A program made the translations under genes and the position numbers. Positions 1 to 64,000 of a stretch of 64,000 nucleotides of DNA are shown here, piece after piece (within the stretch, counting starts at the first letter, position 1; each line of letters begins with the position of its first letter). Source of the stretch: Yersinia alsatica. GTDB lineage: Bacteria > Pseudomonadota > Gammaproteobacteria > Enterobacterales > Enterobacteriaceae. The notes beneath the pieces were generated by a model that saw nothing but the letters and a program-made list of their open reading frames with translations, was not told the origin of the DNA and did not search any database. The stretch lies in contig NZ_CABHWW010000011.1 of assembly GCF_902170305.1 (NCBI RefSeq), positions 124,001 through 188,000 on the forward strand, given 5' to 3'.

Positions 1-83
1 TAATGTAAAAATTCCAGTGACTTTTTTTATGCTACTATTTTTTGCTGAGTTATTCATTTCCCTGCCTCATATATGTCCGAATA

Positions 84-138
84 ATCCCACTATCGCTATT
101 ACTGAGTGGGATGATTAAATTAATAAGTTTAATCATCC
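84..138. repeat. Overlapping inverted repeats upstream of the Ldh_2-type gene
   Basis: ATCCCACT at 84-91 pairs with AGTGGGAT at 105-112. GGATGATTAAA at 109-119 pairs perfectly with TTTAATCATCC at 128-138. The arms share 109-112, so the two hairpins cannot form together. Neither is followed by a T-run, so they do not read as ordinary terminators. The rest of 1-352 is AT-rich and I see no gene in it. Confidence 0.4.
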
Positions 139-253
139 TATGGGCTAAAGGATGTCATTTATAAATTATCTTTTGGAATAAGCTAGAATCGATAATTAAT
201 AAAAGCAACAGAGCAATGACAATAATTAATATCACATTAACATTTAAATTCTG

Positions 254-270
254 TAGCTTATTTTAAGCTA
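254..270. promoter_or_regulatory. Perfect palindrome, candidate operator
   Basis: TAGCTTA-TTT-TAAGCTA is a perfect 7-bp inverted repeat about 80 bp upstream of the oxidoreductase start. Its size and position suit a dimeric regulator such as a LysR type, but no regulator gene adjoins it, so the function is inferred. Confidence 0.35.
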
Positions 271-352
271 TCCTTAGCAATATATATTATATGTGATAGT
301 CATTAGAGGCGTTATAGTTCGCGATATTCTATTGTGATTTTCGGAGCAAAAA

Positions 353-1378
353 ATGCCTGTTTTTAGTCATCATTTTCTGCGGCAATATCTGCACGACCGC
401 TTGATCGATATTTCGGTAGATTCAGAGGTCGCCGCCGAGGTGGCAAACAATTTGGTTGAGTCCAGTCTCAAGGGGCATGACTCCCATGGTGTTAGCATGT
501 TACCGCGCTATATTTCAGCCATTCATGAAGGGGGTTTAAACCCTGCGGCAAACATAAAAGTCATCACAGATTTTGGTGCTCTGATTTCATTTGATGGGCA
601 GCACGGCTTTGGTCAGATAGTGGGTAAACAAGCCATTACTTTGGGTATTGAACGCGCTCGACAACACGGAGTTGCAGTGCTGAGTCTGGCAAATGCACAC
701 CATTTAGGCCGTATTGGTGCTTGGGCTGAACAAGCGGCAGCGGCAGGTCTGGTCTCATTGCATTTTGCTAATGTGAACAATCGAGCCAATGTCATTCCCT
801 GGCAGGGTCAGTCAGCACGACTAGGAACGAATCCTTTCTGCGCCGGGGTTCCATTGTTGCATAACGAACCCGTCATTTTGGATTTTGCCACCAGCGTCAT
901 TGCCGGTAATAAAGCACGTATTGCCTGGAATGAGGGCCGTATGCTAGAGCCAGGCTGCGCGGTAGATCATCAAGGAATGCCCACCATTGATCCTCGCTAT
1001 TTGATGGAAGAACCTTTTGGAGCATTGCGGGCATTTGGTGAGCATAAAGGTTCTGGCCTCGCGCTTATTTGCTCTATGTTGGGGGCTGCATTAACCGGAG
1101 GAAATACCGAACGAAATACTGAACCGGGAGAGCAGCGAATCATTAATAATATGCTGACCATATTAATTGATCCCGAGCGTTTGGGTGGTGCACAGAGTTA
1201 TCAACAAGAAATTCCAGCGCTATTAGACTGGGTACGTAGCTCTCATCCGGATAATCAACTGACACTCCCCGGGGAGTGGGAGAAAAGAAATTATCAACAA
1301 CGTTTGGTTAATGGCATATTTATTGATGATGTTAGCTGGCGGAAACTATCTGAATTACAACTCATCGCTGAAAATTAA
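353..1378 (+). CDS. Ldh_2-family NAD(P)-dependent 2-hydroxyacid dehydrogenase (YbiC/HcxB-like)
   Basis: This 341-residue protein belongs to the malate/L-lactate dehydrogenase (Ldh_2) family, whose members reduce 2-keto acids or oxidise 2-hydroxy acids with NAD(P)H. Family marks are GHDSHGV near residue 41, the segment HHLGRIG near 117, GTNPFCAGVP near 158 and FGEHKGSGLA near 227. It resembles E. coli YbiC/HcxB but is about 20 residues shorter at the C terminus. GGAGC lies 7 bases before the ATG. The gene stands alone and converges with the minus-strand racemase/transport operon. A role on products of that operon, for example a keto acid, is only suggested by proximity. The substrate cannot be read from sequence. 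Confidence 0.8.
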   Translation: MPVFSHHFLRQYLHDRLIDISVDSEVAAEVANNLVESSLKGHDSHGVSMLPRYISAIHEGGLNPAANIKVITDFGALISFDGQHGFGQIVGKQAITLGIERARQHGVAVLSLANAHHLGRIGAWAEQAAAAGLVSLHFANVNNRANVIPWQGQSARLGTNPFCAGVPLLHNEPVILDFATSVIAGNKARIAWNEGRMLEPGCAVDHQGMPTIDPRYLMEEPFGALRAFGEHKGSGLALICSMLGAALTGGNTERNTEPGEQRIINNMLTILIDPERLGGAQSYQQEIPALLDWVRSSHPDNQLTLPGEWEKRNYQQRLVNGIFIDDVSWRKLSELQLIAEN

Positions 1379-1421
1379 ATATCATATTGAAACCTACAGT
1401 GATACTCACCATTATTTATTT

Positions 1422-1453
1422 CAATGACACGCTATCTCAATAGAGTGTCATTG
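1422..1453. terminator. Hairpin between convergent genes
   Basis: CAATGACAC at 1422-1430 pairs with GTGTCATTG at 1445-1453 (9 bp, 14-base loop). It lies between the convergent oxidoreductase and racemase genes and may act as a bidirectional terminator, although the T-tracts are weak. Confidence 0.4.
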
Positions 1454-1478
1454 TATGAGGGCATCAGTGATATTTCCG

Positions 1479-2225
1479 CTACTGCGGCACAGGTAAATAT
1501 TGGGGGTTGTGTCCTGCTGGTGAATGTTGCCATAACGTCACACAGTGTTGGGCTAAGGCATAGGCTGGATCAATACTCAATGCAAGTAGCTGGGATTCAA
1601 TAGCATTAAAGGCTAACGGAATTTCCGTACAGGCCAATACTAATTTTTCCGCGCCGCGCTCTAGCAAGGCGGTAGCCAATTCTTGCAATAATCGCCCACC
1701 CAACTCAACCTCACCCCGTTTTACCGCATAACATCCAGGAACGAATAACGTCTTTAGTTCCTGTTCCGTCGGTAAAATTGTGCTGATGCCTAATGCAGCT
1801 AATCGCTCCTGATACCACTGCGCCTGCAACGTTGCCTCGGTGGCAATAATCCCGACCTGCTGTGGCCGTGGATGCAAGTTAGCAATGTGTGCGACGGCGA
1901 TATCGACAATATGCAGAATAGGTGCCCGGCTGGCACTGGCCAATTGGGGATACCAGTGGTGCGCAGTATTACAAGGTATCGCGATATGGCTGACACCCAA
2001 TTGATTCAGTTGCTGTATTGCATGTAGCAACTGTGGCAAAGGCGATTCGCCAATTCCCGCTAAGGCTTTTTGCCGATCAGGTATTTGTGGGACATTCCAT
2101 GTCACGACAGGCAAATGCTCCTGATCACGGCTAACAGGCGTAATTTCAATGATTTTTTGCAATAAGTCCAGCGTCGCAAGTGGCCCCATCCCACCCAGCA
2201 CGCCGAATAAAAGTGGCTTAGTCAT
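1479..2225 (-). CDS. Aspartate/glutamate-type amino-acid racemase
   Basis: The product (248 residues from the chosen start) is a cofactor-independent Asp/Glu racemase. It has the N-terminal [11 protein letters not shown] motif and the two family cysteines, Cys85 in IPCNTAHH and Cys199 in LACTEIPLA, which act as the paired acid/base in this family. The ATG at 2225 is preferred over an upstream in-frame start because it overlaps the dcyD stop by 8 bases (ATGACTAA), as expected in a coupled operon, and because the extra N-terminal residues look non-family. It is the last gene of the operon after the ABC transporter and D-cysteine desulfhydrase, so it probably interconverts L and D forms of the imported amino acid or sulfur analogue. 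The actual substrate is unknown. Confidence 0.82.
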
Positions 2226-3234
2226 ACTGACCCACCTGCTCCAATACCTGACGATAGCCAAACAGCCCGGCAGATCCACCAGTATGGATAAACACAATAT
2301 TGTCTTCTGGTGAGAAATGCCCGCGACGGACCAAATCAATCAAGCCCGCCATTCCTTTACCTGAGTAGACAGGATCCAACAGAATACCTTCTAGTTGTGC
2401 CAATAGTCTCAGAGCCTCGAGCATGCCATCGGTTGGCAAACCATACCCCGCACCGACATAATCGCTATTAGCTATCACCGCTTCGCGCGGAAATTCGCCT
2501 TTTACTCCCAGCAGCTCCCAAGTTCGCTGTGCCAAAGAATACACATTTTGCTCTTGTTTATCTTTAGGTGCTCGAACACTGATACCCAGCACCGGAATGT
2601 TGCTGTTACTGGCAACAAGACCTGTAACCAATCCCGCTTGAGTGCCGGTGCTACCCGTCGCATGTACAATATGATCTATTCGCAGCCGCTGCTGGCTGGA
2701 CTGATAAAGCAGCTCTTCTGCGCAAGCAACATAACCTAATGCCCCAACGGGATTCGAACCGCCACCAGGAATGATATATGGCTTTTTCCCTTGTGCTCGT
2801 AATGTCTCAGCCAGATGCTCCATCGCCTGCTGCATATCCGTCCCCGCGGGCAGATGCCCCGCTATCGTTCCACCGAGCAAATGATCCAACAGGATATTGC
2901 CTGAAAACTGATAATCATCACCAAAATCACTAACACGCTTTTCCAGCAAAACTTGTGACTCCAGACCGAGCTTGGCTGCCGCCGCGATAGTCTGACGGAC
3001 ATGATTGGACTGGGTAGCTCCTTGAGTGATGATCACATTAGCCTCTTGTTGCAGCGCATCCGCCAACAGAAACTCTAATTTTCGCGTCTTGTTCCCGCCA
3101 GTCGCCAGTCCAGTACAATCATCTCGTTTAATATAAATATTGGGACCACCCAAATAGCGAGACAAATTAGGTAATGCTTCTAATGGCGTCGGAAAATGGC
3201 CCAGAGAAAGGCGAGGGAATCGAGCAAGGTGCAT
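2218..3234 (-). CDS. dcyD: D-cysteine desulfhydrase
   Basis: DcyD is a PLP-dependent enzyme of the ACC-deaminase-like fold type II group. It cleaves D-cysteine to pyruvate, H2S and ammonia. The 338-residue length fits. The PLP lysine is Lys49 in [10 protein letters not shown], followed by QGATQSNH near residue 71 and a C-terminal glycine-rich [12 protein letters not shown] segment that binds the phosphate. In E. coli and Salmonella dcyD sits with fliY/yecSC cystine uptake genes. Here it sits instead with a sulfonate-type ABC system and a racemase, which supports a sulfur-scavenging role while changing the likely imported substrate. Confidence 0.88.
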
Positions 3235-3257
3235 AATAACTCCTTAATAATATTATA

Positions 3258-4052
3258 TTAATCATTGAAATGGCGACGAGCTTCGCTGCGAACACGATGC
3301 AGTACCCGTTGTTTGATTTCGCTGTAACCCTCAGCGTGCGCCAGTGTCTCTATGTCGCGCTGGCGGCCAAAAGGCAGTCTTATTTCATCAACTATGCAAC
3401 CGGGGTGTGCTGACATAATGAGGATCCTATCTGCCAAAAACAGAGCTTCCTCAACATCATGGGTCACAAATAAAATCGTGGTACCCGTTTGCTGCCAAGC
3501 CGATAACAGCAACTCTTGCATCATTAACCGAGTCTGCGCATCTAATGCCCCGAAAGGTTCGTCCATCAGCAAGACATCGGGATTAGGTAACCAAGCTCTG
3601 GCCATTGCCACCCGTTGCTTCATTCCCCCCGATAATTGCCAGGGATAGTGGTCTTCAAACCCTTGCAGCCCCACTAACTTTAGAAATGCTTGCGTCTCGG
3701 GCAAAATATCCTCTTGGGTCGCGCCCTGCATACGTGGGCCAAAAGAGACATTATCGCGCACGGTTAACCACGGGAATAAATTGGCCTGCTGGAACACCAT
3801 TCCCCGATCCGGCCCCGGAGTTGAAACCACACTCCCCTGACATTGAATATTGCCGCTATCGGGGCGCTCAAACCCGGCAATTAAATTGAGAATGGTTGAT
3901 TTGCCACACCCCGACGGCCCAAGCAGTACCACAAACTCCCCTGCGGCTATCGTCAAAGAGATATCTTCCAAGACTTTTTGCCGCCCCTGCTTGGCGGAAA
4001 AACTCAGATTGACCCGGTTAACTGCAATAGACACCGTTTCTTCACTTTGCAT
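3258..4052 (-). CDS. ABC transporter ATP-binding protein, TauB/SsuB family
   Basis: This is the ATPase subunit of a nitrate/sulfonate/taurine-type importer. It shows Walker A (LLGPSGCGKST), the Q-loop segment VFQQANLFPW, the signature LSGGMKQRVAMARA, Walker B (LLMDEPFGALD) and the switch histidine in FVTHDVEEA, all in order. The start at 4052 shares one base with the permease stop (TAATG), so translation is probably coupled. An upstream in-frame start exists but would lie inside the permease. It works with the permease at 4052-4822 and the binding protein at 4830-5855. Confidence 0.9.
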   Translation of the reverse strand: MQSEETVSIAVNRVNLSFSAKQGRQKVLEDISLTIAAGEFVVLLGPSGCGKSTILNLIAGFERPDSGNIQCQGSVVSTPGPDRGMVFQQANLFPWLTVRDNVSFGPRMQGATQEDILPETQAFLKLVGLQGFEDHYPWQLSGGMKQRVAMARAWLPNPDVLLMDEPFGALDAQTRLMMQELLLSAWQQTGTTILFVTHDVEEALFLADRILIMSAHPGCIVDEIRLPFGRQRDIETLAHAEGYSEIKQRVLHRVRSEARRHFND

Positions 4053-4822
4053 TACTCTCTCCCTGCCCATGGCACCAATAAGCGCTGTAAACCAACAATC
4101 AGCAGATCCAGCAGATAACCAATGCCACCCAACAACAGTATTCCCAGCATCACAATGTCTGTTCGTAAATATGAACTGGCATTAATCACCATCCAGCCTA
4201 ATCCGGATGTTGCCGCAACCATTTCAGCCGCAATCAGTGAGGTCCAGCCAATACCAATAGACAAACGCACACAGGTAAACAATTCAGGCAAAGTTTCAGG
4301 CAGTACGACCCGAAAAAAAATCTGACGGCGACTGGCCCCTAAGGTTTGTGCGACGCGAATACGGGCTCGTCCAATACGTTCAACTGCCGCAGATGCCCCT
4401 ACCACCACACTGAGAAAGGTGGCGATAAAAATCAGAAAGAACTTGGATGACTCACCAATACCCAGCCAGACAACCGCTAAGGGAATCAACGCAATCTTGG
4501 GCAATGGCCGCAAAAACTGCACAAAGGGATTAAGTAATGCGGCAATAGGCTCAGATAACCCCATAATTAATCCCAATGGCACACCAACCAGGATAGCGAC
4601 GGCGAATGCACTCAGTGCTCGGGCCACACTCACGGCAATGTGTTGCCACAAGGGCACCTGGCGATATCCCTCTTGCAGTAACTCTTTGGCGGTAAGTGCG
4701 ATATCAGATAATGGCGGTAACAGCAGCGGATCAATCCACTGCTCGGCCCCCACCACCTGCCACAACAAGAAGAATGAAATAACCGCCCCGACACTTAACG
4801 CAACATGTTGCACTCGATTCAT
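4052..4822 (-). CDS. ABC transporter permease, TauC/SsuC family
   Basis: The product (256 residues from the chosen start) is an inner-membrane permease of the sulfonate/taurine/nitrate family. About six hydrophobic segments are visible. The cytoplasmic coupling loop lies around AQTLGASRRQIFFRVVLPETLP, which carries the EAA-type G. The ATG at 4822 is preferred because it starts the first membrane helix after a short basic tip and leaves 7 bases after the binding-protein stop. An in-frame upstream start would overlap that gene. Confidence 0.88.
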   Translation of the reverse strand: MNRVQHVALSVGAVISFFLLWQVVGAEQWIDPLLLPPLSDIALTAKELLQEGYRQVPLWQHIAVSVARALSAFAVAILVGVPLGLIMGLSEPIAALLNPFVQFLRPLPKIALIPLAVVWLGIGESSKFFLIFIATFLSVVVGASAAVERIGRARIRVAQTLGASRRQIFFRVVLPETLPELFTCVRLSIGIGWTSLIAAEMVAATSGLGWMVINASSYLRTDIVMLGILLLGGIGYLLDLLIVGLQRLLVPWAGRE

Positions 4823-4829
4823 AAATAAC

Positions 4830-5855
4830 CTATTGCTGGGCCTGCGCGGCGATCGCATTCTTTAAGTAACTGACATTAATGCCTTTCTCGAATGAATTAG
4901 GTATGTCGCGTTGGCGAACTTCGCCAATACTTTCCAGGAAACCCGCGGTTTTATGTACCGCCTGGCCGATACCACTGTTGTCGGTATCTGAACCATTGCC
5001 TAACCACTGTGCAGTTTCCTGCTGTTGGAGTGTTGGGTATTCCAAACCCGATAATGTATTGGTTGCTGTCGTCACCGGAGCACCCACATCTTTCGCTACA
5101 ATAGCCGCCGCTTTAATAGGGTCGCGTTTGAACTCATCAACTTTTTGCTGATGTACTTGTAAGAATTGGCTTAATAACTCGGGATGCGCTTTGGCAAATG
5201 CCGTTCTAACCACATAGTTGTTATAAATAAGGTAACCATCTTGCTGAAGTTGTTTCGTCGCAAATACTGGGTGCCCACCAGAGATCTCTAATTCTTGCGC
5301 AAACGGAGCCCAAACGTACCCCGCATCAATATCGCCCCGTTTCCAAGCTGCCACCATTTCTGCTGGGCGCAATGGAATTAATGTCACCTTATTACGATCA
5401 ATATGATTAACAGCAATCGCAGCATCTAGTGCATATTGCGCCGTCGAATTAGGTGGGTAAGCGACTCGTTTACCTTCAATATCGTTCAAAGAATTAATTG
5501 AGTCTTTAGCAATAAGGCGTTCGGAAGTGGCAATAACGCCGGATATACCAAATATCTCAATCGGAAGTTTTCGAACTAAACCAGCGACAGCAGGGCTTGA
5601 ACCTATATTGGCAATATCAATAGCATTACTAGCAAAATAACCTAGGGCATCAGCCCCAGTGGCAAATTGCACCCATTTCACCTTAGTGTTAAGTGCCTTT
5701 TCTAATGAACCATCCACTTTAGCCAAGACCAAAACCTGCGAACTACCACCATAGGCAACGCGGACTTCATCGGGCAATGGTTCATCTGCCTGAGTATTAA
5801 ATGTGAGGAGGGATAAACTGATTAACCCCAGAGAAATAGCGATAGGTTTTAACAT
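4830..5855 (-). CDS. Periplasmic substrate-binding protein, TauA/SsuA family
   Basis: This 341-residue protein starts with a signal peptide (hydrophobic residues 4-20, likely cleavage after NTQA at about residue 23) and continues as a type II periplasmic binding protein of the taurine/aliphatic sulfonate group. Family segments include VRVAYGGSSQV, ANIGSSPAV and KRGDIDAGYVWAPF. AAGGAAGG precedes the ATG. It is the first gene of a minus-strand operon (binding protein, permease, ATPase, dcyD, racemase). Taurine itself is not the most obvious ligand because no tauD-like dioxygenase is present. The neighbouring enzymes point to a D-cysteine-like or related sulfur compound. Confidence 0.88.
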   Translation of the reverse strand: MLKPIAISLGLISLSLLTFNTQADEPLPDEVRVAYGGSSQVLVLAKVDGSLEKALNTKVKWVQFATGADALGYFASNAIDIANIGSSPAVAGLVRKLPIEIFGISGVIATSERLIAKDSINSLNDIEGKRVAYPPNSTAQYALDAAIAVNHIDRNKVTLIPLRPAEMVAAWKRGDIDAGYVWAPFAQELEISGGHPVFATKQLQQDGYLIYNNYVVRTAFAKAHPELLSQFLQVHQQKVDEFKRDPIKAAAIVAKDVGAPVTTATNTLSGLEYPTLQQQETAQWLGNGSDTDNSGIGQAVHKTAGFLESIGEVRQRDIPNSFEKGINVSYLKNAIAAQAQQ

Positions 5856-6189
5856 GACACCTTCCTTGATTAATAATCATTGTAATTTAACAACCAATAA
5901 AATGTCCTTTGACTATAATCATTAGATATTTTTTTCCTAATCACCATTAAGAATAAAATATATTAAATTAGCACTGTATAAATGACAATTATTGCTAAGG
6001 TTATATCTTTATTGGTATTAAGGCGTTTATTTCCCACATATTAAAATGCAGGCATTCCTGTTGAGCACCCAGTGAAAAACCGCCCACCATGACATAGTCA
6101 AATTCCATTTTTCGAAGGCTAATAGCAGCGCTTATTAATAAAATTCACTTATGTATTTTCTTACGGCTCACTCAATACGATTATTTGCT

Positions 6190-6400
6190 TATTAAGGCTG
6201 CAATGGTTCAAGGTGTTGACCGCAGAATTACTGATCCAGCCGATGTAACCGTACTGGTAGCGGTATTACGCACTGCGGTCAAAGGAGGAATAGAGTTATT
6301 ACTGAGGATGTGGTAGGTGCCGTGCTATTTCTAAGTTCGTTCGCCGCAATCTATGTGACGGGGCAAAATATGACTAGTGCTGGGGGCGTTTTATCTGGCG
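6190..6400 (+). pseudogene. Remnant of a short-chain dehydrogenase/reductase
   Basis: Codons at about 6295-6390 read ITEDVVGAVLFLSS, then YVTGQNMTSAGG, which is the typical C-terminal end of a classical SDR (PEDVAGAVLFLASD...VTGQ...DGG). Upstream in this frame there is a stop at 6232, and the preceding open stretch from 6203 is in another frame and ends at 6316. No catalytic YxxxK or Rossmann GxxxGxG part is present. This is therefore a decayed fragment. The rest of 5856-6483 is AT-rich and holds the promoter region of the ABC operon, with no other gene visible. Confidence 0.6.
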
Positions 6401-6440
6401 CATCATCGGGTAATCCTAAGCCCCATAATCTTGCAAATTA

Positions 6441-6465
6441 TTGGGGTGAGCAATACTCACCCCAA
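6441..6465 (-). terminator. Terminator-like hairpin after cheW
   Basis: TTGGGGTGAG at 6441-6450 pairs perfectly with CTCACCCCAA at 6456-6465 (10 bp, 5-base loop), 18 bases beyond the cheW stop. On the minus strand it is followed by TAATTT, a weak U-tract. Confidence 0.6.
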
Positions 6466-6483
6466 TCACCCAGATGCAGTGAT

Positions 6484-6981
6484 TTAGCCTTTAACCACGG
6501 AATCGATCAGTGACATCTCTTCACTGCTTAGCAGCTTTTCAATATCAACCAAAATCAGCATTCTTTCCCCCAGTGAACCTAAACCAGTTAGGTACTCGGT
6601 TGCCAAAGTCACGGCAAACTCAGGGGCTGGGCGGATTTGTTCGGTGGTCAATGACAACACATCAGATACGCCGTCAACCACAATACCGACCACGCGCTGA
6701 TCAAAGTTCAGCACGATAACCACGGTATTTTCGTTATAACTGACACCCTGTTGAGCAAATTTAACCCGTAGGTCAATAATAGGAACAATAACACCGCGTA
6801 AGTTAGTGACGCCTTTAATGAAAGCCGGGGTGTTAGCAATGCGAGTCACCTGGTCGTAGCCACGGATCTCTTGTACTTTCAAAATATCAATGCCGTACTC
6901 TTCAGCGCCCAGCGTAAAAATCAGGAACTCTTGTCCTACCGTTTCGCCAGCCAGCTTCGTGACGGTTGCTAGTCCTGCCAT
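6484..6981 (-). CDS. cheW: Chemotaxis coupling protein CheW
   Basis: CheW bridges chemoreceptors and the CheA kinase at the cell pole. The protein has 165 residues from the ATG at 6981, which GAAGGG precedes by 7 bases. The earlier in-frame start adds only five residues. The whole length is one CheW SH3-like domain, with [16 protein letters not shown] near residue 30 and [13 protein letters not shown] near 62. It is the last gene of the motAB-cheAW run. Normally receptor and cheRBYZ genes follow in enterobacteria, but here an SDR remnant and a transporter operon follow. Confidence 0.95.
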
Positions 6982-7100
6982 GTTTTTACCCTTCAATCAA
7001 TAGGTTGAATTTATGTTTGTTTTTAGAGCCGGAAACAAACTTCACGGCCCTATACCTGTTTTATTACGGGTTCGATACAGGCTTCATACCGGTACTTCTG

Positions 7101-9149
7101 CTATGCGGCAGCTGTGTCATCAGCCATTACACGCTTTTCCCGGTTTAAAGCCTGCAATGCCGACACATCAACAATTAACGCCACGCTACCATCACCCAAA
7201 ATAGTGGCCGCTGAAATACCTGGCACCTTCCGGTAGTTACTTTCCAGGTTTTTCACCACCACCTGATGTTGGCCAATCAATTGGTCTACCAAGAGTGCAT
7301 AACGACGACCAGCACTTTGCAAAATCACCACAATGCCTTGAGTGGCTTCTGTTTTCGCATTCTCAACATCAAATACTCGGAACAATTCAACTAACGGCAG
7401 ATATTCACCGCGCACTTGCAGCACGCGTTCACCACCGGCGAGTGGATGTAAATCTTCAGCCAATGGTTGCAGTGATTCCATTACGGCATTCAATGGCAGA
7501 ATGAAGACTTCATTACTGACCTTAACGGACATGCCATCAAGGATAGCCAGTGTCAGAGGGAGCAAAATACGAATTGACGTCCCTTTGCCAGCCTGGAAGC
7601 TGACTTGCACATGGCCGCCCATTTCCTGAATGTTCCGCTTAACCACATCCATCCCAACACCACGGCCCGAAACATCAGTAACCTGCTCGGCGGTCGAAAA
7701 TCCTGGGGCAAAAATCAGCATCCCGACGTCTTCATCACTCATATGCTCATTAACCGCCATACCCTGCGATTGAGCTTTCGCCAAAATTTTCTGCCGATTA
7801 AGACCGGCACCATCATCCAGGACTTCGATGCAAATATTGCCGCCTTGATGCTCTGCTGACAGAGTCAGATTCCCCACCGGTTGTTTCCCTGCGGCGAGAC
7901 GTGTTTCAGGATCTTCAATGCCGTGGTCCAGACTGTTGCGGACCAGATGGGTTAATGGGTCAATAATGCGTTCAATCAGGCTCTTATCCAGTTCAGTTGA
8001 GCTGCCAAGTAAGGTCAATTCAACCTGCTTATTCAGCTTGCTGGCCAAATCGCGGACTAATCGCGGGAAGCGGCTAAAGACATACTCCATCGGCATCATA
8101 CGGATAGACATTACCGACTCTTGCAAGTCGCGCGCATTGCGCTCCAACTGCCCCATACTATTAAGTAAATCACCATTAATCACTGGGTCCAAGGTACTGG
8201 AACGCTGCGCCAGCATCGATTGGGTAATCACTAATTCACCCACCAGATTAATCAGTTGGTCAACCTTTTCGACCGCCACCCGGATGCTGGTAGATTCGCT
8301 CGCTTTGGCTTTTGGTTTGACATGTTCTGCGCTGGTAGGGGCTGCAACCGCATCAGCTTTTGCTGCACTTTTAACTTCCGCAACCGGGGCCGGCGCAGCT
8401 TGAGGCACGGCTGCAACCATCGTTTCAGTTGGTGGCTGTTGCGCCAACTCATCTGATACAAAACTAATTTGCTCAGGTTCCAGCACAAAACAGAGTACCG
8501 CGCTGATATCATCTTCACTGACTGACGTAATCAGCGTCGCTTCGAGGCTATCGGCTGTTTGGTGCGGATCTTTGACTTCACCCAGATTGCCCAGTTCTTC
8601 CAGCATCAGCGGAATTTCTTGCTCTTTCAGCCCTGAGAGGCGAATACGCATGCCGCCCTGCACCAGAGCCGGAGATTTGCCGCCAACTTTGCTTTCAGCT
8701 ACCGGCGTGGTTGCGCTACTCTGATCAGTTGCCGGTGTATTGCTGGAATTACCTTGCTGCTCTAGAGCCTCGAGTGCCAGTTGGCGCAATGCATGACAAA
8801 TATACTCAAAGCTTTCCGCGTTAGGTTCTTGAGAGGTTTTGTAGGCGTCCAACTGTTCCTGCATAATATCTTTCGTTTCCAAAAACAGATTGATGATATC
8901 GGTGCTTAAGCGCATTTCGTCGCGACGGGCACCATCCAACAGGTTTTCCAACAGATGGGTTGTTTCTTGTAATACCGAAAAACCAAATGTCGCTGCACCG
9001 CCTTTAATCGAATGCGCGGCACGGAAAATGGCGTTGAGTTGTTCATTGTCTGGTGCCAGCGGATCCAGCAATAACAAATGCTGTTCCATATCTGCCAGCA
9101 ATTCATCTGCTTCATCAAAGAAAGTCTGATAAAACGCGGTAATATCCAT
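7101..9149 (-). CDS. cheA: Chemotaxis histidine kinase CheA
   Basis: CheA phosphorylates CheY and CheB in response to receptors. The protein has 682 residues from the ATG at 9149, preceded by GAGGTGA and 16 bases after the motB stop. Domains in order are HPt with the phospho-accepting His46 (AAHSIKG), the P2 CheY-binding domain about 170-240, an Ala/Pro-rich linker about 250-300, the dimerisation helices, the HATPase domain with NSLDHG and GRGVGMDVV, and the C-terminal CheW-like P5 domain. The upstream in-frame start lies inside motB and is not used. Confidence 0.95.
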   Translation of the reverse strand: MDITAFYQTFFDEADELLADMEQHLLLLDPLAPDNEQLNAIFRAAHSIKGGAATFGFSVLQETTHLLENLLDGARRDEMRLSTDIINLFLETKDIMQEQLDAYKTSQEPNAESFEYICHALRQLALEALEQQGNSSNTPATDQSSATTPVAESKVGGKSPALVQGGMRIRLSGLKEQEIPLMLEELGNLGEVKDPHQTADSLEATLITSVSEDDISAVLCFVLEPEQISFVSDELAQQPPTETMVAAVPQAAPAPVAEVKSAAKADAVAAPTSAEHVKPKAKASESTSIRVAVEKVDQLINLVGELVITQSMLAQRSSTLDPVINGDLLNSMGQLERNARDLQESVMSIRMMPMEYVFSRFPRLVRDLASKLNKQVELTLLGSSTELDKSLIERIIDPLTHLVRNSLDHGIEDPETRLAAGKQPVGNLTLSAEHQGGNICIEVLDDGAGLNRQKILAKAQSQGMAVNEHMSDEDVGMLIFAPGFSTAEQVTDVSGRGVGMDVVKRNIQEMGGHVQVSFQAGKGTSIRILLPLTLAILDGMSVKVSNEVFILPLNAVMESLQPLAEDLHPLAGGERVLQVRGEYLPLVELFRVFDVENAKTEATQGIVVILQSAGRRYALLVDQLIGQHQVVVKNLESNYRKVPGISAATILGDGSVALIVDVSALQALNREKRVMADDTAAA

Positions 9150-9165
9150 GCTCACGGTGTCACCT

Positions 9166-10359
9166 CTACTGTGCGTCGCGGCTTGTCGGAGAGACCGGTA
9201 CATCACTGGCCGGTGCCGCTGGCAACGATGTCGTTGGCCGGTTGGCTGCCGGAGTGATGTTCCCCGTGCTCGATTGTTGTGTTTGTGCTGCTGGCGGCGC
9301 TGCCGCTTTCACTGGCTCAATGGCGGGCGTCGCCGGTATTGTTGCCGTTGCTGAACCGGTGGTAACCGGCGGCGGCGTTGGCTTAGCTGCATCCGTTGTC
9401 ACCACAGGTGCTGCGGGGGTAACTGCCCCTGTTGTCACAGCAGCTGGCGCAGTAATTGCTGGCGTCGTTCCCGCAGAATCAATCTGTTTCAAACTCTCGG
9501 CTTTTTCGATATCCAGCGCTTTGTTATCTAAATTCTCATGCTCAATATCATGCTGAGTCTGTTTATTCAGCACCAAGATACTGATGCGGCGGTTAACCGG
9601 ATCATCAGAGGCTTGCTCTTTTAGCCGCATCGTCGACGCCATGCCCACCACACGTAAAACCTTGCCTTCATCTAAACCACCAGCCAACAATTCACGCCGT
9701 GAAGCATTGGCACGATCCGCGGATAATTCCCAGTTACTGTAACCGCGTTCACCCGTGGCATAGGGCAGATCATCGGTGTGACCAGACAGACTGATTTTGT
9801 TCGGGATGTCATTCAGGATTGGCGCTATTGCACGTAAAATATCGCGCATATAGGGCTCAACCTGCGCACTCCCCATCTTGAACATCGGCCGGTTTTGACT
9901 ATCAATAATCTGAATTCTTAGCCCTTCATCCATCATGTTAATCAGTAGATGTGGCCGCAATGCTCTCAGTCTTGGATCTGACTCAATTAATTGATCCAGT
10001 TTTTCTCGTAACTTATTGAGCCGATACTCTTCTTTCCGACTCTCTTCGGAGTCAATGTGCTTGCGCACCTCACCCACTTGCTGAGTCGGGTCATCACCGC
10101 CCCCGGGGATTGGGCTGGTGCTGGAGCTACTTTTATCACCGCTGGTCAAGGCAACTTTCAACGGGGTCCGAAAATATTCTGCAATCTGCGTAAGCTCTTG
10201 CGGACTGGAAACCGACAGCAACCACATCACCAGAAAGAAGGCCATCATTGCCGTCATAAAGTCAGCATAAGCAATTTTCCATGACCCGCCATGATGGGCT
10301 GCACCATGTTTGGCTTTGCGCTTTTTGACCAGAATAACGGGGTGGTTCTGATGCTTCAT
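9166..10359 (-). CDS. motB: Flagellar motor stator protein MotB
   Basis: MotB forms the proton-conducting stator with MotA and anchors it to peptidoglycan. The proton-binding Asp33 lies in [13 protein letters not shown] at the start of the single membrane helix (about 29-50). The OmpA-like peptidoglycan-binding domain covers roughly 150-270, with [10 protein letters not shown] and NWELSADRA. The start overlaps the motA stop by 4 bases (ATGA). At 397 residues it is about 90 longer than E. coli MotB. The excess is a low-complexity tail after residue 290, rich in Ala, Pro and Thr. Confidence 0.95.
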
Positions 10360-11243
10360 GCGTCCTCTTCTGTCGCTTGCGGTGCCGGAGCTTTCACTCT
10401 GCGCACATGCTCTTCCAGCTCAATAAACGATGGGCGTTCAGTGGTATAGAGCGTTTTACGACCAAATTCCACTGCGATTTGCGGCGCATATCCGTTTAGG
10501 CTGGAAAGCAGAGTCACCTTGATGCACTGCATCATTTTGGTTGTTTCTGCACTCTGCTGACGTAACAAGGTTGCTAAAGGTGAGATGAACCCATATGCCA
10601 GCAAAATACCCAAGAATGTCCCTACCATCGCATGGGCAATTAGTGCCCCAAGCTCTGCCGCAGGCCTGTCCGCGGAAGCCAAAGCATGCACCACCCCCAT
10701 GACCGCAGCGACGATACCAAACGCGGGTAAAGAATCCCCCACCATGGCCAAACTGCCCGCCGGAACTTCGCATTCTTGCTCGTGAGTTTCGATCTCTTCA
10801 TCCATCAAAGCTTCGATTTCAAAAGCGTTCATATTCCCACTGACAATTAACCGCAAATAGTCGGTAATAAATTCTACTAATACCTTATCGGCCAAAATCC
10901 TTGGATAATTAGAGAAAATTTCGCTTTCCAATGGACTTTCTATATCGCGTTCCAGTGACAGCATTCCCTGTTGGCGGGATTTTGCTAATAAGCGGTAAAG
11001 CAGCGCCATTAAGTCCATATATAGGACTTTGTTATATTTAGAGCGGCGCATCAATTTTGGCATTGCCTTCATCGTGGCTTTTATCGCTTTACCATTGTTA
11101 CCCACAATAAACGCGCCAATACCGGCCCCGCCGATAATTAAGAATTCAGCCGGTTGATATAATGCGCCAAGGTGACCACCAACAATGATGTAGCCGCCAA
11201 AAACCGCACCTAAGACCACGATATAACCCAAAATAACTAACAC
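10356..11243 (-). CDS. motA: Flagellar motor stator protein MotA
   Basis: MotA supplies the membrane proton channel and the cytoplasmic torque-generating loop that contacts FliG. The 295-residue length equals the E. coli protein. It starts [17 protein letters not shown] (helix 1) and has the second helix at about 34-50, the large cytoplasmic loop, and helices 3-4 around residues 165-225, including the conserved proline in [15 protein letters not shown]. It is stop/start-coupled to motB. A 136-base gap containing a large palindrome separates it from flhC. Confidence 0.95.
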
Positions 11244-11317
11244 GCGATATCCTTAGCAAAGTGTGTGGGTGGAAGGTGAGGCGTTAGCACCCTTTGAGTC
11301 TGCTGGTTGCCATTAAC

Positions 11318-11355
11318 CGGTTACAGGAACGGTATCCATACCGCTGCTGTAACCG
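11318..11355. repeat. Nested palindrome between flhC and motA
   Basis: Outer arms CGGTTACAG (11318-11326) and CTGTAACCG (11347-11355) enclose inner arms CGGTAT (11330-11335) and ATACCG (11338-11343). All pairs are perfect. On the minus strand no T-run follows, so it is more likely an intercistronic RNA structure or a protein site than a terminator. Confidence 0.6.
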
Positions 11356-11379
11356 AAAATTCTGACAACTCAAAGAAAC

Positions 11380-11961
11380 TCAAACTGCGCGTCTAACCTG
11401 CTCATCCAGCAGTTGTGAAGTTATATCGGCAGATTGCGGAGAAAGTTTACGTTTTTTTACTGCGCGGGAAGGTGGCTGGCAGAGACTGCAAACAAAGCTG
11501 TTTCGTGGCTGATGCGCATGGGTGATAAAAGTCCCACCACAGCAGTTACAACCAGAGAGTTGCAACATACCACTGTCAACGAATCGAACTAGAGTCCAGG
11601 CTCGGGTCAACGCCAGTAATGGCGGGATTCCGGACTGATCAGGGCACTGTTCGAGGTAAAGACGATAAGCCTTAATAACGGCCTCAACACCGGTGCATTG
11701 ACCACTTTTTAGCAAGAAGCTATAAGCGTTATAAAACATCGATGAATGAATATTTTGTTCCCAAGTCATAAACCAATCGGTCGAAAACGGTAACATTCCC
11801 TTCGGCGGTGGACTGCCTCTCAGCTCTTTATAGAGCTTAATTAAACGCCCCCGGCTGAGTTGCGTTTCGCTTTCAAGCATCTGCAAGCGTGCGCCTAAAG
11901 TTATCAACTCCATTGCCAAATGAATGTCTTTGGCTTCCTGGACAATACTTTTTTCAACCAT
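11380..11961 (-). CDS. flhC: Flagellar master regulator subunit FlhC
   Basis: FlhC joins FlhD in the FlhD4C2 activator of class II flagellar promoters. The 193-residue length fits the family. The zinc-binding cysteines are visible as Cys138 and Cys141 (SGCNCC) and Cys158 and Cys161 (VCSLC). An additional Cys140 lies between the first pair. The gene follows flhD with a 3-base gap, so the two are co-translated. Confidence 0.96.
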
Positions 11962-11964
11962 CAG

Positions 11965-12315
11965 TCATGCTCTTTTCTTAGGCGCACTACCGTCTTTTAA
12001 CGATAGTTCGTGGAGTAAGTGGCTCGACAATAAAATTCCTGTATGGATCTGCTGCAAGTCATCCACACGAGATTCTTTCGTCAGATGATGAATAGTATTG
12101 TGGTCACTAAAACGGAAATGACACACCAATTGGTTAGTCTCAGCTAATTTAACCATCTGCGGTAATGTTAACTGTGATAATGCATCGGCCATGGTATCGG
12201 TAATACCTAGACGAAACATCGCTGAGGCTTTCTCATCGTTAATTAACCGCTGTGCTAAAAGCAAATATGACAAATTAATATCATAAATATGTTTGAGTAA
12301 TTCAGACGTACTCAT
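11965..12315 (-). CDS. flhD: Flagellar master regulator subunit FlhD
   Basis: FlhD is the other half of the flagellar master activator. The 116-residue product starts [20 protein letters not shown], the standard enterobacterial N terminus. The ATG at 12315 is therefore chosen over an in-frame ATG three codons upstream. A GGGATG ribosome-binding sequence precedes it. The gene heads the flhDC transcript, with an inferred leader of about 265 bases from the promoter described at 12587-12616. Confidence 0.96.
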
Positions 12316-12334
12316 TTTACACATCCCGACTGAT

Positions 12335-12350
12335 TATGTTTTAAAACATA
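12335..12350. repeat. Perfect AT palindrome just upstream of flhD
   Basis: TATGTTTTAAAACATA is a perfect 16-bp palindrome about 20 bases upstream of the flhD start, inside the leader. The 11-mer AAACATAAGTT that begins in it (12344-12354) recurs at 13173-13183 within TGAAAC-ATAA-GTTTCA (13171-13186). It could be a protein site or a weak hairpin near the ribosome-binding site. Confidence 0.45.
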
Positions 12351-12562
12351 AGTTGGATGATAGTATTCTTCACCCAAGACCTGGGATCCTTCCCGTATAC
12401 AGTTAATTAGTACCTATAGAACTAAAAGTAATTGAAACCTACTGGTGCTACATTACAAAAATACCGTTTTGGTATGAAATAACATGTCACGGCTCTTGGC
12501 AGCTGAAGTTTTATGCTGCTCTGATATTGCACCTGCGCCATGAAACTTTTCTTACAAAATAT

Positions 12563-12576
12563 TAGGATTATTCCTA
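12563..12576 (-). promoter_or_regulatory. RcsAB-like box in the flhDC promoter
   Basis: On the minus strand the sequence is TAGGAATAATCCTA, matching the RcsAB box consensus TAAGAATATTCCTA at 12 of 14 positions and closely resembling the E. coli flhDC box. It lies at about +4 to +17 relative to the transcription start inferred from the core promoter, the same place as in E. coli, where RcsB represses flhDC. Confidence 0.7.
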
Positions 12577-12586
12577 AAGAGGCCCA

Positions 12587-12616
12587 ACTCTACTCCCGAA
12601 TCGTTAGCACATACAA
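12587..12616 (-). promoter_or_regulatory. Candidate flhDC core promoter
   Basis: On the minus strand TTGTAT (12616-12611), an 18-base spacer and TAGAGT (12592-12587) form a weak sigma-70 promoter. Start of transcription would be near 12580. The poor -10 and -35 fit a promoter that depends on activation by CRP, whose site is centred about 72 bases upstream. Confidence 0.5.
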
Positions 12617-12644
12617 TGTGACTAGTGATTCATTTTAAATGTAA

Positions 12645-12660
12645 TGTGACATTGATCACA
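12645..12660. promoter_or_regulatory. Perfect CRP site upstream of flhDC
   Basis: TGTGA-CATTGA-TCACA matches the CRP half-sites exactly with the standard 6-base spacer. Its centre is about -72 from the inferred flhDC start, the same geometry as the CRP site of E. coli flhDC. Cyclic-AMP activation of motility is therefore predicted. Confidence 0.82.
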
Positions 12661-13335
12661 AAAATAAAATATAAAGTCGCTCTAGAACACATTTTTTGAT
12701 TGATTTTTAACCACCTTGGTGATCAAAAAACAACCAGAAGTCAGAAAAGAGCTAAAAAACTAGTGATATAGGCCCAATTCTTAGTGTTTTTAGATCAATT
12801 CGAACAAAAGCATTCCCAAAGTAAAATAGCAGAACATAAATCTGTCTTAACTCGAAATTATCAGTATTAAGGACTGGTATAGGGGTTTATTACTCGGCAA
12901 TGCTATAAGTTACCCTCCGAAACTATTAGGTTTAAACGAATATTTATGCGGTTGCCAAAAAAGTCATTCTTCGATTATTTATTAACCTATTTGCCTTTTT
13001 GCGTTAAAAAGACCGACAACACGTATTAAAAAAGGCAACAGAGGTAACCACATGTTTCATTTTCACTCTCCCGTACACATTTTCATCAGCACATTTTCAA
13101 CTTTGGTTCATATCCGCATTTTTGCAAGGGACTTGTGACAAAAATGTAAGATAAGTTAATTAATAATGTTTGAAACATAAGTTTCATTACTTATTTCTGT
13201 GCCATTCAGTTTAATTAACTTATTGATATAACTTTATTTATCTCCCATCAACAGCCAAGTGTGACTGACATCTCATTTCTTAACGGTGTGATCCCCTAAT
13301 CTTTAAGCTATAGCGGTGCTTATAGGAGCTTAATT
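12661..13335. other. Long non-coding region between flhDC and uspC
   Basis: About 675 AT-rich bases carry no credible ORF. Visible items are the imperfect CRP-like TGTGACTGACATCTCA near 13261 and the inverted repeat TGAAAC-ATAA-GTTTCA at 13171-13186. It probably holds further regulatory sites for the divergent flhDC and uspC genes. Confidence 0.4.
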
Positions 13336-13755
13336 ATGGGATACAGGAATGTGCTGGTCGCAGTTGCCCTTTCGCCTGATAGCCAACAATTGGTTAATAA
13401 AGCGGTTTCCATCGTTCGGCCCTATAATGGCAAGGTCTCGTTAATTACCCTGACCACAGAGCCCGAAATGTACAGCAGCTATGCGGCACCGATGCTGGGT
13501 GATTTGCGCTCGGTGATACAAGAAGAAGCGCAATTATTTATGGCGGAGTTGGCTGCCAATGCTGATTATCCCATTGAGAGCAGGAATATTGCACACGGCG
13601 AATTTGCCGACAGCATGGCGTATTTCTGCCAAAAACAGCATGTTGATCTGGTGATATGTGGCAATCATAGTGCAAGTTTGATGAATAAATTCTCTTGCTC
13701 CTCTGCCCGATTAATTAATACCAGCATGGTTGATGTGCTCGTTGTCCCCCTTTGA
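13336..13755 (+). CDS. uspC: Universal stress protein, UspC-like
   Basis: This 139-residue protein is a single UspA-superfamily domain. It has the N-terminal VLVAVALSPDS strand-loop and a C-terminal LVICGNHSASLMNKFSCSSA segment in place of the ATP-binding G-2x-G-9x-GS motif, as in the UspA/C/D group. E. coli uspC also lies just upstream of and divergent from flhDC and affects motility, so position supports the name. AGGAGC precedes the ATG by 7 bases. Confidence 0.85.
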   Translation: MGYRNVLVAVALSPDSQQLVNKAVSIVRPYNGKVSLITLTTEPEMYSSYAAPMLGDLRSVIQEEAQLFMAELAANADYPIESRNIAHGEFADSMAYFCQKQHVDLVICGNHSASLMNKFSCSSARLINTSMVDVLVVPL

Positions 13756-13909
13756 TTAACCGCCCTCTTTCCTCTTATGGCGTCTGCTCAGGCTAAAGAG
13801 CAACGCCTTTCGCACTATTAGCTGAAACCATCCTGAAGAGCTCTACTATGATTTTCAGCAGTCTCTATCGTCACTCCCCCGATTGACTTCTTACAGGTAA
13901 GGGAATCTG

Positions 13910-14944
13910 ATGCCACAAGATAAAATGAATAACCGCCGTATTCTGCTAGCTTCACGTCCGCACGGCACACCAACTGCCGAAAATTTCACACTCGATATTC
14001 AGCCTATTCCACAACCCGCAGCGGGTCAGGTGCTGCTGCGCACCCGCTACCTATCTCTCGACCCTTATATGCGTGGTCGGATGAGCGATGCCCCGTCATA
14101 TGCTCCCCCGGTTGAAGTAGGTGAGGTCATGGTGGGTGGTGCGGTTTCACGGGTCGAAGTTTCAAAACATCCAGACTTTCAAGTCGGCGATTGGATTCTG
14201 GCCAGCAGCGGCTGGCAAGATTATTCACTCTCTGATGGCACAGGCATTCGCAATTTGGGGCCACAATTCCCCCACCCTTCACGCGCCCTAGGGGTGCTGG
14301 GTATGCCAGGTTTCACCGCTTACATAGGCTTATTGGATATTGGTCAGCCCAAAGCCGGTGAAACGATCGTGGTCGCCGCAGCCAGCGGTGCTGTGGGTTC
14401 TGTTGTCGGACAAATCGGTAAGTTGAAGGGGTGTAAAGTCATCGGCGTGGCTGGCGGCGCAGAAAAATGCCGCTATGTGGTCGAAGAATTGGGTTTCGAT
14501 GCTTGTCTCGACCATCGGGCCACCGATTTTGCGCAACAGCTGGAAAAAGTGTGTACAAAAGGCATTGATATTTATTATGAGAATGTCGGTGGAGCCGTCT
14601 TTGACGCGGTATTACCGTTACTCAACCCACGTGCGCGTATCCCAGTGTGTGGCTTAATTGCGCGCTATAACGACACTGAGTTACCTGATGGCCCAGACCG
14701 TCTGCCCCTGTTACAAAGCATCATTTTAAGAAAGCGGATTCGGATGCAAGGATTCATTATCTTTGATGATTATGCCCCGCATTTTGGTGATTTCTTGCAG
14801 CAAATGACCCCTTGGGTTGAGCAAGGTAAAATCAAGTTTAGGGAAGATCTGGTCGATGGGCTGGAAAATGCGCCACAAGCTTTTATTGGCCTGCTAGAGG
14901 GCAAAAACTTCGGCAAGCTGGTGATACGCGTCAGTAACGAATAG
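13910..14944 (+). CDS. curA: NADP-dependent medium-chain reductase, CurA-like
   Basis: The 344-residue protein belongs to the leukotriene B4 12-hydroxydehydrogenase / CurA branch of the zinc-independent medium-chain dehydrogenases, which reduce alpha,beta-unsaturated carbonyl compounds with NADPH. It shows LSLDPYMRGRM near residue 50, the Rossmann motif AASGAVGSVVGQ near 158, YYENVGG near 222 and the C-terminal GKNFGKLVIRV. E. coli CurA (YncB) is curcumin/dihydrocurcumin reductase. The native substrate here is unknown. It is monocistronic, with a strong terminator after it. Confidence 0.85.
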   Translation: MPQDKMNNRRILLASRPHGTPTAENFTLDIQPIPQPAAGQVLLRTRYLSLDPYMRGRMSDAPSYAPPVEVGEVMVGGAVSRVEVSKHPDFQVGDWILASSGWQDYSLSDGTGIRNLGPQFPHPSRALGVLGMPGFTAYIGLLDIGQPKAGETIVVAAASGAVGSVVGQIGKLKGCKVIGVAGGAEKCRYVVEELGFDACLDHRATDFAQQLEKVCTKGIDIYYENVGGAVFDAVLPLLNPRARIPVCGLIARYNDTELPDGPDRLPLLQSIILRKRIRMQGFIIFDDYAPHFGDFLQQMTPWVEQGKIKFREDLVDGLENAPQAFIGLLEGKNFGKLVIRVSNE

Positions 14945-14970
14945 TCAGCAATAAAAAGGGTTTCATCATT

Positions 14971-14997
14971 CCGGGGCCAAATGGCCCCGGATTTGTT
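14971..14997 (+). terminator. Terminator after curA-like gene
   Basis: CCGGGGCC (14971-14978) pairs with GGCCCCGG (14983-14990) with a 4-base AAAT loop, followed by ATTTGTTAT. It lies between convergent curA and mgtB. Confidence 0.75.
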
Positions 14998-15034
14998 ATA
15001 TAAAACAGTATGATTCGAATCGATACAATAGCGG

Positions 15035-17734
15035 TTAGAACCACTTACCGAAGCGGCGAATATAGAACTGCTTCATCAGTTGCGCAACGACGCAGTAGCT
15101 GATTAGCGTGCCGGCCAGCCATGGGAAGTATTGCCATGGTAAGGGTTGCAACCCAACTAGTGTCCCTAATGGTGAGAATGGAATATAAATGCCAATTGCC
15201 ATGATTACCCCGGTAGTCAATAGCACAGGCAACGCCGCAGTGCTTTGAATAAACGGAATTTTTTGTGTTCGCAGCATATGAACAACTAACGTTTGCGACA
15301 GTAAACCTTCAATGAACCAGCCGGACTGGAACAACGCCTGATGTTCAACACTGTTAGCAGCAAATACAAACCACATCAGAGCGAAGGTTGTAATATCAAA
15401 AATGGAGGAAGTCGGCCCAATCCATAGCATAAAACGGCCAATGTTCTTCGCATCCCACTTGCGCGGTTTACGCAAAAACTCTTTGTCCATTTTATCCCAC
15501 GGCAGCGAGAGCTGAGAAATATCATACATCAGGTTTTGCAACAGCAAATGAATGGCGAGCATTGGTAAAAACGGAATAAAAGCACTGGCAACCAAGACGG
15601 AGAAGACATTACCGAAATTTGAACTGGCCGTCATATTCAGATACTTGATGATGTTCCCGAAAGTTTCACGTCCTTTAATCACGCCCTCTTCCAACACCAT
15701 CAAATTCTTTTCTAGCAAAATAATGTCGGCTGACTCTTTAGCAATATCAGTCCCGGTATCAACTGAGATCCCCACATCCGCATCACGTAATGCTGGCGCA
15801 TCATTGATACCATCACCCAAGAAACCGACGGTATGCCCATTGCTTTGCAGCATTTTCAACACTCGCGACTTCTGCAATGGTGTCAGTTTGGTAAACACGG
15901 TGCGCAGTTCCACCTCACGCGCCAGTGTTTCATCATCCATATCCTCAATTGCTCGACCACTGAGAGGCTCACCGGGTTCCAGCCCAACATCGCGACAGAT
16001 TTTGGCCGTAATAATAGGGTTATCACCGGTTAACACTTTGACGGCAACCCCATTTTCACGTAATGCGGTAATCGCGGCCTCGGCGCTCTCTTTGGGCGGA
16101 TCAAGGAAGGTCAACAGGCCTTGAACCACTAAATCGCGCTCATCAGCAATGTTTAGAGGTAATTCACTGACTTGGTTACCCAGCTCACGGGTTGCCAGCA
16201 GCAAAACACGGAAACCATCTTCATTATATTGGGTGGCGAGCGCCAGTAATGACATGCGACGAGCATCATCCAACGCATAAATCTCATCACCTTCACGTAC
16301 ATGGGTGCAGATGCTGAGCATCTCTTCCACTGCGCCTTTACAGATCAATTGCTGATGCTGTTGCTCATCTTTTACTACAATGGATAAGCGGCGACGGATG
16401 AAATCAAACGGCAGCTCATCAACCTTATTGAAACTACGCAAAGCATCAATCTCTGGCTTGCCGCGACTGAATTTGATGACCGCCTGATCCATCAAATTAC
16501 GCATACCACTTTGGTGAAAACTGTTAAGCCATGCTAACTGTAATACTTTGCTGTCATTACTGCCGCGCGCATCTAAATGGTGCTCAAGAATGATGCGGTC
16601 TTGTGTCAACGTCCCGGTTTTATCGGTACACAACACATCCATAGCACCAAAGTTCTGTATTGCATTCAGTCGCTTAACCACAACTTTTCGCCGCGACATC
16701 GCTATAGCGCCTTTAGCCAGGTTGGAGCTGACAATCATCGGCAACATTTCAGGCGTCAATCCGACAGCAACCGCCAATGCAAACAGCGCCGCTTCAGACC
16801 AATCCCCTTTAGTAAAACCATTAATCAATAATACAATTGGTACCATCACCAACATAAAGCGAATCAATAACCAACTGACACTATTAACCCCACGATCAAA
16901 GGCAGTTTGTGCACGATTGCCGACAATCGACTTAGCAAGCGACCCGAAATAAGTATGCCCACCAGTGGCTACAACCACTGCCATTGCTGTCCCGCTGGCA
17001 ACGTTAGTCCCCATCAGACAGACATTAGACAACTCAAGTAATTCGCTTTCACTGCTGGCATTCGCCTCTACTGACTTTGAAGTAACGGCGCCCATGGCAT
17101 CATATTTCTCAATGGGTATCGCTTCCCCTGTCAGAATGGCCTGGCTGATAAACAAATCTCTGGATTTAATCAGTCGTAGATCAGCTGGAATCATATCCCC
17201 GGCAGATAATAAAATGATATCGCCGGGTACCAGATGCTTAATGGCTATTTCTTTTTTCGCCGGTTGAGCACTGTGGCTGCTACGGCGCAACACCGTTGCC
17301 GTGGTGCGCACCATCGACTTCAATGCTTCCGCAGCTTTATTAGTGCGATATTCTTGCCAGAAGCGCAGCAACCCACTGATTAATACCATCGTCACAATAA
17401 TACTGACGCCAACCAGATCGGTTTCTTCACCATTTTGCAGAGGCAACCAATAATCAGTAAAGAAGCTGATTGCCGCCAAGATCATTAAAACAAAAATAAA
17501 AGGGTTATTAAATGCCGATAAGAGTTGGGCCAGTGCTGGCGGAGCTTTCTCATGTGCAACCTGATTAATGCCATATAATTCCAGACGTTCTTGAGCATCT
17601 TCCTCAGTCAGCCCGTTCAAGTTTGCATTTAACTTGGATAAAGTTTGGTCCAGGCTATTTTTAGCCTCTAGCGCAATAGTAAAAGGTTTTTTATTATCGC
17701 TTCGGCCGGTAGCTGTCTTTTTAAATTTAGTCAT
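15035..17734 (-). CDS. mgtB: Magnesium-translocating P-type ATPase MgtB/MgtA
   Basis: This 899-residue inner-membrane P3B ATPase imports Mg2+. The phosphorylated Asp371 lies in CTDKTGTLTQD, the TGE actuator motif is in AILTGEAIP, the hinge is GDGINDAP, and about ten membrane helices are visible, with the usual C-terminal six after residue 690. It lies 271 bases downstream of mgtC on the same strand, giving the mgtCB arrangement of Salmonella and Yersinia. That operon is PhoP-controlled and induced by low Mg2+ and by macrophage conditions. The intergenic spacer contains two hairpins that may uncouple mgtB from mgtC. Confidence 0.93.
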   Translation of the reverse strand: MTKFKKTATGRSDNKKPFTIALEAKNSLDQTLSKLNANLNGLTEEDAQERLELYGINQVAHEKAPPALAQLLSAFNNPFIFVLMILAAISFFTDYWLPLQNGEETDLVGVSIIVTMVLISGLLRFWQEYRTNKAAEALKSMVRTTATVLRRSSHSAQPAKKEIAIKHLVPGDIILLSAGDMIPADLRLIKSRDLFISQAILTGEAIPIEKYDAMGAVTSKSVEANASSESELLELSNVCLMGTNVASGTAMAVVVATGGHTYFGSLAKSIVGNRAQTAFDRGVNSVSWLLIRFMLVMVPIVLLINGFTKGDWSEAALFALAVAVGLTPEMLPMIVSSNLAKGAIAMSRRKVVVKRLNAIQNFGAMDVLCTDKTGTLTQDRIILEHHLDARGSNDSKVLQLAWLNSFHQSGMRNLMDQAVIKFSRGKPEIDALRSFNKVDELPFDFIRRRLSIVVKDEQQHQQLICKGAVEEMLSICTHVREGDEIYALDDARRMSLLALATQYNEDGFRVLLLATRELGNQVSELPLNIADERDLVVQGLLTFLDPPKESAEAAITALRENGVAVKVLTGDNPIITAKICRDVGLEPGEPLSGRAIEDMDDETLAREVELRTVFTKLTPLQKSRVLKMLQSNGHTVGFLGDGINDAPALRDADVGISVDTGTDIAKESADIILLEKNLMVLEEGVIKGRETFGNIIKYLNMTASSNFGNVFSVLVASAFIPFLPMLAIHLLLQNLMYDISQLSLPWDKMDKEFLRKPRKWDAKNIGRFMLWIGPTSSIFDITTFALMWFVFAANSVEHQALFQSGWFIEGLLSQTLVVHMLRTQKIPFIQSTAALPVLLTTGVIMAIGIYIPFSPLGTLVGLQPLPWQYFPWLAGTLISYCVVAQLMKQFYIRRFGKWF

Positions 17735-17935
17735 AACGCTTCTCTTTTAATTCTAAACGCACAGGACTTATCCGCTCAATTACTGAGAGATAAATGTGCT
17801 GAACTATTATTGCGCTGCCAACTTTGTATTTATATTTAATTAGCAGCAGCTAATTGAGTTAACTCCGGGGTGATCGTCCATAACGACTCCTTACTACCAC
17901 ATGGGTTAGCGCTATTTATTACTTTTTAAAATACA

Positions 17936-17956
17936 GATTAATTCTCTGAATTAATC
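17936..17956 (-). repeat. Hairpin in the mgtC-mgtB spacer
   Basis: GATTAATTC (17936-17944) and GAATTAATC (17948-17956) form a perfect 9-bp stem with a 3-base loop. It lies directly downstream of the terminator-like hairpin and may modulate mgtB mRNA stability or read-through. Confidence 0.5.
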
Positions 17957-17967
17957 ATGCTAACAAA

Positions 17968-18000
17968 ATTTAGCGTTGCCACAATGTTGCTACGCTAAAT
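17968..18000 (-). terminator. Terminator/attenuator-like hairpin after mgtC
   Basis: ATTTAGCGT (17968-17976) and ACGCTAAAT (17992-18000) form a perfect 9-bp stem with a 15-base loop. On the minus strand a TTTTG tract follows. It lies 5 bases after the mgtC stop and probably reduces transcription into mgtB. Confidence 0.6.
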
Positions 18001-18005
18001 AAAGG

Positions 18006-18704
18006 CTATACCGGTAATTCCGACGCGATGCGCCAGTGAATAGAGCTGACACTGCGCTCTAAACTTACGCGGCAAACAATACTTTCAATTTCTTTTTGTT
18101 CTGCTGGTGTCGCCATAATTTCAGCACAGACCTCTAGCTGCCCCGGTCTGGCAATATCGGCGCTGCAAAGTGACTGTAACCGTAACGCCACACCATTTAG
18201 CGCCTGCAAAATGAGCGTGCGAACCAAGATTTCATCTTCAGCACCACAAGTGACTTGAATCCGATACCGAACTTCTAAATCGACAGCTTGTTGCTGAGGT
18301 TGCATATTGATTCGTTGTGCCGCTTCGCGTAGCAATATATTGGCGCAAAGGATAACCGCCGTTGCAACAACAGCATTCCAATATAGGCCCAGACCACAAA
18401 GCACGCCAATCCCGGCGGAACACCACAGTGTGGCAGCCGTATTCAGGCCACGAATATTCATGCCTTCACGCATTATCACACCAGCACCGAGGAAGCCAAT
18501 TCCGGAAACTACTTGAGCAGCAATACGGCCCGGGCTGTCAGGGGATGTTGCATAAGAGCTAAGAATAAATACCGCAGCACCGGTGGCGACCAATGCATTA
18601 GTCCGTAGACCGGCCATACGCTGACGCCATTGTCTTTCCGCGCCAATTAACGCACCCAGACACATCGCCAGTAATAAATTTACGACAAAAGGAGTTAATG
18701 CCAT
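18006..18704 (-). CDS. mgtC: MgtC virulence/low-Mg2+ adaptation membrane protein
   Basis: MgtC is an inner-membrane protein needed for growth in low Mg2+ and in macrophages; in Salmonella it inhibits the F1Fo ATP synthase. The 232-residue protein has the conserved N-terminal membrane domain with AMCLGALIGAERQWRQR, LRTNALVATGAA and GIGFLGAGVIMREG, and a soluble C-terminal ACT-like domain of about 90 residues. The ATG at 18704 is chosen because GGAGAG lies just before it and MALTPFVVNLLLAM is a typical start. The gene has a long structured leader with a PhoP box. Confidence 0.93.
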   Translation of the reverse strand: MALTPFVVNLLLAMCLGALIGAERQWRQRMAGLRTNALVATGAAVFILSSYATSPDSPGRIAAQVVSGIGFLGAGVIMREGMNIRGLNTAATLWCSAGIGVLCGLGLYWNAVVATAVILCANILLREAAQRINMQPQQQAVDLEVRYRIQVTCGAEDEILVRTLILQALNGVALRLQSLCSADIARPGQLEVCAEIMATPAEQKEIESIVCRVSLERSVSSIHWRIASELPV

Positions 18705-18741
18705 GATTCTCTCCATGAATTAATCATTGGTAGAATAATCA

Positions 18742-18770
18742 TGTGCTATTTAGCACACAGGTAATTGTGC
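18742..18770 (-). promoter_or_regulatory. Competing hairpins in the mgtC leader
   Basis: On the minus strand GCACA (18770-18766) can pair with TGTGC (18757-18753), and the same TGTGC, within TGTGCTA, can instead pair with TAGCACA (18748-18742). The pairings are mutually exclusive and lie 40-65 bases upstream of the mgtC start. This resembles the switching stems of other mgtA/mgtC leaders, but folding has not been computed. Confidence 0.5.
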
Positions 18771-18869
18771 TGATATATACCCGAAGGAAATCAGCAATAA
18801 CCGGTATTAGTGCCTGGAGGAAAGAGTGCGTGGTTGTTAAATACCATAATAAAAACCCGAATTAATACC

Positions 18870-18888
18870 CTCGATGAAATTCATCGAG
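18870..18888 (-). repeat. Hairpin in the mgtC leader
   Basis: CTCGATGA and TCATCGAG form a perfect 8-bp stem with a 3-base loop. On the minus strand a GGGTTTTTATT tract follows 12 bases later, so it could act as a weak attenuator. Confidence 0.5.
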
Positions 18889-18981
18889 TTAAATAATTTA
18901 TTGGGTGTGCACAGCTCAGGAAATACAGAGAGGGTGCTGCCCGCCATTTTTCGGCAAGCAACAAATCAGTCGGGAGATGAG

Positions 18982-19023
18982 TTAGCTTGCCTTGCTTATT
19001 TGACTACTACTTTGCGTATCCAT
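18982..19023 (-). CDS. Candidate 13-codon leader peptide of mgtC
   Basis: An ORF of 13 codons, MDTQSSSQISKAS, starts about 40 bases after the inferred mgtC transcription start and has a clear GGTGGAG ribosome-binding sequence 6 bases before its ATG. Salmonella mgtC also carries short leader ORFs whose translation controls read-through into mgtC. This peptide is not similar to those I remember. Translation is inferred only from the ribosome-binding site and position. Confidence 0.45.
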   Translation of the reverse strand: MDTQSSSQISKAS

Positions 19024-19089
19024 TAGTTTCTCCACCGAAATTTTCCAAGAGTATAGTTGCGGGTGATAATTATGTAAAGGTTATATTTC

Positions 19090-19106
19090 TAAACAAAACT
19101 TAAACC
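19090..19106 (-). promoter_or_regulatory. PhoP box of mgtC
   Basis: On the minus strand the sequence is GGTTTA-AGTTT-TGTTTA, an exact fit to the PhoP direct repeat (G/T)GTTTA-N5-(G/T)GTTTA. A CATAAT -10 candidate follows at 19074-19069, which puts the start of transcription near 19062 and gives a leader of about 360 bases. Confidence 0.8.
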
Positions 19107-19252
19107 AACTTCTGCCCAATAAATAATAGGGATAATATAATAATATCTTTTTTTAATAATACTTTATTGCCGCATACGATATTTATCAGTCTCAGGCGAA
19201 AAGCTTTCCCACTTGCTACACTGCAAACGTCACGTTATCACTGGAGTTTTTC

Positions 19253-20635
19253 ATGACCACACCACTCACAACAACACTGACACGGCAGTTATGGCAAAGT
19301 TTGGGTTATTCCAACCTCCCTGAGGATCAATTAGTGTTTGTTGCAGAGGAACAACTGCCATCAGTATTTCCGGTAACGCCGTTAGCTTGTGCCGCTATTG
19401 CCACGGCTGGATTAGCTGTTGCAGCATTACTTGAGGCCAAGCACGGCTTAAAACCCATAGTCACGGTTGATAGCCATTTGGCCTCATTATGGTTTGGATG
19501 GTCATTGAAACCGATAAACTGGCAATTACCCTCTGCATGGGATGCCATTGCGGGGGATTATCAGGCCAGTGATGGCTGGATCCGCTTGCACACTAATGTC
19601 CCGCGTCACCGCCTGGCCGTCGAACGTGTTCTAGGCACGCATCAGCATAAAAGTGCCGTAGCTGATGCAGTCAGCCAATGGAAAGCTCATGAGCTCGAAC
19701 AAGCTGTTATTACTGCTGGCGGATGTGCAGCTCAGATGTATTCTCACCAACAATGGCAACAGCATACCCAAGGTGCCAGTGTCACCAGCGAACCCATTTT
19801 TGCGGCGGTTTATCATCCAGAAACTGCTGCGCCCGATTGGGATGTATCACTGGCACAGCCACTAGCGGGTATCCGCGTGTTAGATCTCACTCGCATTCTG
19901 GCGGGGCCGATAGCCACTCGCTTTCTTGCTGGTTGGGGCGCTGACGTGTTGCGCATCGATCCTTTCTCTTGGGATGAACCCGCCGTCGAACCGGAAGTCA
20001 CCCTAGGTAAACGTTGCGCACGGTTAAATCTGAATAATCATCATGACCGCCACATCTTTGAACATTTATTGGGTCAGGCCGATGTCATCATCCATGGCTA
20101 TCGAGCCGGAGCATTAGAGCAGTTGGGTTACGGCCCGGACGAACGGCGCCAGCTATGCCCCGGACTCGTCGATATTTGCCTAAATGCTTATGGCTGGAGC
20201 GGCCCGTGGCGTAACAGGCGCGGTTTTGACAGTTTGGTACAAATGAGCTGTGGCATTGCTGATGCTGGGATGAAATGGCAAAAAGCGCCACATCCTATCC
20301 CTCTACCTGTACAGGCACTGGATCATGCAACAGGCTATTTAATGGCCGCTGCAGCGGTCCAAGGACTGGTTCAGCGACTGACACAAAATAGAGGTTACAG
20401 CGCCCGACTATCTCTGGCTCGTACCGCCGAGATATTGCTTGATGCTCCTTATCATACCGACGACATTAGTTTAAAAGCTATTTGCGCAACGGCTGATGAT
20501 TATCAACCGCAACCCGAAATGACCTACTGGGGTCCGGCGTTACGCTTGCACGCACCAATATCATTATCAAGCACACAGTGTCATTGGAGGCTGCCTGCCT
20601 CACCTCTCGGAAAAGCAACAGCCCAGTGGCTGTAA
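19253..20635 (+). CDS. CoA-transferase family III (CaiB/BaiF-like) protein
   Basis: This 460-residue protein has the family III core from about residue 205, with GIRVLDLTRILAGPIATRFLAGWGADVLRID split over the typical N-terminal motif, then VDICLNAYGWSGPW and the following GFDSLVQMSCG segment. Members move CoA between carboxylic acids without ping-pong half reactions. The first 200 residues are a divergent extra domain, so the protein resembles the longer members rather than 400-residue CaiB or Frc. GGAG lies 8 bases before the ATG. It is a lone gene and its substrate is not evident. Confidence 0.75.
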   Translation: MTTPLTTTLTRQLWQSLGYSNLPEDQLVFVAEEQLPSVFPVTPLACAAIATAGLAVAALLEAKHGLKPIVTVDSHLASLWFGWSLKPINWQLPSAWDAIAGDYQASDGWIRLHTNVPRHRLAVERVLGTHQHKSAVADAVSQWKAHELEQAVITAGGCAAQMYSHQQWQQHTQGASVTSEPIFAAVYHPETAAPDWDVSLAQPLAGIRVLDLTRILAGPIATRFLAGWGADVLRIDPFSWDEPAVEPEVTLGKRCARLNLNNHHDRHIFEHLLGQADVIIHGYRAGALEQLGYGPDERRQLCPGLVDICLNAYGWSGPWRNRRGFDSLVQMSCGIADAGMKWQKAPHPIPLPVQALDHATGYLMAAAAVQGLVQRLTQNRGYSARLSLARTAEILLDAPYHTDDISLKAICATADDYQPQPEMTYWGPALRLHAPISLSSTQCHWRLPASPLGKATAQWL

Positions 20636-20761
20636 CCCCCTTGCCCTAGCCTGTGCAACTGTGTACAGCGCTGGGGAAGCCCTCTATCAAGTCATTGACA
20701 CAATTACAGAAATGTAATGTATCTTTAGTTCAAATTGCGATCACGGTCTCATTTATAGCTC

Positions 20762-20788
20762 TAACTATTTTAGGGCCTTTGCCGATAG
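20762..20788 (+). promoter_or_regulatory. FliA (sigma-28) promoter candidate for the chemoreceptor
   Basis: TAACTATT, an 11-base spacer and GCCGATAG match the sigma-28 consensus TAAAGTTT-N11-GCCGATAA at 5 of 8 and 7 of 8 positions with exact spacing. It lies 176 bases upstream of the methyl-accepting protein and fits late flagellar regulation. I see nothing else of note in 20636-20964. Confidence 0.65.
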
Positions 20789-20964
20789 GTTCTTAAAGGA
20801 CTGTGAAAATTATTTCAATTATAGGGGTGGATTAACTTTAAGTAGCGATGCCTATATCCGGAGTCACTGGTGTTGCCATTCGTCAGTCAACAGCACGGTA
20901 GCATCAAGTCAGGATATATCAGGCAAGGACCTTTCCTCGAGCGACTATAGAAACGGAACTAACA

Positions 20965-22704
20965 ATGAAACGTGGAAGTACGCATAACCCATCGGATATA
21001 AAAATAGCGCCAGAACATAATAAAGATACGAAAGTATTATTTGTTAATAATATGCGTCTGGTCACTCTGTTTATTGCCATTTTGGCGGGAATACTGCTGT
21101 TATTTGCAGCGGCAATTGGTACCTCTGGCTACTTTTTAAAACAAAGTAATCAATCGCTGGAAGAAGCGACTCAAGAACTGGATATCCGTCTGGGCCTGTC
21201 TAACAGCTCGAACCACCTGCGTACAGCACGCCTTATTTTGATTCAAGCGGCATCATCGGCACGTATCGGTGATACTCAAGGTTATCAACAAGGTCTGAAA
21301 AATGCAGAAAGTCTTATTTCACAATCTCAGCAAATGTTTAACCTCTACTATAACCGTCCTATTAAATCCGAAACCGACACAGCCTTAGATGCACCACTAA
21401 AAAAAGCTTATGAAGAGTATCGCGACGACGGAATGAAACTCATGCTGGCCGCGACCAAAGAGGGGCATTTTGAAGAAGTCATCTCGCTAGAAGCAGAAAA
21501 ACTCAATCAGTTAGATGACGCCTACAATGAGCCACTGTTAAAAGCAGTTAAATATCGTACTGAGCGTGCTAATCAAATCAATCTGGCAGCTCAACAAGAA
21601 GCACGCCTGGGTTACATTCTGATGGGGGGAGCCTTTATTCTCGCCTTGCTGCTGACAGTCATTGCTTTCTTGGTGATCAGCAAAGTGATTATCAAGCCGA
21701 TTAACTGGCTGGTAGAGCGGATCCAGCGTATTGCTCAAGGTGATTTAACCCAGAGTTCAGTTTCGTTTGGCCGCAATGAAATCGGTGTACTAGGCAACAA
21801 CATTCAGCAAATGCAGGATTCACTATCCTCAACTGTTGAAGCCGTTCGCAGCAGCGCCGAATCTATCTATCAAGGCTCCAGTGAAATTGCATTGGGCAAT
21901 ACTGACCTTTCCGCCCGAACCGAGCAACAAGCGGCGTCACTTGAGCAAACAGCCGCCAGCATGGAGCAACTTACCGCCACAGTGAAGCAGAATGCGGAAA
22001 ATGCACACCATGCCAGCCAACTGGCGGCTAACGCATCAGGAAAAGCGGCTCAAGGTGGTGATATCGTTAACGATGTTGTCAGCACCATGGATAAAATATC
22101 TCTCAGCTCAATGAAAATTGCTGAAATCACCAATGTCATTAACAGCATTGCATTCCAAACCAATATCCTAGCATTAAATGCAGCCGTTGAGGCTGCCCGC
22201 GCGGGTGAGCAAGGCCGTGGGTTTGCCGTGGTGGCCAGTGAGGTTCGTAATCTGGCGCAGCGTAGTGCTGATGCTGCCAAAGAAATTGAGTCATTAATTG
22301 AAGCTTCAGTTGATCTTATTGGCGATGGCTCAATTCTTGTGTCCGATGCAGGTAAGACTATGAAAGAGATAGTCACTGCTGTCACCCATGTAACTGATAT
22401 TATGGGTGAAATTGCATCGGCATCTGATGAGCAAAGCCGCGGTATTAGTCAGGTGGCGCAAGCCGTGTCCGAAATGGACAACGTGACACAGCAGAACGCC
22501 TCTTTAGTACAGGAAGCCTCCGCAGCGGCAGCATCTCTGGAGCAACAAGCTGAAGTATTGACTCAAGCGGTCGCGGTATTCCATTTGAAGGGACGCAACT
22601 CATCCACGGCGCTTAAAAACCCAGCACCGATGTCGACAGCCCAGAATAAAACCAGCACCAATAAAAAGTCAGGTGATGACTCATTGAATTGGGAAACCTT
22701 CTAA
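20965..22704 (+). CDS. Methyl-accepting chemotaxis protein
   Basis: This 579-residue receptor senses a ligand in the periplasm and controls CheA. It has a cytoplasmic N-terminal extension of about 30 residues, TM1 (about 32-55), a four-helix-bundle periplasmic sensor domain, TM2 (about 215-238), HAMP (to about 290), and the signalling domain with the tip [20 protein letters not shown] and [14 protein letters not shown]. The last five residues, NWETF, are the CheR/CheB docking peptide found on major receptors such as Tar and Tsr. The ligand is not assignable. A FliA promoter and a terminator flank it, so it is monocistronic. Confidence 0.92.
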
Positions 22705-22755
22705 GTTATCACTAGCAATAATTCAGCCGAGCTATGATTTATAAAAATAGATAAC

Positions 22756-22796
22756 AAAACCGGAGGCAAGGTATCCACCTTCCTCCGGTTTTTTAT
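22756..22796 (+). terminator. Terminator after the chemoreceptor
   Basis: AAAACCGGAGG (22756-22766) pairs perfectly with CCTCCGGTTTT (22782-22792), followed by more T residues. The A-rich left flank makes it usable for dsrB on the minus strand as well. Confidence 0.85.
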
Positions 22797-22838
22797 TACT
22801 GCTCGATAACCACCCAGCAGCTAAAAGGGTCAAGAACA

Positions 22839-23030
22839 CTACTTATGCAGTGGCTCAACAAAGGTGCCATCATGGCTGTCAATTTCATTAAAGAACCAGA
22901 CGCCCGCAGGATAATCCTCTAGCGAAACTAAGTACATGACGCCCTCGCTAAACTGTTCCACCTCTAAAACAACCCCTTCACGTCGTGGGCCGCCATCGGT
23001 TTTTACTGTCACCCGATCATTCACTTTCAT
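22839..23030 (-). CDS. dsrB: DsrB family protein
   Basis: A 63-residue protein starting [19 protein letters not shown], matching E. coli DsrB, which lies next to rcsA there. It has a small KOW/SH3-like beta fold with [16 protein letters not shown]-type sequence (here [19 protein letters not shown]). Function is unknown. The ATG at 23030 is chosen over longer in-frame starts because it matches the family N terminus and AAAGGTAAT precedes it. No rcsA gene adjoins it here. Confidence 0.85.
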
Positions 23031-23228
23031 GATATTACCTTTGGTTAAATCAATGTTGCTAGTGTAGTACAGAATCAGGTGAGAATGATAAGGTTTACGC
23101 GCACTCAACGGTATGCTTTTGATGATAATATTGAAGGGAAATATTCACGCAGAGGATTAGTTAGGTAAATCAGCGAATCGATGTAGAGGGAGTGTTAATT
23201 GATTGGATTTTGCTTTGCACTAGAAAGT

Positions 23229-23256
23229 AAAAAACCCGCCTTAGCGGGTTTTTTTA
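23229..23256 (-). terminator. Terminator after the cold-shock gene
   Basis: AACCCGC (23233-23239) pairs with GCGGGTT (23244-23250) and is flanked by A-rich and T-rich runs, so it can work in both directions. It lies 18 bases past the csp stop. Confidence 0.85.
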
Positions 23257-23274
23257 TAATCAGCCAAAGGCCAA

Positions 23275-23487
23275 TTAGATTGCAGTTACGTTTGCTGCAG
23301 ACGGACCTTTAGCACCGTTCTCGATAGAGAACTGTACGTTCTGGCCTTCAGCCAGGGTCTTGAAACCTTGATCTTGGATTGCAGAGAAGTGAACGAACAC
23401 GTCTTTGCTGCCATCAGCTGGAGTGATGAAACCGAAGCCTTTAGACTCGTTGAACCACTTTACTTGACCTTTCATCATGTTAGACAT
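23275..23487 (-). CDS. CspA-family cold-shock protein
   Basis: The 70-residue protein is a single cold-shock domain that binds single-stranded RNA and DNA and acts as an RNA chaperone. RNP1 (KGFGFITP) and RNP2 (VFVHFSAI) are intact. The N terminus [20 protein letters not shown] and the sequence [13 protein letters not shown] place it with CspA/CspB-type proteins, though I cannot decide which paralogue. AAGGAAAT precedes the ATG. A long untranslated leader upstream suggests cold-inducible post-transcriptional control. Confidence 0.92.
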
Positions 23488-23830
23488 GTGTATTTCCTTT
23501 ATTAAAAAATTTTGCCACCATGGGCGTGTTATAGCCGGTTATCAGTCGTTACTTATGGAGGCACTATGAAGGAAATTCGTCAGTGAAGAGCTATCAACGA
23601 TAACGCTTTAAATATGAACCACTTTACTCAAGATGTCGTGCATAAATAGGTCTGTACCACAGGCCGAGACGCATTAACTCATGACCGGCTTTTAATAGCA
23701 ACTCTTTTTAGCAGGCAAACTACAGATTCTTGTTTGTATGACTAAAATAAAGCCAAAAAAGCTATTTATTATACTCTTGAAGCTTTGTTTTACACATAAT
23801 AATCACCAGAATTATTATTAATAGGTGGCG
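23488..23830 (-). promoter_or_regulatory. Long leader and promoter of the cold-shock gene
   Basis: On the minus strand a TATAAT -10 lies at 23773-23768 with a poor -35 (TGTGTA). The start near 23761 gives a leader of roughly 270 bases without an ORF, the size of leaders in cold-inducible csp genes. I did not recognise a clear cold box. Confidence 0.45.
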
Positions 23831-23928
23831 GCACCGCAGCGCTTTTAGTCTCAACAGAGTAAAAATATCTTCAACAGCCTATTTTCATCATCTTTGCGGG
23901 GAGCGGCTGAAAGTTTATCTATTGAATT

Positions 23929-23937
23929 TGCTATAAT
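23929..23937 (+). promoter_or_regulatory. Extended -10 promoter of lacI
   Basis: TGCTATAAT carries the extended -10 TG and a consensus TATAAT, 30 bases before the lacI start. No good -35 is visible. A weak constitutive repressor promoter is expected. Confidence 0.55.
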
Positions 23938-23966
23938 AAGCAGCCATCTATACCTGAGAGGAATAC

Positions 23967-25001
23967 ATGAAAGCCAAGTCTGCCACTTTAGATGATGTTG
24001 CGCGCCAGGCTGGTGTTTCATATCAAACTGTATCTCGCGTTCTAAACCAGGCACCGCATGTTTCGCCAAAAACTCGCCATAAGGTGGAGTTAGCGATGAC
24101 TGAGTTGAACTACGTCCCTAACCGGGTTGCTCAGCAGCTTGCGGGAAAGCATAGCCTAACACTAGGACTAGCCACCACCGACCTCTCCTTGCATGCTCCT
24201 TCACAGATAGCGGCGGCTATTAAACGAAAGGCCCGTGAATTGGGATATAACGTCGTTATTGCTATGATTGATGACCATAGTGAACATGCCTGTCAACAAG
24301 CCATCAATGAGCTATTGGCTCAACGGGTTGATGGCATTCTAGTTAATGTCCCTTTAAAACCGAAGCGCAGCCAGAAGATTGCCCAGCAATGCGCTGATAC
24401 CCCAGTACTTTTTCTTGATGTAGACCCGCAATCTGCCGCGTTTAGTGTTTTATTCGATCCTAAATTAGGGGCAATTCAGGGGGCTGAGCACCTGATTGCA
24501 TTAGGCCACCAACAAATTGTATTTATCTGCGGGCCGAAAGACGCGATTTCTGCCCAATTACGTTATCAGGGATGGTTACAAGCGCTCAGTACCGCCTCAT
24601 TAGTTCCGCAAGCGGTCTATTATGGAGAATGGAACGCTCGAAGTGGTTATCAGGCAGCACAGAAACTCCTTACCAGCAATATCCCCTTTAGCGCCATTTT
24701 AGTTGCTAACGACCAAATGGCACTGGGAGTGCTACGCGCCCTGCATGAGCACAATATCGATGTGCCAAGTCGAGTTTCGGTGATTGGTTATGATGACACC
24801 GACGACAGCGCCTACTTTCATCCCCCACTGACGACGATCAGACAAAATTTTAAATTATTAGGTGAAGAAAGTGTTTCTCGCCTAATTGTCAGACTGCACC
24901 ACACCATTGAGCCTCTTTCTGAGTCTTTGCTGTTGGCCACCGAACTGACGATACGCCAAACAACTGCCATATTTAATCCTAAAGCGCGTGAAAGTGAATA
25001 A
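23967..25001 (+). CDS. lacI: LacI-type lactose repressor
   Basis: This 344-residue regulator starts with the LacI helix-turn-helix (ATLDDVARQAGVSYQTVSRVLNQ in residues about 6-28). The hinge helix PNRVAQQLAGKHS follows near residue 50, then the periplasmic-binding-protein-like sugar domain with SVIGYDDTDDSAYFHPPLTT near 270. Recognition-helix residues YQTVSRV are those of E. coli LacI, which agrees with the near-canonical lac operator upstream of lacZ. The 149-base gap to lacZ holds the operator. Confidence 0.93.
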   Translation: MKAKSATLDDVARQAGVSYQTVSRVLNQAPHVSPKTRHKVELAMTELNYVPNRVAQQLAGKHSLTLGLATTDLSLHAPSQIAAAIKRKARELGYNVVIAMIDDHSEHACQQAINELLAQRVDGILVNVPLKPKRSQKIAQQCADTPVLFLDVDPQSAAFSVLFDPKLGAIQGAEHLIALGHQQIVFICGPKDAISAQLRYQGWLQALSTASLVPQAVYYGEWNARSGYQAAQKLLTSNIPFSAILVANDQMALGVLRALHEHNIDVPSRVSVIGYDDTDDSAYFHPPLTTIRQNFKLLGEESVSRLIVRLHHTIEPLSESLLLATELTIRQTTAIFNPKARESE

Positions 25002-25062
25002 ATGCGATCACTCTCGACTATTTAACCCGCCGCTGTTTACTTTACTTTCTGCTGAATCCATC

Positions 25063-25096
25063 TTGACTGCATCGAAATTGTGAGCGCATAACATTT
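25063..25096 (+). promoter_or_regulatory. lacZ promoter and lac operator
   Basis: TTGACT at 25063-25068 and CATAAC at 25087-25092 (18-base spacer) form the candidate core promoter. Over it lies AAATTGTGAGCGCATAACAT (from 25075), which matches the E. coli lacO1 left arm AATTGTGAGCG exactly and most of the right arm. LacI bound here would block RNA polymerase. Confidence 0.8.
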
Positions 25097-25114
25097 ATTT
25101 TTATCGCTGACTAA

Positions 25115-28300
<3,186 letters not shown>

Positions 28301-28665
28301 TCAGATGGTATAAAGTCCGGTTTTTATTGGGGTGAAGTAAATTCAGTAATTGTTTTCTGTGATTTCGGATTTATACCTATATCGCCCCAAGAGGAAGCCT
28401 TCTAGTATCAAGGTGTTCCAAACATCTCTTAGTCTTGATTGCAGCCATGCAATAGTCATACATGTACAACTCCTTTGCAAATTTATGCGCCCCCTATCGG
28501 GCGCTTTTTTTGCTTTCTACTCCTGCGATACCCTCAAGTTTTTAAACTATTGTCATCACTTAAGCACATTCTCGCCATGAACTATTTCTATTGCGGGACT
28601 AAGATAGTCATTCGGTTATTAGCATAGCTATTGACTTAGTATCTTCATGCGACAAGAGGAATATT
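28301..28665. other. Non-coding gap after lacZ
   Basis: 365 bases hold only the terminator at 28487-28511 and the promoter region of the next gene. The short open frames here lack ribosome-binding sites and cross the terminator. No trace of lacY is seen. Confidence 0.5.
28487..28511 (+). terminator. Intrinsic terminator
   Basis: GCGCCC (28487-28492) and GGGCGC (28499-28504) form a GC stem with a 6-base loop followed by seven T residues. It terminates plus-strand transcription after lacZ. Confidence 0.85.
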
Positions 28666-29676
28666 ATGACATCGTTAACTCATCTCCCGGCAAATATGGT
28701 CGCGATTGAAATCACCCAAACTGGTGGTCCAGAAGTTCTTGTTCCAGTAAAAAGACCGACACCTATGCCCGCTGCGGGCGAAATATTAGTTAAGGTTTCA
28801 GCCGCTGGAGTTAACCGCCCTGATGTCATGCAGCGTCGCGGGCAATATGCTCCACCACCCGGAGCATCAGATATTCCAGGGTTAGAAGTCGCAGGTGTGG
28901 TCGTTGCTCTCGCCGCCGGTGTTAGCCGCTTTAAGATTGGGGATAAAGTCTGTGGGCTCATCGCAGGGGGTGGTTATGCCCAATACTGTGTCATACATGA
29001 AACTAATGCCTTGCCTATCCCTAACAACCTGACAGAAATAGAAGCCGCCGCCCTGCCAGAGACATTCTTCACTGTGTGGACCAATTTATTCCAGCGCGGC
29101 CATTTTACTGCCGGTAAGACAGTATTAATTCACGGAGGCTCTTCGGGTATCGGAACCACGGCCATCTTATTAAGTAAGGCATTCGGTGCAAAAACAGTTA
29201 TTGTTACCGTCGGTTCCGAAGAAAAACGTCAGGCATGTCTGGCGTTAGGTGCCGATATTGCCATTAACTATCATACAGAAGACTTTGTCGCTGAAACCAA
29301 GCGGGCCACCGCAGGAAAAGGCGCTGATGTTATTGTTGATTTAATTGCTGGCGATTATGTCGCGCGTAACTACGACGCTGCTGCTATGAATGGTCGTATT
29401 GTTCAGATTGGTACGCAGAATGGCAATGCCAAAGATCTAAACTTTATGTTGATGCTGTTAAAACGCCTCACACATACAGGCTCAACTTTGCGCTCACGCA
29501 GTGTGGCAGAAAAAGCGCTCATCGCCAAAGAGCTGGAGCAACAAGTTTGGCCGCTGCTGGGTCAGAACAAAATGAAACCGCAAATATTTCAGACGTTCCC
29601 ATTGGAAGATGCAGCAAAGGCCCATGAATTGATGGAAAGCAGTACACATATTGGTAAAATTGTGCTGACCGCTTAG
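28666..29676 (+). CDS. NAD(P)H-quinone oxidoreductase, PIG3/QOR family
   Basis: This 336-residue zinc-free medium-chain reductase belongs to the PIG3-type quinone oxidoreductases. Marks are AGVNRPDVMQRRGQYAPPPG near residue 48, GLEVAGVV near 69, the NADPH-binding IHGGSSGIGTTAI near 146 and the C-terminal KAHELMESSTHIGKIVL. It would reduce quinones or related carbonyls with NADPH in the cytoplasm. AAGAGG lies 8 bases before the ATG. It is monocistronic. Confidence 0.88.
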   Translation: MTSLTHLPANMVAIEITQTGGPEVLVPVKRPTPMPAAGEILVKVSAAGVNRPDVMQRRGQYAPPPGASDIPGLEVAGVVVALAAGVSRFKIGDKVCGLIAGGGYAQYCVIHETNALPIPNNLTEIEAAALPETFFTVWTNLFQRGHFTAGKTVLIHGGSSGIGTTAILLSKAFGAKTVIVTVGSEEKRQACLALGADIAINYHTEDFVAETKRATAGKGADVIVDLIAGDYVARNYDAAAMNGRIVQIGTQNGNAKDLNFMLMLLKRLTHTGSTLRSRSVAEKALIAKELEQQVWPLLGQNKMKPQIFQTFPLEDAAKAHELMESSTHIGKIVLTA

Positions 29677-29712
29677 CGTGGTTTCGACCTATAACTGCCC
29701 GTATCGTGAAGA

Positions 29713-29754
29713 TTCATCAGGTGAAAGTTGAAGTGATTGCTTTCACCTGATGAA
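29713..29754 (+). terminator. Long hairpin after the quinone reductase
   Basis: TTCATCAGGTGAAAG (29713-29727) pairs perfectly with CTTTCACCTGATGAA (29740-29754). The stem is 15 bp with a 12-base loop but an A/T-mixed, not T-only, flank follows. Confidence 0.65.
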
Positions 29755-29907
29755 TAAATAAAATAGTGATATTGCTCCCGCTTAGCTATAACAGTTTTGC
29801 AAACTAATTCATCGAATTGATATACCTTAAATTTAACTTTTCATGCTAATCTATAACAAGCCATTATGGTTTAATTTTTATGCGCTATTAAATACAAGGT
29901 CATAATT

Positions 29908-30441
29908 ATGGACATAATTAAAAAAATATTAATCGACGACATCGCAAGAATAAACCAGAAAGAAAATAGAGATGGCCGGTTAAAATTTAACAGCGATTTT
30001 GTCTACAAACATCCCTACCTCTGCCTGGCGATGTTGATCTCATACTTTTTTGTATTAGTTTTAATGTACTTAACACCTTACTTTGGTACTGGCTATATGA
30101 TCGCCTTTACCGTTTTCTTTGTCTTGATGTCAGCCGTTCTGATGATGGAAATCAAACCCGTATTTAAGTTTGATGATATTGGCATTCTTGATTTACGTGT
30201 TTGTTATAACGGCGAATGGTTCTTCAGTCGCGCATTATCAAGCCAAGCAATTGATGAAATACTTAATAATAAAAATATCAGTGATGATTTTAAGCTGCGA
30301 TTTAAAAATATAATTAGTAATAAAGGTGAAATAGACTTTTATGATGTCTATGATTTAGCCTATTTGCAAAAAAAGTCGATGCGAAGCAATGAACTGAATG
30401 ATACCGCATCATTAGCCAGTACATCGGCGATCAGACAATAA
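29908..30441 (+). CDS. ylaC: YlaC-family inner-membrane protein
   Basis: The 177-residue protein matches E. coli YlaC in layout: a charged N-terminal part, two adjacent membrane helices (about 36-57 and 62-83), then a soluble domain with DIGILDLRVCYNGEWFFSR, where CYNGEW is the family hallmark. Function is unknown. The tail after residue 160 is longer than in E. coli. The gene is AT-rich and monocistronic, with a terminator hairpin after it. Confidence 0.8.
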   Translation: MDIIKKILIDDIARINQKENRDGRLKFNSDFVYKHPYLCLAMLISYFFVLVLMYLTPYFGTGYMIAFTVFFVLMSAVLMMEIKPVFKFDDIGILDLRVCYNGEWFFSRALSSQAIDEILNNKNISDDFKLRFKNIISNKGEIDFYDVYDLAYLQKKSMRSNELNDTASLASTSAIRQ

Positions 30442-30458
30442 TCAGCAACATTCAGCAT

Positions 30459-30502
30459 ACTCATACCCAGCCAGAGACCAGGTGAGGTATGAGTTTATCT
30501 TT
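30459..30502 (+). terminator. Terminator after ylaC
   Basis: ACTCATACC (30459-30467) pairs with GGTATGAGT (30486-30494), and TTATCTTTT follows. Confidence 0.7.
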
Positions 30503-30699
30503 TAGCCAAAATTAGGCTTCCAATCATTAAATCTTGGTAACCCTCATTGAGGTCATCGCCAGCTTTATCATCATTAGCAACTGTCGAAAACTTACCTTTT
30601 ATTGACCTGACATATTCTTTTTGCTAGGTAAATATCGTTAATAAATCAAAATGATGCCTATAATAACGCTATTGTATCTAATAATAAGAGGCGACAGGC

Positions 30700-31158
30700 A
30701 TGGACAAAATTGACGAACAATTGATTGCAATTTTAGCAGACAACGCACGGATATCCCTGAAAGACCTGTCTCAGCAAGTCAACCTCTCCTCCCCCAGTAC
30801 ATCCGAGCGCCTAAGACGCCTCGAAGAACGTAATATCATCCGTAGTTATACATTGGATTTGGACCAGCGGGCCTTCGGCTACGGTTTACAAGCCATTGCG
30901 CGTGTGAAGCCTTTACCCGGAATGCGGCACATCACCGAAGAGATGATTAAGGAAACGTTGGAATGTGTCGAATGTGATAAAGTTGCTGGCGACGACTGCT
31001 TTGTTAGCCGCTTATACATTCATTCCATGGATCAATTGGATATCATCATCGATCGCTGGTCAGAACATGCCGAAATCCAGACTTCAATTGTAAAATCCTC
31101 CCCGATTATGCGACGGCTGCCACCATTAGTGCAGATAACGAAGACAAACAAAATCTAA
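30700..31158 (+). CDS. Lrp/AsnC-family transcriptional regulator
   Basis: A 152-residue regulator with an N-terminal winged helix (IDEQLIAILADNARISLKDL, then VNLSSPSTSERLRRLEE as recognition helix) and a C-terminal RAM/ACT domain that usually binds an amino acid. It is a branch of the family distinct from Lrp and AsnC. It stands 78 bases upstream of kdoO on the same strand. No amino-acid exporter adjoins it, so its target is uncertain; autoregulation is likely. Confidence 0.85.
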   Translation: MDKIDEQLIAILADNARISLKDLSQQVNLSSPSTSERLRRLEERNIIRSYTLDLDQRAFGYGLQAIARVKPLPGMRHITEEMIKETLECVECDKVAGDDCFVSRLYIHSMDQLDIIIDRWSEHAEIQTSIVKSSPIMRRLPPLVQITKTNKI

Positions 31159-31236
31159 AATCTGTGCCACAGACCTCACATTACCTATAATAAAAAGTTA
31201 TGATCGACAAAATTAATATCTAGAAGCGGAAAGTTG

Positions 31237-32142
31237 ATGAACAATTATAATCAAAGTCATGCGTTAGATTCATCGATTCTTACGCTCCCCTACAGCAGTT
31301 GGGATCAAAGCAATGCGGAAAACACCAGTGCCATCGAAGCGCTGGAGCAAGGTAAAGTGCTGTTTTTACCTCATCTAACCTTTGAGTTAAGTGAGCAGGA
31401 AAAGCAACTGCTTGACCCTGCATTGGTTGATGTTAAACGTAAAAATATCAGTTTTAAACCGCAGGAAGGCACACTTACCGGTGTCACTGATGAAAGTAAA
31501 GTGGCATTAACCCGCCAATTGCTTGAGCGTTATTATCAGAGTTGCCTCAGTCTGGTGAATCAATTATTGCCGGAATATACCACGGCCTTACGCAGCCCAA
31601 CCAATAGTCTGCGCTTGCATCCGGTGACCGCCTGGCGCGATAAAACATCGTGGCGTAAGGACGATAGCCGCTTGCATATTGATGCTTTTCCTTCGCGACC
31701 AAATTATGGCGAGCGTATCATCCGAATCTTTACCAATATCAATCCTCATGGTGAACCACGGTCATGGCGAGTCGGAGAAGATTTTACACAGCTTGTCAGC
31801 CGCTATTTACCACAGCTTGATAGCTATTCCCCTATTAGCAGTTGGCTGCAACATAAGGTCGGAATCACCAAGCGCCGCCGTAGCCATTACGATCATTTGA
31901 TGCTTCAGTTGCATGATAAAATGAAGTCAGATCTGGATTATCAAAAGAATGGTCAACAACAAGCCATTGATTTTCCTTCGGGTAGCAGTTGGATCTGCTT
32001 CTCAGATCAAACGCCACATGCGGCGATGGGCGGGCAATATATGCTGGAACAGACCTTCCTACTGCCGGTTGACGGTATGAAACACCCCCAGCAGTCTCCG
32101 CTAAAAATACTGGAGTCATTGACCCAGAAAACGCTGATATAA
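31237..32142 (+). CDS. kdoO: Kdo 3-hydroxylase (Fe(II)/2-oxoglutarate dioxygenase)
   Basis: KdoO hydroxylates carbon 3 of the outer Kdo sugar of lipopolysaccharide, giving Ko, using Fe(II), 2-oxoglutarate and oxygen. It was described in Yersinia pestis and Burkholderia ambifaria. The 301-residue protein has the metal triad His147-x-Asp149 (RLHIDAFPSRP) and a distal His261 (DQTPHAAMGGQ). The ATG at 31237 follows GCGGAAAG; an adjacent TTG is less likely. It has no membrane helix, so it acts on the lipid A-Kdo precursor at the cytoplasmic face. A terminator hairpin follows. Confidence 0.85.
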   Translation: MNNYNQSHALDSSILTLPYSSWDQSNAENTSAIEALEQGKVLFLPHLTFELSEQEKQLLDPALVDVKRKNISFKPQEGTLTGVTDESKVALTRQLLERYYQSCLSLVNQLLPEYTTALRSPTNSLRLHPVTAWRDKTSWRKDDSRLHIDAFPSRPNYGERIIRIFTNINPHGEPRSWRVGEDFTQLVSRYLPQLDSYSPISSWLQHKVGITKRRRSHYDHLMLQLHDKMKSDLDYQKNGQQQAIDFPSGSSWICFSDQTPHAAMGGQYMLEQTFLLPVDGMKHPQQSPLKILESLTQKTLI

Positions 32143-32170
32143 CTGATGGCTGACTGCTGCCACTGACGAC

Positions 32171-32199
32171 GATAAATCCGCGGATAAGGCGGATTTATC
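32171..32199 (+). terminator. Hairpin after kdoO
   Basis: GATAAATCCGC (32171-32181) pairs perfectly with GCGGATTTATC (32189-32199), with CACTG/CAGTG arms outside at 32161 and 32201. The rest of 32200-32494 is AT-rich with no gene seen. Confidence 0.65.
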
Positions 32200-32494
32200 A
32201 CAGTGATAGGCTACATTTTATATGCCATAAATTAAGCATAAAAAAATGCATATCAGACTTGATCCGTGGCAAAAAAATAAATATCATTTTCCTCGCAATG
32301 TAAGCCAACCCAATAATAGTTTGACCTGAGGCAAAGAAATTGACCTCATCGAGCGTAGCCTGTGTGTGGCAGTTATTTAGCTATTCATCTTTGTTTTGGC
32401 TATAGGTATATATCTTAGATAGTGGTTTGATATTAAGTGCGAATGTTGCACTCGATAGTTGTTGAACCTTATCGGATAACTATTGGAGGTTAAT

Positions 32495-32695
32495 ATGGTT
32501 AAAGTCTATGACAGAAACAGAAACCAAATTATCCCAGGCAAACGTGTAATGGTCGCGCAAACCGGGGAGATCGACGTAGCGAAAGCTATCCATGCGGAAG
32601 GTCTGGCACCAGTACAAGCTGAGCGTGAGCCGGTGGTAGAATTACAGCAAACTGGCGAGCGCTATGTGCCTTTCGATTTAGTCAGACTCGGCTAA
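32495..32695 (+). CDS. Small conserved protein of unknown function
   Basis: A 66-residue hydrophilic protein starting MVKVYDRNRNQIIPGKRVMV. TTGGAGG precedes the ATG by 5 bases; an upstream TTG in frame is rejected. It has no membrane segment or cysteine and alternates charged beta-like stretches, ending YVPFDLVRLG. I do not recognise a characterised family. It has its own promoter region and a hairpin downstream, and behaves as a single-gene unit. Confidence 0.7.
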   Translation: MVKVYDRNRNQIIPGKRVMVAQTGEIDVAKAIHAEGLAPVQAEREPVVELQQTGERYVPFDLVRLG

Positions 32696-32759
32696 TAATC
32701 TTCCCTACATAGAATATTGGTAGGTTAGAAACTCAATTTATTAGTATCGATACTTATAT

Positions 32760-32795
32760 ACCGGAGCTAACCTCTATCTACTCGGTTGCTCCGGT
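32760..32795 (+). terminator. Hairpin after the small protein
   Basis: ACCGGAGC (32760-32767) and GCTCCGGT (32788-32795) form a perfect 8-bp stem with a 20-base loop, followed by CATTGTCATTT. Confidence 0.5.
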
Positions 32796-32895
32796 CATTG
32801 TCATTTATATAATAACAGTAATTATCAAAAAACCATTTAATAACAAAATGTAATTATGACAAAGGCAAATTTCATTTATAACCAAGATTGATTAA

Positions 32896-32929
32896 CTTAT
32901 CCGGCAGCTATTCTCGGCCACCGGATAAG
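32896..32929 (-). terminator. Terminator-like hairpin after appA
   Basis: CTTATCCGG (32896-32904) pairs with CCGGATAAG (32921-32929). It is just past the appA stop on the minus strand. Confidence 0.6.
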
Positions 32930-32935
32930 CTCAGT

Positions 32936-34261
32936 TTAAATATGGCAAGCAGGCTCAATCACTTGGGCTACTTTCTTTTGGAAAGTTTCAAGCTGACAAA
33001 GTTTGTTCTCACCACTATTTTCACAACCTTCTATGGCCACAGGAACAATCCCGGCCGGATTATTTTTTAGATCTAATTTATCGGCATTTCTTAGCTGGTC
33101 CATCGTTTGATAAAACATCTTCACCGCTACATAGCGTTGGTGATTCTCAGGATTTTGCCAAAGCTCAAATACCAATCCCCCTCCTGGCGGCGTATTATCC
33201 GGTTGCTGCGGCAACTGCCAATTAGCCCCCAGCATACCCGCAATATTGGCGATATTGGTATCGTGCCCGCCGAGGAAAAGTACTTTAGTTTGTGGTGATA
33301 ATGGGAGTGTTTGCCCCTGTGCATCGCGTTGTAGCACTAACGCGGTGTCAATCTGCTGTAACAACGGAGTGCCTTTAGAGCGGGCGATATAGGGTGTTTT
33401 AGCCATCAAATCAAATTGCACATTATGTAGCGATAGTAGAGAAACCCAATTTTCGGCCCCACTGAGCCGATGCCAGGCAACATCCGGCATCGCTTGTGAG
33501 TTTTGTAACAGGAAAATTTCACCTAATGTGGATGACAGCGCCAGTGGCCCACTTAATGAGACTTTCGTCCCTGCTTTATTCACCTCAATCTTATTGGCGG
33601 CAAAAGTGGCAAAGTCACAAGTTTTTCCGTTTTGTTGTAACATTTTACAATAAGGTGACGCCGTAAAATTGAGCACCTCGCCCATCTGAGCAAAAGGTTT
33701 GGCATAGCGCTGGCTCAATGTGCTTAATGGCCCCCCCAACCGCTCCTCAACTGCCTTATGAGTTTGTACCGAATCTAACTTGCAAACCCCGGCATCAACC
33801 GGATGAAATAGTGGGTCTATTTTTTTCAAGTCAGCCTGATAATGGACCTTCAAGCCGCAACCCGGAGCGACGCCATCGAGGAATGCCTGCCCGGTTAACC
33901 GGGTGCGTTGGTCAACATCCGCTTGTGCGTAAATAGCGCCATCAGCCGGACATCCCGCAGGTAATAACCCCTGACTGCGGAAATAATCACCATAAAATCC
34001 GCCCATTAGCGTCACTAATTGCGCCCCGCGAGGGGTTAAATAGCCCGCTTTTACAGGCCACTGCGGCCACTTGTCAGGTGTTACATCATTCATTAGCTGT
34101 GTTTGTTTCGTCGGCGAGCGAACCCCATGGCGACTCAAAATCACCACGCGCTCCAAAGTGTAACCGCCAGGTTGTGCGACAACTGGCGCAGCACTGATAG
34201 TAAAACTACTTAGCATCAAAGTTAGTGCGGCGAACCGCAGAGGTTTTTTTGCTACTGTCAT
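32936..34261 (-). CDS. appA: Periplasmic histidine acid phytase AppA
   Basis: The 441-residue secreted enzyme removes phosphates from phytate and other phosphomonoesters. It has an N-terminal signal peptide (residues about 1-25, SAAP region), the catalytic His45 in SRHGVRSPT, and the proton donor in LGGHDTNIANI near residue 330. Eight or more cysteines fit periplasmic disulfides. RHGVRSPT and HDTN favour phytase over glucose-1-phosphatase (Agp), and the N-terminal region matches known Yersinia phytases as I recall them. It is divergent from glgC across a 317-base gap. Confidence 0.87.
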   Translation of the reverse strand: MTVAKKPLRFAALTLMLSSFTISAAPVVAQPGGYTLERVVILSRHGVRSPTKQTQLMNDVTPDKWPQWPVKAGYLTPRGAQLVTLMGGFYGDYFRSQGLLPAGCPADGAIYAQADVDQRTRLTGQAFLDGVAPGCGLKVHYQADLKKIDPLFHPVDAGVCKLDSVQTHKAVEERLGGPLSTLSQRYAKPFAQMGEVLNFTASPYCKMLQQNGKTCDFATFAANKIEVNKAGTKVSLSGPLALSSTLGEIFLLQNSQAMPDVAWHRLSGAENWVSLLSLHNVQFDLMAKTPYIARSKGTPLLQQIDTALVLQRDAQGQTLPLSPQTKVLFLGGHDTNIANIAGMLGANWQLPQQPDNTPPGGGLVFELWQNPENHQRYVAVKMFYQTMDQLRNADKLDLKNNPAGIVPVAIEGCENSGENKLCQLETFQKKVAQVIEPACHI

Positions 34262-34578
34262 AATTTTATATCCTTATTAAAACTACGAATATTTTTGCCC
34301 TATCGAGTATGGTCGACGATAACTCACCTCACAATGTACTAAAGCAACAAACAGGCATACCCCTGGTAGACGAAGGGCTAACATGAAAAAATTTTGTGTT
34401 GGGACGCGCTAAACTTGATTCGCTTCTCATTGTTAGAATGATAATTAGCCGATTATGTAATTAACAATGCTTATACTTAAGGAGGAGCCAGACAGATCCA
34501 CTATCCGGTCCATAGCTAGCGCCGTAGGGTTGATGGATATAACCCATAATCCAATAGACAAATCATAAGGAGTCTGAC
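34262..34578. other. Divergent promoter region appA/glgC
   Basis: 317 bases contain the two outward promoters. TTGATT near 34410 and GATAAT near 34440 are a possible but over-spaced glgC promoter. AAGGAGTCTG precedes glgC. I see no ORF. Confidence 0.35.
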
Positions 34579-35856
34579 ATGCGGAAAGCAGGCGATATCG
34601 ACAGAGTTATGTCGGCCAGACAACTTCCCAATAAAGCTGTAGCCCTGATCCTTGCCGGGGGCCGCGGCTCACGCCTTAAAGACCTTACGTCTGTCCGGGC
34701 AAAACCGGCAGTTCACTTCGGTGGAAAATACCGCATTATCGACTTCGCACTATCTAATTGCCTTAATTCAGGAATTCGTCGTATCGGGGTGATAACGCAG
34801 TATCAGTCCCATACCTTGGTACAACATATCCAGCATGGTTGGTCATTTCTCAGTGAAGAGATGAATGAGTTTGTTGATTTATTACCGGCGCAACAACGTC
34901 AAGGCCGAGAGCATTGGTACACCGGTACTGCTGATGCGGTGTTCCAGAATCTGGATATCATCCGCCGCTATCGCGCTGAATACGTAGTGATTTTGGCGGG
35001 GGACCATATTTATAAAATGGATTACTCACGCATGCTGTTGGACCACGTAGAGAGTGGCGCAGCCTGCACCGTAGCTTGCATTGAAGTGCCAAAGGAAGAA
35101 GCAACTGCCTTCGGCGTAATGGAAGTATCCGAAGATCTGCAAGTGAAAATGTTCTGGGAGAAACCTGAAGACCCGCCGACACTGCCCGGTAAGCCAGACC
35201 GTAGTCTAGCCAGTATGGGGATTTATGTGTTTAACGCCGAGTTCCTGTTTGGCCTGCTTGAGAGCGATCATGCGGACGAAAGCAGTAGCCATGATTTTGG
35301 TAAAGATATTCTGCCAAAAATCACTGAACAGGGCCATGTTTGGGCACATCCGTTCTCTCTGTCTTGTGTTTCCACATCGCCTGATGCCCCTGATTATTGG
35401 CGGGATGTCGGAACACTGGATGCCTATTGGCAAGCTAACCTCGATCAGGCCGCCATCACACCTGAGCTCGATATGTATGACCCTAATTGGCCAATACGTA
35501 CCTATGCCGAGCCACTACCACCCGCAAAATTTGTTCAGGACCGCTCTGGCAGCCATGGCATGACCATGAATACGTTGGTTTCCGGCGGCTGCTTTATCTC
35601 CGGATCCGTGGTGGTTAACTCCGTGTTGTTCTCCCGTGTTCGCGTCAATTCATTCTGTAATATTGATTCTTGCGTATTGCTACCCGACGTCAATGTTGGC
35701 CGCTCTTGTCGCTTGAAGCGCTGCGTAATTGATCGTGCCAGTACCATTCCTGAGGGGATGATCATTGGTGAAAATGCCGATGAAGATGCCCGTCGTTTCT
35801 ATCGTTCAGACAACGGCATTGTCCTTGTCACCCGAGAAATGCTGGCAAAGCTATAA
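34579..35856 (+). CDS. glgC: Glucose-1-phosphate adenylyltransferase
   Basis: GlgC makes ADP-glucose from ATP and glucose-1-phosphate, the committed step of bacterial glycogen synthesis. The 425-residue protein has the nucleotidyltransferase motif [15 protein letters not shown] with [11 protein letters not shown], the catalytic segment [23 protein letters not shown], and a C-terminal left-handed beta helix (about 300-425). In most enterobacteria glgC is inside glgBXCAP. Here it stands alone, between phytase and a small membrane-peptide gene, so it is either a relocated sole copy or a second paralogue. Confidence 0.94.
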
Positions 35857-35931
35857 AAGCGGAGATGGCCTGACATAGACAAGCTGGGAATAATTTATAT
35901 AATCAGGCCAAACAAATGAAAGGGTTTGATT

Positions 35932-36024
35932 ATGTCATTTACTGAATGGGTTATTCTGGGTGTCGTTATTGGTTGTGCCGTCGGTGCCTTGCTGAAGATT
36001 TTTGGTAAGAAAAAAGACAGCTAG
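35932..36024 (+). CDS. 30-residue single-helix membrane peptide
   Basis: A short ORF encodes MSFTEWVILG, then a hydrophobic glycine-rich helix (VVIGCAVGALLKIF) and the basic end GKKKDS. AAAGGG lies 8 bases before the ATG and a strong terminator follows 29 bases after the stop. The sequence therefore has start signal, membrane segment, positive-inside tail and terminator, as small membrane proteins of enterobacteria do. Function is unknown. It may be co-transcribed with glgC, 75 bases upstream. Confidence 0.6.
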   Translation: MSFTEWVILGVVIGCAVGALLKIFGKKKDS

Positions 36025-36052
36025 CCTTTTCAGTTCTCTGAATCAGTAACCT

Positions 36053-36083
36053 AAGACGGCACTTAGCGGTGCCGTCTTTTTTT
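36053..36083 (+). terminator. Intrinsic terminator
   Basis: AAGACGGCAC (36053-36062) pairs with GTGCCGTCTT (36069-36078), followed by T residues. It separates the glgC unit from the convergent porin gene. Confidence 0.88.
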
Positions 36084-36105
36084 GTGATGGTAATAGCATT
36101 AATTA

Positions 36106-36801
36106 TCAGAATGTATAGCGTAACCCTAGACGAAAGCGGTACTGCTCACGGTTATATTCATTCCAACGGTCCAGCCATTGCAACTCAAAATAAGGCATCC
36201 AGTGAGTATCGATTTTATAGCTGAATTTATTGGTGATTTCCCAATGAGAGCTTTTACCATTTTTGCCGTGGAAATCATTGACCCGGACAAAATAGTGAGG
36301 CTCAAGAGTATATGACAGGGCATCTGTCAGTTTGAAATTCCAATAGGTCGCAAATTCATGAGTATCATTATGAGCATAATCACCATTAAGATCTTTTGAC
36401 TCATAATTATTATGATTATAGCGATAGCGTGCAGTTAAATTAAAAACGGGTAAAAATTTATAATTAAAATCTATATACCCAGAACCCCCCGATCCCGCGC
36501 TGTTAGAATTAATAAGTCCGCCAGGGGAAATAGTAAACTTATCGGTAGGTTTAAAGAGTGGATACCAACCCTCCAGCTCATTATAACTGTGTTTTAACTG
36601 ATCCAGCCTTCCCGCATTATAAGCATTTGTTAACATTAATCCGGAACCATTATCGAAGTTATACCCACCGCGTAGAATGACTTCATGCTGCTCAGATGCC
36701 GTATTGTATGCTTCCCGGGTTTCAAGATAGGCTCTACCGGCAAATGTGCTGGCAGAGCTTATTAATGAGGCAATCAAGACAATTGAGTTATATTTATTCA
36801 T
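36106..36801 (-). CDS. ompL: OmpL/KdgM-family outer-membrane porin
   Basis: This 231-residue protein has a signal peptide (cleavage after STFA, residue about 21) and then a 12-stranded barrel of the KdgM type, ending in the YTF sorting signal. E. coli OmpL heads the sulfoquinovose cluster (ompL-yihOPQRST...) and has about the same length, so the position next to the SQ transporters supports this assignment. It probably lets sulfoquinovose or its glycosides cross the outer membrane. A hairpin at 36888-36911 separates it from the transporters, so it may be expressed as its own unit. Confidence 0.82.
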   Translation of the reverse strand: MNKYNSIVLIASLISSASTFAGRAYLETREAYNTASEQHEVILRGGYNFDNGSGLMLTNAYNAGRLDQLKHSYNELEGWYPLFKPTDKFTISPGGLINSNSAGSGGSGYIDFNYKFLPVFNLTARYRYNHNNYESKDLNGDYAHNDTHEFATYWNFKLTDALSYTLEPHYFVRVNDFHGKNGKSSHWEITNKFSYKIDTHWMPYFELQWLDRWNEYNREQYRFRLGLRYTF

Positions 36802-36887
36802 GACAAATCCCTATTGAGAACAATAAATGAAGGTTTTTTTATTTTTCTTACATCATGAAAATTGACAAATAATTATCATGGCTACGC

Positions 36888-36911
36888 CTCTGCCATAAAT
36901 ATATGGCAGAG
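36888..36911 (-). terminator. Hairpin between the transporter and porin genes
   Basis: CTCTGCCAT (36888-36896) pairs with ATGGCAGAG (36903-36911), with a 6-base loop. No clear T-tract follows, so partial termination or mRNA processing is possible. Confidence 0.5.
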
Positions 36912-36962
36912 AAATAACACAATCGAAATAACAGCATGTCAGTCTTTAATGGAGAAACAGTG

Positions 36963-38348
36963 TCACTCTGCTGTGACCATTTTACGCAAATTCAAGTCAG
37001 CAATAATTTTAACGAAGCGCTGCTCATTAAGTTTATAAAACAGCCCCATGGTAATGGCGGCAATTAATGCCAAAGTGCAAGGGTAGATAAAAATCAGTTG
37101 GCGTAACCCCTCCAGTACTGACGCAGATTGTGCCACGTTCGGAATATACCCAATCTGAGTCAGCATAATACCGGGTAGAAATCCGGCCAAAGCGGCTGAA
37201 ATTTTACGAGAGAACGTATATCCGGTATATACCGACCCCTCTGCACGAATACCGGTTTTCCATTCGCCGTAATCTACGGTGTCGGAGACTAATGCCCAAT
37301 TCAGGCTATTCACAAAGGCGGTGCCAAAGAAAGCCATACAGGAGAAAGCCACGAAGGTTACTGAGCTGGTGCCCCAGACGTAATTCAACACATCCCCCAA
37401 AACCCATAACATTAAGCCACCGAGATAGACCGTTTTCTTACCAAAATGCTTTACTACAGTCGGGACCAGCAGCACGCCAATCAAAATGCAGCCCATACTG
37501 AAGAAACCCATATAGGACAACAAATGGATATCCTGTAGTACGTATTGCGTGTAATAAACCTGAATAGCCAGTTTGATATTAAATGCCGCCAGCGTACACA
37601 GGTTAGCAATACAGAGTACCAGTAGCGGTGGATTTTTAAATATGGCGCAGAATGATTTAAAAATACCGGGCTTATGGTGCACCGACACCGGTTCCACATA
37701 ACGTTCTTTGACGCCGGAATAGCACCACCACATACAAACTAAACCGAAAGTGACGAATATTATCGCTGCAACCAAATAGCCGATTTCAGGTGAGGAAGTA
37801 AAAAGCAGCTGGATCGGCATAAAAGCAACAGTACACAATAATAACCCGACTGTTGCTCCGCCTTGACGCCAAGCTGCCAGATGGGCGCGCTCATTCGGGT
37901 TTTTCGTCATGGCCGGAACCATCGCCCCGTAAGAGCAATTCATCAAGCTGTAGAATAAGCCGAATAGCATAAACAATATTGTCGCCAGTACAGTTTTGAT
38001 ATTCAGACTAAAACCGGTATTGAGAAAGTTTGCCACTGCCAGCAATGCTACCGGCAGCGAAGCATATAAAATAAACGGCCGAAATTTGCCTTTGGCACCA
38101 ATATGACGGCGAGAATCTAACAGCACGCCGGTAAACATATCGGTAAAGGCGGTAAAGAACTTCGCGATCAAGAAGATGACGCCACCATAAATAGCCGGAA
38201 GCCCCAGAATATCAGTATAGAATTTCAGTAAATACAGAGTCCCAATGCACAACATCAGGTTAGAGCCAAAATCCCCCATTCCGTAAGCTATTTTCTCCCG
38301 TAACGGCAATCTGAGTGTCACGGAGTCCTGGTAAGTTGAATTCGACAT
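36963..38348 (-). CDS. GPH-family transporter, YihO/YihP-like (copy 1)
   Basis: A 461-residue, 12-helix glycoside-pentoside-hexuronide:cation symporter with the family motif around KFFTAFTDMFTGVLLDSRRH near residue 65. It is clearly paralogous to the next gene (long identical stretches such as WWCYSGVKERYVE and MGCILIGVLLVPTVVK), so the pair arose by duplication. E. coli also has two such genes, yihO and yihP, beside yihQ. One is thought to import sulfoquinovose, the other possibly its glycoside or export of the C3 sulfonate. I cannot say which is which. Confidence 0.85.
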   Translation of the reverse strand: MSNSTYQDSVTLRLPLREKIAYGMGDFGSNLMLCIGTLYLLKFYTDILGLPAIYGGVIFLIAKFFTAFTDMFTGVLLDSRRHIGAKGKFRPFILYASLPVALLAVANFLNTGFSLNIKTVLATILFMLFGLFYSLMNCSYGAMVPAMTKNPNERAHLAAWRQGGATVGLLLCTVAFMPIQLLFTSSPEIGYLVAAIIFVTFGLVCMWWCYSGVKERYVEPVSVHHKPGIFKSFCAIFKNPPLLVLCIANLCTLAAFNIKLAIQVYYTQYVLQDIHLLSYMGFFSMGCILIGVLLVPTVVKHFGKKTVYLGGLMLWVLGDVLNYVWGTSSVTFVAFSCMAFFGTAFVNSLNWALVSDTVDYGEWKTGIRAEGSVYTGYTFSRKISAALAGFLPGIMLTQIGYIPNVAQSASVLEGLRQLIFIYPCTLALIAAITMGLFYKLNEQRFVKIIADLNLRKMVTAE

Positions 38349-38372
38349 CTGACAGGTCCTTATTATTTTTTT

Positions 38373-38428
38373 AACCCGCTTACCTCCGGTGAAATATCAC
38401 TCGCACCGGAGCCTGCCATAAGCGGGTT
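38373..38428. repeat. Nested palindrome between the two transporter genes
   Basis: Outer arms AACCCGCTTA (38373-38382) and TAAGCGGGTT (38419-38428) enclose CTCCGGTG (38384-38391) and CACCGGAG (38404-38411), all perfect. It is 56 bases and has no T-tract on the coding strand. It looks like an intercistronic mRNA-stabilising or REP-like stem. Confidence 0.6.
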
Positions 38429-38473
38429 GTAGGGTTTGGGCAGTGTTAATCCATCTGATTAATATCGGCAACA

Positions 38474-39865
38474 CTAAACTGCTGGGCTGACATCGCGTTT
38501 GCGCGCCTCCAGCTCGGTGACAATTTTGATGTAGTTCTTTTCGGTCAGATGGTAGAACAGTCCCATGGTTAGTGCGGTCAAAATCGCCAGCGCGCAAGGG
38601 TATAGGAAGATAAGCTGAGTTAAGCCCTCCAGCGTCCTTTCTCCTTGTGCCACGTTAGGCACATAGCCGATATAAGCCAACATGACGCCGGGGAAGAAGC
38701 CAGCCAGCCCTTGGGAAATCTTGCGAAAGAAAGTAAAGCCGGTATAAACCGTCCCTTCAGAGCGCACGCCTGTTTTCCACTCACCGTACTCCACGGTGTC
38801 AGAAACCAAAGCCCAGTTCAGACTGTTAACAAATGCTGTACCAAAGAATGCCAGACAAGAGAACAAGACAAACAGCGTCGAGGTATTGCCCCAGATGTAG
38901 TTCATGGCATCGCCCAGAATCCACAGACTCAAGCCCCCCAAATAGACGTTTTTCTTACCAAAGCGCTTCACGACTGTAGGCACCAGCAGTACCCCCAGCA
39001 AAATGCAGCCCATGCTGAAGAACCCCATGTAGGACAGCAACGTCACATCGTTAAGCACGTATTGGGTGTAATAAATCTGGATCGCCAGTTTGATATTAAA
39101 ACCTGCTAAAGTGCACAGATTGGCAATACAGAGAACAAACAAGGGTTTATTTCCGGTAATCGCTTTGAAAGATTGCAATAACCCCGGCTTGGCAGCTCCT
39201 GGCTTGGGTAACTCAACATAACGCTCTTTCACACCGGAGTAGCACCACCACATACATAGCATGCCAACGAAGGCGAAGATGGCCGCAGCCACCAGGTAGC
39301 CCGTTTGCGCCCGTCCCTCAAAGAGCGACAAAATCGGCACAAACCCCACAGTACACAGCAATAGCCCCACCGTAGCCCCACCTTGACGCCAGGCGGCAAG
39401 CTGAGCACGCTCTTGCGGGTTTTTGGTCATCGCTGGCACCATTGCACCGTAAGAACAGTTCATCATGCTGAAAAACAAGCCAAAACTCATAAAAATTAAT
39501 GTGGCGGTAATCGTCTTGCCCGTAATACTAAATGGTGTGCCTATAAAGTTAGCCACCACCAGCAGGGCCACCGGCATAGAGGCATACAGAATAAATGGAC
39601 GAAACTTACCTTTTGGCCCGATATTACGGCGATTATCGAGCATCACGCCGGTTCCAATATCAGTAAATGCCGTGAAGAAGCGGGAAATAAGGAAAATTAG
39701 CCCCCCCCAAGCGGCAGGGATTTCCAAGACATCGGTATAAAATTTCAGTAAATATAACGTACCCACGCACAACAACAGATTTGACCCTACATCACCAATT
39801 CCGTAGGAGAATTTCTCGCGTAGCGGAAGTATCAGTTTGACCGGGTCTTGATGTATTTCACTCAT
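38474..39865 (-). CDS. GPH-family transporter, YihO/YihP-like (copy 2)
   Basis: A 463-residue 12-helix symporter of the GPH family, paralogue of copy 1. The N terminus LPLREKFSYGIGDVGSNLLLCVG and the segment RFFTAFTDIGTGVMLDNRRN are typical. The gene lies 45 bases downstream of the sulfoquinovosidase gene and is likely translated from the same transcript. Probable substrate is sulfoquinovose or sulfoquinovosyl glycerol, moved with a cation across the inner membrane. Confidence 0.85.
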   Translation of the reverse strand: MSEIHQDPVKLILPLREKFSYGIGDVGSNLLLCVGTLYLLKFYTDVLEIPAAWGGLIFLISRFFTAFTDIGTGVMLDNRRNIGPKGKFRPFILYASMPVALLVVANFIGTPFSITGKTITATLIFMSFGLFFSMMNCSYGAMVPAMTKNPQERAQLAAWRQGGATVGLLLCTVGFVPILSLFEGRAQTGYLVAAAIFAFVGMLCMWWCYSGVKERYVELPKPGAAKPGLLQSFKAITGNKPLFVLCIANLCTLAGFNIKLAIQIYYTQYVLNDVTLLSYMGFFSMGCILLGVLLVPTVVKRFGKKNVYLGGLSLWILGDAMNYIWGNTSTLFVLFSCLAFFGTAFVNSLNWALVSDTVEYGEWKTGVRSEGTVYTGFTFFRKISQGLAGFFPGVMLAYIGYVPNVAQGERTLEGLTQLIFLYPCALAILTALTMGLFYHLTEKNYIKIVTELEARKRDVSPAV

Positions 39866-39910
39866 GGTGACTCTCCTGAAAGGCCCGCTTCTGGCAGGCC
39901 TCTACCTGTG

Positions 39911-41950
39911 TTATAACACCCGTAATGATGCAAATAATTCGGCCCATTCACTGCTCGCACGATAAAACACCGGCGGCTGCCCCATAGGTGCGGCGACAGT
40001 CACTTCTGCCCCACCGCAATGTGGCTCACCCGTCCACAAGTTGACCCAACTGTCTTGTGGTAGATACAACGTCCAGTCACTGCGGCCTTCCTCATAGACC
40101 GGTGCTACCAGCAGATCACGACCAAATAGATACTGATATTTCAGGTTATAGGTATGCGCATCATCTTCGTAATGCAGGAATAGAGGGCGCATCACAGGTA
40201 GGCCTGATTGTGAATTCAGTGCCACCGCTTGTTTGATATAGGGTTTCAATGCAGCAAAAATGTGGGTCATGCGCGCAAACTGGCGGATGGTTTCAACATC
40301 GTGATCAAACTGCCAATTATCATCCGGCCGATTACCTTCGTGAGTACGCATTAGTGGAGTAAAGGCGCAGAATTCACACCAGCGCATCAGCAACTCTTTA
40401 CTGCGCTTCATATCAAACAATGTGGTGTAGCCGCCAATATCACTGTGATGCAGGCCATGCCCAGTCATTGCCAAAGATAAGGCCGCAGGGATAACCGATG
40501 CCAGACCATCATCCAGACTCCAGTCAACGTTCTGATCACCCGCCCACATCATGACTGAGTATTTCTGGCTGCCGGTGTAGCCTGCGCGCATAAAGAACAG
40601 AATTTCACCTAACTTGCCAGTGTCAACCAGCGCATCGTAGTTGCACTTAGCCCACAGGGCTGGCCAAGCGTTATGCATAATTTCGGCATCGACACCATTA
40701 TCCAGCAGAGTATCGGTCGGCAGGTATTCACCAAAGTCTGCCATCCAGCCATCAAGACCAAATTCAATCAGGTTCTTTTTAATGACCTCCTTGTACCAGT
40801 CGTAGGCGGCAGGTTTAGTTAGATCAACCACCCCAGCATAGAATTCGCCAAATTCCACCTGATAGTCATTGCCGCTGTAATCTTTGGTGAGATAGCCTTT
40901 TTCGGCGGCTTCGGCATAGAGCTCTTTTTCAATTGCCACATAGGGGTTGATATAGCCGAGGAAGCGTACCCCCTCTTTTTTCCATTGTGGAATCCGGGTA
41001 TCCAGTTCCGGGTACAGTTCGCTGTCCCAGCGCCAGTTCCACATCAGGCGCTTACCGAATGAGGTAATGCGGCGGCCTTCCCAGTCTTGCGCCCAAATAC
41101 CACTGACCTTCACGCCATGTTCGCGCATCACATCCAGTTTTTGTTGGCACACGTCAGTGCCGCCCTGAATGCCCAGAATCACCCCGTCATAAACCCAGTC
41201 TGGCAACTCTGGCTGACGCCCCAGCAGCGCGGTCAGTTTTTCTAACAGGCCGATATAGCTGTCGGCGCATTCAAAACGCAGCACTGCACTATCTTGCCAA
41301 ATCGCCAGTTCGTGGTAATCCGAAGCCGAGAAATCGAAATTCATGTAGCAGCTGTTGTCGATGTGGCAATAATATTTTTGGCTGCTGACAAAGGTAGGTT
41401 GCGGGAAGAATGTCCAATAATAGTCGCCACCGGCATTTTCTTTGCAGTCCGCCTGCCAGGTAACATAGCTTTGTTTATTACGCCCCACGCCTTGTTCACT
41501 GGTCCATAGCGGGAATGGCTTGCCGCGCAAATCGAAATAAGAAAACTGCTCGCCACAGCCGTAAATATGGTCTTCTTCCTGTGCGGCTAGTCGCAGCCAC
41601 ATGCGGTTATTGTCTTTATCTCCATTGCTCAGTGTCATCTCCAACCGTCCGGCGGCATCAAGCGTAATATGCAACTGGGCTTCGGCCACCTCCCCGCGGC
41701 TGAAATGAATATCCCACCCCTTCCCCTTGGCGGTAATAACCGCATCGGTCAGAGCCAGCTTTTCACTTAAGCAATCTTTGATACTGAAATTGCCGCGGAA
41801 CATGTCGATATCGGCTTTACCGCGGCCAATCCATAAGCAAGGTACCTGCTGGCTGTGTTTAAGCAGCAGTCGCTGTTGGAATAAGAGAGTAAAACCGTCA
41901 CTCTGTTCGATTAATTCCAGACCCGGCTGACCGCCTGATTGATAAGTCAT
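39911..41950 (-). CDS. yihQ: Sulfoquinovosidase (GH31)
   Basis: YihQ releases sulfoquinovose from sulfoquinovosyl glycerol and other SQ glycosides. From the ATG at 41950 (GGGGA upstream) the product has 679 residues, about the E. coli length. The catalytic nucleophile Asp405 (WMADFGEYLP) and acid/base Asp472 (WAGDQNVDW) fall at the same residue numbers as in E. coli YihQ. So do the sulfonate-binding Arg301 and Trp304 (GKRLMWNW) and Tyr508. This is strong evidence for SQ specificity and against a plain alpha-glucosidase. A longer in-frame start 18 codons upstream is rejected. It is first in line after the isomerase gene. Confidence 0.94.
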   Translation of the reverse strand: MTYQSGGQPGLELIEQSDGFTLLFQQRLLLKHSQQVPCLWIGRGKADIDMFRGNFSIKDCLSEKLALTDAVITAKGKGWDIHFSRGEVAEAQLHITLDAAGRLEMTLSNGDKDNNRMWLRLAAQEEDHIYGCGEQFSYFDLRGKPFPLWTSEQGVGRNKQSYVTWQADCKENAGGDYYWTFFPQPTFVSSQKYYCHIDNSCYMNFDFSASDYHELAIWQDSAVLRFECADSYIGLLEKLTALLGRQPELPDWVYDGVILGIQGGTDVCQQKLDVMREHGVKVSGIWAQDWEGRRITSFGKRLMWNWRWDSELYPELDTRIPQWKKEGVRFLGYINPYVAIEKELYAEAAEKGYLTKDYSGNDYQVEFGEFYAGVVDLTKPAAYDWYKEVIKKNLIEFGLDGWMADFGEYLPTDTLLDNGVDAEIMHNAWPALWAKCNYDALVDTGKLGEILFFMRAGYTGSQKYSVMMWAGDQNVDWSLDDGLASVIPAALSLAMTGHGLHHSDIGGYTTLFDMKRSKELLMRWCEFCAFTPLMRTHEGNRPDDNWQFDHDVETIRQFARMTHIFAALKPYIKQAVALNSQSGLPVMRPLFLHYEDDAHTYNLKYQYLFGRDLLVAPVYEEGRSDWTLYLPQDSWVNLWTGEPHCGGAEVTVAAPMGQPPVFYRASSEWAELFASLRVL

Positions 41951-42052
41951 AATAAAATCCCCAAAAGATATAAATGCTGTTGATTTTGTTAGGGTATCCG
42001 GCACGGGCCAGATACCTTGTCATCCGAACGGTTGGCGATCAAAATCGCCCAA

Positions 42053-43399
42053 TTAAGTCAGTTCGATAACCTCAAGATTGAGTAACTGAGCCACCTTACG
42101 CAGTAGCGGACGATGCTCGCCGTACACCAGCGAGGTATGGTGCTCCATCCCCGCATCCAGCAGTCGTTGGCGGTAACTATCAGCATCGATATCCAGTCGG
42201 GCGGTTCCGGCAGTACCTGAGAAGGCCAATGGCGCTTTGATCATCTCGCCCCCGGCGAGCATTAGGCGCAACTTGCCCTCACCCTGGGTGATTCGACATA
42301 ACGTGATTCGGCCTGGTTTGAGGGCAAATTCGGACAGCAGAGGTAACTGGCGATTGGAATGGATGGTTGCCCGCACCGGCCCATCGTGGTCAGCCATTTC
42401 AATGGGAGCCTGACCGCAGTGCCAGAACACCACGCCATTGCTCTGTGGGTCGATATCCACTAGATCGGTATTGAACGCCGCATTACCAGAAGCCCATTGC
42501 GCCATTAATGAGGAGAGCACACCGAACATATCGGCCTCACAGCCGCAAGGCACTTTGTCTTCATTCATCAATGCCAACGCGCCACAAGCAGCACAACCAT
42601 AGTCGGTAAAAAAATCCGGCCAGCAGCGCACCGCAATACCGCAATAACCTTCCTGCTGGGCTTTCTCACGCAAGGCGGAATAAACCTTTAACGTTTTGCA
42701 GGTAGCGGTTTGATCCATCTCTGCCAGATTAGGGAAATCTTTAGCACGACGTTGATAAGGGGCGTCAGCCACACTGTCCGGTAACGCTTTCACTTCATCA
42801 ATAAATGCCAGTACCGGTTGGCGATCGACACTCACGCCAAAGTGTTGTGTCAGTTGTTGCTGGTTATAATTGCAGGCATCAAAGCCCAATGGATGCTCGC
42901 CAATGACCATCACTTTGGCGCGTTTAAAGCGGTTAACGATAGCGGCAGCTTGGGCTAATTGTTGCAGCTCCCCCACGACACGGGCATCGTTCGGCAGACC
43001 ATGCACCGTTTGCACTTTGATATTTTCCCGGCTCAGCGCATGGCAAGCCAAATTCACGCCACAAAAAGAGTTCAGCCGCAAGCGTCCCCCAGTACGAGCC
43101 TCCGGGAAAGACCACATCGCGGTGGGAACCGGAAAATCGCGCACCACTTCACAAGTCAGCGAAGCATCGGTAAATGTCACTTGCAAGATCAGCAACAGAT
43201 CAAGATTGGCCCGTTTCAGTGCTGGTAAGGCCTGTAGCGCAGACTCGGCATCAAACTGTAATTCCGCCTCGCCAATTAATTCGATATCCATCGTGGACAA
43301 AGTGCTCCACGCCAAAGCCAACATTTCTTGTGCGTAGGGCACATCGAAAGTACTGCGGCCTAAGGCCAACACGCCCACTTTTGCTTTTTTATTCATCAT
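42053..43399 (-). CDS. sqvD: Sulfoquinovose isomerase, SqvD-type (FucI/AraA-like fold)
   Basis: A 448-residue sugar isomerase of the L-fucose/L-arabinose isomerase group. The N-terminal part is Rossmann-like (VGVLALGRSTFDVP), with GGRLRLNSFCGVNL near residue 105 and a C-terminal FWHCGQAPIEMA segment typical of FucI-like proteins. It is not homologous to E. coli YihS, which has an AGE/(alpha/alpha)6 barrel. Its place in the cluster, where a YihS would be, and the described SqvD isomerases of sulfo-EMP2 and sulfo-TAL pathways make it the SQ to sulfofructose step. The metal ligands were not assigned. GGAAG lies 5 bases before the ATG. Confidence 0.75.
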   Translation of the reverse strand: MMNKKAKVGVLALGRSTFDVPYAQEMLALAWSTLSTMDIELIGEAELQFDAESALQALPALKRANLDLLLILQVTFTDASLTCEVVRDFPVPTAMWSFPEARTGGRLRLNSFCGVNLACHALSRENIKVQTVHGLPNDARVVGELQQLAQAAAIVNRFKRAKVMVIGEHPLGFDACNYNQQQLTQHFGVSVDRQPVLAFIDEVKALPDSVADAPYQRRAKDFPNLAEMDQTATCKTLKVYSALREKAQQEGYCGIAVRCWPDFFTDYGCAACGALALMNEDKVPCGCEADMFGVLSSLMAQWASGNAAFNTDLVDIDPQSNGVVFWHCGQAPIEMADHDGPVRATIHSNRQLPLLSEFALKPGRITLCRITQGEGKLRLMLAGGEMIKAPLAFSGTAGTARLDIDADSYRQRLLDAGMEHHTSLVYGEHRPLLRKVAQLLNLEVIELT

Positions 43400-43440
43400 A
43401 TTGCTTCCAGTGAATTTAATAACTTATGGGTTGGCGCTGC

Positions 43441-44538
43441 TCAGGCGACAACACTAAAACGGTGTTCGGTACAGCTGTAATATTGTTGCCCTGGACGTAG
43501 AACAACATCAGGGAAATGCTCATGGTGGATGCTGTCGGGGAAGGCTTGCGTCTCCAGACATATTCCTGAAAATGCTTGATAACGATGCCCCGACTTACCA
43601 TTCCATATCTTGTTGGAAAGCTTAAAAGCGTTGTAAAACTGGATACCCGGCAATGTGGTATGGACCTCCATTACCCGACCAGAATTCGGACAAATCATTA
43701 ATGCCGCCGGTTGTAAGCTGGCGCATTCTTTCATCGGTAAATTGTCTTTGGGCTGGGAATAGTTTGTTTTCAGGGCATGGTTTTTTTTCAGAACATAGTT
43801 AACATCGAAATCTTGTGCTGGCCGCGCCAGCATGGCATCTCCCAAACGGCGAGCATGGCGAAAATCGAATGCCGTGCCAGCGACCCGCACTATCTCTCCG
43901 GTCGGCAACATGCTGGCTTCATCCACCGGTGTCATAAAGTCAGCTTCAATTTTCAACTGTTGGTCATGAATCAGATGGGTATGACCACGCAAATTGTAGT
44001 GGCTATGGTTGACCAAATTGACCACCGTCGGTTTATCGGTCTGAGCCTCAAAACTGAAGGTCATCACGTTATCTTCCGTCAGACCGATACGATGGCGTAC
44101 CTGCAAATTCCCCGGATATCCCTCTTCACCATCAACTGAAGTGCGACTAAAAATAATGCCGTCACCATCCTCCTGCGCCTGCCAGACATACTTATCAAAC
44201 CCACGAATGCCGCCGTGTAAATGCTGTCCGGTGGTCAATTCATTAGTGGCGAGCAGAAACTCCTGCCCATCAATATTGAAGCGCCCACCGGCAATGCGAT
44301 TGGCACAACGACCGGCAATGGCACCAAAGAATGGATGACCAGCCTGATAGGATTTCAAATCATCAAACCCCATTACCACGTCTTCCAACTGCCCCTGTCG
44401 ATCTGGCACCCAAAGCTGAGTGATAATGCAGCCATAGTCGGTGACGCAGAGCTTCATCCCGCTGCGGTTCGTCAGTGTAAACAGCGAAACGTCCTGCCCC
44501 TGATGCTCGCCAAATGACTGGCGTTGAATTGTTGTCAT
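43441..44538 (-). CDS. Aldose 1-epimerase, GalM-like (probable SQ mutarotase)
   Basis: A 365-residue mutarotase of the GalM type. It has LHGGIRGFDKYVW, NLVNHSHYNLRGH with the catalytic histidine, and the catalytic glutamate in CLETQAFPDSIHH. Start 44538 is preferred because ATGAGGTTGAGGTT precedes the ATG; the longer frame would overlap the aldolase gene. In the E. coli cluster the mutarotase is YihR (about 300 residues); this one is nearer GalM in length and motifs. It probably speeds alpha/beta interconversion of sulfoquinovose for the isomerase. Confidence 0.8.
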   Translation of the reverse strand: MTTIQRQSFGEHQGQDVSLFTLTNRSGMKLCVTDYGCIITQLWVPDRQGQLEDVVMGFDDLKSYQAGHPFFGAIAGRCANRIAGGRFNIDGQEFLLATNELTTGQHLHGGIRGFDKYVWQAQEDGDGIIFSRTSVDGEEGYPGNLQVRHRIGLTEDNVMTFSFEAQTDKPTVVNLVNHSHYNLRGHTHLIHDQQLKIEADFMTPVDEASMLPTGEIVRVAGTAFDFRHARRLGDAMLARPAQDFDVNYVLKKNHALKTNYSQPKDNLPMKECASLQPAALMICPNSGRVMEVHTTLPGIQFYNAFKLSNKIWNGKSGHRYQAFSGICLETQAFPDSIHHEHFPDVVLRPGQQYYSCTEHRFSVVA

Positions 44539-44566
44539 AACCTCAACCTCATATTTCGTGTCGCTG

Positions 44567-45436
44567 TTAGCTGGCGAATGCGCTGGCTTTGCCTTGGCTG
44601 CCAAATAGACGGATTTTTTCAATCACTTTCTGCTGCATAACATCTCGCCCGTGGCCCAAAGAAACAGCTAAAACATACTCGTCAGGAGATTGACTCAGTA
44701 CCTCGATGACCCCTTGGGTAAAGGCCTGGCGCAATTCGGTATCGACATTCACTTTGGCGACACCCAAGGTAATCGCACGGCGAATTTGCTCATCTGGCAC
44801 ACCAGAGCCCCCGTGCAGCACGATAGGTTTTTTAACGATTTCGCGGATTTCCTGTAAGCGTTCAAATGCCAGTTTCGGCTCTTGCTTGTAGATTCCGTGT
44901 GCAGTGCCAATCGACACCGCCAGATAATCGACCGTGGTTAGTTCGGCAAACTTCAGTGCTTCATCACAGCTGGTAATTAATGCGTCTTTTTCATCAACTG
45001 AGATGTCGTCTTCAGTACCACCAATCTTGCCGATCTCACCTTCAGAACCGATATTCAATACACGGGCAACATCAGCAACAGCGCGGGTAATTCGCACATT
45101 TTCATCAAATGAAAGATGGGAGCCGTCAAACATTACCGATTGGAAACCAGCCTGAACCGCCGCCATGGTCTGTTCAAAGCTGCGGCTGTGATCGAGATGG
45201 ATACAGACCGGCACCGTGATGTCATGCATAAAAGCATCGACCATCTCTTTCATCGGTTTTAGCCCCATGACGCTTATCACTTTTTGCCCGATTTGCAGCA
45301 TGATGGGGGCTTGCTCTTCTTGCGCTGCCAACAAAATGGCGCGGATGGTTTCAGCATTGTGGGCGCTAAAAGCACCGATGGCATAGCCATGCTGCCAAGC
45401 ATGTTGAATTAAGGTATTACCGGATACATAAGGCAT
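44567..45436 (-). CDS. sqiA: Class II sulfofructose-1-phosphate aldolase, SqiA-type
   Basis: A 289-residue class II, metal-dependent aldolase of the FBA/tagatose-bisphosphate aldolase family. It would split 6-deoxy-6-sulfofructose-1-phosphate into DHAP and sulfolactaldehyde. The catalytic Asp82 lies in HLDHS. Metal-binding histidines are His83, His180 (GTAHGIYK) and His208 (LHGGSG). GSEGEIG near residue 130 carries the loop glutamates. E. coli YihT, a class I Schiff-base aldolase, is absent. Class II SqiA enzymes have been described, including from Yersinia aldovae. The 68-base gap before it and its place between reductase and mutarotase support the role. Confidence 0.85.
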   Translation of the reverse strand: MPYVSGNTLIQHAWQHGYAIGAFSAHNAETIRAILLAAQEEQAPIMLQIGQKVISVMGLKPMKEMVDAFMHDITVPVCIHLDHSRSFEQTMAAVQAGFQSVMFDGSHLSFDENVRITRAVADVARVLNIGSEGEIGKIGGTEDDISVDEKDALITSCDEALKFAELTTVDYLAVSIGTAHGIYKQEPKLAFERLQEIREIVKKPIVLHGGSGVPDEQIRRAITLGVAKVNVDTELRQAFTQGVIEVLSQSPDEYVLAVSLGHGRDVMQQKVIEKIRLFGSQGKASAFAS

Positions 45437-45505
45437 TTTCTTTCCCTCTACGCGCTGCTTTCAGCCGCTTTTCAATAATAAATAAATTAAAAATCATTTA
45501 GTTAA

Positions 45506-46384
45506 CTACAAGCCAGACTGACTGCGAACTTGTTGTAAAATCGCACTCCAATCCTGCCGTCCACGCCCATTGGCTCGCGCCTGGCTGTATACTTCGCGCG
45601 ATGCTGCCCCCATTGGCATCGTGACGTGTAGCTGGTTTGCAACATCCAGAGCGATACCTAAGTCTTTGTGTGCCAAATCAATCATGAATGCCGGCGTTAA
45701 ATCGCCTTTGAGTACTTTATTGGGCCAAGTTGTGGTGAAGTGCCCTTTACCCGCGGGTGTACCACTCATGACTTGCAGTGCGACATCGAAAGACAGCCCC
45801 AGCGCTTCACACAGCACTGCGGCCTCAGCCGACAGTGCATTGAGTGCAATACTCATGTAGTTGTTGATCAACTTGACACGGATCCCCATGCCCGGCCCTC
45901 CCGCATTGACTAACTCAGACCCCATCGCCATCAACAGTGGGGTGGCCCGCTCAACCTGTAGCAGCGTTCCCCCCGCCAGTATTAATAAAGTCCCCGCCTG
46001 TGCATGGTCGGAAGTGCGTCCTACCGGGGCATCCATAAAACTGAACCCTTTGGCCTGCATCTCTTGTGCCAAACGGTCAGTCTGCAATGGGTGGATGGTC
46101 GACATGTCAATCACCAGTGCGCCTGGCGATAAACGGCTGCATACCCCATCCGTACCGAACAGCACCTCACGCACCAGATCACCATTAGGCAGCATTGTGA
46201 TAACGAACTCCGCGCCTTCAGCCGCCTCCCCGGCATGGCGGCACCCTGTCGCCCCCAAAGCGACTAATTCCGCGACGGCTGCGGGGCTAATATCGAAAAC
46301 ATGCAACTGATGTCCCTGTTTAATCAGGTTGCGCGCCATGGGAGTTCCCATTTGCCCTAACCCAATGAATGCTACCTGTGCCAT
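45506..46384 (-). CDS. yihU: Sulfolactaldehyde reductase YihU
   Basis: YihU reduces sulfolactaldehyde to 2,3-dihydroxypropane-1-sulfonate with NADH, the last step of fermentative SQ use. The 292-residue protein is a beta-hydroxyacid dehydrogenase with the nucleotide motif [15 protein letters not shown], the substrate-binding [14 protein letters not shown] with Arg123, and the catalytic Lys171 in [10 protein letters not shown]. The [14 protein letters not shown] segment is that of E. coli YihU as I recall it. It is the first gene of the minus-strand operon, divergent from the kinase gene. Confidence 0.9.
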
Positions 46385-46466
46385 TATTTCCTCCTGTCAC
46401 TCAATGTCATTTTTCACTACTTAATTGGAATGTTTTGTCTGTTTTTGATCGTATTTGTAATTTATA

Positions 46467-46480
46467 GTCAAAAAATTGAC
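46467..46480. promoter_or_regulatory. Inverted repeat in the divergent SQ promoter
   Basis: GTCAA-AAAA-TTGAC is a perfect 5-bp inverted repeat. Its right arm is part of TTGACA, a possible -35 for the kinase gene. It could be an operator or promoter element. Confidence 0.4.
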
Positions 46481-46515
46481 ATTCGTCACTCTTTTAACAT
46501 TTGAACGAATTAAAA

Positions 46516-46532
46516 TGGTCACATCGTGATCA
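46516..46532. promoter_or_regulatory. Candidate YihW operator
   Basis: TGGTCAC-ATC-GTGATCA is a palindrome with one mismatched pair, 37 bases upstream of the kinase start and in the divergent promoter between yihU and yihV. It is the best candidate for the DeoR-type regulator encoded two genes away. Confidence 0.45.
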
Positions 46533-46568
46533 ACAGCCCTTTTTTGGCTAAATAAGGAACTCAGAACC

Positions 46569-47465
46569 ATGACCCGGATTGCATGTGTAGGAATTACGGT
46601 GCAGGACCGCCTCTATTACTTGGCAGAGCTGCCTGATGGTGGTGGGAAATATATCGCCCATGACTATCGTGAAATTGGCGGTGGGCCAGCAGCAACAGCA
46701 GCGGTGGCCGCTGCCAGATTGGGTGCACAGGTCGATTTTATTGGCCGGGTTGGTGATGATGCCACCGGCAATGCTCTACTGGCAGAGCTAGAAAGTTATG
46801 GGGTGAACACCGCGTTGAGTCGCCGTTACGCCAATGCCCGCTCATCGCAATCAGCCATATTGGTCGATAACTATGGCGAGCGAATTATCATCAACCACCC
46901 CAGCCCCGATTTACCGGACGATGCCCAATGGTTAACGAAGATAGACTTCAGTCACTATGATGTGGTGCTCGCGGATGTCCGCTGGCATCAGGGAGTATTG
47001 ACAGCATTTACCTTGGCGCGTCAGGCTGGCGTAACAACCTTGCTTGATGCCGATGTTACGCCACAAGATATCCGCCCATTGGTGGCTCTGGCCGATCACG
47101 CCGCCTTCTCCGAACCCGGGCTACTGCGGATGACAGGAGAAAATGACACTGATATGGCACTGCTACTCGCCGCAAATGACACAAACGGACATGTCTATGT
47201 CACCCGAGGTCAAAAAGGCTGTTATTGGTTAGAAGGCGGGCAGCAGCAACATCAGCCTGGCTTTGAGGTGGATGTGGTCGATACCACCGGTGCGGGGGAT
47301 GTTTTTCATGGTGCTCTTGCAGTTGCTCTGGGGCAAAAAAGTACCATTGCGCTGGCAGTGCGTTATGCTAATGCCGTCGCGGCTTTGAAGTGTACCCGCC
47401 CAGGCGGGCGCGCCGGTATACCTGATTGTGATCAAACTGACTCTTTCCTGACGCATTTTGTATAA
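46569..47465 (+). CDS. yihV: Sulfofructose kinase YihV
   Basis: YihV phosphorylates 6-deoxy-6-sulfofructose with ATP at carbon 1. The 298-residue PfkB-family kinase has the N-terminal GGGPAATAAVAAARLGA, GRVGDDATGNALLAELE, and the C-terminal DTTGAGDVFHGALAVAL with the catalytic aspartate. The end GRAGIPDCDQT matches E. coli YihV, and the length equals it. So this step keeps the E. coli type enzyme, whereas isomerase and aldolase do not. It is divergent from yihU and 37 bases before yihW. Confidence 0.92.
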   Translation: MTRIACVGITVQDRLYYLAELPDGGGKYIAHDYREIGGGPAATAAVAAARLGAQVDFIGRVGDDATGNALLAELESYGVNTALSRRYANARSSQSAILVDNYGERIIINHPSPDLPDDAQWLTKIDFSHYDVVLADVRWHQGVLTAFTLARQAGVTTLLDADVTPQDIRPLVALADHAAFSEPGLLRMTGENDTDMALLLAANDTNGHVYVTRGQKGCYWLEGGQQQHQPGFEVDVVDTTGAGDVFHGALAVALGQKSTIALAVRYANAVAALKCTRPGGRAGIPDCDQTDSFLTHFV

Positions 47466-47502
47466 AATAAACAATAGTATGATGAATGAGAGAGAGCTAA
47501 GC

Positions 47503-48303
47503 ATGAGTCTGACCGAACTGACCGGGAACCCACGTCACGATCAACTGATTCAGCTGATCGCCAATCGGGGTTATATGAACATTGATGAATTGGCGCAATT
47601 GCTGGATGTTTCGACTCAGACTGTGCGTCGAGATATCCGCAAGCTTAGCGAACAAGGGCTAATTACCCGCCATCACGGTGGTGCCGGGCGTGCTTCTAGT
47701 GTCGTGAATACCGCTTTTGAGCAACGCGAGCTTTCATATACCGCAGAGAAGATGGCGATTGCTGAGGCGATTGCTGATTATATTCCCGACCGTTCCACCG
47801 TGTTTATCACCATTGGTACCACCGTTGAACATATTGCCCGTGCATTGATGAATCATAGCCATTTGCGTATTATCACCAACAGTCTGCGGGTGGCGCATAT
47901 TTTGTATAAAAATACTGACTTTGAAGTAATGGTGCCGGGAGGAACATTACGGCCTAATAATGGCGGCATTATTGGCCCCAGCGCGGTTTCTTTTGTTGAG
48001 GGATTTCGTGCTGACTATCTGATTACCAGCATGGGGGCCATTGATACTGATGGCAGTCTACTCGAATTTGATGTCAATGAGGCCACGGTGGTGAAAGCGA
48101 TGATGGCGCATTCCCGCCATATATTACTGGCCGCTGACCATACCAAATTCCATGCTTCTGCCGCAGTTGAAATTGGCAATGTCGCCAAAGCCACCGCGCT
48201 GTTCACTGATGTGCCGCCCCCTTCTCATATGGTGACACTCTTGCAGCAACAACAGGTGGAGTTGGTCGTCACACAGCTAGGTAATCAAGAACCCACGATC
48301 TGA
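47503..48303 (+). CDS. yihW: DeoR-family regulator YihW (CsqR)
   Basis: YihW represses the SQ genes and is released by an SQ pathway sugar or phosphate. The 266-residue protein has a DeoR helix-turn-helix (NIDELAQLLDVSTQTVRRDI near residue 25) and a C-terminal ligand domain with ITIGTTVEH and the phosphosugar loop. The start MSLTELTGNPRHDQL matches E. coli YihW, so the ATG at 47503 with GAGAGAG upstream is chosen. Its likely operators are in the yihU-yihV gap. Confidence 0.92.
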   Translation: MSLTELTGNPRHDQLIQLIANRGYMNIDELAQLLDVSTQTVRRDIRKLSEQGLITRHHGGAGRASSVVNTAFEQRELSYTAEKMAIAEAIADYIPDRSTVFITIGTTVEHIARALMNHSHLRIITNSLRVAHILYKNTDFEVMVPGGTLRPNNGGIIGPSAVSFVEGFRADYLITSMGAIDTDGSLLEFDVNEATVVKAMMAHSRHILLAADHTKFHASAAVEIGNVAKATALFTDVPPPSHMVTLLQQQQVELVVTQLGNQEPTI

Positions 48304-48316
48304 ATTTACATCGCCG

Positions 48317-48334
48317 GCAGGCTGCAAAGCCTGC
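48317..48334. terminator. Bidirectional terminator-like hairpin
   Basis: GCAGGCT (48317-48323) and AGCCTGC (48328-48334) form a perfect 7-bp stem with a 4-base loop between convergent yihW and the ynb operon. TAGATTTTG follows on the plus strand. Confidence 0.6.
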
Positions 48335-48747
48335 TAGATTTTGCCTATGCCAGTCCAAAACAAGTCAATCAACGGCGCACTGACCATCACCAGCCACAAT
48401 AATAAAGTGCTAAACATAGCGCGATGCAATAGCTTAGTTGCCCCGCGCCAGCGCGAGTCGAGAGAGCGCCCATTCACTGGCTTTCTGCCCCATAATTGCT
48501 GTAACGCCATATCAAAATCCGCTGTTTGCGGCTCACTGGTATACAGCAAAGCAAAAAGTCGCTCATCAAGCCATAAACGCCAGCAGTAATAATGGGTAAC
48601 ACCGGCAAGCAGTAATAATAGTGCGGCAATCATGCTATCGGCGCCCCATAGGGCAAAGATGATAGGTGGCAGCGTTAAGGCAGCCAGATAACGCCAACTG
48701 GCAAGATGAATGGTCAACACCTGCCCGGCGACGGGGTGATTTAGCAT
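48334..48747 (-). CDS. Small inner-membrane protein at the end of the ynb operon
   Basis: A 137-residue protein with about four hydrophobic segments (near 20-40, 40-60, 105-130). The start MLNHPVAGQVLTIH at 48747 has AGAGGAAAAC upstream and overlaps the ynbD stop as ATGCTAA, so it is translationally coupled. A longer start seven codons earlier is possible. I do not recognise a family. Position suggests a membrane partner of the lipid enzymes encoded upstream. Confidence 0.7.
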   Translation of the reverse strand: MLNHPVAGQVLTIHLASWRYLAALTLPPIIFALWGADSMIAALLLLLAGVTHYYCWRLWLDERLFALLYTSEPQTADFDMALQQLWGRKPVNGRSLDSRWRGATKLLHRAMFSTLLLWLVMVSAPLIDLFWTGIGKI

Positions 48748-50060
48748 GCTGTTTTCCTCTTTTGCCATAGCGCGAGTGCGTGTAAATGCTGCGGCTGCAA
48801 CACCACTTGTGGGCGAGCTTGCTGCAATAGCTCAGCCGCCGCTTGCACAGTCGCGACTCGTTGCGTATCTAACAACCATGCCGCAATCACCAATGCACTG
48901 CGCGACATACCGAGCGCACAATGAACCAACACCGTCCCCTGTTGCTGCTGGAGTTGGTCAAGGCTCGCAACTGCCTGGGCCAATTGCTTCTGCGTCGGCA
49001 CCACTAAATCCATCAATGGGCAGCATATATAGGCTTTATGGTGGCTGTTATGGCTGCGGCTAAATTCTGCGGTGACATCCAATACACTGGCCTGCGCTAA
49101 CGGTACTCGCGGGTAACTGCCAATAAATACGCCGTCCGCAACTTCTACCGCTTGGGGCAATCGGCGGGTAAAGCCATACATCGAGAGCCACGCCCCCAGC
49201 CGGTAAGGCCATAATAGCAAGCGGGCTGAAGATGAAATCTGGCCATCTTGCTGCTTTTGGAACACACCCACGCCCCAACCGCTATAGCCAGCAGCCACCG
49301 CAAGCAGAGCCAGTGCTAACCATCCCAGTATAGACCAGCCACCGCCCAGCCACAGACCCAAACTGCCCACCAGTATCGCTGCACCACCATACCAGAGCAC
49401 CAGCTTCAGAGCCGGACGACGCGGTCGCTGCCAACACCAACCGCTATTTATCGGGATCAAATAGCTGACAACAACACCCGCCGCCAATCCAGTGACAATA
49501 TCAATCACATGATGCTGCCAAGTGGTCAGCACTGATATTGCAATCAATGCAAACCAGCCACTCATTAACCAACGCAATGTCCCTTGGCAGTGTGGCCAGA
49601 AGCGCAACCATAACAACCAGGCCAGCATGATGTGCAATGAAGGTGCTTGGTTGTAAGGTAAGTCAAACATTTCCAACTGTTGGAATAACCACCCAAATGG
49701 CCCGTCAGTCACTGGACGAACAAAACTGAACTTGAGTGGGAATAATAGGAAGCCTAGACAGGCCACCAGCGAGGCCATCACCAAGCGCCATGCATGTCGA
49801 GTTTGCTCTCGTAGCGAAGTGCAGATAAAGAGTGACAATCCATAGAGCAGGTCAATGCTCCAATAGGGCACAATCGTCCAAGGCAAAAAAGGAATATGGT
49901 GCTCCCAGCCATATACCACACTGCCCACGCCAACACGGCTGGCGGTGAAATGGTTGGTCTGACCATAGCTGATAAAAAATAGCGGGGCCAGCAACAATAG
50001 CCACAGCACAGCTCGTCGCCAGAGCTGCCTGCGGCTTACCAGACTATCAACCTCAGTCAT
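48741..50060 (-). CDS. ynbD: YnbD: PAP2-type phosphatase fused to dual-specificity phosphatase
   Basis: The product (439 residues from 50060) has an N-terminal membrane PAP2-like phosphatase domain with APSLHIMLAWL near residue 140 (PSLH form of the PSGH motif) and TTWQHHVIDIVTG near 185, then more helices, and a C-terminal dual-specificity/tyrosine phosphatase domain whose signature HCALGMSR fits HCx5R (about residue 390). It would dephosphorylate a lipid phosphate on the membrane and something else in the cytoplasm. The ATG at 50060 overlaps the ynbC stop by 8 bases (ATGACTGA). E. coli YnbD has the same architecture. Confidence 0.85.
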   Translation of the reverse strand: MTEVDSLVSRRQLWRRAVLWLLLLAPLFFISYGQTNHFTASRVGVGSVVYGWEHHIPFLPWTIVPYWSIDLLYGLSLFICTSLREQTRHAWRLVMASLVACLGFLLFPLKFSFVRPVTDGPFGWLFQQLEMFDLPYNQAPSLHIMLAWLLWLRFWPHCQGTLRWLMSGWFALIAISVLTTWQHHVIDIVTGLAAGVVVSYLIPINSGWCWQRPRRPALKLVLWYGGAAILVGSLGLWLGGGWSILGWLALALLAVAAGYSGWGVGVFQKQQDGQISSSARLLLWPYRLGAWLSMYGFTRRLPQAVEVADGVFIGSYPRVPLAQASVLDVTAEFSRSHNSHHKAYICCPLMDLVVPTQKQLAQAVASLDQLQQQQGTVLVHCALGMSRSALVIAAWLLDTQRVATVQAAAELLQQARPQVVLQPQHLHALALWQKRKTAC

Positions 50061-51816
50061 GCGCACGACGTACCGCCAGCGACACGGTAAAAATCCCCCA
50101 CTCGTCAATCAACTGATGGCATTTATCAAAACCGGCCTGCTCGACAAGCGTATCCATCTCACCCTGACTGCGTACCCGCATTACCCACGGCTGGCCCCCC
50201 TGATGGCTGGTCAATGCACGGGCAATCATCTTCAGTTGTGGATGCCAAGGTTGCCCGGTATAGACCAGCACGCCGCCGGGCGGAACCGCCGCTGCCAGCC
50301 CAGCCAATGACGCCGCAACCATCTCGTTTTGCGGGAATAGCTCATACAGGCCAGAAACAATCGCCAGTGTAGGGTTGGGCGTCAGACTCGCCAGAGAGTC
50401 CCGGTCGAAGGCATCGCCTTTTTCAAAATGGGCCACTTCAGCCAGATTGCGCTGCGCAATCATGGCCTGCCCTTTTTCTACATTCAGCTCGCTATAATCA
50501 CGTAGCAGGATTTGTTCAACATCAGGTTGCTCGGTCAGGGCATCCAACACATAACGGCCATGACCTGCGGCAATATCAACAATGCGCAGTGGCATCCCTT
50601 TATCACGCAGTTGCGTCAATGCCATTTGGATTGTCTGTTGCAGATGGACTTTACGCATCCGAATGCCGCGCCAGCCAATGCTGTTGAGATATTGCTGATC
50701 AAGATACTTTCCTAGCTTGTTCTTGCCCTCCGGCTGGTTGCGATAGACATAATCCAGCGTGCTGCCAGAGTCAAAACCGGTTTCGAACCCTAAACGTACC
50801 CCGGTAGCACTGCTGCCCAATGTCTTCATGCCATAGCGCAATGCGCGATAGTATAATCCTTCAGCAGAATAGGGTTTTAGTGGCACTTGCAGTGCGCGAT
50901 AGCTGTCCGCACTGGCACTCCAGCGATCTTCATAGCGGTAATTGTGGCGAGGCAGTTCTTCGGTATACAGGCGCTCAATAAAAATACGCATTTTATCAAA
51001 CGCCAGTTGGCGATCTTTTTCACCCAAGGTGTCGTGATAGAAACCGGGCAAAATATGTTGCTCTTTCACCGGGCTACTCAGCCGCTGGTAGAATTGTTGC
51101 TGTGGCGCGCGATGGACCACAAAATCGTCACCCGAAATCAGTAATTGTGTCGGTAAGGTAATGGCCGCAGCATCCTGCACAATTCGGTCGGCAGCGCGGT
51201 AGAGATCTAACAGAATATTGACCGCAATTGGGCGGCTGACCAGAGGGTCATTATCAAAACTGGCAACACGCTGTGCGTCGTGGGTCAGGAATTTACCTTT
51301 GACATAAGATTTAACGTAAAACAGCCCGCGGAAACGGTGCATTAAGGTTAATCCCGGGCGAGCAAACGGCACATACAGTTTTACCTTAAATGCCGGTGAC
51401 GCCAGAATCATTCCGCGAATTTTTGGCGCATAGTCATGTACCCACGTCGAAACCAGTACCGCCCCCACACTCTGCGCCACCACCATAATATCTTGCATCG
51501 CGATTTGGCTATCAGTGGCGGCAAAACGGACAAACTCATCAACATCTTGTACCGAACGAGTCAGACTTGGGCTATAGCCACGATCCCCCGGCGACTGACC
51601 ATGCCCTCTGGCATCCCATGCATAAAATGTCACATCCGGCAGCATCAATTCATCAACAATATGCTGTAGACGTCCTGAATGTTCATGGCCACGGTGAAAT
51701 AGCACGATGACCCGTTTAGCTGGGCCATTTTGCGCCGGCCAACAGCGATAAAATAGCGCGACATTGTCACTGGTGGTAAATGTCAGTTCCTGAGCAATAC
51801 GATTTCCTTGAGTCAC
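50053..51816 (-). CDS. ynbC: YnbC: alpha/beta hydrolase fused to SAM-dependent methyltransferase-like domain
   Basis: A 587-residue two-domain protein. Residues about 20-290 form a serine hydrolase of the monoacylglycerol lipase type, with RGHGQSPGDRGYSP, the nucleophile segment VVAQSVGAVLVS and a late GFYHDTLGE histidine. Residues about 390-587 form a methyltransferase-like fold with the SAM-binding VDIAAGHGRYVLDAL. The gene starts with GTG and overlaps the acyltransferase stop (GTGA). E. coli YnbC has the same arrangement. Probable job: hydrolysis and perhaps methylation of a lipid intermediate. Both activities are unproven. Confidence 0.82.
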   Translation of the reverse strand: MTQGNRIAQELTFTTSDNVALFYRCWPAQNGPAKRVIVLFHRGHEHSGRLQHIVDELMLPDVTFYAWDARGHGQSPGDRGYSPSLTRSVQDVDEFVRFAATDSQIAMQDIMVVAQSVGAVLVSTWVHDYAPKIRGMILASPAFKVKLYVPFARPGLTLMHRFRGLFYVKSYVKGKFLTHDAQRVASFDNDPLVSRPIAVNILLDLYRAADRIVQDAAAITLPTQLLISGDDFVVHRAPQQQFYQRLSSPVKEQHILPGFYHDTLGEKDRQLAFDKMRIFIERLYTEELPRHNYRYEDRWSASADSYRALQVPLKPYSAEGLYYRALRYGMKTLGSSATGVRLGFETGFDSGSTLDYVYRNQPEGKNKLGKYLDQQYLNSIGWRGIRMRKVHLQQTIQMALTQLRDKGMPLRIVDIAAGHGRYVLDALTEQPDVEQILLRDYSELNVEKGQAMIAQRNLAEVAHFEKGDAFDRDSLASLTPNPTLAIVSGLYELFPQNEMVAASLAGLAAAVPPGGVLVYTGQPWHPQLKMIARALTSHQGGQPWVMRVRSQGEMDTLVEQAGFDKCHQLIDEWGIFTVSLAVRRAHD

Positions 51817-52451
51817 GGCATTTTCCTTGTTGCGAGCTGTTGCAGGGCGATAAAGCGTTGCTGTAATTCAGTTCGGAATATCTGTTTGTCATCATGAAAA
51901 TAGAAAGGTTTATCAACATAGATATCAATAAAGAATGGCACTGGGATGCGCTGTCCTTTTCCCATGGCCCGCCCTAGTCCATGCATATACACCGGAGTGA
52001 TGGGTACGCTGGGAAATTGGCGGCTCAAATACCACAGACCAGATTTAAATTCGGAGAACTTTTCCGGTTCGCCACGGGTTCCTTCAGGAAACAGAATCAC
52101 AATTTTGTTATTGGAGAGCGCTTCAATGCAGCCCGCCAAAGGGTCACTGCCCTTAGCTGCACCACCACGGGTTACCGGAATAATGCCAATCACTTTAATG
52201 GCGAACCAGGCAATGGCGCGGTTACGTAGAAAGTAATCCGCTGCCGCGACCGGATGAACTTGTGACAACGTCGATAAGGGGAATAAGGTAAACAGCGTCA
52301 ATATATCTAAGTGGCTATTATGGTTTGCCACCACAATTGCCGGCCCTTTGAGGGGCAGTTGTTTTCGCTGCCAGACAGAAACCCCCAGCCATACCAGCAC
52401 TACCGGATACGCCACACACAGCGTAAAAATCCAGCGCAATAGTCGGTTCAC
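51813..52451 (-). CDS. Lysophospholipid/glycerol-phosphate acyltransferase (PlsC-like)
   Basis: The 212-residue membrane-bound acyltransferase has the HX4D catalytic motif in VANHNSHLDIL, the FPEGTRGEPEKFSEF substrate motif, and an N-terminal hydrophobic helix. It would move an acyl chain onto a lysophospholipid or glycerol-phosphate. It lies between ynbB and ynbC with 9-base and overlapping junctions. I do not recall it inside the E. coli ynbABCD operon, so here the operon seems to contain an extra acylation step. Confidence 0.85.
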   Translation of the reverse strand: MNRLLRWIFTLCVAYPVVLVWLGVSVWQRKQLPLKGPAIVVANHNSHLDILTLFTLFPLSTLSQVHPVAAADYFLRNRAIAWFAIKVIGIIPVTRGGAAKGSDPLAGCIEALSNNKIVILFPEGTRGEPEKFSEFKSGLWYLSRQFPSVPITPVYMHGLGRAMGKGQRIPVPFFIDIYVDKPFYFHDDKQIFRTELQQRFIALQQLATRKMP

Positions 52452-52460
52452 GGCTAGCCC

Positions 52461-53381
52461 TCAATAATAAAAATAGCGAATGAAATGGAAAAATAGCGGC
52501 GCGGTATAGATCAAGGAATCCAGCCGGTCGAGAATGCCACCGTGACCAGGTAATAATTTGCCTGAATCTTTCACCCCAAGATCGCGTTTAACTGCTGACA
52601 TCACCACATCACCGCAGAACCCGGTTAAACCAATCAGTAACCCGGCAAGCAGTGAAAACGCGAGGTTCATCGGTGTTAATAGTGACCCCAGAATACCCGC
52701 TAATACCATGGTGGTTGCCACTCCGCCCAGCAAACCGGCTAGCGTCTTATTTGGGCTAACTTTCGGCGTAACCTTGATGCGGCCTAATGATTTCCCCCAT
52801 AAGTATTGAGCAATATCATTCAGTTCGGTTAATGCCACCAAGAACACCACTAACAGCGCGCCCTGCCCGCCAATACCGCCGGGTAATACCATTAGGAATG
52901 CCACATGACTGAGTGCAAATACCGTGGTCATCAACCCCCAATGCATATTGGATGCCGCATGCAAGAAGCCCTGGGTATCACCAATCATCACCATGCGTAT
53001 CGGCAAGAATAAGAAAGCATAAATTGGGATGAAAATAACAAACATGCCGTACCAACCCATTCCAATCCATAAATAATGAATCGGGATAGCGAGATACATC
53101 CATAGCAAAGGAATATTGTCAGAGCGACGAGTTGAAATAAGCGTCAGGAACTCTTTTAATGCCAAAAAACTAATAAAACCGAAGATAACCAGCGACAGCC
53201 ATTTTGGGCTAACCATAGCGACGGCAAAAACAATAATAATCAGCCACCAACTGGTAATACGCTGGCGTAATTCCAGCCAGTCTTTTTGTGGGTAGCGCAA
53301 TATCAAGACCAAAATAGTGACGCTGGCTACGGCTAATAAAGCAAAAATGACGGACAGACTGACAACAAGAGTCGAGTTCAT
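52461..53381 (-). CDS. ynbB: YnbB: CdsA-family CTP:phosphatidate cytidylyltransferase
   Basis: The 306-residue polytopic enzyme makes CDP-diacylglycerol from CTP and phosphatidate. The CDP-diglyceride synthetase signature is intact near the C terminus: SAVKRDLGVKDSG, then PGHGGILDRLDS. About eight membrane helices are visible. E. coli YnbB is a CdsA paralogue linked to glycolipid MPIase synthesis. It starts one base after the ynbA stop, so the pair supplies CDP-DAG to a CDP-alcohol transferase. Confidence 0.9.
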   Translation of the reverse strand: MNSTLVVSLSVIFALLAVASVTILVLILRYPQKDWLELRQRITSWWLIIIVFAVAMVSPKWLSLVIFGFISFLALKEFLTLISTRRSDNIPLLWMYLAIPIHYLWIGMGWYGMFVIFIPIYAFLFLPIRMVMIGDTQGFLHAASNMHWGLMTTVFALSHVAFLMVLPGGIGGQGALLVVFLVALTELNDIAQYLWGKSLGRIKVTPKVSPNKTLAGLLGGVATTMVLAGILGSLLTPMNLAFSLLAGLLIGLTGFCGDVVMSAVKRDLGVKDSGKLLPGHGGILDRLDSLIYTAPLFFHFIRYFYY

Positions 53382-53382
53382 A

Positions 53383-53982
53383 TTATGCCTCTGGCTTTAG
53401 TGCTGCCCAGCAGCGGTTAATACAGGTCCATAGCAGTAATATGGATACCAGCGCAAACAACCATCCGGAATACGCCAAAGCCTGTGGCCATAGGGCAATT
53501 GCCAGCCCATAAGCACCGAATAACAGTGCGCGGTCACTTTTCCCCATCGGCCCCTGATACCCGCGTGGGCGGCCCAATGTTTGGGCCATAACACCACAAA
53601 ACTCACTCAGTAAGGCGAGAAATACCGCTAATATCACCAGCTCCGGACGAGCAAAAGGCAGTAAAGCGAAAGGCAGATAGAGCGCCGCATCTGAGACAAT
53701 ATCGCCAATCTCATTTAATAAAGCCCCTAGATGAGATTGCTGGTTAAATTCCCTCGCCAACATGCCGTCAATAGCATTCAGCGCCATACGGAAAAACAGG
53801 AACACGGGCAGTAGGATAAACATCATCCGCGCTGGAAATAATAGCAATAAGCAGCCAACCACTAATGAGGCAATCAGGGTAAATAATGTGACCTGATTTG
53901 CCGTAATCCCCCGCCGGTGCAACCAAGCCAAACACGGGCGCAGTAACGCCTGAAATCGCGGTTTAATATCATAAAGCGTCAT
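53383..53982 (-). CDS. ynbA: YnbA: CDP-alcohol phosphatidyltransferase-like protein
   Basis: A 199-residue polytopic protein of the CDP-alcohol phosphatidyltransferase family. The signature NAIDGMLAREFN with GALLNEIGD aligns with D-x2-DG-x2-AR-x8-G-x3-D-x3-D, but the first and third aspartates are Asn69 and Asn90. Asp72 and Asp94 remain. As far as I recall E. coli YnbA has the same changes, so this is a family trait and not decay. The usual reaction, transfer of phosphatidate from CDP-DAG to an alcohol, may be altered. It heads the operon. Confidence 0.85.
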   Translation of the reverse strand: MTLYDIKPRFQALLRPCLAWLHRRGITANQVTLFTLIASLVVGCLLLLFPARMMFILLPVFLFFRMALNAIDGMLAREFNQQSHLGALLNEIGDIVSDAALYLPFALLPFARPELVILAVFLALLSEFCGVMAQTLGRPRGYQGPMGKSDRALLFGAYGLAIALWPQALAYSGWLFALVSILLLWTCINRCWAALKPEA

Positions 53983-54236
53983 AAATACACCTGTGTATTG
54001 ACCCTGAAAAAGTCAGCAATTGTCTGGTGCGGCGGTATTTGAATATTCCACACCAAATGATTCTAGAAAGGTATCACTTGTGGCCGAAGAGACCAACAGG
54101 AAAAATGAGGCGAAAACCAGATCTATCAGATTGATTTATAGGAATTTTCTTGATTTCATTTCTTCGACTATTGCCAGCCCATTATTGCCGCGGAAAGTAG
54201 CGTCGAGTCAGCGGTTATGATTGAGTACTCAGCCCA

Positions 54237-55028
54237 TCAGGGCTGCAATAGCTGCTCAGCCGTCACCACCGTGCCAAAGTCATCCAGCACCGAGTAAAAT
54301 ACCTTCATTCCAGCAGTCACCATGCCCTTGGTTTGCTCCAAAACAAAGCTATCCTGTCCTTTAGGATTAATCATGCCGCTTTCGGGGACGACACTCGCGA
54401 CAATCTGGCTCTTATCGCGCCCCAGTGAGATTTCGAGCAACGTCTGGTGGAAAGGTGTGGGGTTACTAACGAGTACCGCAGATTTATTTCCTTGTTTTAT
54501 CAGGCTAAAACGTAGTTGTTCCTGAATAGTGGCGGTGCTTATTCCCTGCAACTGCTGCGGTCGATAGAATAATTTGATCCGCGTTCTGAAGGCCATCTGC
54601 ATTTGGCTGGCAGCATTGTTCGGTACCTTCTGTGGGACTTCCAGTACATTTAGCCAAAATACCGATTCACGATCACTGGGTAGTGGTGTGCCACTGCCGG
54701 TAAATAAGACTCTAAGACGTTGTGAGCGCGTGCCATCCAGACGCAAAATCGGTGGGGACACAATAAAAGGCGTGGTGATTTTCTCTGGTGGCGCTTCACT
54801 TTCGCCAAGATCGACCCAGATCTGAAGCAGCACCGCTGAGCGGCCTTCGTTAACCACTCTCAGTGTCGCTTCTTTATCTTTGGCGTTGACTATCAAACGC
54901 GTAGCACCCAGATAGATCTCGGCATGCGCTGCTGGAATCTGGCTACACAAGGCCATCGCACTGGCGAGTAGCAAACCACTTAACCATCGACCTTTCAAGT
55001 TTAAGCCCCAACGATGAGAAGCTGACAT
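54237..55028 (-). CDS. Fimbrial periplasmic chaperone (second of the operon)
   Basis: A 263-residue PapD-like chaperone with a long signal region (residues about 14-37, ending AHAE) and the family features LRVVNEGRSAVLLQIW, RVLFTGSG and DRESVFWLNVLEVP. It keeps pilus subunits folded in the periplasm by donor-strand complementation. It is last in the operon, after the adhesin, and is distinct from the chaperone at 58868, so one of the two may serve the adhesin or the tip. Confidence 0.9.
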   Translation of the reverse strand: MSASHRWGLNLKGRWLSGLLLASAMALCSQIPAAHAEIYLGATRLIVNAKDKEATLRVVNEGRSAVLLQIWVDLGESEAPPEKITTPFIVSPPILRLDGTRSQRLRVLFTGSGTPLPSDRESVFWLNVLEVPQKVPNNAASQMQMAFRTRIKLFYRPQQLQGISTATIQEQLRFSLIKQGNKSAVLVSNPTPFHQTLLEISLGRDKSQIVASVVPESGMINPKGQDSFVLEQTKGMVTAGMKVFYSVLDDFGTVVTAEQLLQP

Positions 55029-55035
55029 AGTAGTC

Positions 55036-56163
55036 CTACTTATAATTCAGCGTGAAAGTGATTTCGCTATTAGCACTACCGGCACCCACCGAGTTGCCGG
55101 TTTGAAACAGCCCGGCCTGCATTGGCACCTGATAGTTGGCCTTTGAGGTCGCATCGTAGTTATCCAGCAGATAAACCGTACCAAAGGTCACCGGTGTACC
55201 CGTACCACGTAATAGTTGGATGCCGACACCACTGGCTGTGGAGCTTGCATTCGGTGCCACTACACCATTCGTAGCATCAAGCACTTTCGTCGTGGCCGCA
55301 AAACTGTAACCAATGCTGGCCAACCCGGCTGGGCATTGGTTGAATGCCAGATTAAATGTTTTGCGGCCGGCATTAGAACCAACCCCATGAAAATCACTGA
55401 CTGAAGCCTCGGGCAAATTCACCGTCACATTGGGCGTCGTGCAAGTGCCGCCAGCTGCGGCAATTGAACTCCCGGCTTTAAACTGGGTAATCATATAGGT
55501 GAGATCACCGACCGCAGGCGTGCCGTTATTGTAGATTTGCACATGGCGCATATAAGTCGGGTCGAACAACGGTATCGTGCCACTGGTCAGGGTTGTAGCG
55601 GTTTTGACGAAACGAATCTGGACATCAAGCCCCAGATAGAATTTGACCCCGGCATTGTAACTGATGGCGATCGACTCAGAATGTGTTTGCTGCCCCCCAG
55701 TGGCGATAGTTAACGGCTGCCAATTAGTGGTTTTACCATTCAGGCTAAAACGCCAGCGGGCAATGTACCCCAAGCCAGTCTTGCCAGTGCCGTTATAAAC
55801 ATTATAAGTTTGCCCATCGGTGCTGATACTGCTGTTTACCCCATAGGGTGGATAGCCCTGCACGCTAAAAGTAATTGGTTGCTGATAATTGCTATTAGGC
55901 GTGCAATTCCAGGCGGTAGAGTTATTTGAATTGATCCAAGGGCCAATCACACTACCGACGATACTGTCTTTACCTATTTCCAGCGACGTGGTATCGAAAT
56001 ACTGATAATAACCGCTGTTACGCGCGCAGTTAGCATACACCCCCTCGGCACTGGCCACTCCGGCATAACCCAGCAGCAGTAAACCACCTAAAAACAGCGG
56101 CTTCCAGCGGGCAATTACAGCCCATAGGGCTGAACTCAAGGGCAAAAAGTTACGTTGCATCAT
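55036..56163 (-). CDS. Fimbrial tip adhesin (two-domain)
   Basis: A 375-residue secreted protein with a signal peptide (ending about residue 39, VASAE). It is about twice pilin length: an N-terminal receptor-binding domain (about 40-220) with Cys pairs, then a pilin domain from about 235 with GGTCTTPNVTVNLPE and the C-terminal ITFTLNYK beta strand used for donor-strand exchange. This is FimH-type architecture. The receptor cannot be predicted. The gene follows the usher with a 27-base gap. Confidence 0.85.
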   Translation of the reverse strand: MMQRNFLPLSSALWAVIARWKPLFLGGLLLLGYAGVASAEGVYANCARNSGYYQYFDTTSLEIGKDSIVGSVIGPWINSNNSTAWNCTPNSNYQQPITFSVQGYPPYGVNSSISTDGQTYNVYNGTGKTGLGYIARWRFSLNGKTTNWQPLTIATGGQQTHSESIAISYNAGVKFYLGLDVQIRFVKTATTLTSGTIPLFDPTYMRHVQIYNNGTPAVGDLTYMITQFKAGSSIAAAGGTCTTPNVTVNLPEASVSDFHGVGSNAGRKTFNLAFNQCPAGLASIGYSFAATTKVLDATNGVVAPNASSTASGVGIQLLRGTGTPVTFGTVYLLDNYDATSKANYQVPMQAGLFQTGNSVGAGSANSEITFTLNYK

Positions 56164-56190
56164 TATCGTATTCCTGTCTTCCGATAGTAT

Positions 56191-58788
56191 TTATTTGCAT
56201 ATCACCTCTAACTGCCGGAATTCTCCCTGAGCCACAGCGCCGCCGGGTAATTTATAATCAAATCCACAATTTTCACCTGCACCCTCACCCCAGATGACGC
56301 GCAGATGGCCCTCTTGCTCATGCACCCGGACCAAGGCTTGCCCGCCCTGAGCGATATAGCCTACACCAATACCATTAGCATCTTTTACTTCAGCACCAAA
56401 AGGCAGTGGCGTGCTATCCGCCCGATGCCCGGTCAATAGAATCGAATAACCGCTGGAAGTCTCAAACTTCATCAACGCCACTGCGCCCGCGGTTGGAGCA
56501 ACCCGCTGACTGGTGGTTTTAAATTCCACATCTGACGACAAACCTTTCGGATCAAGTTCAACATCATTTTGTCGATAAGGGCTTAGATAAGGCACAATCG
56601 CCCGACCTCGGCTATCAAGGCGGGTACCTGAATAATTGGTCACTCGCGCCCCTGCCGCATCCGGTGCCTCGATAATGCCAACGGTATCACCCAACGTTGA
56701 GGCAAATATCACACCACCGCGATAAGCAACAACACCACCAGACACACTGCCGCTGACCTGATCGTAATCATTACTTTTCGAATAACTGCCACCAATAGTA
56801 GCTTTCGGTGCCAGCCAATTACCATTCACGCCCAGAGTGTTATAGCTGCCATTCTCGTCAGTACGATTATTCGCAACCGAAACACCATAGTTAAATTGAC
56901 TATCACTTCCCGCAGAACCTGACACGCCAGTTTGTATCGAACTGCTCTCGCGAGTACTGGTATAGCTGGTGTTCAAACGCGGTGAGCCATTTTTGCTGCC
57001 CAATGGAATAGAGAAAGAGACACTCAACTGATTATCCCAATCCCCGCTAGACATATTGCGTAACCGGTTAAGGGCCACGTTATAACTCAGTGACTTATAA
57101 CTATTATTATAGCCAAGCTGGAAATTCATATCGCGTCGTTGCCCGCCCCAGTAATCCTGCGCATTGGCGTTGGCATAAAACGCACCGTAACCCTCGGGCA
57201 GACCTTGGGTAATGCTGACTTGCGCCTGATTGCGACGACGATATTTAAAGCTGTCATCGTAGCTGGTGCTATCCGTTGGCAAGCTAGAATTGAAAACCGT
57301 TCTATTCACTTCGCCGTGCTGCAGATAGTCACGCATTCGCATAGCTTCAGAAGCTGTGTAAAAACCATCACTAGAGTAGTGGTAACTGGCAATGGTTAGG
57401 CTGGTATTGGTTTCGGGTAATGAATTGGCGTAGGTCACACCAATACTCTGACCATTTTGATCACTTTCCCCCGGTAGCTTGGTTTGCGCCTGTGTCACAC
57501 TAAATGCCAGTGCACCGACGGAGGTATTAAATGCCAGCCCGGCAGAAGCAGAAAGATACCCTTCAGCCGCCACTACGCCACCATTGCCCGTAATCAGATT
57601 GGATAAACCATGGCGCACGGTTCCCATAAACAGAGCCGGTTTTTCGACCATTGAATTATCACGATACTCACCGGCCATCAGGGAATAACGCGTGGTTCCC
57701 GGTCGCAATAATTCAGCTATAGAGGTAAAAGGCACGACAAATGACTGTTCGCTACCATCAGCTTCGGTGATGGTCACACTCAGATTGCCGCCCTGACCAG
57801 TAGGATAGAGATCGTCGATGGCAAACGGCCCCGGCGGTACCGTGGTCTCATAAATAGATTGGCCTTGCTGTCGTACCACTACGCGGGCATTGGTGCGGGC
57901 AATACCACGGACCACTGGTGCATAACCGCGCTGAGAATCTGCAAACATGCGGTCATCCGAGGTCAGTTCAATACCGCGGTAGCTGATACTGTCAAATACC
58001 TGACCATCAGTGCTTGAATCACCCACCGTCATTTTACTGTACAGGGATGGCACGGCGCGCTCAGCATAGGTGGCCAGATTTTGATAATCAAATCCTTGGC
58101 TATCACTACGATTTAGTGCACTACGGTAATACAAACGCCAACTTTGCCAGTTAAAACCGCCCAACAGCCCCAGATATTGATAGGTCTGACTGCTGATATC
58201 GTGCTGGTTACTGCGATAACCGGTGTAGTCATATTTCAAGGTTGCCGCCGTCACCCCATCATCCCAATATTTGGGATTAACATAGCCACGGGCCTGACGG
58301 ATTAAAAAAGCTTGAGGAACCTGAATATCCAGGCGCTGAGTATTCTCATCAAAAATGGCATTGCCGCCTTCCACGAGATTGCTCAATGGCAGGCACACCC
58401 CCGTAGTTTCAAGCAGCTGTTGAACATCAGAAGTGATATGTGTGATATCAACTCCTAATTCCGCAAACAGTGTGGCGTCATAACAGGGGGAGGCAACTTT
58501 AGAATCCGGCGTAGGTAACTCAAAGCGCATATTCTGACGCCCAATCCACTGCTCATTCAGATAAATATCAACGCTGCGCTCACCCGGAGCAACAGGATTG
58601 CCCTCACTGTAACGCGCCGCATCTACAGAGAAACGGAGAAAAGAATCGCTGAACTCGACATGCTCAGGATCTTCAGCTGCTGAAGTTGAACTAAATAGCA
58701 CACTACCCAAGCTACAAATAACAAGAGAGAATGCCGATAAATATTTCGGGCGCTCGCGTTTTTGATAATACATGTAATAACTAAGCAT
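56191..58788 (-). CDS. Fimbrial outer-membrane usher
   Basis: An 865-residue usher that assembles subunits and secretes the pilus. It has a signal peptide near residues 15-38, an N-terminal chaperone-binding domain (FSDSFLRFSVDAARYSEGN), the 24-strand barrel with plug (VYDLYPTG-type segment here IDDLYPTGQGGNLSVTI) and C-terminal domains ending RQLEVICK. All regions are present, so it is intact. Confidence 0.93.
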   Translation of the reverse strand: MLSYYMYYQKRERPKYLSAFSLVICSLGSVLFSSTSAAEDPEHVEFSDSFLRFSVDAARYSEGNPVAPGERSVDIYLNEQWIGRQNMRFELPTPDSKVASPCYDATLFAELGVDITHITSDVQQLLETTGVCLPLSNLVEGGNAIFDENTQRLDIQVPQAFLIRQARGYVNPKYWDDGVTAATLKYDYTGYRSNQHDISSQTYQYLGLLGGFNWQSWRLYYRSALNRSDSQGFDYQNLATYAERAVPSLYSKMTVGDSSTDGQVFDSISYRGIELTSDDRMFADSQRGYAPVVRGIARTNARVVVRQQGQSIYETTVPPGPFAIDDLYPTGQGGNLSVTITEADGSEQSFVVPFTSIAELLRPGTTRYSLMAGEYRDNSMVEKPALFMGTVRHGLSNLITGNGGVVAAEGYLSASAGLAFNTSVGALAFSVTQAQTKLPGESDQNGQSIGVTYANSLPETNTSLTIASYHYSSDGFYTASEAMRMRDYLQHGEVNRTVFNSSLPTDSTSYDDSFKYRRRNQAQVSITQGLPEGYGAFYANANAQDYWGGQRRDMNFQLGYNNSYKSLSYNVALNRLRNMSSGDWDNQLSVSFSIPLGSKNGSPRLNTSYTSTRESSSIQTGVSGSAGSDSQFNYGVSVANNRTDENGSYNTLGVNGNWLAPKATIGGSYSKSNDYDQVSGSVSGGVVAYRGGVIFASTLGDTVGIIEAPDAAGARVTNYSGTRLDSRGRAIVPYLSPYRQNDVELDPKGLSSDVEFKTTSQRVAPTAGAVALMKFETSSGYSILLTGHRADSTPLPFGAEVKDANGIGVGYIAQGGQALVRVHEQEGHLRVIWGEGAGENCGFDYKLPGGAVAQGEFRQLEVICK

Positions 58789-58867
58789 TATGTCGAGGCC
58801 ATTAAATGAAGCTGCGCCATAAAAATGGCAGAAAGAGACAAATTAATTTTATTTATGTTTTATAATT

Positions 58868-59611
58868 TTATTGTTCCAGTTTTTGAGTGCCCTGAGTCTC
58901 TCCACCTTGGTCGTTGATAATAGAATAAAATACTTGCGTTGTATTATTAATTGACCCTTGAGTAGTGACCGGCAAACTAAGCTCAGCAAAAGGTGCCACC
59001 ATTTTATTATTTATCTTACTCATGTTAGCCAAAATCGGGCTTTCTTTTGATGCGCGAAGTTCAATTTTTCTAAAGGTAATGTAATACGGCGACGCATTTT
59101 TTATTACCAATTGGTTACCTTTCTTAGAGAAGGTCAAATGTTTCATTGCTTGCTCTGACGGCATTACTAATTCTGCCGGCCGGTAGAACATTTTAATTCT
59201 GGTACGGAAAGCCAATTGCAGTTTGTTATCTTCACCGGTGGCACTTTTTGTTGGCTTAGGCGGGATTTCTAATAAATTGAACCAAAAAAGGGTTTCACGA
59301 TCTGTGGCTAAGCCACTGCCGGTACGAAACAGCCGGATAGTTTGATCTCTCTTCGGATCTAAACGTATTACCGGTGGCGTAACACTAAAAGGCACCTTGA
59401 TAGTATCCGGACGCGCATTCGCATTACCGTTATCAATCCAGGCTTGAAGAAGAACCGGCATATTCCCGGTATTGGAAACCTTAACGACACCCTCACGTTG
59501 TTTTTCATTGTAAATTACACGTGTCCCCGAAATCATCACTTCAGCGCGAGCAACTGTCGCAGCAACTAATAATGTGGCCAGGGTAAATGCTATAAAGAAT
59601 GTTTTACGCAT
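58868..59611 (-). CDS. Fimbrial periplasmic chaperone (first of the operon)
   Basis: A 247-residue PapD-like chaperone with a signal peptide (cleavage after ARA, about residue 23). The features VKVSNTGNMPVLLQAWID, QTIRLFRTGSG and DRETLFWFNLLEIPPKP place it in the FGS (short F1-G1 loop) group, used for rod-like pili. It sits between pilin and usher, the usual order. Confidence 0.93.
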   Translation of the reverse strand: MRKTFFIAFTLATLLVAATVARAEVMISGTRVIYNEKQREGVVKVSNTGNMPVLLQAWIDNGNANARPDTIKVPFSVTPPVIRLDPKRDQTIRLFRTGSGLATDRETLFWFNLLEIPPKPTKSATGEDNKLQLAFRTRIKMFYRPAELVMPSEQAMKHLTFSKKGNQLVIKNASPYYITFRKIELRASKESPILANMSKINNKMVAPFAELSLPVTTQGSINNTTQVFYSIINDQGGETQGTQKLEQ

Positions 59612-59727
59612 AAGGTTTCCAATTATAGAGCGAACGAAACAGGGAGCATTAAGCTCCCATGTTGTAGCTGATCACGTGGGTAATTAACAAGTCCCCATTA
59701 TCAACCCCGCTATATCACAAGCATTAA

Positions 59728-60264
59728 TTAGTCATAAACAATAGTATAGTCAACTTGCGTCGTTACTGTGCCAGGTTCAACAGTGACATTGTTTGCATAA
59801 TACTGTGCATAGTAAGTTAATGTCGCGCCACCGCCACCAATATCTTCAACTACACTACTCTGGCCTGCACCACCCACAACAATGGGTGCGCTGTTTTTAT
59901 TTAACAGGCGAACCTGAACACCCGTCGATGTGCCATTACTGTTCAAACGGCCAGTTGCAGTCTCTACCGTAGAGCCCGGCTCAAAGTAAGCATAAGCATT
60001 GGTCATTGAAGCCCCAGTACAACCAGACAAGACGATATTGAAAGGTGTTGTGCCGGCAACCGAGTTAATAGTGCTCAATGCACTTGCAGAGATAGTCGGT
60101 AAGTTTACTGTGCCATCTTTGGTGCCATTGTTTACTGAAACTCCGCAAGTGGTATCAGTAATTTGACCATTAATAGTAATAGTACCGTCTGTAGCAAAAG
60201 CAGATTGTGCGATAAATACACCCGCTATAGCCGCAATTAATGCGCTAGTAGTTTTAATTTTCAT
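59728..60264 (-). CDS. Major fimbrial subunit (pilin)
   Basis: A 178-residue type-1-like pilin. Signal peptide residues 1-24 end in AFA, the mature part starts TDGTITINGQITDTTC, and the disulfide cysteines are at about 40 and 81. It ends YTIVYD, the donor strand. It heads the operon and is preceded by a long AT-rich leader with a CRP site, so its expression may follow carbon supply. Confidence 0.92.
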   Translation of the reverse strand: MKIKTTSALIAAIAGVFIAQSAFATDGTITINGQITDTTCGVSVNNGTKDGTVNLPTISASALSTINSVAGTTPFNIVLSGCTGASMTNAYAYFEPGSTVETATGRLNSNGTSTGVQVRLLNKNSAPIVVGGAGQSSVVEDIGGGGATLTYYAQYYANNVTVEPGTVTTQVDYTIVYD

Positions 60265-60645
60265 GTTTATTTCCCCGTGATTTTAAATATGTTTAGACCA
60301 ATAAGTTTAATTAGGATTTATATCCTGAATCAGTGAAGTCCGATTTCGTTGTGTCTATTATTCCATCATTTAAAATATTGTCAATTAGGCCAAAAATGCA
60401 GGATCATCAATATTTTGTTAAATAATAAGAATGATTAAATATGAATAAAAGAAAGCTGAATCAAACTGTGTGATATATCTTTTCACTTGTAGGAAAAATC
60501 CCACAACCGAGATAATAAATAAAATATTTAATCTGTCACAAATTATAAGTATCGAAAAAACATGAAATAAAAAAACAATACAAAACAGGGCTCTAGGAAT
60601 TTTCTTGTATCGGCAACAGGAAAAACTGCTAAAAAACAGTCACTA

Positions 60646-60661
60646 TGTGATCTGCATCACA
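60646..60661. promoter_or_regulatory. Perfect CRP site upstream of the pilin gene
   Basis: TGTGA-TCTGCA-TCACA has both CRP half-sites exact with a 6-base spacer. It lies about 380 bases upstream of the pilin start. The promoter it serves was not identified with confidence. Confidence 0.75.
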
Positions 60662-60872
60662 AAAAAGCACAACGTAAATTTGTCCAAAAATGACGTTTAC
60701 ACATTATTTACGTTATAAAAGTGAAAATATTTTATTTTTTGGCAAAAACGCATGACGATTAACAGCTGTCATTATAAAAAACAACAATAACCACCATGTT
60801 TATTAGCACTTAAAGAAGAATGATTATCAATTCATATTGCCAATTTAGAACTATATAACTCATATCGAACGG

Positions 60873-60890
60873 ACGGCCATTACTGGCCGT
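60873..60890 (-). terminator. Hairpin after the second fimbrial chaperone
   Basis: ACGGCCA (60873-60879) pairs with TGGCCGT (60884-60890), with a 4-base loop, 26 bases past the chaperone stop on the minus strand. No T-run follows, so termination is weak or Rho-assisted. Confidence 0.5.
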
Positions 60891-60915
60891 GTTTAATATT
60901 CATGATTATTTGATA

Positions 60916-61659
60916 TTAATGAGTGACAGGAATTGCAACTTCCGCTTGTGCAAAACCATAACGGCTCAGAGGTGTCATTTTTACTGATGTTGGTGATGAC
61001 TTAATGGGGAATTGCTTACTAGCACCAGGCATAATATATGGGTTACCCAACGCAACAACTTCATTGCTTGGGGCCAGAATCACCTGTGGGCCTAGGCGAA
61101 CTACATGCTTGCTTGGGTTCTTAATAATTAAGTTATTACCAGAGGTAGAGAAAACCAATTCTTGCCATGGTGTTTTAATTTGTGGCACCGCATTTGGCTG
61201 GATAAAAAACCCGATTTCCTGACGAATTGGCATTACTGTCGCATTACCCGGTACCTGCTCAACACCTTCAAATGAGGCTTTTAACAATACTTCAGTATCG
61301 AGTACCGTGCCTTTCTTCAATACAAAGTTAACTTGCTGACTTTGCCCTGCGTCAATGCGAGTCACCGGAGGTGAAATCAAAATCTGCTTACTGAGGCTTT
61401 TACCATCCAAATCAACCAGTTTAGTTACCAGTAATATTGGGTTTGCTGAGGTATTATCGATAGTAAAACTCGCGCGGCCCTCACTCTCTTTTAAAATGAC
61501 CGTCGTGCTCTCTAATTTAAACGAAGCATAAGTTGTCAGGCTCCAACCACTCAATAACAGCAGTAAGCTAAAAATGAAAAGCGATTTAACGCGATTGAAT
61601 TTAATGCGACCCCAAATAGGGTGAAATGCTGTCACTGTATTAATCATCGTATTGTTCAT
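60916..61659 (-). CDS. Periplasmic chaperone of the second fimbrial operon
   Basis: A 247-residue PapD-like chaperone, more divergent than the others: SFKLESTTVILKESEGRAS, ISPPVTRIDAGQSQQVNF and the late FVSTSGNNLIIKNPS-type region. A hydrophobic signal segment lies near residues 23-42 (FIFSLLLLLSGW). The ATG at 61659 has AGGAT upstream; a longer frame from 61728 overlaps the usher stop and is less likely. It works with the usher at 61719. Its own pilin gene must lie beyond the window. Confidence 0.82.
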   Translation of the reverse strand: MNNTMINTVTAFHPIWGRIKFNRVKSLFIFSLLLLLSGWSLTTYASFKLESTTVILKESEGRASFTIDNTSANPILLVTKLVDLDGKSLSKQILISPPVTRIDAGQSQQVNFVLKKGTVLDTEVLLKASFEGVEQVPGNATVMPIRQEIGFFIQPNAVPQIKTPWQELVFSTSGNNLIIKNPSKHVVRLGPQVILAPSNEVVALGNPYIMPGASKQFPIKSSPTSVKMTPLSRYGFAQAEVAIPVTH

Positions 61660-61718
61660 AATAGATCCTATGTCTAAAAAATATTGTTGAGTCTCTGTTT
61701 TCATCGCCACTTTTAGTA

Positions 61719-64000
61719 TCAATGGCATGTGCCTTCGGCTACTTCATACAATGTATCTGGATCAAATTTATCCGGCTCAGCATAACTCACGATACATTCA
61801 CTGCGGTTGGTTGCTTTAACACGTAACGTTGTACCAATTGCTTTGTTTTCCAACATAAAGTTGCCATCACCAATAATTGTGCCCAGAAAATTACCTTTTT
61901 CATCCAGCACGTTAGCCCCTACTGGCAACATTTCATTATTGCTATCGCGAATGGTTAGCAGCAATTGGCGCGTTTCTATCGCCTCAAAGTTACGGGTGGC
62001 TACAGTGCCACGGGTCATCATCAAATCTGCACTGGTACTATTAAGACGAATATTAAGTGGCAATGTTTTAGTGCTTATTTGTGCCTTTGATAAAGTATAA
62101 GGCATCACTGATGGCAGCAATGCTGTCCCGGCATAATCAGTAATTGCCATTCCACTACTCGGCGACGATACGCGTAAATTGGATTGGCTCGGTATATTCA
62201 CTACCGCAAAAGTATCACCAATAGCCGAGGAGGATGTCGCAAAGGTGTTATTCGCATAAGCCACTGAACCACTAGACGAAATATAGGCCGAACGACTATT
62301 ATTTGTCGCCTGAGATACCCCACCAGCCAATTGCGAATAGGCCGTTTTCATATTCAGTGATCCATTAACACGCCGCTGACTATTGCTGCCCGTTACCCCG
62401 ACCGAGTACCCTTTATTATCATCCCAAGTACCTTGATAGGAGCTACCTAAGGTCATATTGCCGTTGTTACGTTGCATCCGCCCCGTAAGTGAGCCTTTAC
62501 CCAACGGCATACTGATACCGACATAAACCGCATTCTGCCCCTGCGAAGTTGATTGAAAACTCAACGTCGTTGTCACCCGACCAAATTGCTCGCTAGCTGA
62601 GAAAGTATGGGAAACACTGTCAGCCGCTTGATAATACATATTATTAGACAAAACATAGGAAAATGCGCCCCAACGTGGGTGTGCCCAAGTCACTGCCGCC
62701 GAGGTGGAATTCTTCAGTTTTCCATACATCAGGTCATCCAGATTATTGCCACCGCTTAGGGCATTATCCGGTGACCAGTAATTAGCTGAGTCATATACTG
62801 TAGACAGTGACGCACTCAGATTACCGTTAATTGCGACCTGATTTTGCAAGGTTAATTGGTATCCCTGTCCTGCATCTTTGGTATTGGTATAACTGGCTGC
62901 CGCTGAAAACCAGGCATTCTCTAACCCGCTATAAAGATTTTGCACACTGATATTTTGATAATCAGGGGAAACTAACCCGGCAGATGTCATGCGCAATGAA
63001 TTCGCCGGGCTGAAAGACATCTCGCCCGAAACCAAGAGTGGCGATTGGCTTTCACTGTCATGCAAATTGTCGCGATAACGGCCCACAGCCAGTTGGTATG
63101 TAGTGGCTTGCTGCTCAAAATTAGGGTCAAGAGCATTTGATACCGTAAAATGTTGCCGACTCCCGTCCTCTTCAATGACATCAACATCTGTGACTACACC
63201 GCTAGAAAAGTTACTGATATTGGATAACGAGAATGGCCCTGGCGCTACAACCGTTCGATAAATAACACGGCCACGCTGACGAATTTCAATTGTGGCATTG
63301 GTGTTGGCAATCCCTTCAATGGGAACCACTAACTGCGAATTATTCAGTTGGGCATTATCGGAATATAACTGAGCCCCTGCTACTGGTAGGCCAGAATAAG
63401 TATCGCCAACCAGACCAAACTCACCTAGTTGCACCACTGACTTTAACGATTCCACGGCGCGTAGCGCATAGGTTTCCTGATTGTCATAGTGGCTAAGACC
63501 TTGGTTATAGGTATAAGAGCCACGGTTACGTAGCACCCAGTTATTAAAATTAATGCCCGGCTCGAATTGCCCCTGAAATAAATTAAGGTTATCGCTGTTA
63601 TTTTCGATCCGCTGCCCGAATAAATTATAATTAAGTAGCAATGCATGACCACCTCGCTGGTAGTCACTGCTGTCCATTTCAGGATCAAATGCCTCTTGCG
63701 GTAATGTCAACTCAACCCGAAATTGGCCGGGAAATAGCTTTACCGCAACCCCCGGCCACAAAGATTCAATATTCTCGCAGCTGTCTCCGCTGTTTTTATG
63801 ACGTAACTTTAATGCCATCAATAGCTTTCGGTCTGCGCACAGTTGCCCTTCACTATCGAATGTCGCTTCAACACGGTAGGTTTTATTGGCATTAATAATG
63901 ATGGTGACATCATGCTCACCCGGTAAGAATTTATCCTGTGTGCTAAAAAAATTAGCTAATTCTGCCGAGAAACCCAAGCCCTCCAATGTTTTTATGTCGA
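61719..64000 (-). CDS. Outer-membrane usher of a second fimbrial operon (partial)
   Basis: The reading frame is open to the window edge, so its start lies outside. At least 755 residues are present. It begins in the N-terminal usher domain (LEGLGFSAELANFF, LPGEHDVTI), continues through the barrel with plug and ends in the C-terminal domain with a cysteine (EGTCH). It is not a close copy of the usher at 56191. No frameshift is visible. Confidence 0.88.
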   Translation of the reverse strand, partial: DIKTLEGLGFSAELANFFSTQDKFLPGEHDVTIIINANKTYRVEATFDSEGQLCADRKLLMALKLRHKNSGDSCENIESLWPGVAVKLFPGQFRVELTLPQEAFDPEMDSSDYQRGGHALLLNYNLFGQRIENNSDNLNLFQGQFEPGINFNNWVLRNRGSYTYNQGLSHYDNQETYALRAVESLKSVVQLGEFGLVGDTYSGLPVAGAQLYSDNAQLNNSQLVVPIEGIANTNATIEIRQRGRVIYRTVVAPGPFSLSNISNFSSGVVTDVDVIEEDGSRQHFTVSNALDPNFEQQATTYQLAVGRYRDNLHDSESQSPLLVSGEMSFSPANSLRMTSAGLVSPDYQNISVQNLYSGLENAWFSAAASYTNTKDAGQGYQLTLQNQVAINGNLSASLSTVYDSANYWSPDNALSGGNNLDDLMYGKLKNSTSAAVTWAHPRWGAFSYVLSNNMYYQAADSVSHTFSASEQFGRVTTTLSFQSTSQGQNAVYVGISMPLGKGSLTGRMQRNNGNMTLGSSYQGTWDDNKGYSVGVTGSNSQRRVNGSLNMKTAYSQLAGGVSQATNNSRSAYISSSGSVAYANNTFATSSSAIGDTFAVVNIPSQSNLRVSSPSSGMAITDYAGTALLPSVMPYTLSKAQISTKTLPLNIRLNSTSADLMMTRGTVATRNFEAIETRQLLLTIRDSNNEMLPVGANVLDEKGNFLGTIIGDGNFMLENKAIGTTLRVKATNRSECIVSYAEPDKFDPDTLYEVAEGTCH

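Follow-up and report, generated by a model that had tools for sequence, protein, structure and literature searches.

The window, a stretch of 64,000 nucleotides from Yersinia alsatica, contains at positions 36106–48303 a ten-gene cluster, predicted to serve the degradation of the plant sulfosugar sulfoquinovose and built on the frame of the E. coli K-12 sulfo-EMP cluster (ompL-yihOPQRSTUV-csqR), with which it shares the frame genes, their order and strands, the regulator and the regulatory DNA between the divergent genes. Where E. coli K-12 has yihR-yihS-yihT, the Yersinia cluster has sqvD-galM-sqiA. All genes named in a preliminary description of this DNA were correctly placed, occupy open frames and give family matches far beyond chance; the epimerase at 43441–44538 went unmentioned there. 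The features are as follows.

36086–48354, no strand: approximate extent of the segment missing from the empty site (blastn against five Yersinia loci, L172–L176)
36106–36801, minus strand: ompL, porin of the KdgM family, retained frame (NF007434 362.6 bits, cut-off 288; 66% identical to E. coli OmpL)
36963–38348, minus strand: yihO-like GPH symporter, putative sulfoquinovose import (74% identical to YihO, 69% to YihP; role from E. coli annotation)
38474–39865, minus strand: yihP-like GPH symporter, putative DHPS export (73% identical to YihP, 66% to YihO; role from E. coli annotation)
39911–41950, minus strand: yihQ, sulfoquinovosidase of family GH31 (NF007746 1148.5 bits, cut-off 553; 78% identical to E. 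coli YihQ)
42053–43399, minus strand: sqvD-like FucI-family isomerase, in place of yihS (PF02952; NF048012 280 bits)
43441–44538, minus strand: GalM-type aldose-1-epimerase, in place of yihR (PF01263 250.6 bits)
44567–45436, minus strand: sqiA, class II sulfofructose-1-phosphate aldolase, in place of yihT (PF01116 321.6 bits)
45506–46384, minus strand: yihU, sulfolactaldehyde reductase (NF012005 541.9 bits, cut-off 348; 78% identical to YihU)
46385–46568, no strand: divergent yihU/yihV regulatory region (46441–46490 identical to E. coli at 47/50 positions)
46569–47465, plus strand: yihV, sulfofructose kinase of PfkB type, not SqiK (PF00294 197.9 bits; 72% identical to YihV)
47503–48303, plus strand: csqR (yihW), DeoR-family regulator (80% identical to E. 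coli CsqR)

The retained genes support the proposal that ompL and yihO/P/Q/U/V/W are orthologous to their E. coli counterparts, with 66–80% identity, and the comparison of cluster order with E. coli K-12 that had been suggested as a check returned the same frame order and strands. Five YihQ residues that we take to be catalytic or sulfonate-binding (D405, D472, R301, W304 and Y508) are all kept, as are all five such positions checked in YihU. In YihV, the assumed catalytic and sulfonate positions K27, N109, R138 and D244 are kept, and one checked position differs, S25 of E. coli being a glycine here. Translation of yihQ likely starts at the ATG at 41950 (the longest frame begins with GTG at 42004) and that of csqR at the ATG at 47503 (longest frame from TTG at 47458), the latter because MSLTELTGNPRHDQ is common to E. 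coli CsqR. The intergenic DNA between yihU and yihV is almost unchanged relative to E. coli, where, according to the available portion of PMC12608037, CsqR binds this region and is released by sulfoquinovose.

The aldolase had been proposed to be a metal-dependent class II enzyme rather than the class I YihT, and its PF01116 match confirms the class. Its nearest solved chain is 8q57, which differs from the aldolase of Y. aldovae ATCC 35236 at 2 of 289 residues (counted manually on the alignment), and the Y. aldovae and Y. alsatica aldolases share 93% identity; the PF01116 match and the close identity to a solved aldolase together identify it as SqiA. We take 8q57 and 8q58 to be the published SqiA structures; their PDB molecule names are tagatose-1,6-bisphosphate and ketose-bisphosphate aldolase. 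Identity to the SqiA of Firmicutes loci among L109–L158 is 58–70%; that set also includes Chimaeribacter (L154) and a distant match (L157), and the scan of 64 loci kept the distant matches L157 and L159–L162 (35–39% identical) out of this range. Aldolase activity on sulfofructose-1-phosphate is credited to Sharma et al. 2023 in the available part of PMC12890257.

The isomerase is FucI-like and not YihS, as had been proposed, with a PF02952 match of 39.8 bits against a gathering cut-off of 29.3. Residues E288, D312 and H421, invariant in a 13-row alignment, align with E337, D361 and H528 of E. coli FucI, which we take to be the metal-binding ligands, and this Glu/Asp/His set and the gathering score together place the protein in PF02952. 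The SftI/SqvD equivalog model NF048012 scores 280 bits, below its cut-off of 700; three other proteobacterial relatives score 267–296, and three Firmicutes SqvDs 702–822, above 700. With hhalign, a shallow profile of five proteobacterial isomerases compared with the single E. coli FucI sequence showed no convincing similarity (probability 3.5%). Identity to Firmicutes SqvD is only ~30% (28–32%). The isomerase belongs to a distinct proteobacterial branch, distant from the characterised Firmicutes SqvD.

The third gene of the block encodes a member of the GalM-type epimerases (NF008277 249.8 bits, cut-off 240; TIGR02636 262 bits, cut-off 397.65), likely starting at the ATG at 44538, with the longest frame beginning with TTG at 44622. 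It falls outside YihR, at ~21% identity to the E. coli protein and 21.6 bits against a cut-off of 251 for PRK15172. A further homologue with 34% identity is encoded at another place on this contig, and the idea that the epimerase is the housekeeping GalM was rejected on that ground. The hybrid cluster of Hafnia paralvei also has a gene between its sqiA and sqvD, and the identity of that gene is disputed in published reports: as related in the accessible text of PMC10991401, Sharma et al. name it yihR, whereas PMC10991401 itself calls it an aldolase and doubts YihR. The present data support a GalM-type aldose epimerase.

The preliminary description equated the cluster with the published sulfo-EMP2 layout, and this did not hold. 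Liu et al. define sulfo-EMP2 by a PFK-family kinase, SqiK (PF00365); the kinase here is a PfkB-type YihV (PF00294), and a plain sulfo-EMP2 cluster was rejected on that ground. The cluster also departs from E. coli sulfo-EMP, which has a YihS isomerase and a YihT class I aldolase; neither was found within 36106–48303. A separate yihS/yihT pair elsewhere in the genome had been named as evidence that would speak against a replacement, and this was rejected because a search of the window's own genome with E. coli YihS and YihT, run without a positive control, returned no match; an empty result of this kind carries little weight by itself, but the same queries do recover orthologues in other loci (tblastn). 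The Firmicutes sulfo-EMP2 pathway of Alkalicoccus (formerly Bacillus) urumqiensis likewise has a FucI-like isomerase, a class II aldolase and the same intermediates, but its reference locus (L147) has a PF00365 PFK-type kinase and an adjoining GntR-type regulator gene in contrast to YihV and CsqR in Yersinia.

The locus very probably encodes a sulfoquinovose (SQ) pathway that is complete and of hybrid sulfo-EMP/EMP2 type, and that would have arisen by sqvD-galM-sqiA replacing the contiguous yihR-yihS-yihT of an E. coli-type operon. This type of cluster is already known from the literature for close relatives in the Yersiniaceae and Hafniaceae, where SqvD stands in for YihS and SqiA for YihT on a yih frame with CsqR: the available sections of PMC9594981 describe one in a Yersiniaceae bacterium, and those of PMC10991401 others in H. 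paralvei AVS0177 and Serratia fonticola DSM 4576. New here are the frame trees, the conservation of the yihU/yihV DNA, the empty site in five Yersinia genomes and the distance of the isomerase from Firmicutes SqvD. The idea of a non-homologous replacement within a syntenic locus stands, but not its restriction to two steps: relative to E. coli, the mutarotase, isomerase and aldolase steps are all swapped, and the change spans a three-gene block because the mutarotase was replaced too.

In the proposed pathway, SQ glycosides would enter through OmpL and YihO, YihQ would free alpha-SQ from them, and the GalM-type epimerase would interconvert the SQ anomers. The FucI-like isomerase, probably Mn-dependent, would convert SQ to sulfofructose, which YihV would phosphorylate at O1. 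SqiA, a Zn-type class II aldolase, would then cleave sulfofructose-1-phosphate to DHAP and sulfolactaldehyde, and YihU would reduce the latter to DHPS, the predicted product, for export via YihP. CsqR would presumably repress the cluster until SQ is present. The mutarotase step may be dispensable, since 9 of the 28 YihS/YihT loci of the family sample yielded no local mutarotase. The GalM-, FucI- and tagatose-aldolase-like family resemblances of the swapped trio, and the distance of the isomerase clade from characterised SqvD, could be read as signs that the trio acts on different or wider sulfosugars than SQ, such as sulfofucose. This is very improbable, given that a YihQ-type sulfoquinovosidase, YihV, YihU, CsqR and the yihU/yihV DNA are kept at high identity, and that the sulfofucose pathway described in the available text of PMC12421959 is oxidative, with isomerase activity undetected there. 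YihS and YihT are described as metal-independent in the part of PMC9594981 that was available. The exchange would be a clean case of non-homologous replacement within an operon, from metal-independent to metal-type enzymes, in which the regulator and divergent regulatory DNA stay. The known picture of interchangeable sulfo-EMP and EMP2 enzymes is unchanged; the cluster is ordinary as a type and moderately interesting as evolution.

In a 42-row tree of the frame proteins YihQ, YihU, YihV and CsqR, the nine rows that carry the block, from Yersinia, Serratia and Chimaeribacter, group as a single clade (98/100) whose position is nested within the YihS/YihT loci. Forcing the 29 same-family YihS/YihT rows into one clade was rejected (p-AU 0.017), the groups being tested once the first tree was known. 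The trees used LG+G4 with no mixture model and three outgroup loci for rooting, and some deep branches are weak. They were restricted to loci with YihU, YihV and CsqR, which excludes L163 and L165 as well as the Firmicutes loci. A 48-row tree omits L092, whose genes are fragmented, along with the duplicates L099, L100, L103, L105 and L106, and its L108 row is scored as having SqiA alone, the GalM and isomerase genes of that locus being fragmented; the 42-row tree further omits L096, L107 and L108 (long branches) and L081, L020 and L095 (near copies).

Across a 246-genome sample of the family, 33 loci carry YihQ above the cut-off: 28 with YihS and YihT, five with SqvD, GalM and SqiA, and none mixed (0/33). 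Eleven YihQ places above the cut-off were typed outside the family; L171, fetched with YihQ below the cut-off, was kept out of this count. Three of them, from further families of the order, are mixed: L163 and L165 combine YihS with SqiA and GalM, some frame genes being missing in the fetched stretch, and L169 combines YihS and YihT with GalM. L096 (with YihR), L168 and L170 have YihS and YihT, and at L097, L098, L164, L166 and L167 (the last on a 6.5 kb contig) no partner was found.

The frame trees speak for a single replacement in the Yersinia/Serratia/Chimaeribacter lineage. A fuller scenario, to which we give an even chance, is that in an ancestor of these genera yihR-yihS-yihT was swapped in situ and as one block for sqvD-galM-sqiA with flanks, regulator and operator intact; the mutarotase would be its unrecognised third step, and the putative isomerase branch would have evolved apart from Firmicutes SqvD. 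Given the mixed sets seen outside the family, exchange gene by gene is possible, and the aldolase, mutarotase and isomerase may instead have been replaced singly in a Yersiniaceae ancestor, with intermediates lost or unsampled. The mixed loci L163, L165 and L169 are consistent with such a course, as are a Leminorella grimontii locus with SqiA and without the Yersinia-type isomerase, and the contrast in identity to Firmicutes loci of 58–70% for SqiA and only 28–32% for the isomerase where found. The lack of mixed sets among the 33 family-sample loci and the single clade of block-bearing rows argue against it, and we rate this course distinctly below even. From the same identities, the aldolase and isomerase were not co-transferred from Firmicutes; an isomerase arriving with SqiA from that source was rejected, as identities and tree depths differ greatly (quick trees, with long-branch warnings).

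Within Yersinia, YihQ above the cut-off occurs in 4 of 25 genomes, and all four loci adjoin the same glgC paralogue; in E. coli the cluster is flanked by yihN and yihX instead. Five other Yersinia genomes have an empty chromosomal site, with left-flank matches stopping at 36029–36085 and right-flank matches starting at 48355–48383. This sparse distribution, the empty site and the glgC-side location suggest that the whole cluster, already hybrid, may have been acquired by Yersinia from a different genus of the Yersiniaceae and remained unaltered in the Yersinia lineage. We consider such an entry somewhat short of an even proposition: the common position of the four loci also fits old inheritance with losses, and the G+C content of the ten genes (39–55%, against 46.9% for the window) shows no strong outlier. 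It bears on the route into Yersinia, not on cluster function.

The proteobacterial isomerase branch is a worthwhile assay target. In the fetched stretches of L198–L200, three genomes of the same phylum that encode relatives of the isomerase, neither YihQ nor YihU turned up. These relatives are 40–41% identical to it and occur together with YihV-like kinases and, in the two loci tested, L199 and L200, with DeoC/LacD aldolases.

The sulfoquinovose (SQ) cluster at 36106-48303 contains ten genes. Seven are orthologues of E. coli K-12 genes in unchanged order and strands, with identities of 66% (OmpL), 74% (YihO), 73% (YihP), 78% (YihQ and YihU), 72% (YihV) and 80% (CsqR), bearing out the E. coli-type frame proposed in the preliminary description. 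The two clusters differ in the yihQ-yihU interval, which holds yihR-yihS-yihT in E. coli and a FucI-family isomerase, an aldose-1-epimerase and a class II aldolase in the window:

42053..43399, minus strand, SqvD-like isomerase
43441..44538, minus strand, GalM-type epimerase
44567..45436, minus strand, SqiA aldolase

The FucI-like isomerase proposed for the YihS place (PF02952, over cut-off) and the class II aldolase proposed for the YihT place (PF01116) both hold; at the level of the genes the observation is confirmed as real. Its interpretation requires three corrections: three steps are exchanged rather than two central ones, the mutarotase YihR having also given way to a GalM-like epimerase; the layout is a hybrid rather than the published sulfo-EMP2 arrangement; and the isomerase is divergent. 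A yihS/yihT pair elsewhere in the 5.0-Mb host genome, named in the preliminary description as grounds for rejection, was not found, both proteins giving zero matches as queries in a search without a positive control. Intergenic gaps of 28 to 161 bases from yihU through ompL would allow transcription as a single unit or as a few.

PMC9594981 defines sulfo-EMP2 by the Firmicutes set of SqvD, SqiK and SqiA and describes hybrids, among them a cluster of Yersiniaceae that has SqvD and SqiA. PMC10991401 names Hafnia paralvei and Serratia fonticola hybrids, and PMC12890257 summarizes hybrid combinations in Proteobacteria and Actinobacteria; the hybrid kind, including its occurrence in the family of the window's host, is therefore already known. 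No description of a GalM-type enzyme in place of the mutarotase, and no assay of any proteobacterial isomerase, appeared in the literature searched; since most subscription papers and Sharma et al. 2023 (J Biol Chem 299:105338) lay outside that search, both absences are weak. In print, SqvD seems to denote two different proteins, since PMC11968277 applies the name to a Bacillus megaterium DUF4867 protein.

The window aldolase is 97% identical to that of Y. frederiksenii ATCC 33641 and 93% to that of Y. aldovae ATCC 35236. Among solved structures, its closest matches are the chains 8q57 and 8q58, probably those of SqiA published by Sharma et al. 2023; 8q57 matches the Y. aldovae ATCC 35236 aldolase at 287 of 289 residues, as counted on the search alignment. 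The window's SqiA shows 58-70% identity to the SqiA proteins of the Firmicutes loci within L109-L158 (L154 is Chimaeribacter and L157 a distant match). Identity of the window isomerase to those of the same Firmicutes loci, where one was found, is only 28-32%; to SqvD of A. urumqiensis it is about 30% across the length of the protein. The window isomerase scores 280 bits on the curated sulfoquinovose isomerase model (cut-off 700), on which three Firmicutes proteins score 702-822 bits, and a very long branch divides the isomerases in quick gene trees. The disparity in identity, together with this branch, indicates that aldolase and isomerase did not arrive together from Firmicutes. A profile comparison of the isomerase yielded no convincing similarity to E. 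coli FucI itself. Three of its residues, Glu288, Asp312 and His421, are invariant; in the alignment they correspond to Glu337, Asp361 and His528 of E. coli FucI, presumably the metal ligands of that enzyme. According to PMC9594981, Mn ligands are conserved in a model of the B. urumqiensis SqvD.

Relatives of the window isomerase (40-41% identical) adjoin YihV-like kinases in three loci of the same phylum (L198-L200), two of which (L199 and L200) also carry DeoC/LacD aldolases beside them. YihQ and YihU were not found within these fetched stretches, and the gene sets possibly represent another EMP-like sugar pathway.

The window epimerase is GalM-like, scoring over the cut-off of NF008277 and under that of TIGR02636. 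It shares about 21% identity with YihR and 34% with E. coli GalM. The model scores favour reading the window gene as an aldose epimerase from a subfamily other than that of YihR. According to PMC10991401, Sharma et al. place yihR at this position in H. paralvei, and PMC10991401 itself considers that gene to encode an aldolase, probably not YihR. In other families of the order, homologues 49-52% identical to the window epimerase occur alongside YihS and SqiA (L163 and L165) or YihS and YihT (L169); in Pseudovibrio (L107), such a homologue occurs alongside SqiA and an isomerase.

YihQ exceeds the family cut-off in 4 of 25 Yersinia genomes, and all four loci (the window, L030, L091 and L092) have the trio. 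In Y. aldovae ATCC 35236 (L092 and L100) the isomerase, yihQ and both transporters each match as two pieces, either through assembly error or through decay. Across a 246-genome family sample, itself a subset of a larger group, YihQ exceeds the cut-off in 33 genomes, whose loci comprise 28 with YihS and YihT, five with the isomerase, GalM-type epimerase and SqiA, and none mixed. YihR accompanies 19 of the 28; no mutarotase was found at the locus in the other nine.

The origin of the replacement was addressed with a 42-row tree of YihQ, YihU, YihV and CsqR, built without a mixture model and with three loci from other families as outgroup. The nine block-bearing rows (Yersinia, Serratia and Chimaeribacter) form a single clade (98/100) inside the YihS/YihT rows. 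Forcing the 29 same-family YihS/YihT rows into one group was rejected (p-AU 0.017), as was adding Leminorella to the block clade (p-AU 0.009), in tests likewise without a mixture model and on groups chosen after a first frame tree had been viewed. The simplest account is a single replacement of a contiguous block, but the loci of other families in the order that combine genes of both types (L163, L165 and L169) show that the yihR, yihS and yihT slots can change separately.

Another hybrid, consisting of YihU, a GalM-type epimerase, YihS, SqiA and YihQ, is found in two of these loci (L163, 473-10286, also with TRAP transporter genes; L165, 8276-18756). In Leminorella grimontii (L104, 7146-15846), CsqR and YihV are divergent from YihU-SqiA. 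Next come genes for a zinc alcohol dehydrogenase, two proteins that by inspection resemble transporters, and an aldose epimerase. YihQ and both isomerase types were not found in this 20.9-kb locus, which could perhaps, speculatively, encode a pathway reaching sulfofructose via oxidation of a sulfosugar alcohol.

The yihU/yihV intergenic stretch 46441-46490 is identical to E. coli at 47 of 50 positions, ungapped and on the same strand. It is one of the two best 50-base matches between the clusters, the other lying at 37561, inside yihO, and it recurs in other aligned loci, more weakly in L089, L104 and L022. In E. coli, CsqR binds the yihU/yihV region and is released by sulfoquinovose (PMC12608037), and promoters have been mapped there (PMC5816610). 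Conservation of the element, taken with CsqR binding in E. coli, suggests that the new enzymes probably answer to the old regulator.

Five Yersinia genomes (L172-L176) carry an empty site, in which the left (glgC-paralogue) and right flanks lie 17 to 81 bases apart, delimiting the cluster-bearing segment to about 36086-48354. In seven more fetched loci (L177-L183) the left flank alone matches, L177 being cut by a contig end. The second glgC-like gene (34579-35856), next to a gene for a histidine-acid phosphatase that by inspection resembles agp, shares 77% identity with a further genomic copy, and full-length copies of 94% or more identity occur in 15 of 25 Yersinia genomes, including the window's. 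Directly past it, a 30-residue membrane-like ORF (35932-36024; MSFTEWVILGVVIGCAVGALLKIFGKKKDS) has similar stretches, by eye, in L172-L176. Abutting the SQ cluster are ynbABCD-like operon genes (48334-53982, by inspection), whose phosphatase-like gene is present in 7 of 25 Yersinia genomes, including the window's. The window also holds organosulfonate genes (1479-5855), separated from the SQ cluster by about 30 kb, for the D-cysteate sulfo-lyase CuyA (NF052482, 562.6 bits over 450), the cysteate racemase CuyB (NF052483, 264.7 bits over 190) and an ABC transporter that is taurine-like but scores under the taurine models' cut-offs; they probably serve cysteate breakdown.
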